Source: an uncultured Rhodospirillales bacterium (GTDB taxonomy: Bacteria; Pseudomonadota; Alphaproteobacteria; Acetobacterales; Acetobacteraceae). Taken from it: 64,000 nucleotides of DNA. Positions 1 to 64,000 of this stretch are shown here, piece after piece. Where the stretch lies: positions 1-64,000 of the forward strand of contig CAIMSN010000018.1 of the NCBI GenBank assembly GCA_903844135.1, written 5' to 3'. The translations under genes were made by a program, and so were the position numbers. The notes below the pieces were generated by a model that was not told where the DNA came from, searched no databases, and saw only the letters and a program-made list of their open reading frames with translations. Each line of letters opens with the position of its first letter. Position 1 is the first letter of the stretch.

Positions 1-947
1 TGTCCGACCGCCTCCATCTTCTGGCTCTGGCGCAGCGCCTCCTCGGTATGGCGGAGCACCGCCTCCGCCTCCTGCTCCGCGGTGACGTCGCGGCCGAGCG
101 CGTAGATCAGCCCGTTGGACGCGGTGGCGGTCCAGGACAGCGAGCGGTAGGTGCCGTCGGCGTGGCGCATCCTGACGCCGAGCCGTCGCAGGCTCTCGCC
201 GCGCAGCAGACCGGCGACGCCCTGTTCGAGGATCTGGCGCTGCGCCGGATGCACCAGCGCCAGCGGATCGCCGCGCCTGACCTGTGCGGCCGAATAGCCG
301 AGCACGCCGATCCAGGCCGGGTTGGCGGCGATCACCCGGCGGTCGGCGTCGATCACCACCATCAGATCCTGGCTGAGCATCCACATCTGGTCGCGCTCGC
401 GGGTGCGCGCATCGACCTGCGCCTCGAGCGTGTCGTTGATCCGGCGGAGCGCCTGCTCCAGCATTTCCCGGTCGGTCACGTCCTGGGTGACGCCGACGAA
501 GCGCACGCAGCGCCGCTCGTCGAACAAAGCGCGACCGAAACTGACCACCCAGCGCTGCCTGCCGTCCGACGGACGATGGATACGGTAGGAGCGGCGGAAC
601 GGGCCATAAGCCGGGTCGTGCAGCGCGTCGGCGATCGCGGCCTCCAGGCCGGCGCGATCGTCGGGATGCACCAAAGCGAGGAACCCGGCCGCATCCGGCG
701 GCCCGCCGCGATCGCGGTCGACGCCGAAGATCAGATACTGGTTGTCGTCCCAGAACCGCACGCCGGTGACCATGTCGTGGTCCCAGCGCCCGAGCCCGGC
801 CTGGCGGATCGCCAGCCAGAGCGCCGCATCGGTATCGGCCGGAAACGCATCCCGGCGCAGCCGCTCGATCGCGCGTTCCTGCTCGGCCACCAACACCCGC
901 AACCGGTCCAGCTCGGACGGATCGTCGGTGCTTGTCTCTCCGCTCAT
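1..947 (-). CDS. PAS-domain sensor histidine kinase, C-terminal part beyond the window
   Basis: Membrane-free sensor kinase that would autophosphorylate on histidine and pass the phosphate to a response regulator. The frame opens with ATG at 947 (MSGETSTDDPSELDRLR) and runs off the left edge after 315 codons. A short coiled-coil-like start is followed by a first PAS region (about residues 40-150, ending FVGVTQDVTDRE), a linker with DARTRERDQMW, and a second PAS (about 170-285, ending ALGRDVTAEQEAE). The last visible residues, ALRQSQKMEAVG, are the usual lead-in to a HisKA dimerisation helix. The same lead-in occurs in the complete LOV kinase at 13697-16300, so a similar HisKA/HATPase and perhaps a receiver should follow. 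The phosphoacceptor His is not visible. Signal unknown. Confidence 0.85.
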   Translation of the reverse strand, partial: MSGETSTDDPSELDRLRVLVAEQERAIERLRRDAFPADTDAALWLAIRQAGLGRWDHDMVTGVRFWDDNQYLIFGVDRDRGGPPDAAGFLALVHPDDRAGLEAAIADALHDPAYGPFRRSYRIHRPSDGRQRWVVSFGRALFDERRCVRFVGVTQDVTDREMLEQALRRINDTLEAQVDARTRERDQMWMLSQDLMVVIDADRRVIAANPAWIGVLGYSAAQVRRGDPLALVHPAQRQILEQGVAGLLRGESLRRLGVRMRHADGTYRSLSWTATASNGLIYALGRDVTAEQEAEAVLRHTEEALRQSQKMEAVG

Positions 948-1011
948 ACCCCAGCAAATCAACCGCCCGCCCAACCCCCGTCAAGCGCTTTCGCAGCTTG
1001 CGGGCCCCCCA

Positions 1012-1179
1012 GGAGACCGTTTGGAAACGTGTCCTGGCGAGTCAGAGGCGGCGCGGAGCGACGCCGGCCGCGGATGACCGCGAACGCGCGTTTACACACA
1101 ATCTCCAGATCAGACCGGGAGACCGTTTGGAAACGTGTCCTGGCGAGTCAGAGGCGGCGCGGAGCGACGCCGGCCGCGG
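1012..1179. repeat. Two 62-bp direct repeats, 106-bp period, in the kinase upstream region
   Basis: Two identical 62-bp copies lie at 1012-1073 and 1118-1179; both begin GGAGACCGTTTGGAAACG and end GACGCCGGCCGCGG. The first is followed by GGATGACCGCGAACGCGCGTTTAC, in substance repeated in diverged form at about 1249-1271 (GGATGGCCGCCAGGGCGCGTTTAC), so there are traces of a third unit. The whole gap 948-1280 (333 bp) between the kinase start and the SDR stop is made of this material and holds no convincing gene; short frames through it simply read the repeat twice. Confidence 0.85.
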
Positions 1180-1280
1180 GTGAATCGCGAGCACGGGAGC
1201 GGAGCGGCCTGGATGGCCGCGAGCACCGGAGCACAGCGGTTCGCCCGCGGATGGCCGCCAGGGCGCGTTTACGAACGGTC

Positions 1281-2060
1281 TCAGGACATGATGAGGCCAC
1301 CATCGACGTTGATCGTCTGCCCGGTGATGTAGGCGGCGTCGGGTCCGGCGAGGAACGAGACCAGGCCGGCGACGTCGTCGCCCTGCCCGGCCCGGCCCAT
1401 CGGGATGTTGCGCACCCATTCGGCCATCAGTTCGCCGGGCGCGTAGTCGCCGAGCAGCTTGCCCCAGGCCTGGTCGTTGTAGGCCCACATGTCGGTCTCG
1501 ATGATGCCCGGACAGAAGGCGTTCACCGTGATCGATTCCTTCGCCACCTCCTTGGCCAGGCTCTGGGTGATGCCGATCACGCCGAACTTGCTGGCGGCAT
1601 AATGCGGGGTGAAGACGAAGCCCTGGCGTGCCTGGCCCGACGCGGTGTTGATCAGCCGTCCGCCGCCGCCATGCCGGCGGATGCGGGCGATCGCCTCCTG
1701 GCAGCACAGGAACACCCCCTTGGTGTTCACCGCCATCACCTTGTCCCAGTCCGCCTCCGGCAGATCCTCGATCCGGGCGATGGTGATGACCCCCGCGTTC
1801 TGCACCGAGATGTCGACGCGGCCGAACGCGCCTTCGGCGGCGTCGTACAGGCGGGCGACGTCGGCGGATTGCGTCACGTCGGCCTCGACCGCGATCGCTC
1901 GGCCGCCATCCGCCACGATCCGCGCCGCCACCTGCGTCACCGCCGCTTCGTTGGCGCTCAGCACCACCGCAGCGCCGTCCCTGGCCAGGCGCGCGGCGAT
2001 CGCGGCGCCGATGCCCCGGCTGGCGCCGGTGACGACCGCGACTTTTGCTTCGAGACTCAT
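1281..2060 (-). CDS. SDR-family polyol/sugar dehydrogenase
   Basis: NAD(P)-dependent short-chain dehydrogenase of 259 aa, classical size. Visible: the nucleotide-binding TGASRGIG near residue 11, NAG at about 89, catalytic Ser in NTASG, catalytic YAASK, and the C-terminal GQTINVDGG typical of polyol dehydrogenases and acetoacetyl/diacetyl reductases. It is the last gene of the nine-gene operon that starts at 10593. Its ATG overlaps the stop of the SorC-type regulator by 4 nt (ATGA), so the two are translationally coupled. In this context it probably interconverts a polyol and a ketose used by the kinase and transketolase upstream. The substrate cannot be read from sequence; 2,3-butanediol- or galactitol-type activity are alternatives. 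Confidence 0.88.
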   Translation of the reverse strand: MSLEAKVAVVTGASRGIGAAIAARLARDGAAVVLSANEAAVTQVAARIVADGGRAIAVEADVTQSADVARLYDAAEGAFGRVDISVQNAGVITIARIEDLPEADWDKVMAVNTKGVFLCCQEAIARIRRHGGGGRLINTASGQARQGFVFTPHYAASKFGVIGITQSLAKEVAKESITVNAFCPGIIETDMWAYNDQAWGKLLGDYAPGELMAEWVRNIPMGRAGQGDDVAGLVSFLAGPDAAYITGQTINVDGGLIMS

Positions 2061-3034
2061 GATGTTTCTCCTGGGCCCGGCGCTGCGTCGAGCCGCTGGG
2101 CGGTGAACTGGTCGGTGACCAGCACGTCGATCAGGCCGCCGCGCAGCAGCCCGAGCAGGGCGTCCTGCTTGCGCGCGCCGCCGGCCACCGCGACCACGCG
2201 GGGAATTGCCCGGAGCTGGTCGAGGGTGATGCCGATCACCCTGCCCTCGATCGGCGAGCGGATCGGCCGGCCGAAGCGGTCGAAGAAGTGCAGGCAGAAT
2301 TCACCCACCGCATCGAGCGCCACCAGCTCCTGCAGCTCCGCGCCGGTGAAGACGTTGCCGCTGTCGGCCAGCAGCTTCGACGGCTCGACCCCGCCGATGC
2401 CGACCAGCGCCATGGTGAGGCGGTCGAACTCGGCCAGCGTCGAGGCGACATAGGGCTCCGCCACCAGCACCTCGCGCGCCTCCACCGACCCGGCGACGCC
2501 CTGGGTGGCCAGCAGCATCGGCTCGGCGCCGGTCAGCCTGGCGAGACGGGTGGTCAGGGCGGTGGCATGACGCTGCACGCCGGGATTGCCCATGCCGCCC
2601 AGGATCTGCACCACGCGCGCCGCCTGAACGCGGCGGCTCGGATCGAGATTGTCGACCATGCGCAGCAGGCTCTCGCTCCAGGAGGAGATGCCGATGATCT
2701 CGCCGGGCTGCAGCGTCGCCTCGAGATATTGCGCCGCCGCCTCGCCGATGCGCGACAGGATCTGTTCCTCGCGATCCTCCGAACATTCCGCGACCACGAT
2801 CTCGGTCAGGCCGTAGCGCCGGGCGAGGCGCTCCTCGAGCTCGGGATAGGTGCCGGACGGCGCGTCGACGGTGATGCGGACCAGACCCTCCTCGCGCGCC
2901 CGCTTGAGAAGACGCGAGATGCCGGCCTGCGACACGCTGATCCGGCGCGCGATCTCGGACTGCGTCATCTCGTCGAGATGATACATGCGCGCCACCCGCG
3001 CGATCAGCCTGAGTTCGTCGGAACGGGCCATCAC
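2057..3034 (-). CDS. SorC/DeoR-family sugar-responsive transcriptional regulator
   Basis: About 325 aa. The N-terminal helix-turn-helix (residues about 20-55, MTQSEIARRISVSQAGISRL) is followed by a SorC-type sugar-phosphate-binding domain (EIIGISSWSESLLRMV, then VQILGGMG, and GIGGVEPS further on). Regulators of this family bind phosphorylated sugars and usually control the operon in which they lie. The start is GTG at 3034 or the adjacent ATG at 3031. It is embedded between the two SDR genes of a sugar/polyol operon and overlaps the downstream SDR by 4 nt. The obvious candidate target is the perfect palindrome at 10709-10730 ahead of the first operon gene. The effector is most simply the phosphoketose made by the FGGY kinase (inference). 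Confidence 0.9.
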   Translation of the reverse strand: MMARSDELRLIARVARMYHLDEMTQSEIARRISVSQAGISRLLKRAREEGLVRITVDAPSGTYPELEERLARRYGLTEIVVAECSEDREEQILSRIGEAAAQYLEATLQPGEIIGISSWSESLLRMVDNLDPSRRVQAARVVQILGGMGNPGVQRHATALTTRLARLTGAEPMLLATQGVAGSVEAREVLVAEPYVASTLAEFDRLTMALVGIGGVEPSKLLADSGNVFTGAELQELVALDAVGEFCLHFFDRFGRPIRSPIEGRVIGITLDQLRAIPRVVAVAGGARKQDALLGLLRGGLIDVLVTDQFTAQRLDAAPGPGETS

Positions 3035-3058
3035 ACTCCCCGGACGCGTCGTCCGTCC

Positions 3059-3823
3059 CTACCAGCAGCAGAAGCCGCCATCCACCAGCAGATCGACCCC
3101 GGTGCAGAACGACGCCGCCTTCGAAGACAGGAAGATCGCCGGACCGACCAGCTCGTCGACGCCGGCCATGCGGCCCATCGGCGTCTGGTCCTCGAACGCC
3201 TTGGTCTGGTGCACCATCTCCGGGCGGGTATTCATCGGCGTCGCGGTGTAGCCGGGGCTGATCGCGTTCACCCTGACGCCGCGCTGCGACCACTCCATCG
3301 CCAGGCTCTTGGACAGATGGATCACCGCCGCCTTGGACGAGTTGTAGTGCGCCTGCATCAGGCCGCGATTGACGATCACGCCGGACATCGAGGCGATGTT
3401 GACGATCGAGCCGCGTCCGGCGGCCAGCATCGCCCGCGCCTCCGCCTGGCAGGACAGGAACAGGCCGGTGACGTTGACGTCGTACATGCGCTGCCATTGT
3501 GCGCGCTCCATCGCCTCGGCGGGTGCCGCGTTGGCGATGCCGGCGCAATTCACCGCCACCGAAACGGTGCCGAGGGTCTCGCCGAGCGTGCGGATCGCGG
3601 CCTCGACCGACCCGTCCGCGGTCACGTCGCCGCGCAGCGCGAGGGCGCGACGCCCGAGGGCGGCGATCCTGTCCACCGTCGAGGCCAGGCCGGGACTGGA
3701 CTCGATGTCGAAGCAGCCGACATCGGCGCCGGCCTCGGCCAGGCCGACGGCGATGCGCTGGCCGATGCCGCTGCCGGCACCGGTGACGAAGGCGATCTCG
3801 CCGGAAAGGTCGAACAGATCCAT
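3059..3823 (-). CDS. SDR-family polyol dehydrogenase (arabinitol/xylitol/threitol type)
   Basis: 254-aa short-chain dehydrogenase. It shows TGAGSGIG near residue 14, NCAGIAN, catalytic Ser in NIASMSG, catalytic YNSSK, and the C-terminal tail LLVDGGFCCW. A tail of that kind is common in D-arabinitol, D-threitol and sorbose/mannitol-type SDRs. It follows the ABC ATPase gene by only 9 bp and precedes the SorC regulator by 24 bp on the same strand. I infer that it oxidises the imported polyol to the ketose acted on by the FGGY kinase. Presence of two different SDRs in one operon suggests two oxidation positions or two related substrates. Confidence 0.88.
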   Translation of the reverse strand: MDLFDLSGEIAFVTGAGSGIGQRIAVGLAEAGADVGCFDIESSPGLASTVDRIAALGRRALALRGDVTADGSVEAAIRTLGETLGTVSVAVNCAGIANAAPAEAMERAQWQRMYDVNVTGLFLSCQAEARAMLAAGRGSIVNIASMSGVIVNRGLMQAHYNSSKAAVIHLSKSLAMEWSQRGVRVNAISPGYTATPMNTRPEMVHQTKAFEDQTPMGRMAGVDELVGPAIFLSSKAASFCTGVDLLVDGGFCCW

Positions 3824-3832
3824 CGTGTTTTC

Positions 3833-5308
3833 CTAAGCCGTCGCCAGTTCCATGACCCTGACGTTGCTCGCCGCATCGCGCGGCAGCACGCCCATCTGCC
3901 GCCCGCGCGCCAGCACCATCACCGTGTGTGCCAGGCCGAGCACCTCCTCGAGATCCGACGACACCACGATCACCGCCATGCCGTCCGCGGCCAAGGCCGC
4001 GATCACGTCGTAGATCGCCGCGCGCGCGCCCATGTCGATGCCGCGGGTGGGCTCGTCGAGAATGAACACGCGCGGATTGCGCGCCACCCAGCGTGCGATG
4101 ACCACCTTCTGCTGGTTGCCGCCGGACAGCGACCGCGCGCTCTGTTCCGGCCGCCCCTTGACCCCGAGCCGCTGCACCAGCCCGGACGCGAACGCCGTCA
4201 CCGTCTCCGGCAACAGCCAGCCGCGCCGCGACAGGCGGTCGGCGTTGCCGAGGGCCAGATTGTCGGCGATCGAATGGTCCAGAACCACGCCCTGGCCCTT
4301 GCGGTCCTCCGGCACCAGGACGATGCCGCGCCGGATCGCCTCGTCCGGCCGTCCGAGACGCAGCGCGTCGCCATCGAGCGTGATGGTCCCCGACGCGACC
4401 GGATCGGCGCCGGCGATCGCCCGCACCAGTTCGGTGCGCCCGGCGCCGACGATGCCGGCGATGCCGAACACCTCGCCCGCGCGCACGGAGAATCCGATAT
4501 CGCGGAACGCGCCCGCCGCGGAGGTGAGCCCCTCGATGCGGATCACCGCACGGTCCGACGGCGGCCGCATCTCCGGGAAGATCCGGTCGATCGCGCGCCC
4601 GACCATGTCGCGCAGCAGGGTGCTGACCGGCACCTGGGCGGTATCGTGGGTCGCCACCAGATGGCCGTCGCGCAGCACCACCACCCGGTCGGCGATCTGC
4701 GCGATCTCCTCGAGACGGTGGCTGACATAGATGAACGATACGCCCTCCGCCTTGAGCCGGCGGATCTGGGCGAAGAGCTGCTGCGTCTCTGCCAGGCCCA
4801 GCGCCGCGGTCGGTTCGTCCAGGATCAGCAGCCGCGCGCCGAGCGTCAGCGCCTTGGCGATCTCGACCTGCTGCTGCGCCGCCACCGACAGGCCGCGCAC
4901 CGGCCGCGACGGCGACACGTCGAGGCCGAGCGCGCGCAGATGCTCGCCGGCGCGCCGGTTCATGAAGGCGCGGTCGATGGCGCCGTTGCGCATCGGCAGG
5001 CGTCCGACGAACACGTTCTCGGCGATCGACAGGTCCGGCAGCAGACGCATCTCCTGGTGGATCAGCCCCAGCCCGTGCCGGATCGCGTCGCCGGGCGAGG
5101 CGGGCGCGTAGGGCGCGCCCTCCCACGACATGGTCCCGCTGTCCGGCGGCGTCAGGCCGGAGACGATCGACGACAGGGTGGATTTCCCGGCGCCGTTCTC
5201 TCCCAGCAGCGCCACCAGCTCGCCGTCGCGCACGTCGAGATCGATGCCGTGCAGCACCGTGACCGCGCCGTAGCTCTTGGTGATGCCGCGCAGGGAGAGA
5301 CGGGCCAT
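3833..5308 (-). CDS. Sugar ABC transporter ATP-binding protein (CUT2, RbsA/MglA type)
   Basis: 491 aa with two fused ABC domains, the normal length for the ribose/galactose class. Domain 1 has Walker A GENGAGKST (about residues 36-44), a degenerate signature LSVAAQQQVEIAKAL and Walker B LLILDEPTAAL. Domain 2 has the altered Walker A typical of this class (GIVGAGRTEL), signature LSGGNQQKVVIARW and Walker B VFILDEPTRG. It powers the permease at 6331-7320 and works with the binding protein at 5327-6271; all three are adjacent in one operon. Cytoplasmic face of the inner membrane. Confidence 0.95.
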   Translation of the reverse strand: MARLSLRGITKSYGAVTVLHGIDLDVRDGELVALLGENGAGKSTLSSIVSGLTPPDSGTMSWEGAPYAPASPGDAIRHGLGLIHQEMRLLPDLSIAENVFVGRLPMRNGAIDRAFMNRRAGEHLRALGLDVSPSRPVRGLSVAAQQQVEIAKALTLGARLLILDEPTAALGLAETQQLFAQIRRLKAEGVSFIYVSHRLEEIAQIADRVVVLRDGHLVATHDTAQVPVSTLLRDMVGRAIDRIFPEMRPPSDRAVIRIEGLTSAAGAFRDIGFSVRAGEVFGIAGIVGAGRTELVRAIAGADPVASGTITLDGDALRLGRPDEAIRRGIVLVPEDRKGQGVVLDHSIADNLALGNADRLSRRGWLLPETVTAFASGLVQRLGVKGRPEQSARSLSGGNQQKVVIARWVARNPRVFILDEPTRGIDMGARAAIYDVIAALAADGMAVIVVSSDLEEVLGLAHTVMVLARGRQMGVLPRDAASNVRVMELATA

Positions 5309-5326
5309 GAGTGCCGACCTCCTCGC

Positions 5327-6271
5327 CTACGGGTGATGCGCGATGAACGGGGCGACGTTGGCCTTGGTGGCCAGGTCGGCGGATTGGAGCTGCTGCGCCG
5401 GCACGCTCTTGCCGGCGACCAGGTCGAGCGCGGTATCGACCGCGAGCCGGCCCATGAACTGCGATTTCTGCGCCATGGTCGCCGCCAGCGTGCCCTTCTG
5501 CACCGCCTTCAGCCCGGCGACGTCGCCGTCGAAGCCGACCACCATCACCGGATGGTCCAGGTTGGCGACCTTGACCGCCTGGGCGGCACCCAGCGCCAGA
5601 CCGTCGGCGCGGCCGAAGAACACGGTGATGTCGGGGTGGCGCTGCAGCATGTCCTGGGCGATCGAGAAGCCCTCGCTCTGCGACCATTCCTGGCTGGCCT
5701 GCTTGGCGATGACGCTCAGGCCCGGGCAGGCGGCCAGCGCCTCGGTGAAGCCCTTGTCGCGGTCCATTTCCGGGGTGGTGCCGATCTGGCCCTGGATGAT
5801 CGCCACCTTGCCCTTGCCGCCGGTCTGCTTGCAGACATAGTCGCCGAGCGTGTGCGCGGCGGCGACGCTGTCGGAGGCGATGAAGCTGGTGGCCGGCGCG
5901 TCCGGCGCGTTGCGGTCGACCGCCACCACCGGGATATGCGCCGCCTGCGCGGCGCGCACCGGCACGCCGGCGGCGGTGGCGCCGGCCGGGATGTAGATGA
6001 TCGCCTTGACGCCGCGGGTGATCAGATCCTGGATCTGATTGACCTGGGTGGCGCTGTCGCCGTGCGCGTCGACCACGATCAGGTCGACCCCCTTCGCCTT
6101 CGCCTCTGCGGTGGCGGCCTGCTTGATCTGGTTGAAGAAATCCGCCTGCAGGTTGGCGACCGCGAGACCGATCGCCGGCTTGGTCTGGGCGAACGCGGGG
6201 GCGAACGCGGGGGCCGCGCCGAGCAGCGAGGTGGCGGCGAGGCCGGCGACAAGAAAGCGTGTCCTGGACAT
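5327..6271 (-). CDS. Periplasmic sugar-binding protein (RbsB type)
   Basis: 314 aa. A cleavable signal peptide is evident (MSRTRFLVAGLAATSLLGAA, then an AFA-type cleavage region around residue 28). The mature part is a type I periplasmic binding fold: IGLAVANLQADFFNQIKQA at its start, then VDLIVVDAHGD, IPVVAVDRNAP and VMVVGFDGD. It should capture a sugar or polyol and deliver it to the CUT2 transporter encoded on either side. A 12-bp in-frame duplication near the cleavage region gives the repeated APAFAPAFAQ. The gene lies 18 bp upstream of the ATPase gene. Confidence 0.94.
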   Translation of the reverse strand: MSRTRFLVAGLAATSLLGAAPAFAPAFAQTKPAIGLAVANLQADFFNQIKQAATAEAKAKGVDLIVVDAHGDSATQVNQIQDLITRGVKAIIYIPAGATAAGVPVRAAQAAHIPVVAVDRNAPDAPATSFIASDSVAAAHTLGDYVCKQTGGKGKVAIIQGQIGTTPEMDRDKGFTEALAACPGLSVIAKQASQEWSQSEGFSIAQDMLQRHPDITVFFGRADGLALGAAQAVKVANLDHPVMVVGFDGDVAGLKAVQKGTLAATMAQKSQFMGRLAVDTALDLVAGKSVPAQQLQSADLATKANVAPFIAHHP

Positions 6272-6330
6272 GATGTTTCCCTTTTCTACGAACGATGCGG
6301 CAGCGTTGGTCGCCGCCTTTGGGCGAAGCG

Positions 6331-7320
6331 TCAGGCCTTGCGGCGCAGCGTGTCGAAGGTGACCGCGACCGCGATCACCACGCCGATCACCACCTGCTGG
6401 ATGAAGGGCGAGATGCCGACCAGATTGAGGCCGTTATGCAGCACGCCGATGATGAACACGCCGACCACGGTGCCGGCGATCGAGCCGATGCCGCCGGACA
6501 GGCTGGCGCCGCCGATCACCACCGCGGCGATCGCGTCGAGCTCGTAGCCGAGGCCGGCGGAAGGTTGCGAACTGTCGAGGCGCGCCGCCATCACCGCCGC
6601 CGCGACGCCGGCCAGCAATCCGGACGCGGCATAGACCGCGACGGTGAGCTTGCGCACCGGGATGCCGGCCAGGCGCGCCACCTCGGCGCTGCCGCCGATC
6701 GCGTAGAGCGACCGGCCGGTGGCGCGGTAGCGCAGGAACACCCAGGCGCCGAGCGACAGGGCGACGAACAGCCCGACCGTGGCTGAGAGGATGCCGAGAT
6801 GCCGCTCGGTGGCGAGCGCGGTGAACCAGTCCGGATAGCCGACCACCTGCTGGCCGTCGGTGGTGATGTTGGCCAGGCCGCGCGCCACCGACATCATCGT
6901 CAGGGTGGCGATGAAGGCCGGCAGGCGGGCCCGCGTCACCAGCAGGCCGTTGACGATACCGCAGAGCCCGCCGGTGAGGATGCAGAGCAGCAGGGCGAGC
7001 GGGAACGGAACGCCGTACTGCTGCGGCAGCCAGCCCAGCACCATGATCGACAGCGCCAGGATCGAGCCGACCGACAGGTCGATGCCGCCGATGATGATCA
7101 CCCCGGTCATGCCGAGCGCCAGGATGCCGAGCGTGGTGACCTGGTCGACCACGTTCAGCGCGTTGCGCAGCGTCAGGAACACGTTGGTGGTCAGCGCGAA
7201 CACCACGCAGAGCAGCACCAGGCCGATCAGCGGCCCTTGCGCGCCGCTCAGCAGCGACGCCAGCGAGCGCCTCCTGGCGGCGGGAATCGCCTTGGCGGAC
7301 AGCGCCGGCTGCAGGCTCAT
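6331..7320 (-). CDS. Sugar ABC transporter permease (RbsC type)
   Basis: 329 aa from MSLQPALSAKAIPA at 7320. Hydrophobic nearly throughout, with 8-10 predicted membrane segments. It carries the CUT2 permease hallmarks GGIDLSVGSILALS (about residues 95-108), a SARGLANITTDG loop and VVIGGASLSGGIGS, where the cytoplasmic coupling region lies. The reading frame extends far upstream, but the ATG at 7320 overlaps the stop of the kinase gene by 4 nt (ATGA), which fixes the start. Partners are the binding protein and ATPase immediately downstream. Confidence 0.94.
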   Translation of the reverse strand: MSLQPALSAKAIPAARRRSLASLLSGAQGPLIGLVLLCVVFALTTNVFLTLRNALNVVDQVTTLGILALGMTGVIIIGGIDLSVGSILALSIMVLGWLPQQYGVPFPLALLLCILTGGLCGIVNGLLVTRARLPAFIATLTMMSVARGLANITTDGQQVVGYPDWFTALATERHLGILSATVGLFVALSLGAWVFLRYRATGRSLYAIGGSAEVARLAGIPVRKLTVAVYAASGLLAGVAAAVMAARLDSSQPSAGLGYELDAIAAVVIGGASLSGGIGSIAGTVVGVFIIGVLHNGLNLVGISPFIQQVVIGVVIAVAVTFDTLRRKA

Positions 7321-8810
7321 CGGAGAGTCTCCCTGATCCGCCGGCTCGCGGCGCGCGCGACCGCGTCGTGCCAGCGGCGTTTGTCGGTGACTGGCCGGTC
7401 GTCGTCGTGCGCGGCCGGGTCGGCGCGCCGGTCGAACCGGTCGCGCGGGCGCGGCAGGACATCGAGATCGGCACGCGACCAGAGCCCGACCGAGAGCCCC
7501 GCCAGATGCGCGGCGCCAAGCGCCGACAATTCCGGCTCGCGCGCCCTCAGGATGGTGCAGCCGGAGCGGTCGGCCTGCATCTGCATCAGCCCGTCGCTGC
7601 GGGTGGCGCCGCCGTCGACGAACAGCGTGTCGACACGGCCGACGCTGTGCGCGATCGCCTCGACCAGATCGGCGACCTGGAACACCACGCTCTCCAGCGC
7701 CGCGCGCGCGAGCGAGGCGCGCGAGGTGCCGAGCGTGAGGTTGGTGAGCAGCCCGACCGCGTCGCGATCCCACCAGGGCGCGCCGAGACCGCCGAAGCCG
7801 GGCACCAGCACCACCCCGTCGCTGGAGGCGCCGAGGCCGGTCGCGACCAGCTCGGCGACCTCGATGCCGAGGATGCCGGCCAGCCAGCGCAGGGTGGCGC
7901 CGGCGGAGCGGATGTTGCCCTCCGCCGCATAGGATGGCGTCTCGGTCATCCAGCCGATGGTCAGGCACAGGCCGGCCCGCAGGTCCGCCGGCGCGTCGAT
8001 CAGTCCCATTACCGACGACCCGGTGCCGTAGGTCGCCTTGACCTGGCCTGGCGTCAGCGCGCCGTGGCCGAACAGGGCGGCATGGCTGTCGCCCAGCACC
8101 GCGCCGACCGGGGTTCCGTCCGCCAGCGGCGCCAGGCCGCGCACCGGCGGGAATGGCCCGGTCGAGGGCAGCACCCTGGGCAGGCAGGCGCGCGGCACCC
8201 CGAACAGCGCCAGCAGATCGTCGTCCCAGGCGACCGCATGCACGTCCAGCAACTGCGTGCGCGAGGCATTGCCCGCCTCGATCAGCGCCTCGCCGGACAG
8301 GCGGCTCAGCAGCCAGCTATCGACCGTGCCGAGGCACAGCTCGCCGGCCCTGGCGCGGATCCGGTCGGGATCATGGGTGTCGAGCAGCCAGCGCGCCTTC
8401 ACCGCGGAGAACATCGGATCGAGCGGCAGGCCGGAACGCGCCTGCACCAGCCGTTCGGCGTCGTCGGAGCGCAGCGCGTCGCACACCGCCGCACCGCGCT
8501 GGTCCTGCCAGGAGATCACCGGCGACAGCGCCCGGCCGCCGTCGCGTTCCCACAGCACCAGCGACTCGCGCTGCGTGCTGAACCCGACCGCGACCACCGC
8601 GGCGGCATCCTGCCCGTCCAGGCAGGCGGCGACGGCGGCGCGCACGCTGTCCCAGATCGCGTCGGCATCCTGCTCGACCCAGCCGGGCCGCGGGTGGGTC
8701 TCGCCGAGCGGCGCCGAACCGCGTGCGACGAAGCGGCCGCCGGCATCGACCAGGACGCATTTGGTGGCGCTGGTGCCCTGATCGATCGCGAGGACGGTGG
8801 ACCGGGGCAT
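7317..8810 (-). CDS. FGGY-family carbohydrate kinase
   Basis: 497 aa from MPRSTVLAIDQGTSATKCV. It shows the phosphate-1 loop DQGTSATK (about residues 10-17), GWVEQDADAIWDSV, STQRESLVLWERDGG and SWQDQR, which resemble glycerol kinase, and the C-terminal ATP-site region LFVDGGATRSDGLMQMQAD. Family members phosphorylate glycerol, xylulose, ribulose, erythritol or apulose. The gene sits 2 nt downstream of the transketolase C subunit and overlaps the permease. That context points to a ketose formed by an SDR, phosphorylated here and cleaved by the transketolase pair; the glycerol-kinase-like motifs do not by themselves settle the substrate. Confidence 0.93.
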   Translation of the reverse strand: MPRSTVLAIDQGTSATKCVLVDAGGRFVARGSAPLGETHPRPGWVEQDADAIWDSVRAAVAACLDGQDAAAVVAVGFSTQRESLVLWERDGGRALSPVISWQDQRGAAVCDALRSDDAERLVQARSGLPLDPMFSAVKARWLLDTHDPDRIRARAGELCLGTVDSWLLSRLSGEALIEAGNASRTQLLDVHAVAWDDDLLALFGVPRACLPRVLPSTGPFPPVRGLAPLADGTPVGAVLGDSHAALFGHGALTPGQVKATYGTGSSVMGLIDAPADLRAGLCLTIGWMTETPSYAAEGNIRSAGATLRWLAGILGIEVAELVATGLGASSDGVVLVPGFGGLGAPWWDRDAVGLLTNLTLGTSRASLARAALESVVFQVADLVEAIAHSVGRVDTLFVDGGATRSDGLMQMQADRSGCTILRAREPELSALGAAHLAGLSVGLWSRADLDVLPRPRDRFDRRADPAAHDDDRPVTDKRRWHDAVARAASRRIRETLR

Positions 8811-8812
8811 GG

Positions 8813-9772
8813 TCAAGCCATCAGCTCCAGCGCCGCCTTCTCCAGGCCGTCGGCATTCAGGCCGAAATGGTCGAGCAGGAACGCGGCCGAGCCGGTCGGG
8901 GCGAAATGCGGCACACCGAGAATGCGCATGCGCGCGGGGTGGTGCTGCACCACCGTCTCCGCCACCGCGGCGCCGAGACCGCCGGTGACGATCGCCTCTT
9001 CCGCGGTGACGATGCCCCTCGTCTCGCGCGCCGCCGCCAGCACCGCCGCCTGGTCGAGCGGGGCGATGGTCATCATGTTCAGCACCCTGGCGGAGACGCC
9101 ACGCGCCGCAAGCCGCTCCGCCGCCGCCAGCGCCCGCGACACCAGCACGCCGGTGGCGATCAGCGTCACGTCGCTGCCGTCGCGCAGCAGGAGCGCGCGG
9201 CCGGGCTCGAAGGCGGCGTCCTCCGGCGTCACCGCCGGCACCTTGAAGCGGCCGACCCGCATGTAGATCGGGCGGTCCGCCTGCGCCGCCCAGCGCACCG
9301 CGTCGCGTGTCTGCTTCGGATCGGCCGGATTGAGGATGGTGATGTCGGTGAGCGCCCGCATCCAGGCGAAATCCTCGATCGAATGATGCGTCGGGCCGAG
9401 CTCGCCGTAGGACAGGCCGGGGCTCTGGCCGCACAGCACCACGCCGTAATGGTTGTAGGCGATGTCGGCCTTGATCTGTTCGAGCGCGCGTCCGGTCAGG
9501 AACGGGCCGGCGCAGCAGACGAACGGCACGAAGCCGCCGTTGGCGAGGCCGGCGGCGACGCCGACCATGTTCTGCTCGGCGATGCCGACATTGATCAGCC
9601 GGTCGGGGAATTCCTTCTGGAAGCCACCCATGTTGGAGGAGCCGACCGAATCGTTGCAGACCGCGACGATGCGCGGATTCTCGCGCGCCAGCGCGATCAT
9701 GGTCTCGGCGAAGGCGACGCGGCAGTCGAAGGTCTCCGGCGCGCCGGCATGCGAAACGCTGATCTGGTTCAT
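8813..9772 (-). CDS. Transketolase, C-terminal subunit
   Basis: 319 aa from MNQISVSHAGAPETFDCRVA. It corresponds to the pyrimidine-binding plus C-terminal domains of transketolase: VAVCNDSVGSSN, INVGIAEQNMVGVAAGLA (containing the conserved cofactor-activating Glu), GPTHHSIEDFAWMRAL and a C-terminal domain with VTLIATGVLVSRAL. Together with the product of 9769-10593 it should form one thiamine diphosphate enzyme moving two-carbon units. The ATG overlaps the stop of the N subunit (ATGA), consistent with 1:1 synthesis. Such split transketolases often belong to dedicated catabolic pathways, for example apulose-4-phosphate cleavage. Confidence 0.94.
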   Translation of the reverse strand: MNQISVSHAGAPETFDCRVAFAETMIALARENPRIVAVCNDSVGSSNMGGFQKEFPDRLINVGIAEQNMVGVAAGLANGGFVPFVCCAGPFLTGRALEQIKADIAYNHYGVVLCGQSPGLSYGELGPTHHSIEDFAWMRALTDITILNPADPKQTRDAVRWAAQADRPIYMRVGRFKVPAVTPEDAAFEPGRALLLRDGSDVTLIATGVLVSRALAAAERLAARGVSARVLNMMTIAPLDQAAVLAAARETRGIVTAEEAIVTGGLGAAVAETVVQHHPARMRILGVPHFAPTGSAAFLLDHFGLNADGLEKAALELMA

Positions 9773-10593
9773 CCCGCCAGCTCCTCGAGCGCCAGCGCCA
9801 CCTGCTCGCGGGACGGCACCTTGTGATGCCATTCGACCCGGTCCTCGATGAACGACACGCCCTTGCCCTTCCTGGTGTTGGCGATCAGCACGCGCGGCTT
9901 GCCGATCCTGGGCGCCTCGAACGCGTCGAGCAGGGCCGCATGGTCGTGGCCGTCCAGCACGATCGCCTCCCAGCCGAAGGCGCGCCATTTCTCGTCGAGC
10001 GGATCGAGACCGTTGGTGTCCTCGGTGCGCGCGCCCTGCTGCAGGCGGTTGCGGTCGACCACCGCGGTCAGCCCCTCGAGCCGGCGATGGCCGGCGAACA
10101 TCGCCGCCTCCCAGTTCGATCCTTCCTGCAGCTCGCCGTCGCCTAGCACCACGTAGGTGCGATAGTCGGACTTGGAGATCGTCGCCGCCACCGCGGCGCC
10201 GACCGCGATCGGCAGCCCATGGCCGAGCGGACCGGTATTGGCCTCGACGCCCGCCACCTTGCGACGGTTCGGATGCCCGTTCAGCGGCGACAGCGGCGCC
10301 ATGAAGGAGGCCAGCAGATCGGGGCTGAAATAGCCGGCGCGGGCCAGAACCGAATACAGCGCCGCCGAGCAATGACCCTTCGACAGGATGAAGCGGTCGC
10401 GCCCGGCCCAGCCCGGCTCCTCGGCGCGATAGCGCATCACGTCGAAGAACAGCGTGACCAGGATGTCGGTGACGGAGAAGTCGCCGCCGATATGGCCCAT
10501 GCGCGGCGCATCGATGGTGTGGACGATGGAGATCCGAGTCTCGCGGGCGATCTCCGCCAGGCGGGCGGCGCGATCGTTGGCCAGGCTGTTCAT
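9769..10593 (-). CDS. Transketolase, N-terminal (thiamine diphosphate) subunit
   Basis: 274 aa from MNSLANDRAARLAEIARETR. The frame is open up to 10731, but the upstream part reads through the operator region and has no transketolase character, so 10593 is the better start. Visible: HIGGDFSVTDILVTL, FILSKGHCSAALYSVLA, GPLGHGLPIAVGAA, and the cofactor motif GDGELQEGSNWEAAMFA (about residues 145-161) followed by VVDRNRLQQ. It is the first gene of the nine-gene operon. The 280-bp leader in front carries the palindrome at 10709-10730. Confidence 0.93.
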   Translation of the reverse strand: MNSLANDRAARLAEIARETRISIVHTIDAPRMGHIGGDFSVTDILVTLFFDVMRYRAEEPGWAGRDRFILSKGHCSAALYSVLARAGYFSPDLLASFMAPLSPLNGHPNRRKVAGVEANTGPLGHGLPIAVGAAVAATISKSDYRTYVVLGDGELQEGSNWEAAMFAGHRRLEGLTAVVDRNRLQQGARTEDTNGLDPLDEKWRAFGWEAIVLDGHDHAALLDAFEAPRIGKPRVLIANTRKGKGVSFIEDRVEWHHKVPSREQVALALEELAG

Positions 10594-10708
10594 CGGCCGT
10601 GTCCGTCCTGACGCATCGCGCTCTTCCCCTGCATGCATCGAGCCCTTTCCGACTTGGTCCGGCTTGGTCCGGCTTCGTCTGACGAGCCGTCGCGAGCCGT
10701 CCCGAGCC

Positions 10709-10730
10709 TGCATGAATATATATTCATGCA
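10709..10730. promoter_or_regulatory. Perfect 22-bp palindrome, probable operator of the sugar operon
   Basis: Half-site TGCATGAATAT is followed directly by its exact reverse complement, in an AT-rich island within GC-rich DNA. The inner part TGAATATATATTCA resembles the TGAAC/GTTCA-type half-sites bound by SorC/DeoR-family regulators. It lies 116 bp upstream of the transketolase N-subunit start and about 146 bp upstream of the divergent GGDEF gene. The SorC-type regulator encoded in the same operon is the natural candidate to bind here (inference). I did not see a second copy. Confidence 0.6.
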
Positions 10731-10875
10731 AAACTATCTATGCAGATTGTCGCAGTCTGCGCCTGCGGTCAAGCCGGCGATTGATGACAGTTTCGCCTTA
10801 GTAATCAGTTTACTCAGCGCGGATTATGCTTCTCTAGTTCGGCATGGCCCGACAGGCAGGCCGGGAGACGGACGA

Positions 10876-12537
10876 ATGCAGGGAGGCTGGCAGAGCCGTT
10901 GGATGCCGGCCAGAGCGGCCGAGCGCTCGCGCGGCACCGCCGCCGCCGCGATGCTCGTGCTGGTGTTCGCGCTGCTGGGACTGAGCACACGCCTGCTGTG
11001 CGCCGATGCCGACGGCTACTCGTCGTTCTGGCCGGCCAACGCCGCGCTGGTGGTCGCCCTGCTGACGCTGCGCGCCGCCTATGCCGCGCCGGTCGTGGCG
11101 GCGTGCTTCTGCCTCAACCTGGCACTCAACCGGCTGAGCCTGCTGGCGGCGGACGAAAGCCTGCAGGCCTGCGTGCTGAACGTCGTCGAGGCGATCCTGG
11201 TCGCCATCGCGGCGCGTCGCTTCTGCGGCGCCCTGACCGATCTCACGCGGTTCCGCAGGCTCGCGACCTTCGCCCTGGTCGTCGGCGCCGCGACCGGCCT
11301 GTGCGCCGGCATCGGCGTGGCGGTCGAGGCGCTGTTCATGAACGATTCGGGCAATATCGTCGGCGACTGGTCGCAATGGGTGCTGTGCGACGCGCTCGGC
11401 CTGCTGACGGCGACGCCGACCCTGCTGCTGGCGGTGCGCCGGATCGGCGCCAGGCGGCTGCCGTCCGCCCTTCCGGCGGAGCCGCTGCTGCTGCTCATGC
11501 TGACGCTCGGTCTGACCCTGGTCGGGTTTCTCTCCCCAAGGTCGTTCCTGTTCCTGCTGCTCTATCCGGCGATGGTCGCGCTCGCCTTCCGCGCGCCGCC
11601 GGCCTGGGTGCTGACCACCGTGCTGATGGTGTCGATCTTCGTGTCGGCCATGACGGCGCACGGGCTGGGTCCGATCGCGTTCCTGTCGCCCGACGGGCCG
11701 ATGATGCGCGAGAACATGCTGCAGCCCTATCTGCTGTCGCTGTTCCTGTCGGCTCTGCCGGCCAACAACGCGCTCGGCGACAAGCGGCGCACCGCCCGCC
11801 GCCTCGGCCGGATGCGCGCCAACCTGGAACATGCCGCGACCCATGATGCCATGACCGGGCTGATGAACCGACAATTGTTCAGGCGGCGCCTTTCCGCCTG
11901 CGCGGCCTCCGGCGTCGGCGGTACGGTGCTGTTCATCGACCTCGATCACTTCAAGCGCGTCAACGACACGTACGGTCACCAGGCCGGCGATCTGGTGCTG
12001 CAGATGTTCGCCTGCCGCATGGCCGAGCATGCGCGCGGCCTGACCGGAGAGGCGGCGCGGCTCGGCGGCGACGAATTCGCGATGCTGCTTGCGCGCGACC
12101 TCGGCACCGCCGAACTGGACGCGGTCTGCGCCGCCATCCTGCAGGCGGCGCGGGTGCCGTATTCGACCGGCACGGAGACGGTGCTGGTGACCGTGAGCAT
12201 TGGCGCGGCGACGCTGCGCCTGACTCGGAACGACCCGGACTCGGTCGCCCGCGCGGCGGATCTCGCCCTCTATGCCGCCAAGGATGCCGGCCGCGACGCG
12301 TATCGGCTGTCCGGCCCGCTGTTCGGCCCGCCGCCGCCCCGGCCCGGCGACGTTCCTGTCGGCGACGTCCCTGTCGGCGGCGAGGGTTGCTACCCCGCCA
12401 TCGCCAGGGATGCGGCCACCATGCCGACCACGATCGCCAGCGGCGGCGCCTTCCAGCGCAGCAGGACCAGCAGGCCGATGCCGACCATCAGCGCATCGGT
12501 CCAGGCGGCGACGCTCCCGGTCCAGAGCGGATCGTAG
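10876..12537 (+). CDS. Membrane-bound diguanylate cyclase (MASE1-like sensor plus GGDEF)
   Basis: Predicted to make cyclic di-GMP from two GTP. 553 aa from MQGGWQSRWMPAR at 10876, preceded by GGGAGACGGACGA as a ribosome site; the frame is open further upstream but without support. Residues about 15-320 form an integral membrane region of 8 or so helices with the MASE1-like SSFWPANAALVVALL. A GGDEF domain follows (about 335-480): HDAMTGLMNRQLFRRRL, FIDLDHFKRVNDTYGHQAGD and RLGGDEFAMLL at about 396-405. The residues just before GGDEF are not RxxD, so the product-inhibition site appears absent. The last ~50 residues are low-complexity and run antisense through the end of chrA (148-nt convergent overlap). 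A 15-bp duplication gives DVPVGDVPVG. Confidence 0.9.
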   Translation: MQGGWQSRWMPARAAERSRGTAAAAMLVLVFALLGLSTRLLCADADGYSSFWPANAALVVALLTLRAAYAAPVVAACFCLNLALNRLSLLAADESLQACVLNVVEAILVAIAARRFCGALTDLTRFRRLATFALVVGAATGLCAGIGVAVEALFMNDSGNIVGDWSQWVLCDALGLLTATPTLLLAVRRIGARRLPSALPAEPLLLLMLTLGLTLVGFLSPRSFLFLLLYPAMVALAFRAPPAWVLTTVLMVSIFVSAMTAHGLGPIAFLSPDGPMMRENMLQPYLLSLFLSALPANNALGDKRRTARRLGRMRANLEHAATHDAMTGLMNRQLFRRRLSACAASGVGGTVLFIDLDHFKRVNDTYGHQAGDLVLQMFACRMAEHARGLTGEAARLGGDEFAMLLARDLGTAELDAVCAAILQAARVPYSTGTETVLVTVSIGAATLRLTRNDPDSVARAADLALYAAKDAGRDAYRLSGPLFGPPPPRPGDVPVGDVPVGGEGCYPAIARDAATMPTTIASGGAFQRSRTSRPMPTISASVQAATLPVQSGS

Positions 12538-13586
12538 AGCGCGACCGCCAGGATTCCGACCACCGCGGCATTGGCGCCGGCGACGGCGGCCCGTGCGGAC
12601 CGGTTCTCGCGCAGCGCGCTCCAGAACGGCAGGACGCCGAGCACCAGCAGCAGGCCCGGCAGGAACAGCCCCAGCAGCGCCGCGACCGCGCCGCCGACGC
12701 CGCCCGCCGCCGCGCCATCGTAGGCGGCGACGGTGAAGAGCGGTCCCGGCATCGCCTGCGCGGCGCCGTAACCGGCCAGGAAGCGGTCGTCGGTCAGCCA
12801 GCCGGACGGCACCAGCGCGTCGCGCAGCAGCGGCAGCACCACGTGGCCGCCGCCGAACACCAGCGCGCCGCTGCGGTAGAACAGCCCGAACAGAGCCACG
12901 GCTCTCGACCCCGAAGCCGCCAGCAGCGGCAGCGACGCGAGCAGCGCCGCGAACAGCGCCAGGCAGATCAGCCCGGCACCGCGGGAGACCCCCTCCAGCA
13001 CCCAGCGGCCCGGCGGGATCGGCAGGTCGCGGCACAGCGCCAGGCCGGCCAGCGACGCGAGCGCGATCGCCCCCGTTTGAGCAACGCCCTGCACCAGAGA
13101 CCCGCCGGCTGACAGCACGATCAGAGCGGCGCTCAGCGCCAGCGCCCGCCGACGCCAGTCAGGGGCGAGGGTGCGCGCCATGCTCCAGACCGCCTGCGCC
13201 ACGATCACCACCGCCACCAGCTTCAGCCCATGCACCACCGTGCCGGCGAGCGGCCCGGCGAGCGCGTGCGCGCCCAGGCCGAGCAGCATCATGATCAGCG
13301 CCGATGGCAGGGTGAAGCCGGCCCACGCCGCCAGCGCGCCGGCGGCACCGGCGCGGTGCAGCCCGAGCAGGAAGCCGGCCTGGCTGGAGGCCGGGCCTGG
13401 CAGGAACTGGCACAGCGCCACCAGCTCGGCATAGGCCGCCTCGTCGAGCCAGCCGCGCCTCACCACCAGGTCGGCGCGGAAATAGCCGAGATGCGCTACC
13501 GGACCGCCGAACGCGGTCAGGCCGAGCTTCAGGAAGGCGCCGAACACCTCGCCTGCGGTGCCCACCGGCGCCACGCGCTGCTGCAT
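12390..13586 (-). CDS. chrA: ChrA-family chromate transporter
   Basis: 398 aa if started at MQQRVAPVGTAGEVFGAFLKL (13586; GGGGA lies 9 nt upstream); an in-frame ATG at 13622 would add 12 residues. The long-chain CHR form has two homologous membrane halves. The first carries GLTAFGGPVAHLGYFR and CQFLPGPASSQ (residues about 20-70); the second carries FYRSGALVFGGGHVVLPLL and YGAAQAMPGPLFTVAAY. The FGGP/GPASSQ and FGGGHV/PGPLF pairs are diagnostic. It expels chromate and perhaps sulfate-like oxyanions from the cytoplasm. Single gene, convergent with the GGDEF gene; no chrB is seen next to it. Confidence 0.92.
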   Translation of the reverse strand: MQQRVAPVGTAGEVFGAFLKLGLTAFGGPVAHLGYFRADLVVRRGWLDEAAYAELVALCQFLPGPASSQAGFLLGLHRAGAAGALAAWAGFTLPSALIMMLLGLGAHALAGPLAGTVVHGLKLVAVVIVAQAVWSMARTLAPDWRRRALALSAALIVLSAGGSLVQGVAQTGAIALASLAGLALCRDLPIPPGRWVLEGVSRGAGLICLALFAALLASLPLLAASGSRAVALFGLFYRSGALVFGGGHVVLPLLRDALVPSGWLTDDRFLAGYGAAQAMPGPLFTVAAYDGAAAGGVGGAVAALLGLFLPGLLLVLGVLPFWSALRENRSARAAVAGANAAVVGILAVALYDPLWTGSVAAWTDALMVGIGLLVLLRWKAPPLAIVVGMVAASLAMAG

Positions 13587-13696
13587 CACGATTCCCCGGG
13601 GGACGATCCGCCGACCATGCACCGAAACCCCGCGCCGCGCAGCAGGCGGAACGCCTTGGAGCCTGATCGTCCGATCATGCTCTCCTTCGTTTTGCG

Positions 13697-16300
13697 CTAG
13701 CGTTCCTCGATCAGGTCACGGATCCGGCTGCCGAGCCGGTCGATCGTGAACGGCTTGGTCAGGACGTGCATCCCGGGATCGAGATGGCCGTTGCCGATCA
13801 CCGCATTCTCCGCGTAGCCGGTGATGAACAGCACCTTGAGACGCGGGCGCAGCCTGCGCGCAGCATCGGCGACCTGACGCCCGTTCATTCCGCCGGGCAG
13901 GCCGACATCGGTGACCAGCAGGTCGATCCTGGCGTCCGACTGCAGCACCCTGAGCCCGGCGGCGCCGTCCGCCGCCTCGATCGCCGTGTAGCCGAGCTCC
14001 TCCAGCACCTCGGTGACCAGCATGCGCACGGTCGGCTCGTCGTCCACCACCAGCACGGTCTCGCCCTGCTCGGCGCGGGACAGCACGCCGGCGATCTCCT
14101 GGTCAGACGCGGTCTCGACCGCGCCATGATGGCGCGGCAGGTACAGCCGCATGGTGGTGCCCAGGCCGAGTTCGGAATAGATCCGGACATGGCCGCCGGA
14201 TTGCCTGGCGAAGCCGTAGATCATGCTCAGACCGAGACCGGTACCCTGGCCGATCGGCTTGGTGGTGAAGAACGGATCGAAGGCGCGGCCTATCACCTCC
14301 GGCGTCATGCCGGTGCCGGTGTCGGTCACGCTGAGGGAGAGATACTGGCCGGGCGACAGATCGCGCTCGGTGCCGCCGCGCGCGTCCAGCCAGGTGTTGG
14401 CGGTCTCGATGGTGATGCGCCCGCCATCCGGCATCGCATCGCGGGCATTCAGGCACAGATTGAGCAGCGCGTTCTCGAGCTGGTTCGGATCGACCAGCGC
14501 CGGCCAGAGGCCGGCCGCCCCCACCACCTCGATCGCCACCGCCGGTCCGACGGTACGACGGATCATCTCCTCCATGCCGGCGATCAGCTCGTTGATGTTG
14601 GTCGGTTTCGGATCGAGCGTCTGCTGGCGGGAGAAGGCCAGCAGGCGATGGGTCAGCGCCGCCGCCCGTTGCGCCGCACCCTGCGCCGCGGCGGCGTAGC
14701 GGGCGAGATCGCTCACGCGTCCCTGTGCGATCCTGGTGCCGAGCAGCTCCAGGCTGCCGGTGATGCCGGTCAGCAGGTTGTTGAAATCATGCGCCAGCCC
14801 GCCGGTGAGCTGGCCGACCGCCTCCATCTTCTGCGACTGCCGCAACTGCTCCTCCGCCGCCATCAGGGCGCGGGTCCGGGCCTCGACCTGGGATTCCAGC
14901 GTCGCGGTCAGGGTGCGCAGCGCCTGCTCCGCGCGTCGCCGCTCCACCGTGATGCGGGTCCGGTCCGCGACCTCGCGGATCAGCGCCAGATCGGCCTCCG
15001 GCCAGTGGCGCGGCGCATCGCAGTTCAGGAACAGCAGGGCGACGAAGCCGCCCTCCTCGGTCACCGGCATGTTCACGAAGGCGCGCGCACTGATCGCCTC
15101 CAGCGTCGCGCTGTTCGCCCTGGTGCGCGGGTCGTCGCGGGTGTCGGCAATGGCGACGGTGTCGCCACGCTTGAGGTCCTCGATGTAGGAGCCATAGTCG
15201 CGGAACCGCAGCACGCCGGCGATCGAGGCGATGCCTGGCGCGTTCCAGTCCGGAGCGATCGTGATGGTCTCGGCGACCGGATCGATGGTGCCGTAGCCGG
15301 CCCGGCTGGCCCCCAGCGTCTGGCCCAGCAGCGCCGCGGCACGATGCGCCAGCAGGTCGGGATGCGCATCCTCGCGCAGGATGTCGCCGAGCCGCAGCAG
15401 CATGTCGCGCCGCTTTTCCTCGTGCAGCCGGTCGGTCACGTCGTGGAACAGCACCGCGAACTGGCCGGGCTCCGGCCGGAAGATCCTGGCCTCGTAGGCG
15501 CGACCCCTGACCCTGTTCCAGCGCGTGACGGTGATCGGCTCGCCGACGCGCGTCACCCGGGCGAAATCGGCCAGCCAGTCCGGATCAACCGAAGGCAGCA
15601 GCTCGGCGCTGGTGCGCCCGACCGCATCGTGCCGCGACAGGCCGGTCAGCCGCTCCCAGGCATCGTTGACCTCCAGGATGCGCCAGGCGGTCGCGCGTCC
15701 GTCGCCATCCCACAGCACCTCGCCGACCGTGAAGCCTTCCTGGAGCTGCTCGAACCGGCTGCGCCAACGTCCCTCGGCGCCGATCAACTGCTCGGAGGTC
15801 GATCGCTGCGCGGTGGCATCGGTCTGGCAGCCGAAGAAATAGCGCAGATCGCCGTCTGGCCCGAACACCGGGCTGATGAACAGCTCGTTGACGAAGCGGG
15901 TGCCGTCCTTGCGGTAGTTCAGCAGATCAATGGTGATGTCGCGCCGCTCGCGGATCGCCGCGGCGAGCCGCGCCACCGCGTCCGGATCGGTCTCGGGACC
16001 CTGCAGGAAGCGGCAGTTGCGGCCGATCAGCTCCTCCGGCGCATAGCCGGACAGCTCCTGGAACGCGCGGTTGGCGAAGATGATCGGATTGTCGGGCAGG
16101 GAGGGATTGCTGACCACCATCGCGCTCCGCGCCTTTTCGACGGTCGCGATCAGCACGTCGTAGGCGGCCAGGCCGGCGGGCGTGTCCGGTGCCGCGGCGC
16201 TGTCCGGACCCTGGGTCGCCAGGATCACCCGCAGGGCGGTGTTGGCGGTCTCGAGCGCGCGCTCGCGGCGACGCAGGCGCTCCAGTTCGGTCTCGCTCAC
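13697..16300 (-). CDS. LOV-domain hybrid histidine kinase (blue-light photoreceptor candidate)
   Basis: 867 aa. The order is a short coiled coil, LOV/PAS (about 50-165), a second PAS (about 180-290), GAF (about 305-450), HisKA, HATPase and receiver. The LOV domain has GRNCRFLQ with the flavin-adduct cysteine at residue 96, NYRKDGTRFVNELFISPV and FFGCQTDAT with the conserved Gln. HisKA has GGLAHDFNNLLTG (His acceptor). HATPase has NLCLNARDAMPDGG and GQGTGLGLSMIYG. The C-terminal receiver has VLVVDDEP, LLVTDVGLPGG (phospho-Asp) and VLTKPF. It should bind FMN, respond to blue light and phosphorylate its own receiver. Soluble; no linked response-regulator gene. Confidence 0.92.
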   Translation of the reverse strand: MSETELERLRRRERALETANTALRVILATQGPDSAAAPDTPAGLAAYDVLIATVEKARSAMVVSNPSLPDNPIIFANRAFQELSGYAPEELIGRNCRFLQGPETDPDAVARLAAAIRERRDITIDLLNYRKDGTRFVNELFISPVFGPDGDLRYFFGCQTDATAQRSTSEQLIGAEGRWRSRFEQLQEGFTVGEVLWDGDGRATAWRILEVNDAWERLTGLSRHDAVGRTSAELLPSVDPDWLADFARVTRVGEPITVTRWNRVRGRAYEARIFRPEPGQFAVLFHDVTDRLHEEKRRDMLLRLGDILREDAHPDLLAHRAAALLGQTLGASRAGYGTIDPVAETITIAPDWNAPGIASIAGVLRFRDYGSYIEDLKRGDTVAIADTRDDPRTRANSATLEAISARAFVNMPVTEEGGFVALLFLNCDAPRHWPEADLALIREVADRTRITVERRRAEQALRTLTATLESQVEARTRALMAAEEQLRQSQKMEAVGQLTGGLAHDFNNLLTGITGSLELLGTRIAQGRVSDLARYAAAAQGAAQRAAALTHRLLAFSRQQTLDPKPTNINELIAGMEEMIRRTVGPAVAIEVVGAAGLWPALVDPNQLENALLNLCLNARDAMPDGGRITIETANTWLDARGGTERDLSPGQYLSLSVTDTGTGMTPEVIGRAFDPFFTTKPIGQGTGLGLSMIYGFARQSGGHVRIYSELGLGTTMRLYLPRHHGAVETASDQEIAGVLSRAEQGETVLVVDDEPTVRMLVTEVLEELGYTAIEAADGAAGLRVLQSDARIDLLVTDVGLPGGMNGRQVADAARRLRPRLKVLFITGYAENAVIGNGHLDPGMHVLTKPFTIDRLGSRIRDLIEER

Positions 16301-16472
16301 GGCACTGGCGCGCCCGCCCCCGGGGGCCCGTCGGCAGTTCGGCAGGGAACGGGCCGGAAGGGCACGCAGGCACTTGTGTCACGCATCAGGCCATCACAAA
16401 CGGTCCGAGGGGGTGCGGTTCGAGCAGCCGCGCCCCGCTCGCGCAATCGTTAGCCGCCGAGCGAGGCCGAGG

Positions 16473-17420
16473 CTAGACCACCTGGGTCGGCAGCTTCCGT
16501 CCGTCGAAGAAGGCCGCGAGATTGTCGAGCATCAGCGCGCCCATCGCCTGGCGGGTCTCTCCGGTCGCGCTGCCGACATGCGGCGCCAGCGAGACATTCT
16601 CCAGCCCCAGCAGCGCCGGCGGCACATGCGGCTCGTTCTCGAACACGTCGAGCCCGGCGCCCCAGATGCGGCGCTCGACCAGCGCCTCGACCAGCGCGGT
16701 CTCGTCGACGATCGAGCCGCGGGCGATGTTGACCAGCACCCCCTGCGGGCCCAGCGCGTCGAGCACCGCGCGATCGACGATCCGCGCGGTGGCGGCCGAG
16801 GCGGCGGTGGCGACGAACAGCACGTCCGACGCGGCCGCGAGCGCGCGCAGATCGTCGTGATAGGTGTGCCCGGTCTGCTTCCGGCGCGGGCCGGTATAGG
16901 CGATGCTGCCGCCGAACCCGGCGAGACGGGCGGCGATCGCCTGGCCGATCCGTCCGAACCCGACGATGCCGTAGCGCAGGCCGGAGGCGCGCCGTGCCAG
17001 CGCCGGCTGCGCGGTCGGCCACGACCCGTCGCGCACATGCGCCTCGGCGGCCGGCAGCCGGCGCATCACGTTGAGCATCAGCGCGATCGCCAGGTCGGCG
17101 ACGTCGTCGGTCAGCACGTCGGGCGTGTTGCTGACGCGGACATCGAGCCGGCGCATCGCCTCGATATCGATCCGGTCGTAGCCGACGCCGTTGACGGCGA
17201 CGATGCCGAGATTGGGCAGGCGCTCGGCCAGCGCCGTCTCGATGCCGAGATGCCCGCCGGTGACCACGGCGCGCACCTTGGCGCCATGCGCGTCGAGCCA
17301 GGCGTTCCGCTCCGCCTCCGGCGCGTCGCGCGACGGCATGCGCAGCACCGTGTAGGTCCGGTCCAGCACCGTCTGCGTGGCGGGCAGGACCGGGCAGAGC
17401 TGCAGCAAGGTTTCGGTCAT
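16473..17420 (-). CDS. D-isomer-specific 2-hydroxyacid dehydrogenase (glyoxylate/2-ketogluconate reductase type)
   Basis: 315 aa from MTETLLQLCPVLPATQTVL; the open frame upstream (to 17693) is antisense-like sequence of the idnO region and is not used. It has the NAD(P)-binding loop GIVGFGRIGQAIAARLAGFG (about 150-169) and the catalytic set: Arg in NIARGSIVDE, Glu in DVFENEPHVP and His in LAPHVGSATGETR. The phosphate of NADPH may be contacted by GPRRKQTGHT. The gene lies 43 bp downstream of idnO on the same strand. I infer that it reduces 2-keto-D-gluconate, 2-keto-L-idonate or 2,5-diketogluconate within the idonate locus; hydroxypyruvate/glyoxylate reduction is the alternative. Confidence 0.88.
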   Translation of the reverse strand: MTETLLQLCPVLPATQTVLDRTYTVLRMPSRDAPEAERNAWLDAHGAKVRAVVTGGHLGIETALAERLPNLGIVAVNGVGYDRIDIEAMRRLDVRVSNTPDVLTDDVADLAIALMLNVMRRLPAAEAHVRDGSWPTAQPALARRASGLRYGIVGFGRIGQAIAARLAGFGGSIAYTGPRRKQTGHTYHDDLRALAAASDVLFVATAASAATARIVDRAVLDALGPQGVLVNIARGSIVDETALVEALVERRIWGAGLDVFENEPHVPPALLGLENVSLAPHVGSATGETRQAMGALMLDNLAAFFDGRKLPTQVV

Positions 17421-17463
17421 CGGCGTTGTCCTGGAAGGTGGAAGGGCGGTTGCGAACAGTCGT

Positions 17464-18240
17464 TCAGAGGACCGAGAGAACGCCGCCATCGACGTAGATG
17501 ACCTGGCCGTTGACGAAGTCCGAGGCGCTGGAGGCCAGGAACACGGCGGTGCCGCACAGCTCCTCGACCTTGCCCCAGCGTCCGGCCGGGGTGCGCTTGC
17601 ACAGCCAGGCATCGAACACCGGATCCTCGCGCAGCGGCCGGTTGAGCGCGGTCTCGAAATAGCCTGGACCGATCGCGTTGATCTGCAGGCCATGCCTGGC
17701 CCAGTCGGCGCACATGCCGCGCGTCAGCATCTTCACCGCGCCCTTCGAGGCGGTGTAGGGCGCGATGGTCGGACGCGCGGCCTCGCTCTGCAGGCTGGCG
17801 ATGTTGATGATCTTGCCGCGCCGGCGCGGGATCATCCGCCTGGCCACGGCCTGGCCGACGAAGAACACGCTGTCGAGATTGGCGCGCATCACCTCGCGCC
17901 AGGTCTCGACCGGAAAATCCTCGAGCGGCGTGCGCCGCTGGATGCCGGCATTGTTGACCAGGATGTCGATCGGGCCGACCTCGCGCTCGATCCGCGCGAC
18001 GCCGGCCTCGACCGCGTCCGGATCGGTGACATCGAACAGGCCGAGCCCCTCGGCGGGGTCCACCGCCCGGTCGCCGATCCCGGCCGCGGCCTCGGCGACC
18101 CGCGCGGCGCCGCGCCCGTTCAGCACCACCCGCGCACCCGCCTCGGCCAGGCCGCGCGCCAGAGCGAGCCCGATCCCCTGGCTCGACCCGGTCACCAGCG
18201 CCAGGCGGCCGTCGAGGTCGAACGCCTTGAGTCCGGTCAT
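17464..18240 (-). CDS. idnO: Gluconate 5-dehydrogenase (5-keto-D-gluconate reductase)
   Basis: 258-aa SDR. It reads LALVTGSSQGIGLALARGLA at the nucleotide-binding site, NNAGIQRRTPLEDFP, catalytic Ser in NIASLQSEAARP, catalytic YTASK, and GPGYFETALNRPL. The NNAGIQRR and SLQSE segments are characteristic of IdnO/Gno enzymes that interconvert 5-ketogluconate and D-gluconate with NADPH. It is divergent from idnD, sharing a 149-bp promoter region with a GntR-type operator, and cotranscribed with the 2-hydroxyacid dehydrogenase. Confidence 0.88.
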   Translation of the reverse strand: MTGLKAFDLDGRLALVTGSSQGIGLALARGLAEAGARVVLNGRGAARVAEAAAGIGDRAVDPAEGLGLFDVTDPDAVEAGVARIEREVGPIDILVNNAGIQRRTPLEDFPVETWREVMRANLDSVFFVGQAVARRMIPRRRGKIINIASLQSEAARPTIAPYTASKGAVKMLTRGMCADWARHGLQINAIGPGYFETALNRPLREDPVFDAWLCKRTPAGRWGKVEELCGTAVFLASSASDFVNGQVIYVDGGVLSVL

Positions 18241-18319
18241 GGATCTTCCTTATCCGCCCTGCCCCCGAGGCGGATCGCCACAAATGGGCTTCCGTCGGAC
18301 GACAGGAGATGGCATAGCG

Positions 18320-18335
18320 ATGTGAACGGTCACAT
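18320..18335. promoter_or_regulatory. GntR/IdnR-like LacI-family operator between idnO and idnD
   Basis: ATGTGA-ACGG-TCACAT: 6-bp perfect arms around a 4-bp centre. The E. coli GntR/IdnR consensus is ATGTTA-N4-TAACAT, so the architecture is identical with one changed base per arm. It lies 80 bp upstream of idnO and 55 bp upstream of idnD, and a GntR-type LacI regulator is encoded at 24153-25214. Its binding here is an inference. Confidence 0.65.
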
Positions 18336-18389
18336 TGCAAGAGCCGGCGACGCAAGCCGGCCCGAAACGATGACCACGGGGAGAGGTCC

Positions 18390-19430
18390 ATGCTGGCAGC
18401 CGTGCTGCATGGCGCGCACGATTTGCGCGTCGAACACAAGGACGATCGCGGCCTGGCGGCTGGAGAGGCGCGTGTGCGCGTCGCCGCCGGCGGCATCTGC
18501 GGGTCGGACCTGTCCTATTTCAACAAAGGCGGCGTCGGCGACTTCAGGGTGCGCGAACCGCTGACCCTGGGCCACGAGGTGTCGGGCACGGTGGTGGAGC
18601 TGGCGCCCGATGCGTCCGGGCCGCCGGTCGGCACCCGCGTCGCGGTCAATCCGAGCCGGCCCTGTCTGCGCTGCCGCTATTGCCGCGCGGGACGGGGCAA
18701 TCTCTGCAGCGCGATGCGCTTCCTGGGCAGCGCCGCGCCGATGCCGCACGTGCAAGGCGGGTTCAGCGAATGTCTGGTGGTGCGCGCCGACCAGTGCGTG
18801 CCGGTGCCGGACGCTCTCTCGTTCCGGCTGGCGGCCTGCGCCGAGCCGCTCGCGGTCGCGCTGCATGCGGTGGCGCGCGCCGGGAGCCTGGTCGGGCGGC
18901 AGGTGCTGATCGCCGGCGCCGGGCCGATCGGGCTGCTCTGCCTGGCCGCGGCGCGGCATGCCGGCGCGGCCGGGGTCGCGATCGTCGATCTCTGCGAACC
19001 GCCGCTGGAGATCGCCCGCCGCATGGGGGCATCGGACGCGCGCGACGTGAGCGGCGACCCGGAGACGCTCGACCGGCTGGCGGCGGAGCGTGGCGGGTTC
19101 GATGTCGCCATCGAGGCGACCGGTGCAGCGTCATCGGTGGCGCGCATGCCGCATCTGGTGCGGCCGGGCGGCCGGATCGTGCAGCTCGGCATGCTGCCGC
19201 CGGGCGAGGTGCCGTTGCCGGTCAACCTGCTGATGGCGCGCGAGATCGACCTGATCGGCTCGTTCAGGTTCCACGAATCGTTCGACATCGCCGTGGCGGC
19301 GCTGGCCGCCGGCAGGATCGACGTCACGCCGATCCTGTCGGCCAGCTTCGCGCTGCAGGACGCCAACGCGGCGTTCCTGATGGCCGGCGACCGGCAGCGC
19401 GCGATCAAGGTCCATCTCGAAATCGGCTGA
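18390..19430 (+). CDS. idnD: L-idonate 5-dehydrogenase (zinc-dependent MDR)
   Basis: 346-aa medium-chain dehydrogenase. Catalytic-zinc residues are in GGICGSDLSYFNKGGVGDF (Cys about 37) and LGHEVSG (His-Glu about 62-63). The structural-zinc loop is PCLRCRYCRAGRGNLC. The NAD-binding segment is VLIAGAGPIGLLCLAAARHAGA. The GGVGDF/REPLTLGHE wording closely follows IdnD, which oxidises L-idonate to 5-keto-D-gluconate. With IdnO this yields D-gluconate. It leads the plus-strand operon with the CUT2 transporter 19 bp downstream. Confidence 0.88.
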   Translation: MLAAVLHGAHDLRVEHKDDRGLAAGEARVRVAAGGICGSDLSYFNKGGVGDFRVREPLTLGHEVSGTVVELAPDASGPPVGTRVAVNPSRPCLRCRYCRAGRGNLCSAMRFLGSAAPMPHVQGGFSECLVVRADQCVPVPDALSFRLAACAEPLAVALHAVARAGSLVGRQVLIAGAGPIGLLCLAAARHAGAAGVAIVDLCEPPLEIARRMGASDARDVSGDPETLDRLAAERGGFDVAIEATGAASSVARMPHLVRPGGRIVQLGMLPPGEVPLPVNLLMAREIDLIGSFRFHESFDIAVAALAAGRIDVTPILSASFALQDANAAFLMAGDRQRAIKVHLEIG

Positions 19431-19449
19431 CCACAGGCCCAAGGATGAC

Positions 19450-20982
19450 ATGATGGAGCAGCCGCTTCTGGAATTCGATCGGGTGACCAAGCGCTTCGGC
19501 GGCACGCTGGCGGTGGACGACGTGTCGCTGAGCGTCGGCGCCGGCGAGATCCTGGCGCTGCTGGGCGAGAACGGTGCCGGCAAGTCGACCCTGATCAAGA
19601 CCCTGGCGGGGATCCATCTTCCGGACTCGGGAGAGATACGCTTCCGCGGCGCACCGTACCATCATCTCGGTAAGCGCCGCTCCGGCACGCACCCGTCGGT
19701 GGCGTTCATCCATCAGGATCTCGGCCTGATCGACTGGATGACGGTCGCCGAGAACATCGCCCTCGGCGTCGGCTACAGGCGGCGGATGGGGCTGATCTCC
19801 TGGGGCCGGTCACGCCGCCAGGCGCTGGACGTGCTGCGGATCATGAGCGCCGATCTCGATCCCGATGCGCGGATCATGCATCTCTCGCGCACCGAGCGCT
19901 CGCTGGTGGCGATCGGGCGGGCGCTGGCGGCGAAGGCCGACATTCTGGTGCTGGACGAGCCCACCGCCAGCCTTCCGGCCGACGAGGTCGAGCGGCTGCT
20001 CTGCGTGCTGCGCGATCTGCGTCGCACCGGCATCGGCATGATCTACGTGTCGCACCGGCTCGACGAGGTGTTCCGGGTCGCGGACCAGGTGGCGGTGCTG
20101 CGCGACGGCCGCCTGGTGGGGCGCAAGCCGGTGGCGGACACCAATCCGGCCGACCTGGTGACGATGATCGTCGGCCGGCCGCCGGAGCAGGTGTTCCAGG
20201 CACCGGGCCGGGCGCTGGACCGGACCTGTCTGGTCCTGGACCGGCTGGTGGTCGGCGACAGCGGGCCGGTCAGCCTGACCCTGGCGCGCGGCGAGATGGT
20301 CGGGCTGGTCGGGCTGCGCGGCGCCGGCCAGGACGAGATCGGCCGGGCGCTGTTCGGGTGCCGCACGATCCGGTCCGGACAGGCGCTCCTGAACGGCGAG
20401 CCGTACCAGCCGGACCGGCCCGCCAGGGCGATGGCGCAGGGCGTCGGACTGGTGCCGGGCGATCGGGTCGGCGAGAGCCTGGGCATGCCGCTCAGCGTGC
20501 GCGAGAACATGTTCCTGAATCCTGGCGCCTGCGGCGACGCCCTGCTCGCCTTGCGCTCTCCGGCCCGGGAGCGCGCATCGTGCAGCGAGGCCGGCGCCAG
20601 GATGAGCCTGCGGCCGAACGATCCGGCCCGTCCGGTGGAGACGCTGTCCGGCGGCAACCAGCAGAAGGTGGTGCTGGCGCGCTGGCTCGGGCTGGCGAAG
20701 CACGTGCTGATCCTGGAAGAACCCACCGCCGGCGTCGATGTCGGCGCCAAGGCGGAAATCTATCGGCTGCTGCGCCAGGCGCTGGCGGACGGTCTGTCGA
20801 TCCTGGTGGTGGCGACGGATTTCGAGGAGGTCGCGTCGATCTGCCATCGGGCGCTGGTGTTCAGCCAGGGCAGAGTGACGGCGGAGATCGGCCGCGAGGA
20901 TCTGTCGGTAGGGAGCCTGCTGCAGGCCGCCTCCGCCGGCGGCGCGCCGGCCGAGACCACAAACGAAAGAGTGCCGGCATGA
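19450..20982 (+). CDS. Sugar ABC transporter ATP-binding protein (CUT2, second system)
   Basis: 510 aa, two ABC domains. Domain 1: Walker A GENGAGKSTLIKTLAGI, a divergent signature (HLSRTERSLVAIGRALA) and Walker B ILVLDEPTASL. Domain 2: degenerate Walker A GLRGAGQDEIG, signature LSGGNQQKVVLARW and Walker B LILEEPTAGVD. Signature divergence in domain 1 is seen in part of the CUT2 class. Start is ATG at 19450 or 19453, with AAGGA 8 nt upstream. The stop overlaps the permease start (ATGA). Probable substrate from context: a hexonate, ketogluconate or related sugar. Confidence 0.94.
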   Translation: MMEQPLLEFDRVTKRFGGTLAVDDVSLSVGAGEILALLGENGAGKSTLIKTLAGIHLPDSGEIRFRGAPYHHLGKRRSGTHPSVAFIHQDLGLIDWMTVAENIALGVGYRRRMGLISWGRSRRQALDVLRIMSADLDPDARIMHLSRTERSLVAIGRALAAKADILVLDEPTASLPADEVERLLCVLRDLRRTGIGMIYVSHRLDEVFRVADQVAVLRDGRLVGRKPVADTNPADLVTMIVGRPPEQVFQAPGRALDRTCLVLDRLVVGDSGPVSLTLARGEMVGLVGLRGAGQDEIGRALFGCRTIRSGQALLNGEPYQPDRPARAMAQGVGLVPGDRVGESLGMPLSVRENMFLNPGACGDALLALRSPARERASCSEAGARMSLRPNDPARPVETLSGGNQQKVVLARWLGLAKHVLILEEPTAGVDVGAKAEIYRLLRQALADGLSILVVATDFEEVASICHRALVFSQGRVTAEIGREDLSVGSLLQAASAGGAPAETTNERVPA

Positions 20983-22040
20983 CCTCGCTGAAATCCACCG
21001 CGCTGGAGCCCGCGCCGGGCAGCCTCGCCGGCCTGCCGCTCGGGCGCAAGATCGCCGGGCTGCTGCCGGTCTATGGGCTGGTGGTGCTGACGGTGCTGCT
21101 GGCTTTGCTGTTCTCGCTGATCCTGCCGGACACGTTCCCGACCTGGCTCAATGTCCGCTCGATGCTGAGCGACAAGGCGGTGGTGGCGATGCTGTCGCTG
21201 GCCGCCACCGTGCCGATGATGACCGGCAAGATCGACCTCACCGTCGGCTACGGGGTGGTGCTGTGGCACATCCTGGCGATCTCGCTGCAGATCGCCGGCG
21301 TGCCGTGGCCGATCGCGGTGCTGATGGTGCTGGCGATGGGGCTGGTGTTCGGCCTGCTGAACGGGCTGCTGGTCGAGGTGGCGCAGATCGACAGCTTCAT
21401 CGCCACGCTGGGCACCGGCACCGTGACCTATGCGGTGGCGCTGTGGTGGACCGGCGGACGGCAGGTGATCGGCCATCTGCCGGCGTCGTTCTTCGCGCTC
21501 GACATCGCCAGCATCGGCGGCATCCCGGTTCCGGCGTTCTACGTGCTGGGGCTGGCGACGCTGCTGTGGGTGGTGTCCACCTACACGCCGCTGGGACGCT
21601 ATCTGTATGCGATCGGCGCCAATCCGCGCGCCGCCGAACTCAACGGCATCGCCACCCGTCGCATGGTGATGCTGGCGTTCATGACGTCGGGCCTGATCAC
21701 CGCCTTCGCCGGCGTGATCCTGGCGGCGCGGCTGCGGGTCGGTCAGGCCAGCGTCGGGCTGGAGTTCCTGCTGCCGGCGCTGGTCGGCGCCTTCCTGGGT
21801 TCGACCACGATCAATCCAGGACGGGTGAATATCTGGGGCACCGTGGTGGGCGTGGTGATCCTGGCGATCGGCATTTCCGGCATCGAGCAGCTCGGCGGGG
21901 CGTTCTGGGTCGAGCCCGCCTTCAACGGCGCCACCCTGCTGATCGCGATCGGCCTGGCCGGCTGGACCGGACGACGCCGGGTGATGGCGCGGGCGCGGCC
22001 GTCGGCGATGCCGCCGCACCCCGGAACCACCGGACAATGA
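20979..22040 (+). CDS. Sugar ABC transporter permease (CUT2, second system)
   Basis: 353 aa from MTSLKSTALEPAPGSLAGL, the start fixed by ATGA overlap with the ATPase stop. About ten hydrophobic segments. It carries TGKIDLTVGYGVVLWHILA in the place of the usual GGIDLSVG motif, IGANPRAAELNGIATRR and LGSTTINPGRVNIWGTVVG. The Cys-free, Gly/Ala-rich helices match RbsC-type permeases. It forms the membrane channel with the flanking ATPase and periplasmic protein. Confidence 0.93.
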   Translation: MTSLKSTALEPAPGSLAGLPLGRKIAGLLPVYGLVVLTVLLALLFSLILPDTFPTWLNVRSMLSDKAVVAMLSLAATVPMMTGKIDLTVGYGVVLWHILAISLQIAGVPWPIAVLMVLAMGLVFGLLNGLLVEVAQIDSFIATLGTGTVTYAVALWWTGGRQVIGHLPASFFALDIASIGGIPVPAFYVLGLATLLWVVSTYTPLGRYLYAIGANPRAAELNGIATRRMVMLAFMTSGLITAFAGVILAARLRVGQASVGLEFLLPALVGAFLGSTTINPGRVNIWGTVVGVVILAIGISGIEQLGGAFWVEPAFNGATLLIAIGLAGWTGRRRVMARARPSAMPPHPGTTGQ

Positions 22041-22080
22041 CGGGCACCGCGCAAAGCGGGCCGCAACGGGAGAGAGACGC

Positions 22081-23205
22081 ATGACACGACACGCGCTGAT
22101 GGCCGGAACCATCCTGGCATTGATCGGGGCATCGGCCGGGGCCTCGATCGGCCCGACCCGGGCCGCGGCGGCCGACGACACGGTCGCGCGCGCCCGGGCG
22201 GTGGTCGCGGCGGCGACCAAGCCCTCCTCGACCTGGGACGGCCCGACCACCGGTCCGAAGGCGGTGCCGGGGAAGGTGGTGATCTATGTCGCGGCCGACC
22301 TGCGCAACGGCGGAATCCAGGAGAATTCGGACGGGGTCAAGGAAGCCGGCAAGGCGATCGGCTGGGACGTGCGCGTGCTCGACGGTCAGGGCAGCGTGTC
22401 CGGCATCCATTCCGCCTTCAGCCAGGCGATGGCGCTGAAGCCCGCCGGGATCATCGTCGGCGGCTACGACGTGGTGCAGAACGCCGCCGACATCGCCGGC
22501 GCGGTCTCGGCCGGCATCACCGTGGTGTCCTGGCATGGCGGACCGAAGCCCGGACCGATGCCGGAGCAGAAGGTGATCGCCAATATCGGCAGCGACAGCG
22601 CCCAGGTCGCCAAGGTGGCGGCCGACTACGCGATCGCGCAGAGCGACGGCAAGGCCGGCGTGATCATCTTCACCGACAGCGCCTACGCGATCGCCCTGTC
22701 GAAGGCGCAGATGATGCGCGACGAGATCAAGACCTGCGCCGGCTGCACGGTGCTGTCGTTCGAGGACACGCCGCTGGCCGACACCTCGACGCGCATGTCG
22801 CAGGAGACCACGGCGCTGCTGCAGCGCTACGGCACCAAATGGACCTACACGCTGGCGATCAACGACCTGTATTTCGATTTCATCGGTCCGCCGCTGATCT
22901 CCGCCGGCCGGGATCCGAAGGGCCCGCCGGTGAACATCAGCGCCGGCGACGGCAGCAACTCCGCCTACGAGCGGATCCGCAACGGCCAGTTCCAGGCCGC
23001 GACCGTGCCGGAACCGCTGCTGCTGCAGGGTTGGCAGGTGATCGACGAGCTCAATCGCGGCTTCGCCGGACAGAAGCCGTCCGGCTACGTGGCGCCGGTG
23101 CATCTCGTCACCGCGGACAATGTCGACCTCGATGGCGGCAAGAAGGACATCTATGATCCCGACAACCATTATCGCGACGCCTACCGGACGCTCTGGGGAC
23201 GCTGA
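22081..23205 (+). CDS. Periplasmic substrate-binding protein of the second CUT2 system
   Basis: 374 aa. Signal peptide MTRHALMAGTILALIGASAG with cleavage near AAAAD at about 33-36. The mature protein has the type I binding-protein fold: VVIYVAADLRNGGIQENSDG, LKPAGIIVGGYD, GITVVSWHGGPKPGP, KAGVIIFTDSAYAIA and PVNISAGDGSN. It is longer than RbsB (about 300) because of an N-terminal extension and a C-terminal segment rich in Asp and Lys. SD GGGAGAGAG precedes the ATG. Situated between the permease and the gluconolactonase-like gene. Confidence 0.9.
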   Translation: MTRHALMAGTILALIGASAGASIGPTRAAAADDTVARARAVVAAATKPSSTWDGPTTGPKAVPGKVVIYVAADLRNGGIQENSDGVKEAGKAIGWDVRVLDGQGSVSGIHSAFSQAMALKPAGIIVGGYDVVQNAADIAGAVSAGITVVSWHGGPKPGPMPEQKVIANIGSDSAQVAKVAADYAIAQSDGKAGVIIFTDSAYAIALSKAQMMRDEIKTCAGCTVLSFEDTPLADTSTRMSQETTALLQRYGTKWTYTLAINDLYFDFIGPPLISAGRDPKGPPVNISAGDGSNSAYERIRNGQFQAATVPEPLLLQGWQVIDELNRGFAGQKPSGYVAPVHLVTADNVDLDGGKKDIYDPDNHYRDAYRTLWGR

Positions 23206-23208
23206 TCG

Positions 23209-24156
23209 ATGAGCAGCTTCGAGATCCTCGATCGGCGCTTCAAGAGCTACGTGCTGTTCAATGCCGGGCTGGAGCGGATCGCCGACGGGTGTCGCTGGAC
23301 CGAGGGGCCGGTCTGGTTCGGCGATGCGGATTGCCTGCTGTTCAGCGACATTCCCAACAACCGCATTCTGCGCTGGATCGAGGGCGTCGGCGTCTCGGTC
23401 TATCGCCAGCCGAGCCACTACGCCAATGGCGGCACCCGCGATCGCGAGGGACGGCTGATCTCCTGCCTGCACGGCGCACGATCGGTGGTGCGCACCGAGC
23501 ATGACGGACGCATCACCACCCTGGTGGACCGCATCGGCGGCAAGCGGCTGAACTCGCCGAACGACGTGGTGGTGAAGTCGGACGGCTCGATCTGGTTCAC
23601 CGATCCGCATTACGGCATCGCGATGGATTACGAGGGTGGCCGCGCCGAGGAGGAGCTGCCGTGCCGCGTCTATCGTCTCGATCCGGGCGGCCGGATCGAC
23701 GTGGTCAGCGACGCGTTCGCCTGTCCGAACGGGCTCTGCTTCTCGCCCGACGAGACCCGGCTCTACATCGCCGAGACCGGGCGCCTGGGCGACGATTCCG
23801 TCGAGCGCCAGATCAGCGTGTTCGACGTGCTGGACGCCGACAGCGGCCGTCTCGGCGCGGGACGGCCGTTCTATGCGCCCTCGGTCGGTGCCGCGGACGG
23901 TTTCCGCTGCGACGAGGACGGCAATGTCTGGACCAGCGCCGGCGACGGCGTGCATTGCGTGAGCCCGGAGGGCGAGCTGCTCGGCAGGATCAGGATTCCG
24001 CAGACCGTGTCCAACGTCGCGTTCGGCGGCCGGCATCGCAGCCGGCTGTTCATCTGCGCCAGCCACGAGGTCTACGCGATCTACCTGAACCGGCGCGGCG
24101 CGCCTGACGGCGTAAACCGGCGCGGCGCGCCTGACGGCGCGACCCGGGCGCCTTGA
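23209..24156 (+). CDS. SMP-30/gluconolactonase/LRE-family lactonase
   Basis: 315-aa six-bladed beta-propeller enzyme. Visible: CRWTEGPVWFGDADCLLFSD with a metal-ligand Glu in TEGP, RLNSPNDVVVKSDGSIWFTD with the Asn/Asp metal ligands, PNGLCFSPDETRLYIAETG and GAADGFRCDEDGNVWTSAGDG with a metal-ligand Asp. These proteins hydrolyse aldonolactones such as glucono- or idono-lactone. In this locus the product aldonate would feed IdnD/IdnO. The C-terminus is extended by a 27-bp tandem duplication (24088-24139). Its last codons overlap the TTG start of the next gene. Confidence 0.9.
   Translation: MSSFEILDRRFKSYVLFNAGLERIADGCRWTEGPVWFGDADCLLFSDIPNNRILRWIEGVGVSVYRQPSHYANGGTRDREGRLISCLHGARSVVRTEHDGRITTLVDRIGGKRLNSPNDVVVKSDGSIWFTDPHYGIAMDYEGGRAEEELPCRVYRLDPGGRIDVVSDAFACPNGLCFSPDETRLYIAETGRLGDDSVERQISVFDVLDADSGRLGAGRPFYAPSVGAADGFRCDEDGNVWTSAGDGVHCVSPEGELLGRIRIPQTVSNVAFGGRHRSRLFICASHEVYAIYLNRRGAPDGVNRRGAPDGATRAP
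24088..24139 (+). repeat. 27-bp-period tandem duplication at the lactonase C-terminus
   Basis: A 25-bp unit starting AACCGGCGCGGCGCGCC occurs at 24088-24112 and again at 24115-24139, encoding NRRGAPDG(V) twice. It lies after the last recognisable propeller strand, so it probably does not disturb folding. Confidence 0.85.
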
Positions 24157-25214
24157 GCCGGCCCGGTCGAGAGCCGACGCTGCGCGACGTCTCGCTGCGC
24201 GCGGGCGTCTCGCGCATGACCGTCACGCGGGTGTTCATCCGGCCGGACCAGGTGCTGCCGGAGACGCGCGCCAGGGTGCAGCAGGCGGTGGCCGAGCTCG
24301 GCTACGTGCCGGACCGCGCCGCCGGCAGCCTGGCGACGCGTCGCAGCGGCTTCGTCGGGCTGGTGCTGCCGACCCTGGTGAACGGCAACTTCGCCGCCCT
24401 CGCCGAGGGGCTGACGGAATCGCTGCGTCCGTCGGGCTACGACCTGCTGATCGGCTATACCGGCTACAGCATGCAGGAGGAGGAGCGTCAGGTCCGCACC
24501 CTGCTGTCGCGTCGCCCGGAGGCGGTGGTGCTGGCGGCGTCGGCGCATCGTGAATCGGTCGGCCGCCAGTTGGCGCGATCCGGCATCCCGGTGGTCGAGG
24601 TCGCGGATCTTCCGGAGCAGCCGCTCGGCCACATGATCGGTTTCTCCAACCACGCGGTCGGGGTGCGGGCGGCGGAGTTCCTGATCGGGCTCGGCCATAC
24701 CCGGATCGCGGCGCTGGGACCGGCGCGCTGCGCCGACCGGCGCGACCTGCGCGGCGAGGCCAGGCTGGCCGGGTTCTCGCACGCCCTGGCCAGGGCCGGC
24801 CTGCCGACCGGGCTGGTACGCGGCGACGGCGCGATCCCGCTCTCGTTCGGCGAGGGCGCGCGCCTCATGGGCCGGCTGCTCGACGAGGCGCCCGACCTCC
24901 AGGCGGTGTTCGCGGTGTCGGACCTGGCCGCGGTCGGCGCGCTGATGGAGTGCCGCCGGCGCGGCATCGACCTGCCAGGCCAGCTCTCCCTGCTGGGCTT
25001 CGGCAATTTCGAGATCGGGCAGCAGACCGTGCCGAGCCTGAGCACCATCGCCGTCGATTTCGACGCACTCGGCCGCCGGGCGGGAAGGCTGATCGCCGCG
25101 CTGCTGCGGCCGCGGGACGCGGGCCCGCCGAGCCCGTCCCCGTCGCCGTCCATGGCGGTGGATGTCGGATTCACCGTGATCGCGAGACAGAGCACAGCAG
25201 GAGTTGCATCATGA
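24153..25214 (+). CDS. LacI-family regulator, GntR/IdnR subgroup
   Basis: 353 aa, TTG start at 24153 overlapping the previous stop by 4 nt. The helix-turn-helix [20 protein letters not shown] and hinge [16 protein letters not shown] are followed by a periplasmic-binding-like effector domain with [20 protein letters not shown] and [15 protein letters not shown]. These segments are characteristic of the gluconate/idonate repressors GntR and IdnR. Effector is likely gluconate, 5-ketogluconate or idonate. The probable operator is the 16-bp dyad at 18320-18335 in the idnO-idnD promoter. It sits at the distal part of the plus-strand operon. Confidence 0.9.
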
Positions 25215-25972
25215 CCGAAGCCCGCACGCGGATCGCGCTGGTCACCGGCGCCGGCAGCGGAATCGGCCGCGCCGCGACCCTGGCGCTGCTGGCCGACGGC
25301 TGGAGCGTGGCGCTGGCCGGACGGCACCCGGACACGCTGGCGGAGACGGTGGCGCTGGCCGGCGGGAACGCCGCGCGCACGCTACTCGCCCGCACCGACG
25401 TGACCGATCCCGGCTCGGTGGACGCGCTGTTCGCGGCGATCCGCGACCGTTTCGGACGGCTCGACCTGCTGTTCAACAATGCCGGCACCAACGTCAGCGG
25501 CGTGACGCTGGAGGATCTCGGCTTCGACGACTGGAACCGGGTGGTTTCGGTCAATCTGACCGGCATGTTCCTGTGCGCGCAGGGCGCGTTCCGGATGATG
25601 CGGGCGCAGTCGCCGCGCGGCGGACGCATCATCAACAACGGCTCGATCTCGGCGCATGCGCCGCGGCCGGATTCGATCGCCTACACCGTGACCAAGCATG
25701 GCGTCACCGGCATGACCAAGACGCTGTCGCTCGACGGGCGCGCCTTCGACATCGCCTGCGGCCAGATCGATATCGGCAATGCCGCCACCGCGATCTCGTC
25801 GGCGATGCAGACCGGCGCCAAGCAGGCGGCGGGCCATCTGGCGGTCGAGCCGATGATGGACATCGCCGATGTCGGCCGCAGCATCGTCTTCATGGCCTCC
25901 CTGCCGCTCGACACCAACGTCCCGTTCATGACGGTGATGGCGAACAAGATGCCGTTCCTGGGACGCGGCTGA
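25211..25972 (+). CDS. SDR-family oxidoreductase
   Basis: 253 aa from [19 protein letters not shown]; the ATG overlaps the regulator stop by 4 nt, which fixes the start although the frame is open upstream. It has [15 protein letters not shown], catalytic Ser in [14 protein letters not shown], catalytic YTVTK, and the unusual ending [19 protein letters not shown] in place of the usual VDGG tail. That ending occurs in a group of SDRs annotated with sugar-acid loci. Probably reduces or oxidises an intermediate of the idonate/ketogluconate pathway; exact substrate unknown. Confidence 0.87.
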
Positions 25973-26003
25973 GCCGCCGACGCGGCCGCCGGCACGATAC
26001 GGG

Positions 26004-27434
26004 TCAGGGCCGGAACAGCAGGCTGCAGGACAGGCCCGGCGCGTTGTCGGCCAGGCGAAGCGTGGCGCCATGATGGACGGCGATCGCCTTGACCAGGCTC
26101 AGCCCCAGCCCGTTGCCGGGCGAACTGCGGCTGGCATCGAGACGGGCGAAGCGTCGCAGCACGAAGGCGTGCTCGCCGGCTGGGACGCCGGGGCCGTCGT
26201 CGGAGACGGCGAGCGTCACCCCGGCTTCGGTCCGGCGCGCCTCGACCAGGATGCGACTGCCGTCCGGCGTATGGCGCAGTGCGTTCTCGATCAGGTTGGC
26301 GAGCATCTGGCCGAGCAGCGGCCTGTCGCCGCGCACCGAGAGGTCGGGATGGCAAGGATCGACCACGGCCTCGAGGCGCTGGCCGCGCTCTTCCGCGACC
26401 GGGCCGAACGCGTCCAGCATGGTCTCGATCAGCGGGCGGAGAGGGACCGACGCGAAGCCCAGCTCGGGCGCGGCGAGAGACTCGATCTGGGCGATCCGCA
26501 ACAGGGCGCTGAAGGTGACCAGGATCTGGTCGACCTGGGCGGTGGCGCTGTCGAGCTGCGCCTGCAGCGCCTCCACGCTCGGCTCGCGCCGCCGCGCCAG
26601 TTCCAGCCCCTGACGCAGCCTGGTCAGCGGCGTGCGCAGGTCGTGAGCGATGTCGTTGGAGATCTGCCGCATGCCCTGCAGCAGGGTCTCGATCCGTTCC
26701 AGCATCGCGTTCAGCGTCGCCGACAGATGATCGAACTCGTCGCCCGACCCGCCGAGGGCGATACGCTGGGTCAGATCGCCGGCCATGATGGCGCGGATCC
26801 CGACACTGATCGATTCGATCCGTCGCAGCACCAGCATCGCCATCAGCAGACCGCCGACCAGGCCGATCGCGACGATCGCACCCAGGCTCCACAGGAAGGC
26901 GCCCACCAGGGAGTGCCGCATCGCCAGCCGCGCGGCCGCGTCGCTGCCGACGAACAGGAACAGGCCGTCCTGCAGGATCCGTCCCTGGCCACGCACATGG
27001 AGCGTGCGATGGCCGGCGGCGATCGCTGCCCCGACCTTCGCCGGAACCGGTGCCGGGAGCTCGGCCGGAAGCTCCAGCGTGCGCCGGCCAGCGCGGGCCT
27101 GTATCGCGTCCATGTTGCCGGCGAGCACCCGGCCCTGCGCATCCTGCAAGAGATAGAAGAAGCCAGGCGCGTTACGCACCAGCGCCTGCACGACGCTTTG
27201 CAGCCGTGCCGGATCGCCGCCGGCATCGGCGCCGATCTCGGCGATCTCGTTCGAAACGGTGGCGTCGATCTGGCGCGTCATGAAGCCGTCGGTGGTGACG
27301 AACACGATCGCGAACAGCGCCAGCGACGAGAGCGTGAACACCGCGGCGAAGATCAGCATCAGACGGAACGAGGAACTGCGCGTCAGACGCAGCGCCGCAC
27401 CGCCTGTCCGCCTATCCGGCATCGTCGTCGGCAC
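26004..27434 (-). CDS. Sensor histidine kinase (EnvZ/QseC type)
   Basis: 476 aa with start at 27434; a second in-frame ATG at 27422 gives less overlap with the upstream gene. Two membrane helices (about 24-46 and 180-205) flank a ~130-residue periplasmic sensor segment. HAMP follows with LRRIESISVGIRAIMAGDLTQR, then HisKA SNDIAHDLRTPLTRLRQG (His acceptor) and HATPase with NLIENALRHTPDGS and SDDGPGVPAGE. The G2 box NGLGLSLVKAIAVHHG is present. It is the partner of the overlapping response regulator. The stop lies 31 bp from the convergent SDR stop. Confidence 0.93.
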   Translation of the reverse strand: MPTTMPDRRTGGAALRLTRSSSFRLMLIFAAVFTLSSLALFAIVFVTTDGFMTRQIDATVSNEIAEIGADAGGDPARLQSVVQALVRNAPGFFYLLQDAQGRVLAGNMDAIQARAGRRTLELPAELPAPVPAKVGAAIAAGHRTLHVRGQGRILQDGLFLFVGSDAAARLAMRHSLVGAFLWSLGAIVAIGLVGGLLMAMLVLRRIESISVGIRAIMAGDLTQRIALGGSGDEFDHLSATLNAMLERIETLLQGMRQISNDIAHDLRTPLTRLRQGLELARRREPSVEALQAQLDSATAQVDQILVTFSALLRIAQIESLAAPELGFASVPLRPLIETMLDAFGPVAEERGQRLEAVVDPCHPDLSVRGDRPLLGQMLANLIENALRHTPDGSRILVEARRTEAGVTLAVSDDGPGVPAGEHAFVLRRFARLDASRSSPGNGLGLSLVKAIAVHHGATLRLADNAPGLSCSLLFRP

Positions 27435-28110
27435 GCATCACGTAGCCGGCACCGCGAATGGTATGGATCAGCTCCGGCCTGGAGCGGCCGAGCTTGTCGC
27501 GCAGCCGGCTGATGTGGCTCTCGACGATGTTGGTGTTGGGATCGAAATGGAAATCCCAGACCTGCTCCAGCAGCATGGTGCGGGTGACCACCTCGCCCTG
27601 GTGGCGCATCAGGTGCTCCAGCAGGCGGTACTCGCGCGGCTGCAGCACGACCGGCTCGCCGCCGCGCCGGACCGTCCGCGACAGCAGGTCGATCGTCAGG
27701 TCGGCCAGGCGGACGCTGGTCGGCGGGGCGGCGACGCTGTCGCAGCGTCTGGCCAACGCCTCGATGCGTGCCTGAAATTCGACCAGCGCGAACGGCTTGA
27801 TCATGTAGTCGTCGGCGCCGGCATTCAGACCGGCGACGCGGTCGTCGATACCGTCCAGCGCGGTCAGGAACAGGATCGGCGTCCGTATGCCACGCGCGCG
27901 CAGCAGCCTGACGACCGAAAGCCCATCCAGCCCCGGCAATTTGCGGTCGACGATGACGACGTCCCAGGGAATCCTGTCCCGGGGCGGACTCGCGGCGGCG
28001 AGGCCGGCCTCGCCGTCATGTTCGATCTCGACCGCGTGCCCGTTCCCGCGCAGCGCCTCGGCGACGAAGGACGCGGTCTGCGGATCGTCCTCGATCAGCA
28101 ACAGGCGCAT
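27412..28110 (-). CDS. OmpR/PhoB-family response regulator
   Basis: 232 aa from MRLLLIEDDPQTASFVAEAL; the open frame upstream is not used. Receiver: acidic pair Asp8-Asp9, phospho-Asp55 in VVIVDRKLPG, Lys105 in MIKPF. The C-terminal winged-helix domain carries VVLQPREYRLLEHLMRHQGEV and ESHISRLRDKLG, ending TIRGAGYVM. It overlaps the kinase gene by about 23 nt. The closest family resemblance is to QseB/PmrA/TctD-type regulators. It diverges from the GT39 gene across an AT-enriched 500-bp region, which is a plausible target. Confidence 0.94.
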   Translation of the reverse strand: MRLLLIEDDPQTASFVAEALRGNGHAVEIEHDGEAGLAAASPPRDRIPWDVVIVDRKLPGLDGLSVVRLLRARGIRTPILFLTALDGIDDRVAGLNAGADDYMIKPFALVEFQARIEALARRCDSVAAPPTSVRLADLTIDLLSRTVRRGGEPVVLQPREYRLLEHLMRHQGEVVTRTMLLEQVWDFHFDPNTNIVESHISRLRDKLGRSRPELIHTIRGAGYVMRADDDAG

Positions 28111-28612
28111 AATTCGCCGCGCCGTGCCGGCGCGCCACCGTCTGCAGCATGCGCGGCATTCTCTTCGACGCGCAGCCGGCCGTCCGACCATCTCGACATC
28201 ATGATCATACGGTCTCGTGACCAGGCGAACGACGCCCGTCCCGTCCTCGACGAACCGTTCCACGCACAGTCATGTCGGGGAGGATGGTGAGGCTTCCGGA
28301 TTTTGGCAAATGGAAAAAACGCAAATCGGTAAAGCATTCTTCGGAGTCGCCCATGCAAACGAGAATTGCTTGCAATAAATCGTCATAACGCCATGCGCTC
28401 CGCCATGGCGCGAATGCTTCGTCGTTGTCGGATGCAGATGCCTCTGTGTTGCACCTTGCGTCGTCGGAGAGGTTTCGCACGCTGCCAGGACTTGCAGATT
28501 GGGATTCGGTAACTCGCCAGCCTCCGCCGCCGCATGTAACGTCGTGTTTCAGCGGGGCCCGTCGTCTCGCGCTGTCCCGTCGCGCGAGGCCCGATCATGC
28601 CGACAGACGACC
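28111..28612. promoter_or_regulatory. AT-enriched 502-bp divergent intergenic region
   Basis: No convincing gene. Around 28290-28400 the GC content falls well below that of the surroundings (runs such as GGAAAAAACGCAAAT and TTGCAATAAATCGTCATAA), which suggests promoter or leader DNA for the response regulator on one side and the GT39 gene on the other. A 91-codon minus-strand frame (28205-28480) and a 38-codon upstream extension of the GT39 frame are present but look non-coding. Confidence 0.5.
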
Positions 28613-30277
28613 ATGCGTCCTGAGGCTCTTGCAGCCGGGCTCTGGCCGAGCGCCGCGATCGTCGCCGCCGGCAGCTCCATTCAGGGCGCGCTGCTCCCGA
28701 CCCGCCTCGGCAAGCCGCGCAGCGCGGGAATCCTGACCGGCCGGGCCGGCAAACCCTATCGCTGCCTGATGCTGCTGCTGCTCACCACCCTCTGCGCCCG
28801 GCTGCTGTTCGCCGTCACGCTCGGTCTGGGGGTCGACGAGAGTTACATGGTCGCGTCGTCGCGGGCGCTGCATCCCGGCTATTTCGACCACCCGCCGGTC
28901 GCCTGGTGGATCGTCTGGGCCGCGACGCATCTGGCCGGCTCGGAGTCCGAACTCGTAGTACGGCTGCCGTTCGTGCTGCTGTTCACGCTCAGCACCTGGC
29001 TGATGTTCCGCCTGGCGGCCGACCTGTACGACACCATGACCGGCCTCTGGTCCGCCGTGCTGCTCAATGCGGTGCCGGTGCTGGGCATCACCGCCGGGTC
29101 CTGGGTACTGCCGGACGGTCCGCTGATCGCCGCCCTGCTCGGCGCCGGTCTCTGCCTGGTGCGGGCGCTGCCGGCCAACGGGCGGGGGGCGTGGGGCTGG
29201 TGGCTGGGCGCGGGCGCCTGCTTCGGGCTGGCGCTGTGCTCGAAATACACCGCGATCCTGACCGCCGGCGGCGCCGGGCTGTTCCTGCTCACCACGCCGG
29301 GCGGCCGGCGCTGGCTGCGGCGGCCGCTTCCTTATGCCGCGGCGCTCGTTGCGCTGGCGCTGTTCTCGCCGGTGATCGCCTGGAACGCGCGGCATGGCTG
29401 GGTGTCGCTGCTGTTCCAGGGCAGCCGCGCCCATGGCGCGCGCTGGCATCCGTTCGGTCCGCTCTCGACCCTCGGCGGCGAGGCGCTGTTCTTCATGCCG
29501 TGGATCTTCGGCGCGCTGCTGTATTGCCTTTGGCGCGCCGCCAGGACCGGACCGCGCGACGGTCGCGGCTGGCTGCTGCTGTGCCTGTCGGTCCCGTCGC
29601 TGCTGGTGTTCGTGCTGGTCTCGCTGCGCGGCCATGTCCTGTTCCACTGGGCGGCGCCGGGGCTGATGATGGGGTTGCCGCTGGTCGGCGATCTGGTGGT
29701 CCGGCATCGGATGAGCAGCCGCCCGCTGCGCGCCGCGCTGCTCGCGACCGCCATCCTGCTGCCGCTCGGCGCCGTCCTGGTCGGCAGCGAGGTGCGCTAC
29801 AACTGGATGCCCGACGTGATCGAGGATTTCGCGCTCGGCAACGATCCCGATCTCGACGCGGTCGACTGGGCCAACCTGCGCGACGTGGCCGCGGTGCGTC
29901 GGATTTCGGCGTCCGCCGGCCTGGCCGGGGCTGCGTCGCCGGGCGTCGTGATCGGCGCGATACGCTGGCACGATGCCGGCAAGATCGATTACGTGCTGGG
30001 CGGCCGGGTGCCGGTGATCTGCCTCGGCAGCGATCCGCGCGAATACGGGCTGGCCGATCCGGCCAGCGCGCATGTCGGTCAGGACGTGCTGATCGTGGCG
30101 CCGCGCGAGACGCTGGCCTCGATCGACGCGCGCTATGGCGGGTCGTTCGATCGCATCGAGAGCCTGCCGCCGGCCACGCTGCTGCATCATGGCAAGCCGG
30201 CGATGATGCTGCCGCTGTTTCTCGCTCACCGGTTGCATGACGGCAGCGCCGCCGCCGGCGGGAACGCCGGGCGCTGA
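28613..30277 (+). CDS. GT39/ArnT-like membrane glycosyltransferase
   Basis: 554 aa from MRPEALAAGLWPS (28613); an internal start at MLLLLTTLCARLLF (about 28769) would also keep the full family domain. The catalytic-type loop DESYMVASSRALHPGYFDHPPVAWWIV (quoted only for its DES and DHPP motifs) begins about residue 76. Roughly 10 membrane helices follow, then a ~150-residue periplasmic C-terminal domain. Such enzymes move a sugar from a polyprenyl-phosphate carrier to lipid A or a protein. It diverges from a PmrAB/QseBC-like two-component pair, reminiscent of arnT control, but the acceptor is unknown. Confidence 0.87.
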   Translation: MRPEALAAGLWPSAAIVAAGSSIQGALLPTRLGKPRSAGILTGRAGKPYRCLMLLLLTTLCARLLFAVTLGLGVDESYMVASSRALHPGYFDHPPVAWWIVWAATHLAGSESELVVRLPFVLLFTLSTWLMFRLAADLYDTMTGLWSAVLLNAVPVLGITAGSWVLPDGPLIAALLGAGLCLVRALPANGRGAWGWWLGAGACFGLALCSKYTAILTAGGAGLFLLTTPGGRRWLRRPLPYAAALVALALFSPVIAWNARHGWVSLLFQGSRAHGARWHPFGPLSTLGGEALFFMPWIFGALLYCLWRAARTGPRDGRGWLLLCLSVPSLLVFVLVSLRGHVLFHWAAPGLMMGLPLVGDLVVRHRMSSRPLRAALLATAILLPLGAVLVGSEVRYNWMPDVIEDFALGNDPDLDAVDWANLRDVAAVRRISASAGLAGAASPGVVIGAIRWHDAGKIDYVLGGRVPVICLGSDPREYGLADPASAHVGQDVLIVAPRETLASIDARYGGSFDRIESLPPATLLHHGKPAMMLPLFLAHRLHDGSAAAGGNAGR

Positions 30278-30310
30278 CACGCGGTCGGTATTCCTCTAAG
30301 ATATAGCTGG

Positions 30311-31654
30311 ATGTTCGCTCGATCTCGCCTGGGTCTGCTGCTCGGCAGCGTGCTCGTTCTGTCGCTGCCCCCGGCCGGCGCATCGACAGGCGCACCGGCA
30401 GGCGCACCGGCAGGCGCATGGTCCGCCATGTTGGTCACCACCACCGCCGCCGAGACCCTGCACGACGCCATCGAGGAGGCCTGGGCCCGTCTGCCGCAGC
30501 GGGCGGAGACGAAGGCGGCGTCGGACCTCGCCGCCGCCAAGTTCCGCTCCGGCGCGGCGCTGTTTCCGGATGCGCCCTACAGCGAGGGCGAATATGACGA
30601 CGACCGGGCCGGCAGCAACGACAATTACCACACCACCCGGGTCGGGGTCGGCACGCCGCTCTGGCTGCCGGGCGAAGGCACCGCGACGCAGCGTGCGGCC
30701 AGCGCCGAGGGCCGCGCCGCGCTGGCCGGCGACGCGGCGGCGCACCTGGCCCTGGCGCAGCAGGTGCTCGATCTGGCCACCCGCGCCTGGCTCGCCAAGG
30801 TCAGCCGCGACGTGGCGCAGGCCAGGCTGCGCTCGGACCAGGCTTTGTCCGCCGGTGCCGCCGACCGGTTCCGGGTCGGCGAGGGCGCACAGAGCGATGC
30901 GCTCGCCGCCGACGCCGCGGCGCAGACCGACGCGCTCGACCTGAACGATGCCGACGCCTCCCTGAGCGCGGCGCTGCTCGCGCTCTCGAGCCTGACCGGA
31001 CGCGCTGCGCTGCCGGTGCTGACCGTCGACCGGACGCAGCGCGCGGACGCGCTCGTCGGGAACGACGCGGACGCGCTCGTCGGGAACGACGCGGACGCGA
31101 TCGTCGGCGACGACGCCAACGCGATCGAGCGCCATCCCAGGATCGTCGCCGAGCGACAGGCGGTCGCCGCCGCGGAGGCCAGGGAGCGGCTGGTCAGGCT
31201 GCAGGATCGGGCCGATCCGGAGCTCGGCCTGCAGGTCACCAACGACAAGCAGCCCGGCTCGCCCTGGGATACCCGGCTCGGCGTGACGTTCCGGGTGCCG
31301 TTCGCGTCGGCCGCCCGGAACGCTCCGCTGCGCGCGGCGGCGGCGCAGGAGGTCACGCGGGCGATGGTGCGGTTGACGCTGGCCAGGCGCGAGGTCGCGG
31401 CGTCCCTCGCCGAGGCGACGCTTCGCCAGGCGGCCGCCGAGCGCGCCACCCTCGCCGCGGACCGGGCGGCCGACGATCTGCAGCGTCGCCGGCAGCAGAT
31501 CGATCGCGCCTGGAGGGTCGGCGAGGTGCCGCTGATCGAGGCGGTACGCGCCAACGCCGCCGCCTTCGAGGCGGAGCTGGCCCGGGACCGCGCCCGGACC
31601 CAGCGCGACGCCGCGATCCAGCGCCTGACCCTTGCAACCGGACGCCTTCCCTGA
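30311..31654 (+). CDS. TolC/CzcC-type outer-membrane efflux protein
   Basis: 447 aa with an N-terminal signal (MFARSRLGLLLGSVLVLSL), immediately followed by a TGAPAGAPAGA repeat. Two long alpha-helical stretches with Ala/Leu heptads (about residues 110-240 and 275-445) match outer-membrane factor hairpins; RVGVGTPLWLPGEG marks a beta strand. It provides the outer-membrane tunnel for the CusB- and CzcA-like proteins encoded downstream. A 24-bp tandem repeat near the middle encodes ADALVGND three times. Stop and next start share one nucleotide (TGATG). Confidence 0.9.
   Translation: MFARSRLGLLLGSVLVLSLPPAGASTGAPAGAPAGAWSAMLVTTTAAETLHDAIEEAWARLPQRAETKAASDLAAAKFRSGAALFPDAPYSEGEYDDDRAGSNDNYHTTRVGVGTPLWLPGEGTATQRAASAEGRAALAGDAAAHLALAQQVLDLATRAWLAKVSRDVAQARLRSDQALSAGAADRFRVGEGAQSDALAADAAAQTDALDLNDADASLSAALLALSSLTGRAALPVLTVDRTQRADALVGNDADALVGNDADAIVGDDANAIERHPRIVAERQAVAAAEARERLVRLQDRADPELGLQVTNDKQPGSPWDTRLGVTFRVPFASAARNAPLRAAAAQEVTRAMVRLTLARREVAASLAEATLRQAAAERATLAADRAADDLQRRRQQIDRAWRVGEVPLIEAVRANAAAFEAELARDRARTQRDAAIQRLTLATGRLP
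31043..31114 (+). repeat. Three 24-bp in-frame tandem repeats in the outer-membrane efflux gene
   Basis: Units at 31043-31066, 31067-31090 and 31091-31114, the first two identical (starting GCGGACGCGCTCGTCGGG) and the third diverged; a partial fourth (ANAIERHP) follows. They encode an acidic ADALVGND loop between the two helical halves, a place that could tolerate length change. Confidence 0.85.
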
Positions 31655-32853
31655 TGCGCCAACGCCTCCTCCCGACGATTCTGCTGCTGCTGCTAGCCGC
31701 CGCGGCGCCGGACGGCGCCGGCAAGCCGCCCGCCGATCCCGACCTGCTGCGGATGGACGCGCAGCAGCAGCAGACCGTCGGGCTGCGGACCGAGCCGGTG
31801 ATCTCCCGGCCGATCGTCGCCACGCTGCATCTGCCCGGCACCATCGCGCTCGATCCGGCGCTGACCGCGCGCCTGCGCCCGATCGGCGATGCCAGGGTGA
31901 TCCGCCTGCTGGTGCAGCAGGGCGACACGGTGAAGGCCGGCGACGGGCTGGCCGACCTGTTCTCCGGCCAGATCGCCGCGGCGCAGGATTCGGTCGCGTC
32001 GGTACGGGCGCAGGTGCGGGAGGCGGCCGATGCCGTGGCGGTGGCGCGGGACGCGCTGCGCCGCGCGCAGCTTCTGGCGCGCGACGGCTCGCTCGCCTGG
32101 GCCGAGGTCGGACGGCGGCGGCTGCTGGTGGAACAGGCGCAGGCGCAGGCGGCGACGGTGCAGGCGCGGCAGAGCAGCCTGACCGCCGAACTGTCCGGCC
32201 TCGGCGCGGCGCCGCCCGGCGCGCCTGGCACCAAGCCGGGCGCGGCCATCGCGCGCGGCATCGCGCATCTGACCACGCCGATCGGCGGCGTGGTCGCCGA
32301 GGTCAACGTCACCACCGGCGCGCTGACCGGACCATCCGCCAGCGCGGATGCGTTCGTGGTCGCCGATCTGAGCGACGTGATCGCGCTGGCCCAGGTGGCG
32401 GAGACGGATGCGGTCAGGGTGCAGCCAGGGCAGCGCGCCACGGTGGCGCTCGGCGCCGGTTCGGCGCCCGGCGCCCAAGACTGGACCGGGACGGTCTTCG
32501 CCACCGGCGCGATCATCGATCCCCGCTCCCGCACCCTGCCGGTGCGGATCCGGGTCGCCAATCCGGACGGGCGATTGCGCGCCGGCATGGCGGTGGCGGT
32601 GTCGCTGTTCGCGCCGACCGGCGGCGACGGGCTGGTGGTGCCGCCTTCGGCGGTCCAATTGGTCGGGTCCGACCACGTCGCCTTCACCGACGAGGGCGGC
32701 GGCAGCTTCCGGCGTCATACGCTCGACCTCGGGGTGGAGCGCGCCGACTGGATCGAGGTGCGGCGCGGCCTGTCGGTCGGGCAGAGGGTGGTGACCGACG
32801 GCAGCTTCGCGCTGAAGACGGTGCTGCAGAAATCCATGCTCGGCGGCGGCTGA
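31654..32853 (+). CDS. RND periplasmic adaptor (membrane fusion protein, CzcB/CusB type)
   Basis: 399 aa. A signal peptide (LLPTILLLLLAAAAPDGAG) is followed by the adaptor domains: GTIALDPALTARLRP and VIRLLVQQGDTVKAGDGLADLFS (lipoyl-like half), a helical hairpin (about 105-190), TPIGGVVAEVNVTTGALTG (second half), a beta-barrel with VAQVAETDAVRVQPGQRATVAL, and the membrane-proximal end QRVVTDGSFALKTVLQKS. It links the inner-membrane pump to the outer-membrane tunnel. It overlaps the preceding gene by 1 nt and the pump starts 5 nt downstream. Confidence 0.93.
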   Translation: MRQRLLPTILLLLLAAAAPDGAGKPPADPDLLRMDAQQQQTVGLRTEPVISRPIVATLHLPGTIALDPALTARLRPIGDARVIRLLVQQGDTVKAGDGLADLFSGQIAAAQDSVASVRAQVREAADAVAVARDALRRAQLLARDGSLAWAEVGRRRLLVEQAQAQAATVQARQSSLTAELSGLGAAPPGAPGTKPGAAIARGIAHLTTPIGGVVAEVNVTTGALTGPSASADAFVVADLSDVIALAQVAETDAVRVQPGQRATVALGAGSAPGAQDWTGTVFATGAIIDPRSRTLPVRIRVANPDGRLRAGMAVAVSLFAPTGGDGLVVPPSAVQLVGSDHVAFTDEGGGSFRRHTLDLGVERADWIEVRRGLSVGQRVVTDGSFALKTVLQKSMLGGG

Positions 32854-32858
32854 CGAGG

Positions 32859-35800
32859 GTGCAGCGCCTGTTCTCCGCGATCGTCGCGCGCCGCTGGCTG
32901 GCGATCGTGCTGTCGCTGATCGTGCTGGCCGGCGGCATCTGGAACATGCAGCATCTGGCGATCGATGCGGTGCCGGACATCTCGCCCAAGCAGGTGATGA
33001 TCCTGACCCAGGCCAACGGGCTCGGCCCGCTCGAGGTCGAGCGGCTGGTGACGGCGCCGATCGAGATGCAGATGACCGGCCTGCCCGGACTGGCCGGGGT
33101 GCGCTCGAAATCCAGCTTCGGTCTCTCGGCGGTCTATGTGACGCTGGACGACGCCGTCGACGTCGACACGGCGCGGGCGCGGATCTTCGAACGGCTGCAG
33201 GCCGCGCAGGCGACCATGCCGCCCGGCGTCGGCACGCCGGAAGAGGGGCCGCTCACCACCGGGCTCGGCGAGATCCTGGAATTCGAGCTGCGTGGACCGG
33301 GCTACACGCAGATGCAGCTCTACCAGATGCTGAAATGGAAGATCGTCCCGCAGTTGCGGCTGGTGCAGGGAATCGTGAACGTCAACATCTATGGCGGCGA
33401 CCTGCAGACCTACGAGATCGCCGTCGATCCACAGAAGCTGCGGGCGCGTTCGGTCTCGCTTCCGGAGCTGTTCTCGGCGATCGAATCGAACAACGCCGCG
33501 CGTGGCGGCGCCTATATCGAACATGGCGACGAGCAGCAGGTGGTGCGCGGCATGGCGATGGTGCAGTCGCGCGCCGACATCGCCAGCATCGTGGTCCGCG
33601 CCACGCCGGGCGGCATCCCGATCACCGTCGGCGATCTCGGCGCGGTGCGTCTGGCCCCCAAGGTGCGGCTCGGCGCGGTCACCCATGACGGCGCGGGCGA
33701 GACCGTGGTCGGTGTCGCCTCGATGGAGTACGGGCTGAATGCGAGCCAGGTGCTGCCGAAGCTGAAGGCCGGGCTCGATTCGGTGCGCAAGACCCTGCCG
33801 CCGGGGGTGGCGATCGACGTGTTCTACGATCGGTCCGATCTGGTCGGCCGCGCCATCGACACGATCGCGCACAATCTGGTCGAGGGCGCGCTGTTCGTCA
33901 TCGTCATCCTGCTTCTGCTGCTCGGCAATCTGCGGGCCGGGCTGATCGTCGCCGCGGTGATCCCGATCGCGATGATGATCGCCTTCGTCGGCATGCGCGT
34001 GCTCGGCATCCCGGCCAATCTGATGAGCCTGGGGGCGATCGATTTCGGTCTGGTGGTCGACGGTGCGGTGGTGCTGGTCGAGAACGTGCTGAGACGGCAG
34101 ACCGACGCCGGGAACGACGCGGCCGGGAAAGAGCCCGACAGCGTCGCGTCGATGGTGCCGAAGGCGGCCGCCGAGGTGGCGCGGCCGGTGACGTTCTCGG
34201 TCGCGATCATTCTCGCGGTCTATCTGCCGGTGCTGTCGCTGCAGAGCATCGAGGGCAAGATGTTCCGCCCGATGGCGCTGACGGTGATGCTGGCGCTGAC
34301 CGGCGCGCTGGTGGTGACGATGCTGCTGCTGCCGGCGCTGGCGGCGACCTTCCTCTCCGACCGGCCGCAGACCGGCGACACGCTGGTGGTGCGCGCGGCG
34401 CGGCGCGTCTACACGCCCGCGCTGCGCTGGAGCACCGCGCGTCCCTGGACGGTGTTCGGCGCCGCCGCGATCGCGTTCGCGATCAGCGCGTTCCTCGGCA
34501 CCAGGCTCGGCGGCGAATTCATTCCGCAACTGCAGGAGGGCGCCATCGTGGTCACCTCGAACAAGCTGCCGAGCATCGATCTCAGCGCGTCGCTGCGCAC
34601 CGTGACCGAGATCGAGAAGGTGATCCGCACCGTGCCCGAGGTGCGGACCGTGGTGTCGCAGACCGGCAGCGCCGCGGTTCCGACCGATCCGATGGGGGTG
34701 GAGAGTACCGACAGCTACGCGATCCTGACCCCGCCCGGCCAGTGGCACGGACGCACCCAGGACGACATCAAGGCGGATCTCGAAAGCAAGCTTTCGAAGG
34801 CGGTCCCCGGCGTGCAGTTCGAGTTCAGCCAGCCGATCGAGATGCGGATGGACGATCTGCTGCAGGGCGTGCGGTCGCCGGTGGCGCTGACCATCTATGG
34901 CGACGATCTGGCGACGCTGCGCCGGCTCGCCGACCAGGCGGTCGGCATCGTCGGCGGCATCAAGGGCGCCGCCGACGTCGCGGCCGAGCAGCAGGGCGGC
35001 CTGCCGGACCTGACCGTCACGCTCGATCGCGCCGCCCTGGCCCGCTCCGGCGTGCCGGCCGCCGAAATCCTGTCGCTGGTCGAGAGCATCGGCGGCCGGG
35101 TGGTCGGCACGGTCTATGGCAGCGACGACAGCCAGACCCCGATCGTGGTGCGGCTGGCGGCGGAGAGCCGGACCAGCGCCGCCCAGATCGGCACGCTGCC
35201 GGTGGCGCTCGCCGACGGCGGCACGGTTCAGCTCTCGTCGCTGGCGACGATCGCTGTCGCGGAGGGTCCGGCGCAGATCCAGCGCGAGACGCTGCGGCGG
35301 CGGATCGCGGTGAAGATCGACGTCGAGGGCCGCTCGATGAACGGCTTCGTCACCGAGGCGCAGAAGACGATCGCCGCGAAACTGCACCTGCCGGAGGGCT
35401 ACACGCTCGACTGGAGCGGCGAGTTCCAGAATCTGCGCAGTGCCAGCGCGCGTCTGTCGCTGGTGGTCCCGGCGGTGCTGGGACTGGTTTATCTGATGCT
35501 GTATCTGAATTTCGGCAGCCTGCGTCTCGCCGGACTGATCTTCCTCAACGTGCCGATGGCGGCGACCGGCGGCATTCTCGCCCTGCTGCTGCGCGGCATG
35601 CCGTTCAGCGTGTCGGCCGGGATCGGCTTCATCTCGACCTTCGGCATCGCCATTCTCGATGGCGTCGTGCTGGTCAGCTACATCCAGGAGGAGCGCGCCC
35701 GCGGGCTCGCTCCGACCGAGGCGGCGCGATCGGCGGCGGAAAAGCGGCTGCGTCCGGTGCTGACCACCGCCCTGGTGGCGTCGATCGGATTCGTGCCGAT

Positions 35801-35969
35801 GGCGCTGGCCACCTCGACCGGCTCGGAGGTGCAGCGTCCGCTGGCGACGGTGGTGATCGCCGGCCTGATCACCGCGACGATGCTGACATTGCTGGTGCTG
35901 CCGTCGCTGTATCCGAGGCTGATGCGGGACCGGCGACCGGGTCGCGCTTCCGCGCCGCCTTCCCCGTGA
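32859..35969 (+). CDS. Heavy-metal RND efflux pump (CzcA-like, divalent cation class)
   Basis: 1036 aa from GTG at 32859 (VQRLFSAIVARRWLAIVL); the longer frame upstream reads antisense to nothing useful and is out of frame with the adaptor. Twelve membrane segments with two large periplasmic loops are expected. The intramembrane motif DFGLVVDGAVVLVEN at residues 395-409 carries Asp395, Asp401 and Glu408. These match the spacing of Asp402, Asp408 and Glu415 of CzcA, the mark of Co/Zn/Cd (HME1/HME2) rather than Cu/Ag pumps. Also PDISPKQVMILTQANGL near the N-terminus and LVYLMLYLNFGSLRLAG. Expels divalent metal using the proton gradient. Confidence 0.95.
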   Translation: MQRLFSAIVARRWLAIVLSLIVLAGGIWNMQHLAIDAVPDISPKQVMILTQANGLGPLEVERLVTAPIEMQMTGLPGLAGVRSKSSFGLSAVYVTLDDAVDVDTARARIFERLQAAQATMPPGVGTPEEGPLTTGLGEILEFELRGPGYTQMQLYQMLKWKIVPQLRLVQGIVNVNIYGGDLQTYEIAVDPQKLRARSVSLPELFSAIESNNAARGGAYIEHGDEQQVVRGMAMVQSRADIASIVVRATPGGIPITVGDLGAVRLAPKVRLGAVTHDGAGETVVGVASMEYGLNASQVLPKLKAGLDSVRKTLPPGVAIDVFYDRSDLVGRAIDTIAHNLVEGALFVIVILLLLLGNLRAGLIVAAVIPIAMMIAFVGMRVLGIPANLMSLGAIDFGLVVDGAVVLVENVLRRQTDAGNDAAGKEPDSVASMVPKAAAEVARPVTFSVAIILAVYLPVLSLQSIEGKMFRPMALTVMLALTGALVVTMLLLPALAATFLSDRPQTGDTLVVRAARRVYTPALRWSTARPWTVFGAAAIAFAISAFLGTRLGGEFIPQLQEGAIVVTSNKLPSIDLSASLRTVTEIEKVIRTVPEVRTVVSQTGSAAVPTDPMGVESTDSYAILTPPGQWHGRTQDDIKADLESKLSKAVPGVQFEFSQPIEMRMDDLLQGVRSPVALTIYGDDLATLRRLADQAVGIVGGIKGAADVAAEQQGGLPDLTVTLDRAALARSGVPAAEILSLVESIGGRVVGTVYGSDDSQTPIVVRLAAESRTSAAQIGTLPVALADGGTVQLSSLATIAVAEGPAQIQRETLRRRIAVKIDVEGRSMNGFVTEAQKTIAAKLHLPEGYTLDWSGEFQNLRSASARLSLVVPAVLGLVYLMLYLNFGSLRLAGLIFLNVPMAATGGILALLLRGMPFSVSAGIGFISTFGIAILDGVVLVSYIQEERARGLAPTEAARSAAEKRLRPVLTTALVASIGFVPMALATSTGSEVQRPLATVVIAGLITATMLTLLVLPSLYPRLMRDRRPGRASAPPSP

Positions 35970-36012
35970 CGGGACCGGCCGGCGGCCCGGTTGACGCGGT
36001 TCCCTGAGGCGG

Positions 36013-36714
36013 TCAGGCGACGGTGCCGAACGCGGCGCCGACGCCGGCCGTGACCGCCATCGCCAGCGCGCCCCAGAACGTCACCCGCAGCGCCGCCTGC
36101 AGCGGACGCGCGCCACCGGTCACGGCGCCCGCCACGCCCAGGATCGCCAGGAACAGCAGCGAGGCGACCGCCACCGTCCACACCACCAGCGCATGCGGCG
36201 AGAGCAGCGCGACCAGCAGCGGCACCAGCGCGCCGATTCCGAACGACGCCGCGGACGCGAAGGCGGCCTGGACCGGCCGCGCGCTGCCGGCATCGGTCAT
36301 GCCGAGCTCGTCGCGGGCGTGCGCGCCCAGCGCGTCATGCGCCATGAGCTGATCGGCGACCTGACGCGCGAGGTCGGCCGACAGGCCGCGTCCGACATAG
36401 ATCGCCGCCAGCTCGCCGGTTTCGGCGTCGCGGTCGGCAGCGAGTTCCTGGCGTTCGCGGGCGATATCGGCGCGCTCGGAGTCGGACTGGGAGCTGACCG
36501 AGACGTATTCGCCGGCCGCCATCGACATCGCTCCGGCGACCAGGCCGGACAGGCCGGCCAGGAACACCGCATGCGGCGTGCCCTGGGCGCTGGCCACGCC
36601 GATGATCAGGCTGGAGGTCGAAAGAACCCCGTCATTGGCGCCGAGCACCGCCGCCCGGAGCCAGCCGAGCCGGTCGGACGCGTGACGCTCGGCGTGAGAT
36701 GCAGATCGAACCAT
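36013..36714 (-). CDS. VIT1/CCC1-family Fe(II)/Mn(II) transporter
   Basis: 233 aa. About five membrane helices: LRAAVLGANDGVLSTSSLIIGVA (helix 1 with the metal-path Asp), AVFLAGLSGLVAGAMSMAAGEYVSVSSQSDSE (helix 2 with Met/Glu ligands), then a soluble helical insert with a GELAAIYVGRGLS segment (metal-gathering region), and three C-terminal helices. It lacks the N-terminal rubrerythrin domain of MbfA. It lies convergent with the RND operon, 43 bp from the pump stop. Exports or sequesters iron or manganese. Confidence 0.9.
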   Translation of the reverse strand: MVRSASHAERHASDRLGWLRAAVLGANDGVLSTSSLIIGVASAQGTPHAVFLAGLSGLVAGAMSMAAGEYVSVSSQSDSERADIARERQELAADRDAETGELAAIYVGRGLSADLARQVADQLMAHDALGAHARDELGMTDAGSARPVQAAFASAASFGIGALVPLLVALLSPHALVVWTVAVASLLFLAILGVAGAVTGGARPLQAALRVTFWGALAMAVTAGVGAAFGTVA

Positions 36715-36839
36715 GCGCGGTCTCCCCGGCGACGGTCGGGGCTGTGGACGCCACCGCAGAGCGGGTCAAATTGTGATTGGGCAATCCGACCCGGGTCCAC
36801 GCCCCGCCAGACCGCTCCCGGCCCAGACCGCTCCCGGCG

Positions 36840-37922
36840 CTACTTGCCGAGATGCTTGTCGAAGAAGGCCTGGATCTCGGTGAACGCCTCCTTGGTTTCG
36901 GGAACGCGATCGTCGAACTGGTATTGCGCGTGCGACTCGCCCTCGTACACTTCGAGATCGGCCTCGACGCCGGCGCGATGCAGGGCGCGATGCACGCGCA
37001 CCGTGTTGCTCAGAAGCAGATCCCGCGTTCCGGTGGTGAGGATCGTCGGCGGGAAACCGTGCATGTCGCCATAGACCGGCGAGATCAGCGGATCCTTCAG
37101 GTCGTGCCCCTTGGCGTAGACCACCGTCGCCGCCTGACAGAAACCGGTCGGCGAGACGAGCACGTTGTCGACCAGCTTGTTGGCATAGAAGCTGTCGCCG
37201 ACCATGGTCGCGTCCGACATCGGCGTGCCGGCTCCGAGCGCGCCCGGGAGCGGCAGGCCGAGCTGCTTGGCGCGCAACGCCAGCTCCAGGGTGAGCGCGC
37301 CACCGGCGGAGGTGCCGAACACGCCGATGTTCGCCGCCGGCGTGGTCTTCATCAGCGCCTTGTAGACCGCGATCGAATCGTCGATCGGCGCCGGGAAATA
37401 GGCTTCCGGCGGCATGCGGTAGTCCGGCATCACCACCTTGATGTGGCCGAACCCGGCCATCATGATCGCCTCGGTGGCGCCGGTCTCGCCCGGGAACAGC
37501 ACGTAGCAGCCGCCATGCTCGTGCAGCAGCACGCGGTTGCGGTTCTCCGGCGCGATCTCGTTCGGGGTCAGCGTATAGACCCTGACGCCGTCGATGACGG
37601 AATGGTCCATCGTCACGCCGAGACGCTGCAGCATGCCGGGAATACCGGCATTGATCTTGATCGCCTGGTGGTCGGCGAAGGCGCGCCATTCCTTGCCGGT
37701 GCTGAACTGGTCGTTCCAGGCCGGATTGAGCGGGGCGGCGATGATCTTCTGCATGCCCGGGCTGACATCCGCCGTCGGGACCTGCAGAATCTTGGCCGGC
37801 ACCCGGCGTGGCGCCGCGCTGGTCTCGTCCGCCCGGGCGGCGATCGGCATCGCCGGCCCGAGGGCGGCGAGCAGGAACAGGAAGGCTCGACGGGAATTCC
37901 GCCTCTTGCTGCGCTCGATCAT
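36840..37922 (-). CDS. Secreted alpha/beta hydrolase (hormone-sensitive-lipase-like esterase)
   Basis: 360 aa from MIERSKRRNSRRAFLFLLAAL; the start at 37967 is less likely because the Tat motif SRRAFL would be buried. Predicted Tat export with cleavage near ARADE. Oxyanion-hole motif HEHGGCYVLFPGE (about 140-152; HGGC instead of HGGG), nucleophile in GTSAGG (about 212-217), acid Asp in GTRDLLLSN and base His in GESHAQY. Acts on short-chain esters or acylated sugars. Monocistronic. Confidence 0.87.
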   Translation of the reverse strand: MIERSKRRNSRRAFLFLLAALGPAMPIAARADETSAAPRRVPAKILQVPTADVSPGMQKIIAAPLNPAWNDQFSTGKEWRAFADHQAIKINAGIPGMLQRLGVTMDHSVIDGVRVYTLTPNEIAPENRNRVLLHEHGGCYVLFPGETGATEAIMMAGFGHIKVVMPDYRMPPEAYFPAPIDDSIAVYKALMKTTPAANIGVFGTSAGGALTLELALRAKQLGLPLPGALGAGTPMSDATMVGDSFYANKLVDNVLVSPTGFCQAATVVYAKGHDLKDPLISPVYGDMHGFPPTILTTGTRDLLLSNTVRVHRALHRAGVEADLEVYEGESHAQYQFDDRVPETKEAFTEIQAFFDKHLGK

Positions 37923-38367
37923 GAAAACTCTCTTCTTTTTTGGGACGTCCCGCCGCCAGGCTAGCATGTCGATGGTAGCGCTGTCATCAGCTGGTCCGAT
38001 CTGGCCAGAATTTACACCGGCCAGAATTTTTCGCTGAAATGTGAAAACTTAACCTTGTCGAAACTGAACGCGGGCTATGCATCCCGAGCCGGCGCTGGGC
38101 CGGTGCGGTCGCGCTCGATGCGTGCAACAGGAAGCGCGACCGCGGTCCTGCCTCGGCTGTTCGGCGATCGATGCAGCCGGTCGCGTATCCTTTTGCGTCT
38201 CGCTCATGATGTTTCGCGCCGGTTTCTCACGATTGATCCTCGCGCGTGGACGGTCTCGACAGTGTGGCCCACCAATGATGAAGACACACGAACAAGGCGA
38301 TTGAACTGCGTCCGCTGTTGGGGTCTTGTTGGGGCGCCAGAACGGCCGTCCTTGGTGGAGACGCACG
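37923..38367. other. 445-bp gap: no assured gene; one 52-codon frame
   Basis: An 11-bp direct repeat GGCCAGAATTT occurs at 38003-38013 and 38019-38029 in a locally AT-richer stretch that could hold the esterase promoter. On the minus strand a 52-codon frame begins at ATG 38207 (MSETQKDTRPAASIAE) and ends at 38049; its codons lack the strong G/C third-base bias of the neighbours, and I do not call it a gene. Nothing else is evident. Confidence 0.4.
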
Positions 38368-39864
38368 ATGACAGTCCGGCGCCGCGACATCGCGATCGGC
38401 TCCCTGGATCGGGCGCCGCACGCGGGCCATGCGGACGCCGCGGCGCAGGACGTTCTGGCGGGTCTCCGCGGCGATCGGCCGGGGATGATGCTGATCGGGA
38501 CGGAGGACCAGACCGCCGAGGTGATCGGCCGATTGCTGCCGTTGCTCGCGACCCATTCGCTGCGCGCCGTCGGCCTGAGCGCCTCCGGCGCGACCCGGGA
38601 CGCGCTGCGCGATCGCGTCGGCAAGGCGCATGCGGCGATGGACCGATCGGCCGATCTGCTGCTGATCGTGGCCCAGGCGCAGATCGCGTCGGACGCGCTG
38701 CTCTGCGAGCTCGACCAGGCGGCCGAGGCCGCTTCGATGCATGGCGGCCTGAAGATCCTCCTCGCCGCGACCAAGAGCCTGGGCGCCCGATTCGCCGCTT
38801 GCGGCACCGATCGGCTGGGGACCGCCTTGTCCGGCGTTATCGATCTGAGCGCAGCCGCGGACTGGCCGGACGACGCGAGTGCGCACTGCGCGCGCAGCCG
38901 CGACATCGTCGCCGGACATCTGCTGTGCGGCGCCCCGGGAGTGACGCTGATCGGCGCCGGCGGCGACACCGCCGCACTCGTGCGGCAGGTGAGCGGCCTG
39001 TGTCCGGCGGCGTCCCTGCTGCCGGTGCCGATCGACGCCGCGGATGCGACGATCGATACGGTGCGTGCGGCGGCCGCCGCGGCGCATGCCGCGAGCGCGG
39101 CCAGCGCCGGTGCCGGCCTGCTCCTGGTCGTGGAGGGCGCGCAGGCGCTGTCGGACGCGGTGCTGCTGGATCTCGATCTCGCCGCTTCGGCCGCGGCACG
39201 GTTCGGCGGTCTGCAATTCCTGTTCGCCGGCACGACGGAGCTGGAACCGCGCCTGGCCTCGGGCGGCGCGCCGCATCTGCGGGAGAGCCTGTCGAGAACG
39301 CTGGTGTTGCACCCGCAGGACGTCGTCTCCCGCGTCGCGCTGTTTTCCAGGCCGGCGGACCGGTCGCGCCGGTCGGCGGAGCGACCGCGCCGCGCCGCGC
39401 GAACGCCTCTCCGGCCGCTCTTCACCGGGCTGGCCGCGGCGAGCTTCGCCGGCCTGTCCCTGACCGCGCTGCTGTCGGCCGGCCTGATCCGGACCATGCC
39501 GACGACGCTCTCGCCGCCGCCGCCTGGCGCGCCTGGCGCGCCCGACGCCGCGGACCCCGCGATCCGACCGATCGCGCCCTCTTCCGGGCCGGCGCGTTCC
39601 CTGCAGACGGCGCTCTCGGTGCCGGTTCCGGCCGCTCCCTCCATGCCGGACCTCGACGATGTTCCGGCGCCCGGACCGGCGCCGACCGCCGCGAGCCTGC
39701 TGCTGCTGGCGCAGCCCGGCGACACGCTGCAATCGCTCTACAAGGCGGTATACCGCGACGACGGCGCGCCGCCGTTCGCGCAGATCGCGGCCCTGAACCC
39801 TGTGGTGCGCCCGGGCACCAGGCTGGTGTTTCCGCCGCCGGCGGCGGGTTGGCCAAGACACTGA
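38368..39864 (+). CDS. Tandem ATPase-like (degenerate) - TM - LysM protein, ExeA/DamX-like layout
   Basis: 498 aa from MTVRRRDIAIGSLDRAPHAG (GGAG about 8 nt upstream). Residues about 35-175 and 185-325 look like two copies of one alpha/beta fold. Each begins with a hydrophobic strand and glycine loop (MMLIGTEDQT, about 41; VTLIGAGGDT, about 191). Each later has a Walker-B-like strand (ADLLLIVAQAQ, about 95; AGLLLVVEGAQALSD, about 249) and ends with ILLAATKSLGARF or FLFAGTTELEPRL. Neither loop has the GKT/GKS of an active P-loop. One membrane helix (about 351-375), a Pro-rich linker and a C-terminal LysM-like domain (LAQPGDTLQSLYKAVY to PGTRLVF, about 446-490) follow. The layout recalls GspA/ExeA and DamX, linking cytoplasm to peptidoglycan. 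Function unknown. Confidence 0.75.
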   Translation: MTVRRRDIAIGSLDRAPHAGHADAAAQDVLAGLRGDRPGMMLIGTEDQTAEVIGRLLPLLATHSLRAVGLSASGATRDALRDRVGKAHAAMDRSADLLLIVAQAQIASDALLCELDQAAEAASMHGGLKILLAATKSLGARFAACGTDRLGTALSGVIDLSAAADWPDDASAHCARSRDIVAGHLLCGAPGVTLIGAGGDTAALVRQVSGLCPAASLLPVPIDAADATIDTVRAAAAAAHAASAASAGAGLLLVVEGAQALSDAVLLDLDLAASAAARFGGLQFLFAGTTELEPRLASGGAPHLRESLSRTLVLHPQDVVSRVALFSRPADRSRRSAERPRRAARTPLRPLFTGLAAASFAGLSLTALLSAGLIRTMPTTLSPPPPGAPGAPDAADPAIRPIAPSSGPARSLQTALSVPVPAAPSMPDLDDVPAPGPAPTAASLLLLAQPGDTLQSLYKAVYRDDGAPPFAQIAALNPVVRPGTRLVFPPPAAGWPRH

Positions 39865-39924
39865 ACCGACCCGGTATGGCGGCTCCGCCGGGAGACACCC
39901 GTCCCCCGGCTCCTGTTCATCCGA

Positions 39925-40839
39925 TCAGGGCAGCACCACGGACGCCGTGACGCTCGGACGCGCGACCGACATGGCGCCGGTCTCGGCGAGCCCGCGCAGG
40001 GCGGCATCGTCGGTGCGGCTGGCCACCTCGACGAACAGCGCATAGGCCCGCTGCCGGTCTTCCACCACGCCGATCCCGTTCTCGTAGCACCAGGCGAGAT
40101 CGTAGCGCGCCATCAGCGCGTTCGGCCCGGTGCTGGAGGCCGTGCGCTCGAACGCGACGGCCGCCGCCGCGGTCGCAGCCGGCGTGCGGCTCAGCAACTG
40201 GCGCTGCGCAGCCAGGAACAGCCGGTCCTGGTTGCTCTCATCGTCCTGCTGGCCGTTGTGCTGCGTATTCGGCCCGTGCGCGGCCGGCCTGGCCGCCCTC
40301 ATCCGCAGCGACGCCGGCGTGGCGCGCGGCAGATGTGCCGCTGCCGCGCCGACGCCGTCCGCGGCGGCGTCCCTGAACAGGCTTCTCGCCGCCTGCGCGT
40401 CGCGCGGAACACCGTCGCCTTCGCTGTAGATCAGGGCGAGATTATATTCGGCGCGACCGAAACGCTGCGACGCCGCGCGCTGATACCACCGCGCCGCCTG
40501 CGCCGTATCATGCGCGCCGCAGCGTCCGGAATCGTAGCAGACCGCGACGTTGAACATCGCCGGCACGTCACCGAGTTCCGCGGCCCGCTTGTACCAGACG
40601 AGTGCCTGGCCCTGGTCCTGCTGCACGCCCTCGCCGGTGTCGTACAGGATGCCGACATAGCGGGCCGCCCTTGCGTCGCCCTGCGACGCCGCCTGCATCC
40701 AGCCATGCAGCGCCTCGGCGAAGGCGCCGTCCTGGAACGCCTGCATGGCGTCGGTGTGCGATGGTTGACCTGTTTCGGCCCTGGCGTGTCCCACGGCACA
40801 AGACAAAGTCACCAAAATAGCGATTGTTGCGCTTTTCAT
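39925..40839 (-). CDS. Secreted Sel1-repeat protein
   Basis: 304 aa with signal peptide MKSATIAILVTLSCAVGHARA and a very strong ribosome site (AAAGGAGA). Sel1-like repeats at about 45-185: ARYVGILYDTGEGVQQDQGQALVWYKRAAELGD, AMFNVAVCYDSGRCG and AEYNLALIYSEGDGVPRDAQAARSLFRDAAA (named only by key residues). A further repeat near 240-270 reads ARYDLAWCYENGIGV. Between them lies a low-complexity insert rich in Ala, Gln and Asn. Such solenoids scaffold protein interactions in the periplasm. Divergent from the OmpA lipoprotein and convergent with the LysM protein. Confidence 0.85.
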   Translation of the reverse strand: MKSATIAILVTLSCAVGHARAETGQPSHTDAMQAFQDGAFAEALHGWMQAASQGDARAARYVGILYDTGEGVQQDQGQALVWYKRAAELGDVPAMFNVAVCYDSGRCGAHDTAQAARWYQRAASQRFGRAEYNLALIYSEGDGVPRDAQAARSLFRDAAADGVGAAAAHLPRATPASLRMRAARPAAHGPNTQHNGQQDDESNQDRLFLAAQRQLLSRTPAATAAAAVAFERTASSTGPNALMARYDLAWCYENGIGVVEDRQRAYALFVEVASRTDDAALRGLAETGAMSVARPSVTASVVLP

Positions 40840-40958
40840 GAGCGTCTCCTTTATAAAAAGAGGGGAAGAACGCTGAACTCCCGCTGTTTTATCTTCCCTT
40901 TCTTTTCCGAAAGGAAGTAGAAAGTTAATATTCCAGAAATTAGGGGAGTAATCGTCGT

Positions 40959-41504
40959 ATGAAACGTGTCCCTCGCAGTGTCCCTCGCAGAGGCTTCTGC
41001 ATCGTCCCGCAATTTGGCCGTCCGGCTGCGTCAGCTCTGGCGGTGGCGCTCCTGCTCTCCGCCTGCGCCGCGCCCCAGCCCGGTCTGAACGTCGCAGCGT
41101 CCAGCGTCCAGGCGCCGCCCAACGTCCCGCTCGCGACCAAACCCACCACCGGCGAGGAGGCCCGGGCGGTGGTGAACGACCAGATCGCCATCACCTTCAC
41201 CGACGGCAGCGCCGCTTTGTCCGACGACGCCAACAAGAAGCTCGATCTCGCCGCCAGATTGTTCAGGGATGCCAACCCGGTGCTGATGTTCACCACCGGC
41301 CATTCCGACAATAGCGGCGACGAATATGCCAACCTGCTGCTGTCGGCGCGCCGGGCGCAGGCGGTCAAGAAGGCGCTCGTCGCCCGAGGCATTCCCGCCG
41401 ACCGGCTCCTGCTGCGGGCGATGGGCGCCTCGGACCCGGTGACCAACGAGGCGCCGTCGGCGGCGGAGAACCGCCGCGTGGTGGTGACCTGGCGTCTGGT
41501 CTGA
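40959..41504 (+). CDS. OmpA-family lipoprotein
   Basis: 181 aa. Signal ends in the lipobox LLLSACAAP, so the protein is probably lipid-anchored at Cys (about residue 37). The OmpA C-terminal peptidoglycan-binding domain follows: ITFTDGSAALSDDANKKLDLAA, FTTGHSDNSGDEYANLLLSARRAQAVKKAL and RRVVVTWRL. It tethers the outer membrane to the cell wall. A 12-bp duplication (TGTCCCTCGCAG) at the start of the gene repeats VPR-S in the N-region. Upstream is an AT-rich promoter-like region shared with the Sel1 gene. Confidence 0.88.
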   Translation: MKRVPRSVPRRGFCIVPQFGRPAASALAVALLLSACAAPQPGLNVAASSVQAPPNVPLATKPTTGEEARAVVNDQIAITFTDGSAALSDDANKKLDLAARLFRDANPVLMFTTGHSDNSGDEYANLLLSARRAQAVKKALVARGIPADRLLLRAMGASDPVTNEAPSAAENRRVVVTWRLV

Positions 41505-41516
41505 CGCCGGCCTTCC

Positions 41517-41548
41517 GGGAGCGGTCACGGCCGGGTCGGGCCGCTCCC
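41517..41548 (+). terminator. Hairpin after the OmpA lipoprotein gene
   Basis: Perfect 8-bp arms GGGAGCGG (41517-41524) and CCGCTCCC (41541-41548) with a 16-nt GC-rich loop, 13 bp after the stop. No T-run follows, so it may be a weak or Rho-assisted terminator. Confidence 0.4.
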
Positions 41549-41755
41549 TCCGATCCAGGACAGACCAATCCACCGTCTATAGTCTGATTTTACCGCGAAT
41601 ACTTTATCCTGAGCGGGGCGCACGCCGCCGAGCAGCCTACCTCGGCCGCTCGCCCGGGCACCCTTCGCCCGGACAGCCGGTTATGGTTATGTCGACCGCG
41701 CGCCGGCCCTGCGGGACCGGAGCGTACCGAGAGCCGACGTCCAGGAGACCGCAGA

Positions 41756-43093
41756 ATGCACATCGCGATGATCGGCGGCGGCTATGTCGGGCTGGTGTCG
41801 GCCGCCTGCTTCGCCGAGTTCGGCACCGAAGTGCGGGTGGTCGAGACCAATCCCGCACGGCTGGCGATGCTGCGCGACGGGCGGATCCCGATCTACGAGC
41901 CGGGCCTGGAGAAAATGATCGCCGACAACGTGCAGGGCGGCCGCCTCTGGTTCGGCGACGACCTCTCGCACGCCGTCGACGGCGCCGAAGCGGTGTTCAT
42001 CGCCGTCGGCACGCCGCCGCGCAACGGCGACGGCCACGCCGACCTCACCTACGTGTTCGCCGCCTGCGAGCAGGTCGCCAGGGCGCTGACCGGCTATGCG
42101 GTCATCGTCACCAAATCCACCGTTCCGGTCGGGACCGGGCGGCGCATCGCCGATCTGGTGCGGCGGGTTCGGCCGGACCTCGCCTTCGACGTCGCCTCGA
42201 ACCCCGAATTCCTGCGCGAGGGCTCGGCGATCGGCGACTTCATGCGGCCCGACCGCGTGGTGATCGGGCTGGACGCAGAGCGGCCCGACGGCGTGTCCCC
42301 GGCCGGCCGCGCGCAGGAGGTGATGCGCCGGCTGTATCGCCCGCTCTATCTGATCGAGGCGCCGATCCTGTTCACCAGCCTGGAGAGCGCGGAGCTCATC
42401 AAGTACGCCGCCAACTCGTTCCTGGCGATGAAGATCTCGTTCATCAACGAGATGGCCGACCTGTGCGAGAAGGTCGGGGGAAACGTTCACGACGTGGCGC
42501 GGGGCATCGGCCTCGACGGCCGGATCGGCCGCAAGTTCCTGCATGCCGGCCCCGGCTATGGCGGCTCGTGCTTTCCCAAGGACACGCTGGCGCTGATGCG
42601 GATCGCCCAGGAGGCCGGCGCCTCCTCGCGCCTGGTCGAGGCGACGGTCCAGGTCAACGAGGCGCGCAAGGCGTCGATGGGCGCCAGGATCATGGCCGCC
42701 TGCGGCGGCAGCGTGCACGGCAAGACCATCGCCGTGCTGGGGCTGACCTTCAAGCCCGGCACCGACGACATGCGCGACGCGCCGTCGATCCCGATCGTCC
42801 ACCGGCTGGTCGAGAACGGCGCCCTTGTGCGCGCCTTCGACCCGGTCGGGATGGAGGTGGCCAGGCCGTTGCTGCCGGCCGGAATCGCCTACTGCACCGA
42901 CGCCACCGATGCCGCCCGCGACGCCGACGCGCTGCTGGTGCTGACCGAATGGAACGAGTTCCGCGCCATGTCGGCCACCAGGCTGCGCGGTCTGATGCGC
43001 GGCCGGGTGGTGGTCGATCTGCGCAACATCTGGGACCCGGCGGCGATGCTCGCGGCCGGGCTGAGCTACAGCAGCGTCGGTCGCCCGACCTAG
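41756..43093 (+). CDS. ugd: UDP-glucose 6-dehydrogenase
   Basis: 445 aa, the usual length of the bacterial enzyme. Oxidises UDP-glucose twice to UDP-glucuronate with 2 NAD+. N-terminal GGGYVGLVSAACFAEFG binds NAD; KSTVPVGTG, SNPEFLREGSAIGDFMRPDRV and YAANSFLAMKISFINE are family blocks. The catalytic cysteine is in GPGYGGSCFPKDTLAL (about residue 263), and KPGTDDMRDAPS marks the C-terminal nucleotide-binding domain. Ribosome site CAGGAGACCGCAGA. UDP-glucuronate would feed exopolysaccharide, lipid A or capsule; no such transferase is adjacent. Confidence 0.96.
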   Translation: MHIAMIGGGYVGLVSAACFAEFGTEVRVVETNPARLAMLRDGRIPIYEPGLEKMIADNVQGGRLWFGDDLSHAVDGAEAVFIAVGTPPRNGDGHADLTYVFAACEQVARALTGYAVIVTKSTVPVGTGRRIADLVRRVRPDLAFDVASNPEFLREGSAIGDFMRPDRVVIGLDAERPDGVSPAGRAQEVMRRLYRPLYLIEAPILFTSLESAELIKYAANSFLAMKISFINEMADLCEKVGGNVHDVARGIGLDGRIGRKFLHAGPGYGGSCFPKDTLALMRIAQEAGASSRLVEATVQVNEARKASMGARIMAACGGSVHGKTIAVLGLTFKPGTDDMRDAPSIPIVHRLVENGALVRAFDPVGMEVARPLLPAGIAYCTDATDAARDADALLVLTEWNEFRAMSATRLRGLMRGRVVVDLRNIWDPAAMLAAGLSYSSVGRPT

Positions 43094-43142
43094 GGCGTCC
43101 GAACTGGTGTGAACGACTTGGAGTGAACGATGCGGAAGCGCC

Positions 43143-43745
43143 TCAGGGCGGGGGCGGGAAGCCGCCCTCGAAGGCGAGTTCGGTCAGGCTGGTGCGCGGG
43201 CTGGGCATCTCCCGTGCCTGCAGTCCCTCCGGCAGCATGGATTTGTCACCGAGCCTACCGATCGCGTAGGCGGCCTCGACCCGGTAGCCCTGCGGAACGC
43301 CGAGTTCGGCGGCGGCGCGCTCCATGTCGAGACCGACCATGCCGTGCACGTGCCAGCCCATCTCGCCGGCCTGCAGCGCGACATAGCCGGACGCCGCGCC
43401 CGCGTCGAACGAATGGCTGTAGGACGGCACGTCCCGCTCCGCGCCGGGCGGCCGCATCATCGTGTTCGAGACCAGTACCACCAGCGCCGAGGCGTTCTTC
43501 GCCCAGCTCTGGTTGAACGGGTTCAGCAGACCGAGAAACCGGTCCCAATGCGGCGTGTCGCGGCGCGCGTAGAGAAAGCGCCACGGCTGGGAGTTGTAGG
43601 AGGAGGCCGCCCAGCGTCCGGCCTCGAGCATGGTGAGGAGATCCGCCTCGGAGATCGCCTCGCCGGTGAGGGCGCGCGGCGACCACCGGGCCAGGAACAT
43701 CGGGGCGATGGGATAGTCCGCGCTGCGCGGGCCGACACTGGTCAT
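43143..43745 (-). CDS. Nitroreductase-family oxidoreductase
   Basis: 200 aa flavoprotein (FMN fold). Visible: FLARWSPRALTGEAISEADLLTMLEAGRWAASSYNSQPWRF, of which the RWSPR and ASSYNSQPW parts are FMN-contact motifs; then DAGAASGYVALQAGEMGWHVHGM and a C-terminal AYAIGRLGD. Typical activities are two-electron reduction of nitro compounds, quinones or dihydropteridines with NAD(P)H. It follows the flavin reductase gene by 36 bp on the same strand, which may supply reduced flavin or act in the same detoxification step. Convergent with ugd. Confidence 0.85.
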   Translation of the reverse strand: MTSVGPRSADYPIAPMFLARWSPRALTGEAISEADLLTMLEAGRWAASSYNSQPWRFLYARRDTPHWDRFLGLLNPFNQSWAKNASALVVLVSNTMMRPPGAERDVPSYSHSFDAGAASGYVALQAGEMGWHVHGMVGLDMERAAAELGVPQGYRVEAAYAIGRLGDKSMLPEGLQAREMPSPRTSLTELAFEGGFPPPP

Positions 43746-43781
43746 GACAGAGCCTCGTTGTGATTTTCGGAAAGGGACCGA

Positions 43782-44279
43782 TCAGGGCCGCGTCTGGACC
43801 GGCAGCCGATGGTAGCGCCGGCTGCCCCAGACGAGCGTGTCGACGGCGTCCTCGAACAGATGCACCCCGACGATGCGGCAGAACAGTACGCTATGGGTGC
43901 CGACCTCCTGGATCAGGTCGATGGTGCAGTCGAACGCGACGGCGCCGTCCGCCAGGATCGGCGCGCCGGTGTCGCCGGTGCGCCACTGCGCGGCCGCGAA
44001 CCGCTCCTCCATCGACGCCGCGCGGCTGGCGAACAGGTTGGACAGCGGCTCGTGCACACCGCACAGCACGTTCACGCACAGCGTGCCGTTCTGCTCGAAC
44101 GCGGCGCGGGCGCTGACCGCCCGATTCATGCAGACCAGCAGGGTGGCGGGCGTGTCGGTGACACTGCAGACCGCGGACGCGGTGAAGCCGTGCCGTCCAG
44201 CGGCCCCGTCGGTGGTGATCAGGTTGACCGCCCCGGCCAGCCTGGACATCCCGTCGCGAAACAAAGCCGTGTCGATCAT
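43782..44279 (-). CDS. Flavin reductase (RutF/HpaC-like, DIM6/NTAB family)
   Basis: 165 aa from MIDTALFRDGMSRLAGAVNL; upstream codons are discarded because family members begin here. FMN-binding split-barrel features: NLITTDGAAGRHGFTASAVCSVTDTP, LLVCMNRAVSARAAFEQNG, CVNVLCGVHE and the C-terminal LVWGSRRYHRLP. Supplies reduced FMN to a monooxygenase in known cases. No rut or hpa monooxygenase gene is next to it; the neighbour is a nitroreductase, so the electron acceptor is not clear. Confidence 0.87.
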   Translation of the reverse strand: MIDTALFRDGMSRLAGAVNLITTDGAAGRHGFTASAVCSVTDTPATLLVCMNRAVSARAAFEQNGTLCVNVLCGVHEPLSNLFASRAASMEERFAAAQWRTGDTGAPILADGAVAFDCTIDLIQEVGTHSVLFCRIVGVHLFEDAVDTLVWGSRRYHRLPVQTRP

Positions 44280-44544
44280 GGCATGACCCTTGTGATGCTG
44301 CGGACCCCATATGGCACGGCCAGGAGCGCTCGCCCATGCGGGCCGGCGCCGGCGGATGCTGTCCGAAATCGGCGGGACCGTCAAAACCGCGCCGCCGGGC
44401 CGCCAGGCGCTCGCGCCGCGCTTTGCGTCGGTTGCGCGCGACGATTAACCGCCGGGCAATCTTTTGACCCTAGGTCTTGGCGTCGCCGACCGTGCGAAGC
44501 GGCCGTGCAGGGTTTCGATCTCCGGACAAGTCACAGGAACGCTC

Positions 44545-47500
44545 ATGACGTCGACACCGACACAGGACATTCTCTCCGGCATCGCGACCTTCAGCAGTAC
44601 GCAAGGCGTGATCCTGTCGCCGTTCGGGAGCGCCTCGATCTCCGACAGCAATGATTCCACCGACGTGGTGACGGCGTACGTGCTCGACGACGATATCGTC
44701 ACCGGAACGCTGGATGCCGCGGCGCTCCCCGCCGGGAGCTATGTCGCGACCTCGGACGGCTCGCTGCTGATGCTGTCGGGCACAGCCGCCACGGTGCAGG
44801 CCGATCTCCGCGCGGTGCGCTTCGATCCGGGGATACAGAACGCCGGCGTCAGCCGCTCCGCCCATCTCACGATCATCCTGACCAACACGGCGGATTCGCA
44901 GAACTTCCCGCGCGCCATCACCAGCGCGTCGGTGCAGTCCACCGGCGTCAACGTCGCCGTGATCGGCGTGCCGACCGTTTCCAACGCCAGCGATGCCGCC
45001 TCGGTCGTCCTGCTGCCCAGCGCGTCGGTGCTGGCCGCGAACCAGGACACGGTGACGGTGCAGGTCTCGATGAGCGACGACACGCTCGGCCGCTTCGAAA
45101 CCGACAGCCTGGGCGGATCGGGCGCCGTGGTCACGCGCGATCCGGACGGATCCGTGACCCTGAGCGGGAGTGCGGCGACCGTGACCGCAGGTCTGCGGGC
45201 GCTGGGCTTCGTTCCGGTCGCCGCCGCCGCCGGCACCACCGGCCATGAAACCTTCACGATCGCCAGCACCGATACGGTGAACGGAACCACCGCCACCACC
45301 AGCACCGCCCTGGACATCGCCGGATCGGCGCCGGTCGTGACCATCGCCGGCGTCGCCGCGTCGGCCAGTGCCGATGGCGGCGCCGACATCGCCGTGTTCG
45401 CCAAGCTGGTCCTCAACAACCTGTCCGGAGGGAGCCTCACGGCGACGGTCGCCACCGATCCGGCCGCGGGCGGAACGTTCGATCTCGGCGACCTGCCCTA
45501 TGGCACCGCCGACGGCGTGACCGAGACTCTCGGCGGCACCGGCGCGACACTGACCCTCGTCGGCAGCACCGCGCAGCTCCAGGCCGACCTGGCGGCGCTC
45601 CGCCTGCACACCGTCAACCCGGCGAGCGGCAGCACGGCCGCGACCGTCTCGCTGAGCGTGACCACGGCGTCGAACCAGAGCGCGAGCGTCACGGAGCAGC
45701 TCACGATCGCGTCCTCCGGCTCGGCGCCGGTGCTGGCCGGCAATGGAACGGTCGAGACCGGCGCGACCGAGGTGGCGCTCTACCCGACCGCCTCCGTCAG
45801 CGGACCGCTCACCCCGATCGACGTCACCATCACCCTGTCCGACCCGTCGGTGGCCGGCTTCGACCAGGCCGCCTTCCTGCAGGCGGAGCGGGGCAATACC
45901 GAGATCACCGCCCGGTTCAGCGCCGACGGTTCCGGGCTCGAGATCGACGGCGACGCGGCTGCGGTGACCGTGGCCCTGCGTCAGGTGCAGTTGACGCCGG
46001 CCTCGCCGGCGACGGCGATCCAGTCGCGCGAAACCGCGACGCTGTCCCTCGCCGCCGATGCCGGCACGATGACCGCCTCGACCACGATCCTGGTGGATGG
46101 GCCGGCGCTGGTGGCCGACGCCGTGTCCGGCATTCCGTCCAGCCAGGCCGCGAGCGCCGGCATCGCCTTAACCCCGTTCGCCCAGGCCGTCGTGACCGAT
46201 GCGAACGTCGGCGATCGCGTCACCGCCGTGGTGACCGCCACCGATGCCGCACAGTTCGGCGCCTCCGGCCTCGCCGGCAGCGTCACGCTGTCGGCAGATG
46301 GCCGGGTCGCGACCATCACCGGATCGGCCGCCATCGTGCAATCCGATCTGCGCGCGCTGACGCTCGTGCCGGCCATGCCCGTTTCCAACCTGCCGGGGAG
46401 CAGCACGCTCAGTGTGGCGTTGTCGAATGCGGCGGGATCCTCGCGTCTCGACGGCAACACCGTCACCGAGCAGGTGGGCGTCGCAGCACCGGCCACTTAC
46501 GGCAGCGACACCGGCGCGGACGATACCGGCCATGTGTTCTCGGTGTTCTCCGACCCCGCGCGCATCGCCAGGATCGATCTGACGGCGAACCCGAACCGTG
46601 ACATCGTCGTCTTCGGTGGGAATTCCGCGCTGGACCTGACGGCGGGACACAGCGTCGTCGTGCTGAACGGGACGAACCAGAACGGGGCGGCCGAGATCCA
46701 CAGCCTGGGCGACAATGCAATCTGGGTCGGGGCCGCACCGATCGACTACGTGGCCGGCGGCGCGAGCCGGTTCATTCTTGGCGATATGGCGGCGACCTCG
46801 TCCAGCGTGAGCGAGCACGGCGGCGCATCGACCGACAGCAATGAATTCGACGTCTGGGGAGACGTCTCCGAGACCCAGACGATCGCCACCGACGGCACAG
46901 CAAAGAATATCATCTTCGGCGGTCACGCCAATCTCGCCTTCACCGGCGGCAATGCGGTCGTGGTCCTGAACGGAAACTCACAGACCGGCGCGGCCAGCAT
47001 CCAGAGCGAGGGCGGCAACACCATCTGGGCCGGGACGTCCACCCTCGATGTCTCGGAGGGCGCGGGCGACGACACCATCCTGCTGTCGGGAGGCGCGGCG
47101 ACGACCATCCACGGATCCGGCTCCGCCGAGACTGGAACCACGCGCGTCCTGTCGCTCGGCAATAGCGGCGTCTTCACCGACGATGGCGGCGCGAAGACGG
47201 CGCTGTTGCAGCTCGCCGGTGGAACCAACGTCGTGCATGGTGGCGCAGGAAAGCAGACCATCTCCATCGCCGGGACCGGCTCGCTGCTGGTGTCCGACGA
47301 CCAGACCGCCACCGGGGCGCAGAGCATCGTGGTCGACCAGGGCTTCTCGGGCACGATGCGGTTCCTGGGTGGCGGCAACCCGGCCTCGCTGCAGCTCGGC
47401 GGCGGTGCCGCCACCGTCACGGCGGGGACCGGTACCACCATCGCAGGCGGCGCGGGCAGCGCCACCATCGATCTGTCGGCGGCCGTCGGCGCGGTCGTCG

Positions 47501-47691
47501 ATCTCGACGGGTCTCTGGTCGGCAAAATCGACATCATGGGTTTCGATCCGACCAGAGCCGGCGCGACGCTGACCCATGTCGCCAGCACGTCCGTGTCGGG
47601 CGGCAGCCTGGTGGTCGGCTTCGATGACGGCGCGCAGGCGATCTTCCATGGCTACGCCGATCCGAGCCATGCGGGGATCAGTTTCGGCTGA
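44545..47691 (+). CDS. Large repeat-containing surface protein (adhesin-like)
   Basis: 1048 aa from MTSTPTQDILSGIATFSST (AGGAA just upstream; the frame is open earlier but poorly supported). At least five repeats of about 125-130 aa share an S/T-G-x-A-A-x-V-x-x-x-L-R-x-L motif at about residues 78, 207, 340, 469 and 592, resembling cadherin- or Ig-like modules. From about 670 a Gly/Asn-rich beta-roll region follows with two ~100-aa related blocks (VFGGNSALDLTAGHSVVVLNG; IFGGHANLAFTGGNAVVVLNG). No N-terminal signal, almost no Cys or Trp-rich core, acidic: the profile of a type I-secreted adhesin. No ABC/HlyD secretion genes are adjacent. Confidence 0.75.
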   Translation: MTSTPTQDILSGIATFSSTQGVILSPFGSASISDSNDSTDVVTAYVLDDDIVTGTLDAAALPAGSYVATSDGSLLMLSGTAATVQADLRAVRFDPGIQNAGVSRSAHLTIILTNTADSQNFPRAITSASVQSTGVNVAVIGVPTVSNASDAASVVLLPSASVLAANQDTVTVQVSMSDDTLGRFETDSLGGSGAVVTRDPDGSVTLSGSAATVTAGLRALGFVPVAAAAGTTGHETFTIASTDTVNGTTATTSTALDIAGSAPVVTIAGVAASASADGGADIAVFAKLVLNNLSGGSLTATVATDPAAGGTFDLGDLPYGTADGVTETLGGTGATLTLVGSTAQLQADLAALRLHTVNPASGSTAATVSLSVTTASNQSASVTEQLTIASSGSAPVLAGNGTVETGATEVALYPTASVSGPLTPIDVTITLSDPSVAGFDQAAFLQAERGNTEITARFSADGSGLEIDGDAAAVTVALRQVQLTPASPATAIQSRETATLSLAADAGTMTASTTILVDGPALVADAVSGIPSSQAASAGIALTPFAQAVVTDANVGDRVTAVVTATDAAQFGASGLAGSVTLSADGRVATITGSAAIVQSDLRALTLVPAMPVSNLPGSSTLSVALSNAAGSSRLDGNTVTEQVGVAAPATYGSDTGADDTGHVFSVFSDPARIARIDLTANPNRDIVVFGGNSALDLTAGHSVVVLNGTNQNGAAEIHSLGDNAIWVGAAPIDYVAGGASRFILGDMAATSSSVSEHGGASTDSNEFDVWGDVSETQTIATDGTAKNIIFGGHANLAFTGGNAVVVLNGNSQTGAASIQSEGGNTIWAGTSTLDVSEGAGDDTILLSGGAATTIHGSGSAETGTTRVLSLGNSGVFTDDGGAKTALLQLAGGTNVVHGGAGKQTISIAGTGSLLVSDDQTATGAQSIVVDQGFSGTMRFLGGGNPASLQLGGGAATVTAGTGTTIAGGAGSATIDLSAAVGAVVDLDGSLVGKIDIMGFDPTRAGATLTHVASTSVSGGSLVVGFDDGAQAIFHGYADPSHAGISFG

Positions 47692-47692
47692 G

Positions 47693-47742
47693 CGTCACTG
47701 ACGTTCGTCACTGACGTTCGTCACTGACTTGCGTCACTGCGG
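47693..47742 (+). repeat. 13-bp tandem repeats just after the adhesin stop
   Basis: Unit CGTCACTGACGTT at 47693-47705 and 47706-47718, then diverged CGTCACTGACTTG (47719-47731) and a partial CGTCACTGCGG (47732-47742). It lies in the 157-bp gap before the aldehyde dehydrogenase gene. Confidence 0.85.
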
Positions 47743-47848
47743 ACCGGCCACGCCCTGGCCGGGTCTGCCGGTTCGCGGCGTTGCCGAGACCGGGCGGACC
47801 GGTTCATGCTCGTCTTGCGCAACGCCGCCGACGGGACGATCGAGCCGC

Positions 47849-49279
47849 ATGACCCACGCACTGCAGTTCTTCATCGATGGCCAATGGGTGTCGCCGGCGA
47901 CCAACCGCACCCTGGAGGTGATCGACCCGGCGACCGAACAGCCCTTCGCCGAGATCTCGCTCGGCAGCGCGGAGGATGTGGACCGCGCGGTGATCGCCGC
48001 GCGCGCCGCCTTCGAGACCTTCTCGCTGAGCACGCGCGACGAGAGGCTGGCGCTGCTGCGGCGCATCCTGGCCTGCTACGACGACCGGCTGGAGGATCTG
48101 GCGCAGGCGATCTCGCGCGAGATGGGCGCGCCGATCGGCTTCGCCCGCGACAGCCAGGCCTGGATCGGCGCCGCCCATCTGCGGCAGACCATCGCAGCTT
48201 TGGACGCGTTCGCGTTCGACCGGCACGAGGGCACCATGCTCGTCACCCACGAGCCGGTCGGTGTGGTCGGGCTGATCACGCCCTGGAACTGGCCGATGAA
48301 CCAGATCGTCTGCAAGGTCGCGCCGGCGATCGCGGCCGGTTGCTGCTGCATCCTCAAGCCGAGCGAGATCGCGCCGCTCAGCGGCACGCTGTTCGCCGAG
48401 ATCATGCAGACTGCCGGCACGCCGCCGGGCGTGTTCAACCTGATCCAGGGCGACGGGCCGGGGGTCGGCGAGGCGCTGGCGACGCATCCCGGGCTGGAGG
48501 CGATCTCGTTTACCGGCTCGACGCGCGCCGGCATCCGCGTGGCCGAGCTGGCCGCCGCGACGGTCAAGCGGGTGCTGCAGGAGCTCGGCGGCAAGTCGCC
48601 GAACCTCGTGCTGCCTGATGCCGACCTGGAGCAGGCGATCCCGGCCAGCATCCATGCCTGCATGGGCAATAGCGGCCAGTCCTGCGACGCGCCGACACGG
48701 CTGCTGGTGCCGCGCGGACGCCAGGGCGAGATCGTCGCGATCGCGCAGCGCGTCGTCGCCGGCTTCGTCACCGGGGCGCCGGCCGCGCCGGGCACCACGC
48801 ATGGTCCGGTGGTCAGCCAGGTGCAGTTCGACAGGATCCAGCGCCTGATCGCCACCGGCATCGCCGAGGGCGCCACGCTGGCGGCCGGCGGCCTGGGCCG
48901 ACCGGACCGGCTCTCCCGGGGCTACTACGTGCGCCCGACCCTGTTCGCCGACGTCACGCCATCGATGACGCTCGCGCGCGAGGAGATCTTCGGGCCGGTG
49001 CTGTCGATCATGCCCTACGACGACGTCGAGCAGGCGATCGCGATCGCCAACGACACCCCGTATGGCCTGGCCGCATACGTGCAGTCCGGCGATCTGGCGG
49101 CGGCGCGCGCCGTGGCGCGACGGCTGCGCGCCGGCAACGTGCTGATCAACCATCCGGCCTGGAACCCGTCGGCGCCCTTCGGCGGATACAAGCAGTCCGG
49201 CAACGGGCGGGAGTACGGGCAGTACGGTCTCGCCGATTTCCTGGAGATCAAGGCCGTTCTGGGCTACGGCGTCGCATGA
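47849..49279 (+). CDS. Aldehyde dehydrogenase
   Basis: 476 aa from MTHALQFFIDGQWVSPATN; the frame upstream runs through the repeat region and is not used. NAD(P)+-dependent oxidation of an aldehyde to its acid. Visible: GVVGLITPWNWPMNQIVCKV, KPSEIAPLSG, FTGSTRAGIRVAEL, Glu in LQELGGKSPN, catalytic Cys in GNSGQSCDAPTR (about residue 278) and EEIFGPVLS. It overlaps the FAD oxidase gene by 4 nt. That arrangement resembles puuC-puuB, in which the aldehyde made by the amine oxidase is oxidised. Substrate by inference: an aminoaldehyde such as from putrescine. Confidence 0.92.
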   Translation: MTHALQFFIDGQWVSPATNRTLEVIDPATEQPFAEISLGSAEDVDRAVIAARAAFETFSLSTRDERLALLRRILACYDDRLEDLAQAISREMGAPIGFARDSQAWIGAAHLRQTIAALDAFAFDRHEGTMLVTHEPVGVVGLITPWNWPMNQIVCKVAPAIAAGCCCILKPSEIAPLSGTLFAEIMQTAGTPPGVFNLIQGDGPGVGEALATHPGLEAISFTGSTRAGIRVAELAAATVKRVLQELGGKSPNLVLPDADLEQAIPASIHACMGNSGQSCDAPTRLLVPRGRQGEIVAIAQRVVAGFVTGAPAAPGTTHGPVVSQVQFDRIQRLIATGIAEGATLAAGGLGRPDRLSRGYYVRPTLFADVTPSMTLAREEIFGPVLSIMPYDDVEQAIAIANDTPYGLAAYVQSGDLAAARAVARRLRAGNVLINHPAWNPSAPFGGYKQSGNGREYGQYGLADFLEIKAVLGYGVA

Positions 49280-50550
49280 GCCTGGTTGGCTGTGTGTATG
49301 GGGACTCCGCGCCGCCTTTCCGCGGCGGCGCCCGCCAGAGCGGCCGGGAGACGACCGAAATCGCGGTGATCGGCGCCGGTCTGACCGGCCTGTCGGCAGC
49401 GCTGCATCTGGCCGAGCGCGGTCGCGGCGTGATGGTGCTGGACCGGCACGCGCCGGGGTGGGGTGCCTCCGGGCGCAATGGCGGCCAGGTCAATCCCGGG
49501 CTGAAGCCGGATCCGGACGCGGTGGCGCGACAGGTCGGCGGCGCGCGCGGCGCGGCGCTGGTGCGCGCCGCCTGGCAGGCGCCCGACCTGGTGTTCGACA
49601 TCATCGCCCGCCATGGGATCGCCTGCGACGCCGTCCGCGGCGGTACGCTGCGGGTTGCCCGCGCGGCGCGGGACATGGAAGCGCTGCGACGCCTCACCGG
49701 GCAATGCCACGCGCATGGCATCGAGTCCGCCGGGCTGCTGGACCGTGACATCACCGCGTCGCGCGTCGGCAGCGACCGGTATCGCGGTGCGCTGTTCGAC
49801 CGGCGCGGCGGACAGTTGAATCCGCTGGCCTATGCGCGCGGCCTGGCACACGCCGCGATCGAGGCCGGCGCGCGGATCATGATCGACAGCCCGGCGCTGA
49901 GCCTGACGCGCACCGTCGCAGGCTGGCGCATCGGCACGCCGGACGGCACGGTCGAGGCCGGCCAGGTGCTGCTGGCCAGCAACGGCTACAGCGACGCGCT
50001 GCTGCCCGCGCTGCCGCGCAGCATCGTGCCGGTCTATAGCGCGATCGTCGCCACGGCGCCCCTGCCGGACCCGATCCGTGCCAGCATCCTGGCGGGGCGC
50101 GAGTCGGTGTACGAACTCGGCCGCATCACCACCTACTACCGGATCGATGCCGGCGGACGGCTGCTGATCGGCGGCCGCTCGCGCTCGCGCGACCTCTCCG
50201 GCCCGGACTCGTTCCGCTTCCTGCAGAACCATGCACGGCGCCTCTGGCCGCAGGTCGCAAGCTGGCGCTGGACGCATGGCTGGAACGGCCAACTGGCCAT
50301 GACCGTGGACCATCTGCCGCATCTGCACGATCCCGCGCCCGGCCTGTTCGCGTGCCTGGGCTATAATGGCCGCGGCGTGGCGATGGCGACGCTGCTGGGG
50401 CGCGAGATGGCGCGCTGGATCGACGGTGCCTCGGAACACGAGCTGCCGATCCCCGCCACACCGATCCGGCCGATGAAGCTGCACCGCTTCTGGAAACTCG
50501 GCGTCGCCTGGCACGTCGCCTCCGGCCGGGCACTGGATCTGATTTCCTGA
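49276..50550 (+). CDS. FAD-dependent amine oxidoreductase (DAO family, PuuB-like)
   Basis: 424 aa, ATG overlapping the previous stop (ATGA). FAD-binding IAVIGAGLTGLSAALHLAERG (about 29-49), then ASGRNGGQVNPGLKPDPD and GGQLNPLAYARGLAHAA. The C-terminal part has THGWNGQLAMTVDHLPHLHD and FACLGYNGRGVAMATLLGRE. The set is close to gamma-glutamylputrescine oxidase and related amine/amino acid oxidases. Next to an aldehyde dehydrogenase and polyamine-type transporters it likely oxidises a (gamma-glutamyl)polyamine. No puuA ligase is seen in the window. Confidence 0.88.
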   Translation: MSLVGCVYGDSAPPFRGGARQSGRETTEIAVIGAGLTGLSAALHLAERGRGVMVLDRHAPGWGASGRNGGQVNPGLKPDPDAVARQVGGARGAALVRAAWQAPDLVFDIIARHGIACDAVRGGTLRVARAARDMEALRRLTGQCHAHGIESAGLLDRDITASRVGSDRYRGALFDRRGGQLNPLAYARGLAHAAIEAGARIMIDSPALSLTRTVAGWRIGTPDGTVEAGQVLLASNGYSDALLPALPRSIVPVYSAIVATAPLPDPIRASILAGRESVYELGRITTYYRIDAGGRLLIGGRSRSRDLSGPDSFRFLQNHARRLWPQVASWRWTHGWNGQLAMTVDHLPHLHDPAPGLFACLGYNGRGVAMATLLGREMARWIDGASEHELPIPATPIRPMKLHRFWKLGVAWHVASGRALDLIS

Positions 50551-50564
50551 GATCCCTCCGAAAC

Positions 50565-50586
50565 CGCCGGGACGGGTTTTCCGGCG
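50565..50586. terminator. Hairpin between convergent FAD oxidase and TonB receptor genes
   Basis: Arms CGCCGG (50565-50570) and CCGGCG (50581-50586) around a 10-nt loop that includes GGTTTT. It fills most of the 36-bp gap between two stops, so it may serve both strands. Weak stem. Confidence 0.35.
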
Positions 50587-53028
50587 TCAGTCGCGGTAGG
50601 TGAGCATCATGCCGACATACCGCGGCGTCAGCGTGGTGTCGTAATAGAGCGGCGAGCCGATCGTCTCGTGCTCCTGGGTGAGACGCGGAGTCGCATTCAG
50701 CAGATTGTTGACGAACACCGACAGGTTGAACGCCCTCCTGAAGATCAAGCCGGCGCGCAGCGAGATGAAGTTGGTGGCATCGGTGCGGACATAGCCGGGA
50801 TCGTAGGTCGCGGTCAGCGCGTCGCGTAGCGGCGTGGTGCCGGAGGGTGCGCCGACATACTGGTAGTCGGCCCGGATATAGGGCTGCGCTCCGAGAACGG
50901 TGAAGCGGCCGCGCGGGGCGGTGTATTGCGCGCCGATGCTGAACTTCCAGGCCGGATCGCCGATGCTGTCGCCGTCGCGGGCGATCAGTCCGCTGCCGGC
51001 CGCGGTGCCGGCATTGCTGTCGGTGGTGTAGTGCGCGTCGGTGAAGCCGAACGCGGTGTCGATCGTCACGCCAGGCGCCGGACGCAGCAGCGCCTGCGCA
51101 TCGAAACCGCGGCTGACTGCCTTGCCGAGATTGGTGGTGTAACGGATGCCGCAGGTCGGCAGCAGCACGCTCTGCTGGATATTGTCCCAGTCGATCGTGT
51201 AGGCGCTGAGGCCGAGCTCGACGCGATCGTCGAACAAGCGGTTTTTGGAGCCGATCTCCCAGCTCTTGACGGTGTCGGAACCATACTGGTCGGGGGCGGA
51301 GGCGATGCCGAAATCGGCGAGATCGGTGGCGCAGGCCTCGACCGGCACCGGCGGGCTGGCGCCGCCGACGCGATAGCCCTTTGCCCAGGTGACGTAGACG
51401 AGGTCGCGCGGAGTCACCTGCCAGGACAGGGTGAATTTCGGCGTGACCGGGTCTTCCGCCTTGCCGCCGGAGCCGCCGGTGGTACCGCCATTCTGCGAAC
51501 CGGCGGCGAAATTGTCGAAGCTGAAATCGGTGTGCGCGTAGCGCAGGCCGGCCTCGAACTTGAGCCCGTCGACGATCCGGTAGGTGCCGTCGGCGAACAC
51601 CGCCTCCTGTTCGTCGACCGCATGGGTCTGGTTGATGTAGCTGTCCTTCCCGTACAGCGGCGCGCCGAAGAAATCGGAGATGGTGTCGCCGAACACCGGC
51701 AGGAACAGCGTGTTGGCGACCGGATCCTCGATCTGTTCCGAGCTGAGCTGCTCGTTGTGCTGGTAGAACACGCCGGCGGTCCAGACGAACCTGGCGCCGG
51801 GATCGTTAGACTGGATACGCACTTCCTGGGTGACGTTGCGCTGCCGGTTGGTGATGCGCGACGGCGAGATGTAGGAGGGCAGCGCAGGGTTGATTCCGGT
51901 CGGTAGCAGCAGCGGGTAGTAGGGAGAGCTGTCGTCGAGATAGGTGTTGTAAAACGAAAGGTTATAGATCGTGCCGTTGTATCCGGTCAGGTTGTCGCGA
52001 TGCAGGTACGAGGTGTTGGAGATGATGTCGACCGGTCCGAGCGCATATTTCATGTTCAGGGACGGCAGATAGAACCGGTCATTGTCCTTGACGTATTCCG
52101 GAGAGTTGGTTCGGAACCGCCCGGCGGACGGATCGGACAGGCCCTCGAAATAGGCGTCGGTGTCGCCCTTCAGACGGCTCTGGACCATGATCGCCGGGGT
52201 GATCAGCAGCCCGTCGACCGGCGCGATCGCCAGGGCGCCGCGATAGACGTTGATGTTGGTGGTGTTGGTGTTGCGGTCGAGGATGTTGCCGGTCTGGATG
52301 TCGAGATGGTCCAGGGTGCCGCCGTCGGTCTCGTGGCTGACGCTGACGCGGAATCCGAGCCGGTCCTTGATCAGCGGGCCGCCGAGCGCGAAGCCGGCAT
52401 CGTAGCTGGGCGAGCCGTCGGCGGAGGCGGAGATCGAGCTGCGGCCATAGGCGCTGTAGTTGTCCAGGCCGGGCTGCGGGGTGATGTAGCGCACCGTGCC
52501 GCCCTCCGACCCGGCACCGAACAGAGTGCCCTGCGGCCCGCGCAGCACCTCGACGCGATCCAGATCGAACAGTTCCGGTACGCTGTTCTCGGCGTTGAAG
52601 CCGAGATTGCGCACCTGCACCGGGGTGTCGTCGATGTAGATGCCGGTGGTGCCGGCGCCGGCCTCGGAGCTGATGCCGCGGATCGAGATGTTATTGGTGG
52701 TCGGATCGAACGAGACCCCCGGGGTGAAGCGCACCACATCCTCGATGGTGCGGGCGCCCTTCAGATCCAGGGTTTGCTGCGTGTAGGCGCTCACGCTGAG
52801 CGGAACCCGGCTGATGCTGCTGGCGCGCCGGGTCGCGGTGACGGTGATTTCCTCCGATCGCGCCGGCGGAGCGGCGCCATCGGCGGATCTGGCGGCTGCG
52901 GTCGGGATCGCAGACTGGCCCGGAGTCGGAGTCTGAGTTTGGGCCTGCGCTTGGGCCGCCGCGAACCGGGGCAGGAACAGGATCGTCAGTGCGCCGGCGA
53001 GGCAGGCGCGTTTCTGGGTCGTGCTCAT
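50587..53028 (-). CDS. TonB-dependent outer-membrane receptor
   Basis: 813 aa. Signal peptide MSTTQKRACLAGALTILFLP with cleavage near AAAQ (about 24-28), then a short Gln/Pro-rich stretch and a TonB box-like EEITVTATRR (about 58-67). Plug domain: TIEDVVRFTPGVSFDPTT, ISIRGISSEAGAGTTGIYIDD and VEVLRGPQGTLFGAGSEGGT. The rest is a 22-strand barrel ending in aromatic LTPRYVGMMLTYRD. Belongs to the general siderophore/substrate receptor class. It is followed on the same strand by nothing and preceded by potA, so polyamine or another amine is a candidate ligand, but iron chelates cannot be excluded. Confidence 0.93.
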   Translation of the reverse strand: MSTTQKRACLAGALTILFLPRFAAAQAQAQTQTPTPGQSAIPTAAARSADGAAPPARSEEITVTATRRASSISRVPLSVSAYTQQTLDLKGARTIEDVVRFTPGVSFDPTTNNISIRGISSEAGAGTTGIYIDDTPVQVRNLGFNAENSVPELFDLDRVEVLRGPQGTLFGAGSEGGTVRYITPQPGLDNYSAYGRSSISASADGSPSYDAGFALGGPLIKDRLGFRVSVSHETDGGTLDHLDIQTGNILDRNTNTTNINVYRGALAIAPVDGLLITPAIMVQSRLKGDTDAYFEGLSDPSAGRFRTNSPEYVKDNDRFYLPSLNMKYALGPVDIISNTSYLHRDNLTGYNGTIYNLSFYNTYLDDSSPYYPLLLPTGINPALPSYISPSRITNRQRNVTQEVRIQSNDPGARFVWTAGVFYQHNEQLSSEQIEDPVANTLFLPVFGDTISDFFGAPLYGKDSYINQTHAVDEQEAVFADGTYRIVDGLKFEAGLRYAHTDFSFDNFAAGSQNGGTTGGSGGKAEDPVTPKFTLSWQVTPRDLVYVTWAKGYRVGGASPPVPVEACATDLADFGIASAPDQYGSDTVKSWEIGSKNRLFDDRVELGLSAYTIDWDNIQQSVLLPTCGIRYTTNLGKAVSRGFDAQALLRPAPGVTIDTAFGFTDAHYTTDSNAGTAAGSGLIARDGDSIGDPAWKFSIGAQYTAPRGRFTVLGAQPYIRADYQYVGAPSGTTPLRDALTATYDPGYVRTDATNFISLRAGLIFRRAFNLSVFVNNLLNATPRLTQEHETIGSPLYYDTTLTPRYVGMMLTYRD

Positions 53029-53082
53029 CGTGGCCTCGGACTCTTCAAGCCAGTTCGGGATGGTGACGGGCGGGACACACGC

Positions 53083-54216
53083 TCATGACTCCGGTGGCAG
53101 CAGCGCCAGCCGGGCCGGCGGCAGGACCAGACGCAGGCTCGTGCCGGGCGCCGGCGCCGGACCGCCGTCGCGCCGCAGATCGGCGAGGATCGCCGTGCCG
53201 TCGGACAGACGGGCTTCCAGCCGGTGGCGGCCGCCCTGGAACAGGCAGCGCTCGAGCGTCGCCGACACCACGTTGGCGGTCTCACCGGGATCGGCGAGCG
53301 CCACGTTTTCGGGTCGGATCGCGAGCAGGCACCCCGCCCTCTCGGATGTCACCCGGGCCGCGCCGCCGGGAGCGTCTGGGAGCGCCAGCCGCTCGCCGGA
53401 GCCGGCCAGCCGCACGCCGCCCGCCTCCGCCTTGGCCGGCAGGAGATTGGTGGCGCCGAGGAACCGCGCGACGAACGCGGTGCGGGGCCGGTCGTAGAGG
53501 ATCTCCGGCCGGTCGATCTGCACGATCCTGCCGCGATGCATCACCGCGATCCGGTCCGACATCGACAGCGCCTCGTCCTGGTCGTGGGTGACCAGCAGGA
53601 AGCTGCTGCCGAGGCGGCGTTGCAGCGCCCGGAGTTCGGCCTGCATCTGCTGGCGCAGTTGCGCGTCGAGGGCGGAGAGCGGCTCGTCGAGCAGCAGGAG
53701 GTCCGGCTGCCTGGCGAGCGCCCGCGCCAGCGCCACGCGCTGCCTCTGGCCGCCGGACAGAGTCGCGGGACGGACGCCGGCCTGCGCCGACAGGCCGACC
53801 AGCGCCAGCATCTCCGTCACCCTGCGATCGATCTCCGCCCGCTTCCGGCGCTGCGTCGACAGGCCGAACCCGACATTGCCGGCGACCGAGAGATGCGGGA
53901 AGAGCGCGTAGTCCTGGAACACGGTGTTGACCGGACGGCGATGGGCGGGATCGGCGGTGATGTCGCGGCCACCGAGCAGGATGCGCCCGGCGCTCGGCTG
54001 TTCCAGTCCGGCGATCATGCGCAGCGTGCTGGTCTTGCCGCAGCCGGACGGGCCGAGCAGCGACAGGAATTCGCCCTGGTGCAGCGACAGATCGAGGTCG
54101 CGCACCACCGGCGCGGCGTTGCCGTAGCTCTTGGCGAGCCCGATCAGGCGCAACAGAGGCGCCGGTTCCTCAGCCGGCCGATCCGACGGAAGCGAGGGCC
54201 GTACGCAGGTCAGCAA
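53083..54216 (-). CDS. potA: Spermidine/putrescine-type ABC transporter ATP-binding protein
   Basis: 377 aa with a TTG start at 54216; TTG 54153 is an alternative closer to the conserved part. ABC domain: Walker A LLGPSGCGKTSTLRMIAGLE, signature LSGGQRQRVALARALA, Walker B LLLDEPLSALDAQLR and the H-loop in LVTHDQDEALSMSDRI. A C-terminal TOBE-like regulatory domain includes LLAIRPENVALADPG. It is divergent from potBCD, separated by 234 bp, and should energise that permease. Its stop lies 54 bp upstream of the TonB receptor start; the two may be cotranscribed. Confidence 0.9.
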   Translation of the reverse strand: MLTCVRPSLPSDRPAEEPAPLLRLIGLAKSYGNAAPVVRDLDLSLHQGEFLSLLGPSGCGKTSTLRMIAGLEQPSAGRILLGGRDITADPAHRRPVNTVFQDYALFPHLSVAGNVGFGLSTQRRKRAEIDRRVTEMLALVGLSAQAGVRPATLSGGQRQRVALARALARQPDLLLLDEPLSALDAQLRQQMQAELRALQRRLGSSFLLVTHDQDEALSMSDRIAVMHRGRIVQIDRPEILYDRPRTAFVARFLGATNLLPAKAEAGGVRLAGSGERLALPDAPGGAARVTSERAGCLLAIRPENVALADPGETANVVSATLERCLFQGGRHRLEARLSDGTAILADLRRDGGPAPAPGTSLRLVLPPARLALLPPES

Positions 54217-54377
54217 GTCGACGCCCGCACGATCAGTCGCGACGACACTGCCCGGATTCCGGTCTGCCTCTGCCTACGAAACGATCCATCGCATCGCGCT
54301 CCCGCCGGTCATGTCGCATTCAACACGACATCGACACGAATTTTGCAAGTTTCGGGCCAGCTTCCGGCATTCGCGCT

Positions 54378-54410
54378 GGGCAATCGCGCCGGGCAATCGT
54401 TTTGGGCAAC
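54378..54410 (+). repeat. Three 13-bp-spaced direct repeats in the potA-potB promoter region
   Basis: GGGCAATC, GGGCAATC and GGGCAAC start at 54378, 54391 and 54404, exactly 13 bp apart (the units are GGGCAATCGCGCC and GGGCAATCGTTTT). They lie between the divergent starts of potA and potB, so they could be a regulator site; duplication of filler DNA is the other reading. Confidence 0.45.
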
Positions 54411-54450
54411 AAAGCTGTTGTCACGTCTCGTTTCGGGCTCCTATCCTTCC

Positions 54451-55368
54451 TTGGGCACGGCTTTGGCGCAATGGAGACGGACGATCGATCGGGGCGAGAC
54501 ACAGGCAGGCGCCCGCGAGATCGATCGCCTCGGCACCATTCCCGCGGCGCTGATCGGCGTGTTCGGGGTCGGTCTGGCGATCCCGCTGATCGCCTGGCTC
54601 AGCCTGCGCGGCGAGGGCGGGGCGATGTTCGGTCATGGCTACGCGCTCGACAATTATCGTGCGCTCTGGGCGCCGCTCTATGCCAAGGTGCTGTGCCGCT
54701 CGCTGCTGATCGCCGGCGCCACCGGCGCGCTGACGGTGGGTCTCGCCTATCCGGTCGCAGGATTCCTGGCGTTCCATGCCGGGACCAGACGCACCCTGCT
54801 GCTCACTCTCGTCACGCTGCCGTTCTGGACCAGCTATCTGCTGCGCGTGTTCGCCTGGAAGGCGATCCTGGGTTATCGCGGCGTGATCAACACCGTGCTG
54901 GTGTCGATGCATGTCGTCTCGGCGCCGCTGCACGGGTTGCTGTATCGGCCGCCGGCGGTGCTCATCACGCTGTCGCATGCCTATGCGGCGTTCGCGGTGC
55001 TGCCGATCTACGTCGCGCTCCGGGCGATCGATCCGGGTCTGATCGAGGCCGCGCGGGATCTCGGCGCGGCGCCGGTGACGCTCTTCACCAGGATCGTGCT
55101 GCCTTTGTCGCTGCCCGGGATCGTCGCGGCGTTCGTCACCGTATTCATCCCGACGTTCGGCGACTATACCGCGCCGGCGCTGGTCGGCGGCCTGTCGAGC
55201 ACCATGATCGGCAGCCTGATCGAGGCGCAGTTCGACAGCGTCGCCGACTGGCCGTTCGGCGCCGCCCTGGCGATGCTGGTGGTGCTGGTGATCGCTCTCG
55301 TGCTGCTGCTGCCGGCGCTGCTGGCCAGGTGGATCGCCAGGCGCGCGGCAATGTCGGGGCGCGCATGA
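54451..55368 (+). CDS. potB: Polyamine-type ABC transporter permease, PotB-like
   Basis: About 305 aa. No in-frame ATG exists before the first membrane helix, so the start is probably TTG (54451 or 54463) and remains uncertain. Membrane helices begin at PAALIGVFGVGLAIPLIAWL; six are expected. The ABC coupling (EAA) segment reads EAARDLGAAPVTLFTRIVLPLSLPGI, and FIPTFGDYTAPALVGG is typical of PotB. Preceded by a nitrogen- or amine-responsive-looking region of direct repeats. The stop overlaps potC (ATGA). Confidence 0.83.
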   Translation: MGTALAQWRRTIDRGETQAGAREIDRLGTIPAALIGVFGVGLAIPLIAWLSLRGEGGAMFGHGYALDNYRALWAPLYAKVLCRSLLIAGATGALTVGLAYPVAGFLAFHAGTRRTLLLTLVTLPFWTSYLLRVFAWKAILGYRGVINTVLVSMHVVSAPLHGLLYRPPAVLITLSHAYAAFAVLPIYVALRAIDPGLIEAARDLGAAPVTLFTRIVLPLSLPGIVAAFVTVFIPTFGDYTAPALVGGLSSTMIGSLIEAQFDSVADWPFGAALAMLVVLVIALVLLLPALLARWIARRAAMSGRA

Positions 55369-56159
55369 ACCGGAGCGGCGCCACCAGCCGCGTGCTTGGT
55401 CTGTATACAGGCTCGTTCATCGTCTTCCTGTATGCGCCGGTGCTGCTGCTGCCGGTGTTCTCGTTCAGCGCCTCGCCCTATGCGGCGCTGCCGATCACCG
55501 GGCCGACGCTGCACTGGTATGCGCTGCTGCTGCACGATCCGGCGGTCGGTGCGGCGCTCGGCGCCAGCCTCGGCGTGGCGCTGTGCGCAGCGCCGATCGC
55601 CAGCCTGGCCGGACTGCTCGCCGCGCATGCGCTGGTCAGGCGGCGCGGCATCGCCGCCGGGCCGGTCGCGGCGCTGTCGCTGGCGCCGCTGCTGATCCCC
55701 GGCGTGGTGCTGGGGGTGGCAATGCTGATGACCGCGCAGCTAGCGGGGGTGGCGCCGTCGCTGGCGCTGGTCGCCGCCGGCCATGTGGTGCTGTGCCTGC
55801 CGCTGTGCCTGATCATCCTGCGCAACCATTTCCGCGCCACCCCGCGCTCGGTCGAGGAGGCGGCGCTCGATCTCGGCGCCACGCCGCTGCAGGCGATGCT
55901 GCGCGTGGTGCTGCCGATGGCCGCGCCCAGCCTGCTGGCGTGCCTGGTGCTGTCGTTCACCACCTCGATGGACGAATTCGTGGTCAGCTTCTTCCTGGCC
56001 GGCAGCCGGCAGACCCTGCCGATCTTCATCTGGAACCATCTGCGCTTTCCAGCCGACCTGCCGAGAATGATGGCGCTCGGCACCATCCTGCTGACCGTGT
56101 CCAGCCTGCTGGCGCTGGCCGGCGGCCGGCTGGCCTTCGGGAGCCTGCGCCGTGCGTGA
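55365..56159 (+). CDS. potC: Polyamine-type ABC transporter permease, PotC-like
   Basis: 264 aa from MNRSGATSRVLGLYTGSFIV. Six membrane helices; the EAA segment EEAALDLGATPLQAMLRVVLPMAAPSL (around residue 165-190) contacts PotA. TTSMDEFVVSFFLAGSRQTLPIFIWN is a PotC hallmark. The ATG overlaps the potB stop, and its own stop lies inside the start of potD, so the three are strictly coupled. Confidence 0.9.
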   Translation: MNRSGATSRVLGLYTGSFIVFLYAPVLLLPVFSFSASPYAALPITGPTLHWYALLLHDPAVGAALGASLGVALCAAPIASLAGLLAAHALVRRRGIAAGPVAALSLAPLLIPGVVLGVAMLMTAQLAGVAPSLALVAAGHVVLCLPLCLIILRNHFRATPRSVEEAALDLGATPLQAMLRVVLPMAAPSLLACLVLSFTTSMDEFVVSFFLAGSRQTLPIFIWNHLRFPADLPRMMALGTILLTVSSLLALAGGRLAFGSLRRA

Positions 56160-57231
56160 GACGCCCGCTCCGCCCGGCTGCGCCAGGGGTCTGCGCGGCG
56201 CGCTCCTGCTGGCGTGCTCGCTGGGCGCGGCCGGGGCGCCGCTGCCTGGCATGGCCGCCGGCCGGCTGACGGTGATGACCTGGTCCGGCTACGAGCTGCC
56301 GCAGTTCCATCCGGACTACGACCGCACGCATCCCGAGGGCGCGACCATCGCCGTGGTCAGCAACGACGACGAGCAGTTCGCCAAGGTCCGCGCCGGCTAC
56401 CGCACCGACATCGCCCATCCCTGCATCGACCGGGTGCAGGACTGGCGCGACGCGCGTCTGATCCAGCCGATCGACACCAGCCGGATCCGCAACTGGGACC
56501 GGCTGTTCCCGATCCTGCGCCAGATCCCCGGGGTGGTCGCCGACGGCAAGGTCTGGATGCTGCCCTGGGACTGGGCCAACACCTCGATCACCTACCGCAC
56601 CGACCTGGTCGCCGGCCATCCGGATAGCTGGACGCTGCTGTGGGACCCGAAATACGAGGCCCGCACGGCGATGATCGATGCGGTGCACGATGCGTGGCTG
56701 GTCGCCGCCCTGGTGGCGAAGGTCGATCCGTTCGACGAAAGCTCGGCCGACATCGCCAGGACCGCGGAGGTGCTGCGCCGTCAGGTCGCGCTGGCCAGCT
56801 TCTATAGCGCCGACATGACCACGCTCGAACAGTCGCTGGCGAGCGGCGAGCTGGTCGCGGCGATGACCTGGAACAGCGCCTACGTGGAGCTGCGCAAGCA
56901 GGGGATTCCGGTCGCCTTTATGCGGCCGAAGGAGGGCATGCTGACCTGGGTCTGCGGGCTGGTACTGATGCGCGACAGCCGGCATGTCGATCTGGCCTAC
57001 GATTTCTTCAATGCGATGGAGACCGAGGCGGCCGGCGTGGCACTGATCCGGGCCTATGGCTACGGCGTCGCCAACAGCGACTCCTTCGCCGCCGTGCCGG
57101 AGGCGGAGCGCGACGCCCTGGCGCTGCCGCGCGATCCGCAGCATGAATTGCGCGACACCATCCTCGTCAGGCCGATGCGCGACCGCGCCAGGATCGCCGC
57201 GACCTACGCAACCGTGAAGGCCGGCGGCTGA
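56152..57231 (+). CDS. potD: Polyamine-type periplasmic binding protein, PotD/F-like
   Basis: 359 aa with GTG start at 56152, overlapping potC by 8 nt. A signal peptide (LRGALLLACSLGAAGAPLPGMAAG) is followed by LTVMTWSGYELPQFHPDYD and SNDDEQFAKVRAGYRTDIAHP, characteristic of spermidine/putrescine-binding proteins. PWDWANTSITYRTDLV and MTWNSAYVELRKQG are also seen. Periplasmic; captures the substrate for PotBCA. Ligand by homology is a polyamine; because it lies directly in front of an amine dehydrogenase operon it may bind another amine. The stop shares one base with the mauB start (TGATG). Confidence 0.88.
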   Translation: MRETPAPPGCARGLRGALLLACSLGAAGAPLPGMAAGRLTVMTWSGYELPQFHPDYDRTHPEGATIAVVSNDDEQFAKVRAGYRTDIAHPCIDRVQDWRDARLIQPIDTSRIRNWDRLFPILRQIPGVVADGKVWMLPWDWANTSITYRTDLVAGHPDSWTLLWDPKYEARTAMIDAVHDAWLVAALVAKVDPFDESSADIARTAEVLRRQVALASFYSADMTTLEQSLASGELVAAMTWNSAYVELRKQGIPVAFMRPKEGMLTWVCGLVLMRDSRHVDLAYDFFNAMETEAAGVALIRAYGYGVANSDSFAAVPEAERDALALPRDPQHELRDTILVRPMRDRARIAATYATVKAGG

Positions 57232-58424
57232 TGACCGATTCACCTTCGAGGCGCCGCCTTGTCGCTTTGGCCGCGACCCTGCTGGTCGCGTCGGGCCAGG
57301 CGGGTGCCGCGGAACCGGACCCGATCCCGCAGACCGAGCAGAGCGACGTGCTCACCCTGCCGCCGCCCGGCCCGCATCGGCTGCTGGTCACGGATGCGGT
57401 GTACAACCACGCCAAGGACGGCCGCGCCTATCTGGTCGACGGCGACAGCGCGCGCATGCTCGGCATGATGCCGGCCGCCTACAACGCCAACATCGTCGCC
57501 GATCCGAAGGGCGGCCATTACTACGTCGCCGAAACCATCTGGACCCGCGGCAATCGCGGCACGCGGCAGGACCTGCTGTCGATCTATGACGCCCATACGC
57601 TGGCGCTGTCCGACGAGATCTCCCTGCCCGGCCGCGCCCTCATCACCACCAAGCGCCAGGACGCCGACATCAGCGCCGACGGGCACTGGGTCTATGTCTA
57701 CAACATGACGCCGAGCAATTCGGTGATCATGGTCGATACGATCACCAAGAAGGTCGTCGCTTCCGTGCCGGTGCCGGGTTGCGGGCTGGCGTTCGCCTGG
57801 GGCGATCACGGCTTCGCGTCGCTCTGCGCCAACGGCGCGCTGGCCAGCGTCGACGTCGCCGATCCGGCGCACCCCAAGCTGGTGCGCGGCAAGCCGTTCT
57901 TCGCCCCGGAGAAGGACCCGGTGTTCGAGCAGAGCCCGACCGACCGGGCGACCGGCCGGACCTTCTTCATCTCCTATGGCGGGATGGTCACGCCGGCGAC
58001 GCTCGGCCCGACGCCGACGCTGGAGGCGCCCTGGTCGATCAACGAGGCGGCGAAACAGGCGCGGGCGCCGGGCGGCGACACGCCGTTCGCGGTCGCCTGG
58101 CGTCCGGGCGGCTGGCAGATCGCCGCCTATCGCCACAGCGACGCGCATCTGTTCGTGCTGATGCACGAGGGCCAGTACTGGACCCACAAGGCCGACGGCA
58201 CCGAGGTGTGGGAACTCGATACCGCGACCCATGCGCTGGTGCGTCGGATCAGGCTGCCGGCCCCCTCCGACATGGTCGGCATCACCCAGGACGCGAAACC
58301 GCTGCTGATCTCCTCGTCGGACAGCGGCGCCCTGTTCCTGCTCGACCCGCAGAGCGGCGCGGTGCTGCGGCAGATCCGGAAACTCGGCGACAACCTGATC
58401 TTCGCGAGCGCGCCCGGTGAGTGA
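57231..58424 (+). CDS. mauB: Amine dehydrogenase heavy (alpha) subunit, MauB/AauB-like
   Basis: 397 aa, with signal peptide (RRRLVALAATLLVASGQAGA). The mature part is the seven-bladed propeller of the methylamine/aromatic amine dehydrogenase large subunit: LLVTDAVYNHAKDGRAYLVDGD, GHYYVAETIWTRGNRGTRQD, DADISADGHWVYVYNMTPSN and DLLTIYD-like LSIYDAHTLAL. It forms an alpha2beta2 enzyme with MauA in the periplasm. Fused to potD by TGATG overlap. Substrate is a primary amine; whether methyl-, aromatic or polyamine cannot be told. Confidence 0.92.
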   Translation: MTDSPSRRRLVALAATLLVASGQAGAAEPDPIPQTEQSDVLTLPPPGPHRLLVTDAVYNHAKDGRAYLVDGDSARMLGMMPAAYNANIVADPKGGHYYVAETIWTRGNRGTRQDLLSIYDAHTLALSDEISLPGRALITTKRQDADISADGHWVYVYNMTPSNSVIMVDTITKKVVASVPVPGCGLAFAWGDHGFASLCANGALASVDVADPAHPKLVRGKPFFAPEKDPVFEQSPTDRATGRTFFISYGGMVTPATLGPTPTLEAPWSINEAAKQARAPGGDTPFAVAWRPGGWQIAAYRHSDAHLFVLMHEGQYWTHKADGTEVWELDTATHALVRRIRLPAPSDMVGITQDAKPLLISSSDSGALFLLDPQSGAVLRQIRKLGDNLIFASAPGE

Positions 58425-58959
58425 GGTCCTCGCCGGCGCGGCGATCGCGACGATGGCGCGCACCATGCTGGCGCTGGTGTTCCTGCAGGGCTGCGCGGTC
58501 AAGGTCGGCGACCCGGCCAGGCTGGCCGGCACCATCGCCGATTACCGGCTGCTGCCGGCAGGGCTGGCGTGGCCGGCGGCGTGGCTGCTGCTGGCGGCGG
58601 AAGCGGTGACGGGGGCGCTGCTGCTCGCAGCCTGCGCGGCGCCGGCCAGGCTGGCGCCGCAGGCCGCCGCGATCGCCGCCATGCTGCTGGCCCTGTTCGT
58701 GACGGCGATGGCGATCAATCTGCGGCGCGGACGGCGACATATCAGTTGCGGCTGCCATGCGCGACCGACGCCGCTCTCCTGGCGCCAGGTCTGGTTCAAT
58801 GTCGGGTTGCTGCTTGCGGTGCCGCTGGCGGCGCTGAAGACCGCGCCGCTTGACGCGCTGCTGTCGGCGCAGGCCGTGTTCGGCGGCCTGCTGTGCTGGG
58901 CGATGGTCCAGACAGGCGCGATGCTGCTGCTGTCGCGCCCGGTGGTCTCCGTCCGATGA
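58417..58959 (+). CDS. mauE: MauE-like membrane protein for amine dehydrogenase maturation
   Basis: 180 aa with GTG start at 58417, overlapping mauB by 8 nt. Four hydrophobic segments, with RHISCGCHARPTPLSW in the loop where MauE/DoxX-like proteins have conserved cysteines. MauE and MauD are both needed for the small subunit in known organisms, probably for disulfide formation. Inner membrane. Confidence 0.88.
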   Translation: MSEVLAGAAIATMARTMLALVFLQGCAVKVGDPARLAGTIADYRLLPAGLAWPAAWLLLAAEAVTGALLLAACAAPARLAPQAAAIAAMLLALFVTAMAINLRRGRRHISCGCHARPTPLSWRQVWFNVGLLLAVPLAALKTAPLDALLSAQAVFGGLLCWAMVQTGAMLLLSRPVVSVR

Positions 58960-59558
58960 GTGCGCTCGCCGTCTCCCAGGTGCTGTCCTGGATCGTGATC
59001 GCCGGGCTGGTGATTCTGGTCGCCGCGCTGGCGCGGCAGATCGGCCTGTTGCACGAGCGGATCGCCCCGGTCGGCGCGCTGATGACCGATACCGGGCCGG
59101 AGGTCGGCCAGACCCTGCCCCGCTTCGAGATGCGGACGCTCGACGACGCGCCGGCGATCGTCGGTGGCAGGGCGCAGGAGCCGCTGCGGCTGCTGCTGTT
59201 CGTCGCCGCCGACTGTCCGATCTGCAAGCGGGTGATCCCGCTGGCGCGGCGCGTGGCGGATGCCGAGGGCGTCGCGCTGACCCTGGTCGGCGATGGCGCG
59301 ACGGCGCCGCTGCTGGCGATGCGCGCGCGGCTCGGCCTCGAACCGGTGCATTTCGTGCACGGTCCGGAGATCGGCCTGGCGCTGCGGATCGGCAAGCTGC
59401 CTTACGCGGTGCTGGTCGACGGCGACGCGGTGATCCGCGGCAAGGGGCTGGTCAACAGCCGCGAACATCTGGAAAGCCTGCTGGTGGCCAACGAGACCGG
59501 TCACGACTCGGTCCAGTCCTACCTTCGCGAACGGGAGCGCAGCGATGCCGCCGACTAG
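58956..59558 (+). CDS. mauD: MauD-like thioredoxin-fold protein
   Basis: 200 aa from MSALAVSQVLSWIVIAGLVI, the ATG overlapping mauE (ATGA). One N-terminal membrane anchor, then a thioredoxin fold with DCPICKRVIPLARR (CxxC around residue 90) and KLPYAVLVDGD with the cis-Pro. It should form or isomerise the six disulfides of MauA. Overlaps the mauA start by 14 nt. Confidence 0.92.
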   Translation: MSALAVSQVLSWIVIAGLVILVAALARQIGLLHERIAPVGALMTDTGPEVGQTLPRFEMRTLDDAPAIVGGRAQEPLRLLLFVAADCPICKRVIPLARRVADAEGVALTLVGDGATAPLLAMRARLGLEPVHFVHGPEIGLALRIGKLPYAVLVDGDAVIRGKGLVNSREHLESLLVANETGHDSVQSYLRERERSDAAD

Positions 59559-60126
59559 ACCGCTCCAGACAAGAGGGGGCCAGGCAAGAGCGGGCCGCAC
59601 CATCGACCGCCTCTCCGAACGCGCCACCCGCCTGCTGGCCGGACGCACCTCGCGACGCGGCCTGCTGGCCAGGCTCGGCGCCTGGAGCGCGATGGCGCCG
59701 GTGCTGCCGATATTGCCGGTACGGCGCGCGCTCGCCGCGGACGCGGCGGCAAGGCCGCCGACCCCGTTCGCCGCCGCCGCCCAGGCCGGCGACGACACCA
59801 AATGCAATTACTGGCGCTACTGCGCGCTCGACGGCTATCTGTGCTCCGCCTGCGGCGGCGGCGTGCATAGCTGCCCGCCCGGCACCGAGGCCTCGCCGAC
59901 CTCCTGGATCGGCACCTGCTTCAACCCGATCGACAGCAGATCCTACCTGGTGGCCTATCGCGACTGCTGCGGCCAGGATGCCTGCGGGCAGATGAACTGC
60001 CTCGGCACCGACGGCGACACGCCCGCCTACCGGCCGCAGTCGAACAACGACATCATCTGGTGCTACGGCGCGAAGTCGCTGATGTACAACTGCTCCACGG
60101 CGGCGATCGTCGGGCTTGCCGGGTAG
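59545..60126 (+). CDS. mauA: TTQ amine dehydrogenase light (beta) subunit, MauA-like
   Basis: 193 aa. Tat signal TSRRGLLARLG (about 35-45). The mature part has 12 cysteines (six disulfides). Trp121 (in TSWIGTC) and Trp172 (in DIIWCYG) lie 51 apart, exactly as Trp57 and Trp108 of Paracoccus MauA, which form the tryptophan-tryptophylquinone cofactor. Asp140 (YRDCC) and Asp96 (ALDG) align with Asp76 and Asp32. Tyr181 aligns with Tyr119, but Ser184 takes the place of Thr122, and the loop after Trp172 is two residues shorter. Oxidises a primary amine and passes electrons to a small redox protein. Confidence 0.95.
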   Translation: MPPTRPLQTRGGQARAGRTIDRLSERATRLLAGRTSRRGLLARLGAWSAMAPVLPILPVRRALAADAAARPPTPFAAAAQAGDDTKCNYWRYCALDGYLCSACGGGVHSCPPGTEASPTSWIGTCFNPIDSRSYLVAYRDCCGQDACGQMNCLGTDGDTPAYRPQSNNDIIWCYGAKSLMYNCSTAAIVGLAG

Positions 60127-60511
60127 CGCGGGCTTGCGTCGCGCAGCGATCCTCCTCGCCGCGACGATTCCGCTCTGTGCCGCCGGTGCGGCGGATGCGG
60201 AGCCGCAGCCGATCGGCGCCGCACAGTCGGCCTATCTGATGCGGTGCGGCGGCTGCCACGGGATCGAGGGCGTATCGGTACCGGGCCTGATCCCGACCTT
60301 GCGCGGCAGGGTCGGCGCCCTGGCCGGTACCGCCAAGGGACGCGACTACATGCTGCATCTGCCCAACGTGGCGATGTCGCGGCTCGACGACGCGACCCTG
60401 GCGTCGGTGCTGAACTTCGTGGTGTTCGGTCTCGGCGGCGCCAGCACGGCGCCGGGCACACCGCCATTCACCGCGCATCAGGTGCATGCAGCGCTGCGCG
60501 ACAGCAGGTAG
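60116..60511 (+). CDS. Small periplasmic c-type cytochrome
   Basis: 131 aa with TTG start at 60116, overlapping mauA by 11 nt, or TTG at 60134. Signal peptide (RRAAILLAATIPLCAAGAADA). One haem-binding site MRCGGCHGIEG (CGGCH, about 42-48) and a Met in NVAMSRLDD as possible axial ligand. Placed where amicyanin or cytochrome c550-like acceptors occur in mau operons, it is the likely electron acceptor of the dehydrogenase. No cupredoxin gene is seen here. Confidence 0.88.
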   Translation: MPGSAGLRRAAILLAATIPLCAAGAADAEPQPIGAAQSAYLMRCGGCHGIEGVSVPGLIPTLRGRVGALAGTAKGRDYMLHLPNVAMSRLDDATLASVLNFVVFGLGGASTAPGTPPFTAHQVHAALRDSR

Positions 60512-60518
60512 CGGTCGG

Positions 60519-60989
60519 TCAGAGCGGCAGGTCGCGGTTGTTGGCGATCGATTCCATCGTCACGTACGACGTCACCGCGTCCAGCTCCACGCGGTCGATG
60601 AGCTGACGATAGATACCGTCGAACGCGTTCATGTCCTCGGCCACGATCTTCAGGATGTAGTCGTATTCCCCGGCGATCCGGTAGAAATCGATGACGTTCG
60701 GCAGGCCCATCACCGCGTCGCGGAACACCGCCAGCCAGTCGCGCGCGTGATGGCGCGTGCGCACCAAGACGAACACCGTCAGCGACAGCCCCACTTTGAC
60801 GGGATCGATCCGCAGCGTCTCGCTGGCGATCAGACCGGACTCGCGCAGGGCCCGGAGCCGCTTCCAGCACGCCGCCTGGGACAGGCCGACCCGGTCGGCG
60901 AGATCGCGCTGCGGCAGCGACGAATCTCTCTGCAGAACCCGCAAGATACGGCGGTCGGCCGTGTCTAATTTTGCAGTTTTGGTTATCAC
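60519..60989 (-). CDS. Lrp/AsnC-family transcriptional regulator
   Basis: 156 aa from GTG at 60989 (VITKTAKLDTADRRILRVLQ), chosen because the family starts just before KLD; a TTG at 61025 is the alternative. HTH: LPQRDLADRVGLSQAACWKRLRALRESGLI. RAM effector domain: SLTVFVLVRTRHHARDWLAVF with VIDFYRIAGEYDYILKIVAEDM. Usually senses an amino acid. Divergent from the class V aminotransferase across 94 bp, its likely target, and convergent with the mau operon end. Confidence 0.9.
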   Translation of the reverse strand: MITKTAKLDTADRRILRVLQRDSSLPQRDLADRVGLSQAACWKRLRALRESGLIASETLRIDPVKVGLSLTVFVLVRTRHHARDWLAVFRDAVMGLPNVIDFYRIAGEYDYILKIVAEDMNAFDGIYRQLIDRVELDAVTSYVTMESIANNRDLPL

Positions 60990-61083
60990 ATGACCACCAT
61001 TCAGCGAATTGCCGACTAAATTCAAGCATGAATCGCGCGCACCCGGCGGCTACGCTCGCCGCGACAGAGCGAGTGTTTCGACC

Positions 61084-62535
61084 ATGGACGCCAGCGCCGC
61101 CTTTTCCGACTTCGCCGCCAGCCTCGCCGGTTCCGACCCGGTGGCAGAGCTGCGGCGCGGCCTGATCGGCGAGGGCGCGCCAGTGCCCGGCCCGTTCGGC
61201 GCGCATGCGCTGATCTATGCCGACTACGTCGCCTCCGGCCGGGCGCTGACGCAGGTGGAATCGTTCGTGATGGAGCGGGTGCTGCCGTACTACGCCAACA
61301 GCCACACCGAGGCGTCGTTCTGCGGCGAGTACGTCTCGCGGCTGCGGGCGCAGGCGCGCGCCGAGATCGCCCGGCTGTGCGGCGCCGGGCCCGGCTTCAG
61401 CACGATCTTTTCCGGCTCCGGCGCCACCGCCGGCCTCAACCGGCTGGTCGGGCTCTGCCTCGGCGACCTGGGCGAGGCAGAGCGCGGCCGGTGCGTGGTG
61501 TTCGTCGGGCCGTACGAGCACCACTCCAACATCCTGCCCTGGCGGGAATCCGGCGCTCGGGTGGTCGAGATCGCCGAAGCGGCGGATGGCGGCCCGCATC
61601 TGGCGCATCTGCGCGCGATGCTGACCCTGCACGCCGACAGCCCGCGCAGGATCGGCGCCTTCTCGATCGCCTCGAACGTCACCGGCGTGGTGAGCGATGC
61701 CGACGCGGTCACGGCTCTGCTGAAACGGCACGGGGCGCTGGCGATCTGGGACTATGCCGGCGGCGGGCCCTATCTGCCGATCGACATGAAGGCCGGCACG
61801 GCGTTCGAGAAGGACGCGGTGGTGGTGTCGCCGCACAAATTCCCGGGCGGGCCCGGCGCGTCCGGGGTCCTGATCGTGCGCGACGGAGCGACCGCGCGCC
61901 GGTCGCCCACCCTGCCGGGCGGCGGGACGGTGCGGTTCGTCTCTCCCTGGGGACACGACTATGCCGAGTGCCTGGTCGCCCGCGAGGAGGCCGGCACGCC
62001 GAACATCGTCGGCGACATCCGGGCCGCGCTCTGCTTCCTGGTCAAGGCGGCGATCGGACAGGACAGGCTCGACGCGCGGCACGCGGAGCTGCGGGCGCGC
62101 GCCTGCGGGATCTGGGCGCGCAACCCGAACATCGAGATCCTCGGCAATCCGGACGCCGCGATCGCCCTGCCGATCTTTTCCCTGCGCGTCAGGGACCGGC
62201 GCGAAGGCGGCCATCTGCATCAGCAGCTCTTCACCCGCATGTTGTCGGATCTGTACGGGATCCAGGCGCGCGGCGGCTGCGCCTGCGCCGGGCCGTACGC
62301 GCATCGCCTGATCGGCATCGATCGGGCGACATCCGGGCTGCTGCGCCAGGCGATCCTGGACGGCGACGAGAGCCGCAAGCCGGGCTGGACCCGGCTCAAT
62401 CTCAGCGCGCTGCTCGACGATGCCAAGGCCGACCGGATCATCGAGGCGGTCGACACGCTGGCGCGCGACCCGTATCCGATCGCCGATCGCTATGGCTGCG
62501 ACCGCGACAGCGCCCGCTTCAGGGTGTTGGCCTAA
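61084..62535 (+). CDS. PLP-dependent class V aminotransferase / cysteine desulfurase-like
   Basis: 483 aa from MDASAAFSDFAASLAGSDPV; the frame upstream to 61009 is unlikely to be used. ALIYADYVASGRALTQVESFV, YANSHTEASFCGEYVSRLRA, VFVGPYEHHSNILPWRESGA and the PLP Lys in VVSPHKFPGGPGASGVL are the family blocks. A CACAGPYAHRL Cys loop near residue 400 resembles the NifS/SufS active-site region. Longer than SufS (about 410) with a C-terminal extension. Divergent Lrp suggests an amino acid substrate. Its end overlaps the PepSY gene by 17 nt. Confidence 0.87.
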   Translation: MDASAAFSDFAASLAGSDPVAELRRGLIGEGAPVPGPFGAHALIYADYVASGRALTQVESFVMERVLPYYANSHTEASFCGEYVSRLRAQARAEIARLCGAGPGFSTIFSGSGATAGLNRLVGLCLGDLGEAERGRCVVFVGPYEHHSNILPWRESGARVVEIAEAADGGPHLAHLRAMLTLHADSPRRIGAFSIASNVTGVVSDADAVTALLKRHGALAIWDYAGGGPYLPIDMKAGTAFEKDAVVVSPHKFPGGPGASGVLIVRDGATARRSPTLPGGGTVRFVSPWGHDYAECLVAREEAGTPNIVGDIRAALCFLVKAAIGQDRLDARHAELRARACGIWARNPNIEILGNPDAAIALPIFSLRVRDRREGGHLHQQLFTRMLSDLYGIQARGGCACAGPYAHRLIGIDRATSGLLRQAILDGDESRKPGWTRLNLSALLDDAKADRIIEAVDTLARDPYPIADRYGCDRDSARFRVLA

Positions 62536-64000
62536 CCGGCCGGCGGAGCACCGACCGCCGCAGCCGCTTGAAGCCGAGCGTCACGCCGGTGAGGCTGAGC
62601 AGCAGGCCGGTCGACAGGATCGGCAGCATCACCAGCTCGCGCAGCAGCGGGTGACGGTTGAGGCCGGGCACGTCGAACGTGTGCAGGCCGTTGAACAGCC
62701 AGCGATACAGCCGGCGCCGCCAATCGATCACGTCGATGATGCGGCCGTTGGACGTGGAGACGTCGACCCAGGTACCGCTGCCGGCGCCGAGCCGCAGGCG
62801 GACCGCGTCGTCCGGCAATCCGTCGTAGAGCAGATGCGCATAGTCGTCGTCGGCGGCGATCGGCGACAGGGTCGGGCGGCTCCACGGCCAGGCGCGCCGC
62901 GCGCCGCGCAGCAGGTCGGCGGCCGGTATGCCGTCCATGGCGATGGCGCCGTGCAGGATGGTGGTCCGCACGCCGCCATCGGCGCGATGCAGGCTCAGCA
63001 CCGCATGGCCGTCGACCGCGTCGATCGACAGCGATACGCCGGCGCCGGCGCCGGCCAGGGCGTCGCGGCCGACCTGGCGTGCCGCCTGCTGCAGGGAGAT
63101 GCCGCGGAAGGACGCGGTCTCGCGCGGGTCCGGCGCGCCGGTGGGAAACAGCAACCCGTGATCGACGGAGAGCCAGCCGCTGACGATCCAGCCCAGCAGG
63201 AAGATCCCCACGGTCAGGCCGAGCAGATGGTGCAGCTTGAACAGCGCCCGGAACGGGGAGAGCTTCGCCGCCCTGGCATGGCGCAGCGCCGACAGGGTGC
63301 GCAGCCAGCCCAGCCAGAACCCTGCGCCGCCGGTGGCGATTCCGGCCAGCGCGATCACCCACACCGTATAGGACCAGAGCGTCGGATAGCGGCGCAGGAT
63401 GGTCGGGTAGATCCAGTGCACCACCGAGCCGACCCAGTTGGCGATCCGCTGCGTCCGGGTGGTGGCCTGCAGGATCTCGCCGGTCCGGGCCGAGACATAG
63501 ACCCTGGTCGCCGCCCGGTCGCGCAGATCGACGCGATAGAACGGCCGGTAGGCGTTGAAATTCTGGTGCACGATCCACTGATCGTCGTCGTACGGACCGA
63601 GCACCGCCTTCGTGTCGGCATCGACGAAGCGGCGCGCGACCGCGCGCGCCGCCGCCGGCGAGACGGCGGGCAGCGCCTCGCCGGTGGCGGCATCGATCGC
63701 CACGATCGGGCCGGTGGCGGGATGCAGCAGCCAGGCCGGGCCGGTCGCGCGCTGGATCAGCTCGAGGCCGCCCGGGGCGGCAGAGCCGAGATCGGTGGGG
63801 CCGAGATAGGTGGGGCCGAGATCGGTGGCGGCGAGATCGGCGGGGGCGACACGGATCGACGCCACGTCGATCGGCAGCAGGGCGCGGTAGCGCTGCGCCG
63901 GATCGAGCCCGGGAAACGGCACGAACAGCATCACCATGCCGCTGGCGAACCACATCGCGAAGAACAGCCCCATGACGATGCCGAGCCAGCGATGAATCGT
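62519..64000 (-). CDS. PepSY-domain membrane protein, N-terminus beyond the window
   Basis: 493 codons visible; the frame enters at 64000 as TIHRWLGIVMGLFFAMWFASG, so only the first part of the first helix region is missing. Four or more membrane helices: FAMWFASGMVMLFVPFPG, YTVWVIALAGIATGGAGFW, HHLLGLTVGIFLLGWIVSGW and ELVMLPILSTGLLLSLTGV. PepSY-type segments contain AVARRFVDADTKAVLG and YRVDLRDRAATRVYVSARTGEIL. PepSY TM proteins often accompany siderophore or TonB systems as ferric reductase-like partners. A 15-bp tandem repeat encodes a DLGPT-rich linker. Confidence 0.88.
   Translation of the reverse strand, partial: TIHRWLGIVMGLFFAMWFASGMVMLFVPFPGLDPAQRYRALLPIDVASIRVAPADLAATDLGPTYLGPTDLGSAAPGGLELIQRATGPAWLLHPATGPIVAIDAATGEALPAVSPAAARAVARRFVDADTKAVLGPYDDDQWIVHQNFNAYRPFYRVDLRDRAATRVYVSARTGEILQATTRTQRIANWVGSVVHWIYPTILRRYPTLWSYTVWVIALAGIATGGAGFWLGWLRTLSALRHARAAKLSPFRALFKLHHLLGLTVGIFLLGWIVSGWLSVDHGLLFPTGAPDPRETASFRGISLQQAARQVGRDALAGAGAGVSLSIDAVDGHAVLSLHRADGGVRTTILHGAIAMDGIPAADLLRGARRAWPWSRPTLSPIAADDDYAHLLYDGLPDDAVRLRLGAGSGTWVDVSTSNGRIIDVIDWRRRLYRWLFNGLHTFDVPGLNRHPLLRELVMLPILSTGLLLSLTGVTLGFKRLRRSVLRRPVRPTP
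63785..63844 (-). repeat. Four 15-bp in-frame tandem repeats in the PepSY gene
   Basis: Units of GCCGAGATCGGTGGG at 63785, 63800, 63815 and 63830, the last two with 1-3 changes. On the coding strand they give a repeated five-residue DLGPT/DLAAT linker before the first PepSY segment. Confidence 0.85.

Follow-up and report, generated by a model that had tools for sequence, protein, structure and literature searches.

Genes for a Pot-type importer directly precede TTQ amine dehydrogenase genes in a probable 12.8-kb amine-catabolism module of an uncultured member of the Acetobacteraceae

The window, that is, the whole stretch of 64,000 nucleotides analysed here, contains eight genes on one strand in the order potB-potC-potD-mauB-mauE-mauD-mauA-cytochrome c. 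Their identities were assigned with Pfam and NCBIfam profiles, which confirmed the gene row as given in the initial annotation.

54217-54450, no strand: divergent intergenic region between potA and potB
54451-55368, + strand: potB permease (BPD_transp_1, 50.8 bits; best NCBIfam match PotB, 182.7 bits versus a cut-off of 348)
55365-56159, + strand: potC permease (BPD_transp_1)
56152-57231, + strand: periplasmic binding protein in the potD position, Cys-pair group (SBP_bac_8; pocket comparison)
57231-58424, + strand: mauB, predicted TTQ amine dehydrogenase heavy subunit (Me-amine-dh_H PF06433, 145 bits; MADH/AADH heavy chains in the PDB)
58417-58959, + strand: mauE, membrane redox accessory protein (PF07291, 77.9 bits)
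58956-59558, + strand: mauD, thioredoxin-like accessory protein (TIGR02661, 174.8 bits versus a cut-off of 188.6)
59545-60126, + strand: mauA, predicted TTQ-bearing light subunit (Me-amine-dh_L PF02975, 168 bits; TTQ tryptophans conserved)
60116-60511, + strand: mono-haem cytochrome c (CGGCH, a CxxCH motif seen by eye; PDB matches to cytochrome c-552)

The start of potB is uncertain, the TTG at 54451 being a guess. The leader of MauA is twin-arginine-like (read by eye), and the cytochrome c gene scored 19.1 bits with Cytochrom_C versus a cut-off of 21.3. From potB through cytochrome c, the junctions overlap by 4, 8, 1, 8, 4, 14, and 11 nt. The proposed overlap of every junction by 1-14 nt stands for six of the seven; the last, between mauA and the cytochrome gene, hinges on the start codon and disappears when TTG 60134 is taken as the cytochrome start, from which a plausible signal peptide can also be read by eye. 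Overlap alone is no mark of special coupling because, among genes picked by hand elsewhere in the window, 7 of 19 pairs that lie close together on the same strand overlap as well (one of them by 230 nt, which is probably a start error). The potBCD and mau genes are adjacent, without any protein fusion. A sequence scan for promoters and terminators found no terminator-like sites across potD-mauB, which, together with the overlaps, suggests that the importer and dehydrogenase genes probably share one mRNA. The region 54217-54450 is likely to be the promoter region for both potA and the operon; the single -35/-10-like match found there (54418-54447) is at chance level (0.6 expected).

In MauA from 122 loci, both TTQ tryptophans and the Asp of the YRDCC motif are invariant (122/122). 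These loci were drawn from 144 MauA/MauB pairs among 147 MauA matches and are non-redundant only by identical MauA domains, with near-identical species remaining in the set. The enzyme encoded in the window has the sequence features of the MADH/AADH superfamily of TTQ amine dehydrogenases (two TTQ tryptophans, the Asp, the cysteine network, a heavy subunit of the family, mauE, and mauD); by family it is classed as such, and TTQ formation and amine oxidation are predicted for it. In a midpoint-rooted tree, it falls into a clade of Acetobacteraceae enzymes, on the same side as methylamine dehydrogenase. Classification as a mau operon in the narrow sense was rejected, as no mauF or mauG lies near mauA and the NCBIfam cut-offs for MADH were missed (heavy subunit, 147.9 versus 454.45; light subunit, 182.9 versus 196.85). 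So was classification as an aau operon, the enzyme not grouping with annotated AauA/AauB; the aau-like B-E-D-A-cytochrome order without mauG is nevertheless what the window has.

The mau operon of Paracoccus denitrificans (L169) likewise has the mauB-mauE-mauD-mauA order and both TTQ tryptophans, falls on the same side of the tree, and shares Ile-Ile-Trp at the second TTQ tryptophan. Unlike it, the window has no mauF/mauG-like ORF nearby, and its operon lacks mauJ and an amicyanin gene but has a cytochrome c gene after mauA and an importer before mauB. The aau operon on the Pseudomonas aeruginosa plasmid RW109 (L170) shares the order aauB-mauE-mauD-aauA-cytochrome, with no mauG in the stretch shown. 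Its enzyme belongs to a separate, distant clade (tree distance of the window enzyme 2.85 to RW109 versus 0.92 to the nearest Acetobacter) and has Ile-Asn-Trp at the second TTQ tryptophan. An ABC importer adjoins this operon, too, although it is divergent and its binding protein best matches SBP_bac_6; the initial annotation had described known mau and aau operons as lacking a Pot importer.

MauG has been named as the TTQ maturase (PMC7876137 and PMC6405878). Unexpectedly, no MauG-family (PF03150) match was present in this genome, in which MauG of P. denitrificans as query reached only E = 0.03 at best, and no MauG- or MauF-like ORF was found near mauA of the window. MauG-family matches were also absent from 10 of 55 other mauA-carrying genomes tested, a tally that excludes G122 and G1014 for their weak mauA matches. 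MauF and MauG had been taken as the usual company of mau and aau genes; across the loci compared, MauG- or MauF-like ORFs lie close to mauA in only 3/122. The open-licence PMC literature yielded nothing useful on MauG with aromatic amine dehydrogenase.

Upstream of the operon lie four further genes, and the whole forms a block that is bounded by comparison with a genus-mate:

47706-60543, no strand: block without syntenic counterpart in genus-mate G056, where both flanks are kept (blastn)
47729-49279, + strand: aldehyde dehydrogenase (Aldedh, 500.8 bits; 47729 is the ORF start, the first in-frame Met is at 47849, the start used in the initial annotation)
49276-50550, + strand: FAD-dependent oxidase, DAO family (DAO, 235.7 bits)
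50587-53028, - strand: TonB-dependent receptor (Plug and beta-barrel domains)
53083-54216, - strand: potA, ATPase of the importer, transcribed divergently to the operon (ABC_tran and TOBE_2; potA subfamily, 334.6 bits versus 355.6)

When two stretches of G056 were compared with the window by blastn, homology ended at 47705 and resumed at 60544. Matches inside the block were otherwise short, to ATPase and aldehyde dehydrogenase genes elsewhere in G056 (40 of 601 candidate places scored). The two flanks sit on separate contigs in G056 and hence provide no clean empty site. Of the four genus-mates sampled, none has the 12.8-kb putative module found in this genome. The idea that the block differs in base composition, as foreign DNA might, was rejected, its GC content being 0.697 versus 0.704 to the left and 0.702 to the right. 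The aldehyde dehydrogenase is 63% identical to that of Acetobacter malorum (L037) and 39% identical to PuuC of the Escherichia coli Puu pathway (L179). The oxidase is 30% identical to E. coli PuuB; its best NCBIfam match, L-pipecolate oxidase AmaA (292.5 bits), is far under the cut-off of 600. NCBIfam matches of the TonB receptor are all under cut-off, the best being of the siderophore type. At the cut-off used, the window contained no PuuA-, PuuD-, PuuE-, or PuuR-like ORF, and a complete Puu pathway in the genome was rejected, a PuuA-like query having returned one partial 32% glutamine-synthetase match.

At only 5 of the 122 loci were Pot-type genes found within 8 kb of mauA, versus about 2 expected by chance, a rough estimate that assumes three Pot-type operons per 4 Mb. 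Because the flanks differ among loci and are cut short where contigs end, all linkage counts are lower bounds. The initial annotation had called for a search for the potBCD-mauBEDA order elsewhere. No second potD-mauB junction was found in mauA loci L031-L079, L080-L138, L140-L159, and L164-L168 or in the plasmid loci L169-L178, and wide recurrence of this order was rejected. The screen used the proteins of the window and HMMs seeded from them and cannot detect distant binding proteins; at the RW109 locus, it found the permeases but not the SBP_bac_6 protein. An FAD oxidase of the same family as that in the window is encoded within 9 kb of mauA at 16/122 loci, 14 of them in Acetobacteraceae. 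At ten of those 16, all from Acetobacteraceae and including the window, an aldehyde dehydrogenase gene also lies within 11 kb of mauA, and in nine of the ten (again including the window; the exception is L083) they are adjacent; L083 and L092 each count twice here, having two mauA genes on one stretch.

Importer orthologs and mauA occurred together in only two of the five importer-bearing genomes among 397 genomes of the family (P = 0.06). All five importer loci with a binding protein at least 50% identical have a PuuR-type regulator beside them; such a regulator was not found in the window. In five close importer loci, potA comes after potD, directly or past a regulator. On plasmid CP131057 of the Hyphomicrobiales strain UR115 (L139), orthologous potBCD and potA genes (44-53%) are flanked by the same oxidase family (40%) and aldehyde-dehydrogenase family (62%); this stretch has no TTQ enzyme, and a PuuR-type regulator sits between potD and potA. 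In a Sphingomonadales MAG (JAIXUQ010000034.1, L068), an operon runs from mauBEDA-cytochrome into same-strand genes for a binding protein, permeases, an ATPase, and an oxidase resembling PuuB (40% over 158 aa). Its importer is thus downstream of mau, whereas that of the window is upstream. The L068 operon differs further in encoding an aminotransferase, a hydrolase resembling PuuD (37%), and two ligases of the glutamine-synthetase family (35% and 33% identical to PuuA). The open-licence PMC literature contained no mau-Pot link that we could find, which is a weak absence, and for acetic acid bacteria it gave nothing useful on TTQ or on methylamine dehydrogenase.

With a Pot-type ATPase, two permeases, and an SBP_bac_8 binding protein, the importer resembles PotABCD/PotFGHI at the family level; all four proteins score under the NCBIfam polyamine cut-offs. 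Compared with PotF, the pocket of the binding protein has Gly for D39, Cys for S85, Ala for D247, Cys for D278, and Asp for E185, while the aromatic box is retained with Trp for F276. D39, E185, D247, and D278 are reported as conserved in at least 96% of 250 PotF homologs (PMC8666671). Three of these four acids are lost, E185 is the sole survivor, as Asp, and the pocket does not contain the polyamine-contacting set. Loss of D247 alone is compatible with spermidine binding because E. coli PotD has Ser at this position. The cysteine pair at PotF positions 85 and 278 (Ser and Asp in PotF) occurs in 26 of 30 relatives, the window included. The 30 do not represent a random draw, having been picked by similarity to the window's protein and to Pot proteins near mau; three partial ORFs were removed, as was L182, taken by its length for a duplicate of L139. 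The L068 binding protein, 24% identical to that of the window, retains acidic residues at positions 247 and 278. Judged by the lost PotF acids, a polyamine is not a likely ligand, and a monoamine is favoured; the label "polyamine-type" in the initial annotation does not carry over to the ligand.

On balance, 47706-60543 is best read as a 12.8-kb amine-catabolism module that would combine an importer for a singly cationic amine with MauBA and the oxidase/aldehyde dehydrogenase pair. One amine module is likely because mau, Pot, and oxidase genes are linked elsewhere and homology with G056 stops at the edges of the block. Weighing against this reading are the rarity of Pot-type genes near mauA, the single sighting of the direct potD-mauB junction, the low co-occurrence of importer and mauA across the 397 genomes, the split flanks of G056, the missing PuuR-type regulator, and the fact that only 5 of 23 other Cys-pair loci contain PuuA-, oxidase-, or aminotransferase-type genes (>200 bits). 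The single amine pathway proposed earlier is likewise backed by the linkage of oxidase and aldehyde dehydrogenase to mau in Acetobacteraceae and to the importer in UR115, by the G056 edges, and by the L068 operon. A true polyamine module, in which putrescine or spermidine would be imported and degraded by the TTQ enzyme plus the oxidase, seems unlikely to us. The subunits are of Pot type, L068 combines TTQ, Pot, and Puu-type genes, the importer orthologs adjoin PuuR-type regulators, and the spermidine binder PotD, too, lacks the acid at D247; against this stand the loss of D39, D247, and D278, with only E185 left, as Asp, of the acids for which PMC8666671 reports conservation, the scores under the polyamine cut-offs, and the lone partial match to the PuuA-like query.

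If mau had merely landed behind an unrelated importer, the two would share a promoter and serve separate pathways. The uniqueness of the direct junction among screened loci would fit this, as would the fact that mauB takes the place held by another gene in the five close importer loci and the rate of Pot-mauA linkage, which is little over expectation. Such a coincidence is nonetheless quite unlikely, given that importer and mau have a common third partner in the oxidase and aldehyde dehydrogenase, that the edges of the block coincide with the gene set, and that L068 is a second mau-Pot operon. We consider it improbable that the importer takes up the product of the enzyme (the aldehyde, the imine, or a derived acid) rather than the amine: the aromatic box and one acid are kept, which favours a cation, and PuuA-, oxidase-, or aminotransferase-type genes (>200 bits) are found at 5 of 23 other Cys-pair loci (L139, L186, L196, L200, and L201), even though a less cationic ligand would fit a pocket that has lost proximal and distal acids and the block includes an aldehyde dehydrogenase.

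In the amine module as favoured here, the TonB receptor may carry the amine, or a compound bearing it, over the outer membrane. Periplasmic MauBA would oxidise a primary amine, yielding the aldehyde plus ammonia as expected from the chemistry of the family, and pass the electrons to the cytochrome c of the operon. The Pot-type importer, its pocket having an aromatic box without the diamine acid set, would import an amine with only one cationic end. In the cytoplasm, the FAD oxidase and aldehyde dehydrogenase would complete the oxidation; the latter may also take aldehyde of periplasmic origin. The TTQ enzyme might work without a MauG-family dihaem protein, by another route common to other TTQ operons and perhaps using the cytochrome c encoded after mauA, while the Cys-pair importer feeding its pathway binds a non-polyamine; that both are true together is a tentative proposal, with chances somewhat short of even.

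Genomes with intact TTQ genes in which no MauG-family gene was seen are natural test cases for TTQ formation without MauG. Open-licence papers gave no substrates in print for the TTQ clade that spans acetic acid bacteria and sphingomonads. An importer tied to a periplasmic quinone amine dehydrogenase offers a route to naming the substrates of this Acetobacteraceae/sphingomonad clade, as the ligand of the binding protein would indicate the substrate of the enzyme.

The initial annotation had described eight overlapping genes on one strand, and this observation stands for both the gene identities and the junctions, with the qualification that the last overlap is start-dependent.

54451-60511, + strand: two ABC permeases (potB, potC), periplasmic binding protein (potD), mauB, mauE, mauD, mauA, and mono-haem cytochrome c

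From 5′ to 3′, the seven junctions overlap by 4, 8, 1, 8, 4, 14, and 11 nt; if translation of the cytochrome began at TTG 60134, the gene would not overlap mauA and a signal peptide would be plausible. A clear start is absent from potB, and the gene for the ATPase, potA, lies upstream of the operon in divergent orientation. The overlaps favour an operon, yet they are ordinary in this genome (3.78 Mb, of which the window's contig is number 18), because 7 of 19 other close same-strand pairs in the window, taken from a hand-picked gene list, overlap as well. Scanning 54100-60700 yielded no terminator-like sites, against 1.6 expected. One promoter-like site was picked up, in the potA/potB gap, which is no more than chance level.

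The exact potBCD-mauBEDA order, for which a search of other genomes had been proposed, was not found elsewhere, and potD directly adjoining mauB was seen only in the window among the loci screened. Within 122 mauA loci (window included), Pot-type permease/binding-protein genes occur ≤8 kb from mauA in five (the window, L068, L064, L142, and L170), and only in the window and L068, from a Sphingomonadales MAG, are they arranged with mau on the same strand in an operon-like manner.

L068, 7491-20536: TTQ dehydrogenase, Pot importer, and Puu-type operon

In L068, mauB-mauE-mauD-mauA-cytochrome are followed first by a ligase of the glutamine-synthetase family (35% identity to PuuA) and then by a binding protein, two permeases, and an ATPase. 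Next come a hydrolase resembling PuuD (37%), an aminotransferase, and another ligase of that family, which is 33% identical to PuuA and has GlnA as its best NCBIfam match, below cut-off. The last gene, truncated by the end of the locus, encodes a PuuB-like oxidase (40% identity over 158 aa). Because the L068 binding protein is 24% identical to that of the window and is devoid of the cysteine pair described below, the joinings of mau and Pot genes in the two loci look independent. On the P. aeruginosa RW109 plasmid (L170:2526-5322), an ABC importer consisting of an SBP_bac_6 binding protein and two permeases is divergent from aauB of the annotated aau operon. In a proteobacterial MAG (L078:1871-10558), mauB-mauA are immediately preceded by genes for a PuuA-like ligase (37%) and an oxidase resembling PuuB (38%). 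Relatives of the window's binding protein at E ≤ 1e-30 were present in four other genomes of 397 in the family (G130, G179, G217, and G386), with 50-55% identity in the best matches; of the four, only G386 also contains mauA, on a different contig (overlap P = 0.06).

The link tying the block together is the pair of oxidase and aldehyde dehydrogenase.

47729-49279: aldehyde dehydrogenase
49276-50550: FAD oxidase

An oxidase of the same family is encoded ≤9 kb from mauA in 16 of the 122 loci (14 in Acetobacteraceae), and oxidase plus aldehyde dehydrogenase ≤11 kb from mauA in 10, all Acetobacteraceae and the window counted; the two genes are adjacent in nine of these 10, the exception being L083. 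Compared over their full length, the oxidases of L037 and L083 are 53% and 56% identical to that of the window, and the L037 aldehyde dehydrogenase is 63% identical. The importer has an ortholog on plasmid CP131057 of the Hyphomicrobiales strain UR115 (L139; potB 48%, potC 44%, potD 53%, and potA 49%), situated between an oxidase (40%) and an aldehyde dehydrogenase (62%) that belong to the families of the window's pair, with a PuuR-type regulator inside. Such a regulator adjoins the importer in all five close loci outside the window (L139, L160, L161, L162, and L163); none was detected in the window at the cut-off used.

DNA homology to the genus-mate G056 covers an ORF ending at 47691, extends to position 47705, and resumes at 60544 in the Lrp gene, while the interior gave only short matches, to ATPase and aldehyde-dehydrogenase genes located elsewhere. 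Because this homology stops at both edges, the 12.8 kb in between, which carry everything from the aldehyde dehydrogenase to the cytochrome c, behave as one accessory block, with the caveat that the G056 flanks are on different contigs. Its GC content is in line with that of the surroundings, and neither mauA nor the binding protein had a match in the four genus-mates sampled. The upstream ORF (44464-47691, 1075 aa) is coding-like in base composition, partly conserved in G056, and without a match in Pfam or NCBIfam. Downstream, an Lrp/AsnC regulator (60519-61025, − strand) is divergent from a class V aminotransferase (61084-62535, + strand); as both are conserved in G056, the pair probably lies outside the amine block.

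The pocket of PotF is described in PMC8666671 as comprising proximal S38, D39, and D247, an aromatic box of W37, W244, and F276, and distal S85, S87, A182, E185, D278, and L348, with D247, D278, E185, D39, and R254 kept at ≥96% across 250 PotF homologs. In an alignment with E. coli PotF and PotD, the window's binding protein carries W, S, and G at 37-39, C at 85, D at 185, W at 244, A at 247, W at 276, and C at 278. With three of the four PotF acids lost, the polyamine ligand initially proposed for the importer is unlikely; because E. coli PotD, too, has a serine at 247, this argument rests on D39 and D278. The set built around the window importer numbers 30 readable binding proteins, window included, and 26 of these share cysteine at both 85 and 278 (those without are from L064, L068, and L198, plus one of two from L163). 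Within these 26, D39 is replaced in 24 and D247 in all, and 25 have an acid (D or E) at position 185. A diamine gripped at its two ends, in the manner of PotF, is thus unlikely. We infer that the ligand may instead set a single cationic end against the aromatic box, and the two cysteines could plausibly form a disulphide. PuuA-, oxidase-, or aminotransferase-type genes (>200 bits) in five of 23 other Cys-pair loci (L139, L186, L196, L200, and L201) are a modest pointer to amines.

The window MauA aligns with an MADH light chain across residues 20 to 192 of 193, and both subunits fall short of the NCBIfam MADH cut-offs. Invariant in the 122-protein alignment are both TTQ tryptophans (presumably MADH 57 and 108), the Asp of the YRDCC motif, which we take to be the catalytic base, and ten cysteine columns. 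In a tree of the 122 MauA+MauB pairs, the window belongs to a 43-member clade (support 0.998), the other members of which are all named acetic acid bacteria or same-family genomes; it is nested in a 79-member clade (support 1.0) that also holds Sphingomonadales, further loci from Acetobacteraceae, and two MAGs, one from an unplaced alphaproteobacterium and the other from a gammaproteobacterium. Under midpoint rooting, Paracoccus MADH falls on the same side as the window's clade, whereas the P. aeruginosa aau enzymes are far from it; the second TTQ tryptophan stands in Ile-Ile-Trp in the window MauA and MADH, but in Ile-Asn-Trp in the aau enzyme.

PF02975, the MauA family, was above cut-off in 35 of 397 sampled family genomes, including the window's own; one further genome had a weak mauA-like match interrupted by four stops (G122:C1:1656488-1656691), apparently a decayed gene. 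In one Acetobacteraceae genus (L103-L115), mauB adjoins mauA with no mauE/mauD detected in between, and the genomes contain two or three mauA matches. Across the 122 loci, cytochrome c follows mauA in 112 and mauE plus mauD are nearby in 100; MauG- or MauF-like ORFs are near mauA in three, so for these loci the premise that mau and aau genes usually sit with mauF and mauG was inaccurate.

PF03150 (MauG/cytochrome c peroxidase family) had no match anywhere in the window genome, and P. denitrificans MauG as the query gave E = 0.03 at best. Of the other genomes that carry mau genes, 33 of 34 in the family and 12 of 21 from the rest of the class and phylum contain PF03150; overall, 11 of 56 have no match (window genome included; G122 and G1014, with weak mauA matches only, excluded). 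Four of these 11 (G405, G538, G824, and G942) are assembled as one or two contigs. The search recovers a mau-linked case, a MauG-like ORF adjoining mauA in G709, and many of the positives are probably ordinary peroxidases. The aau operons are not known to contain mauG. As PF03150 was not matched in these 11 genomes, TTQ maturation may use another route there.

The importer and the TTQ enzyme most likely make up one amine-catabolism module together with the oxidase and the aldehyde dehydrogenase, for which the shared oxidase link and the block edges argue; to this extent the single pathway initially proposed holds, without its polyamine ligand. The arrangement combines known parts in a new variant. 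A more unusual lead comes from the genomes that encode a TTQ enzyme and in which no MauG-family gene was detected.
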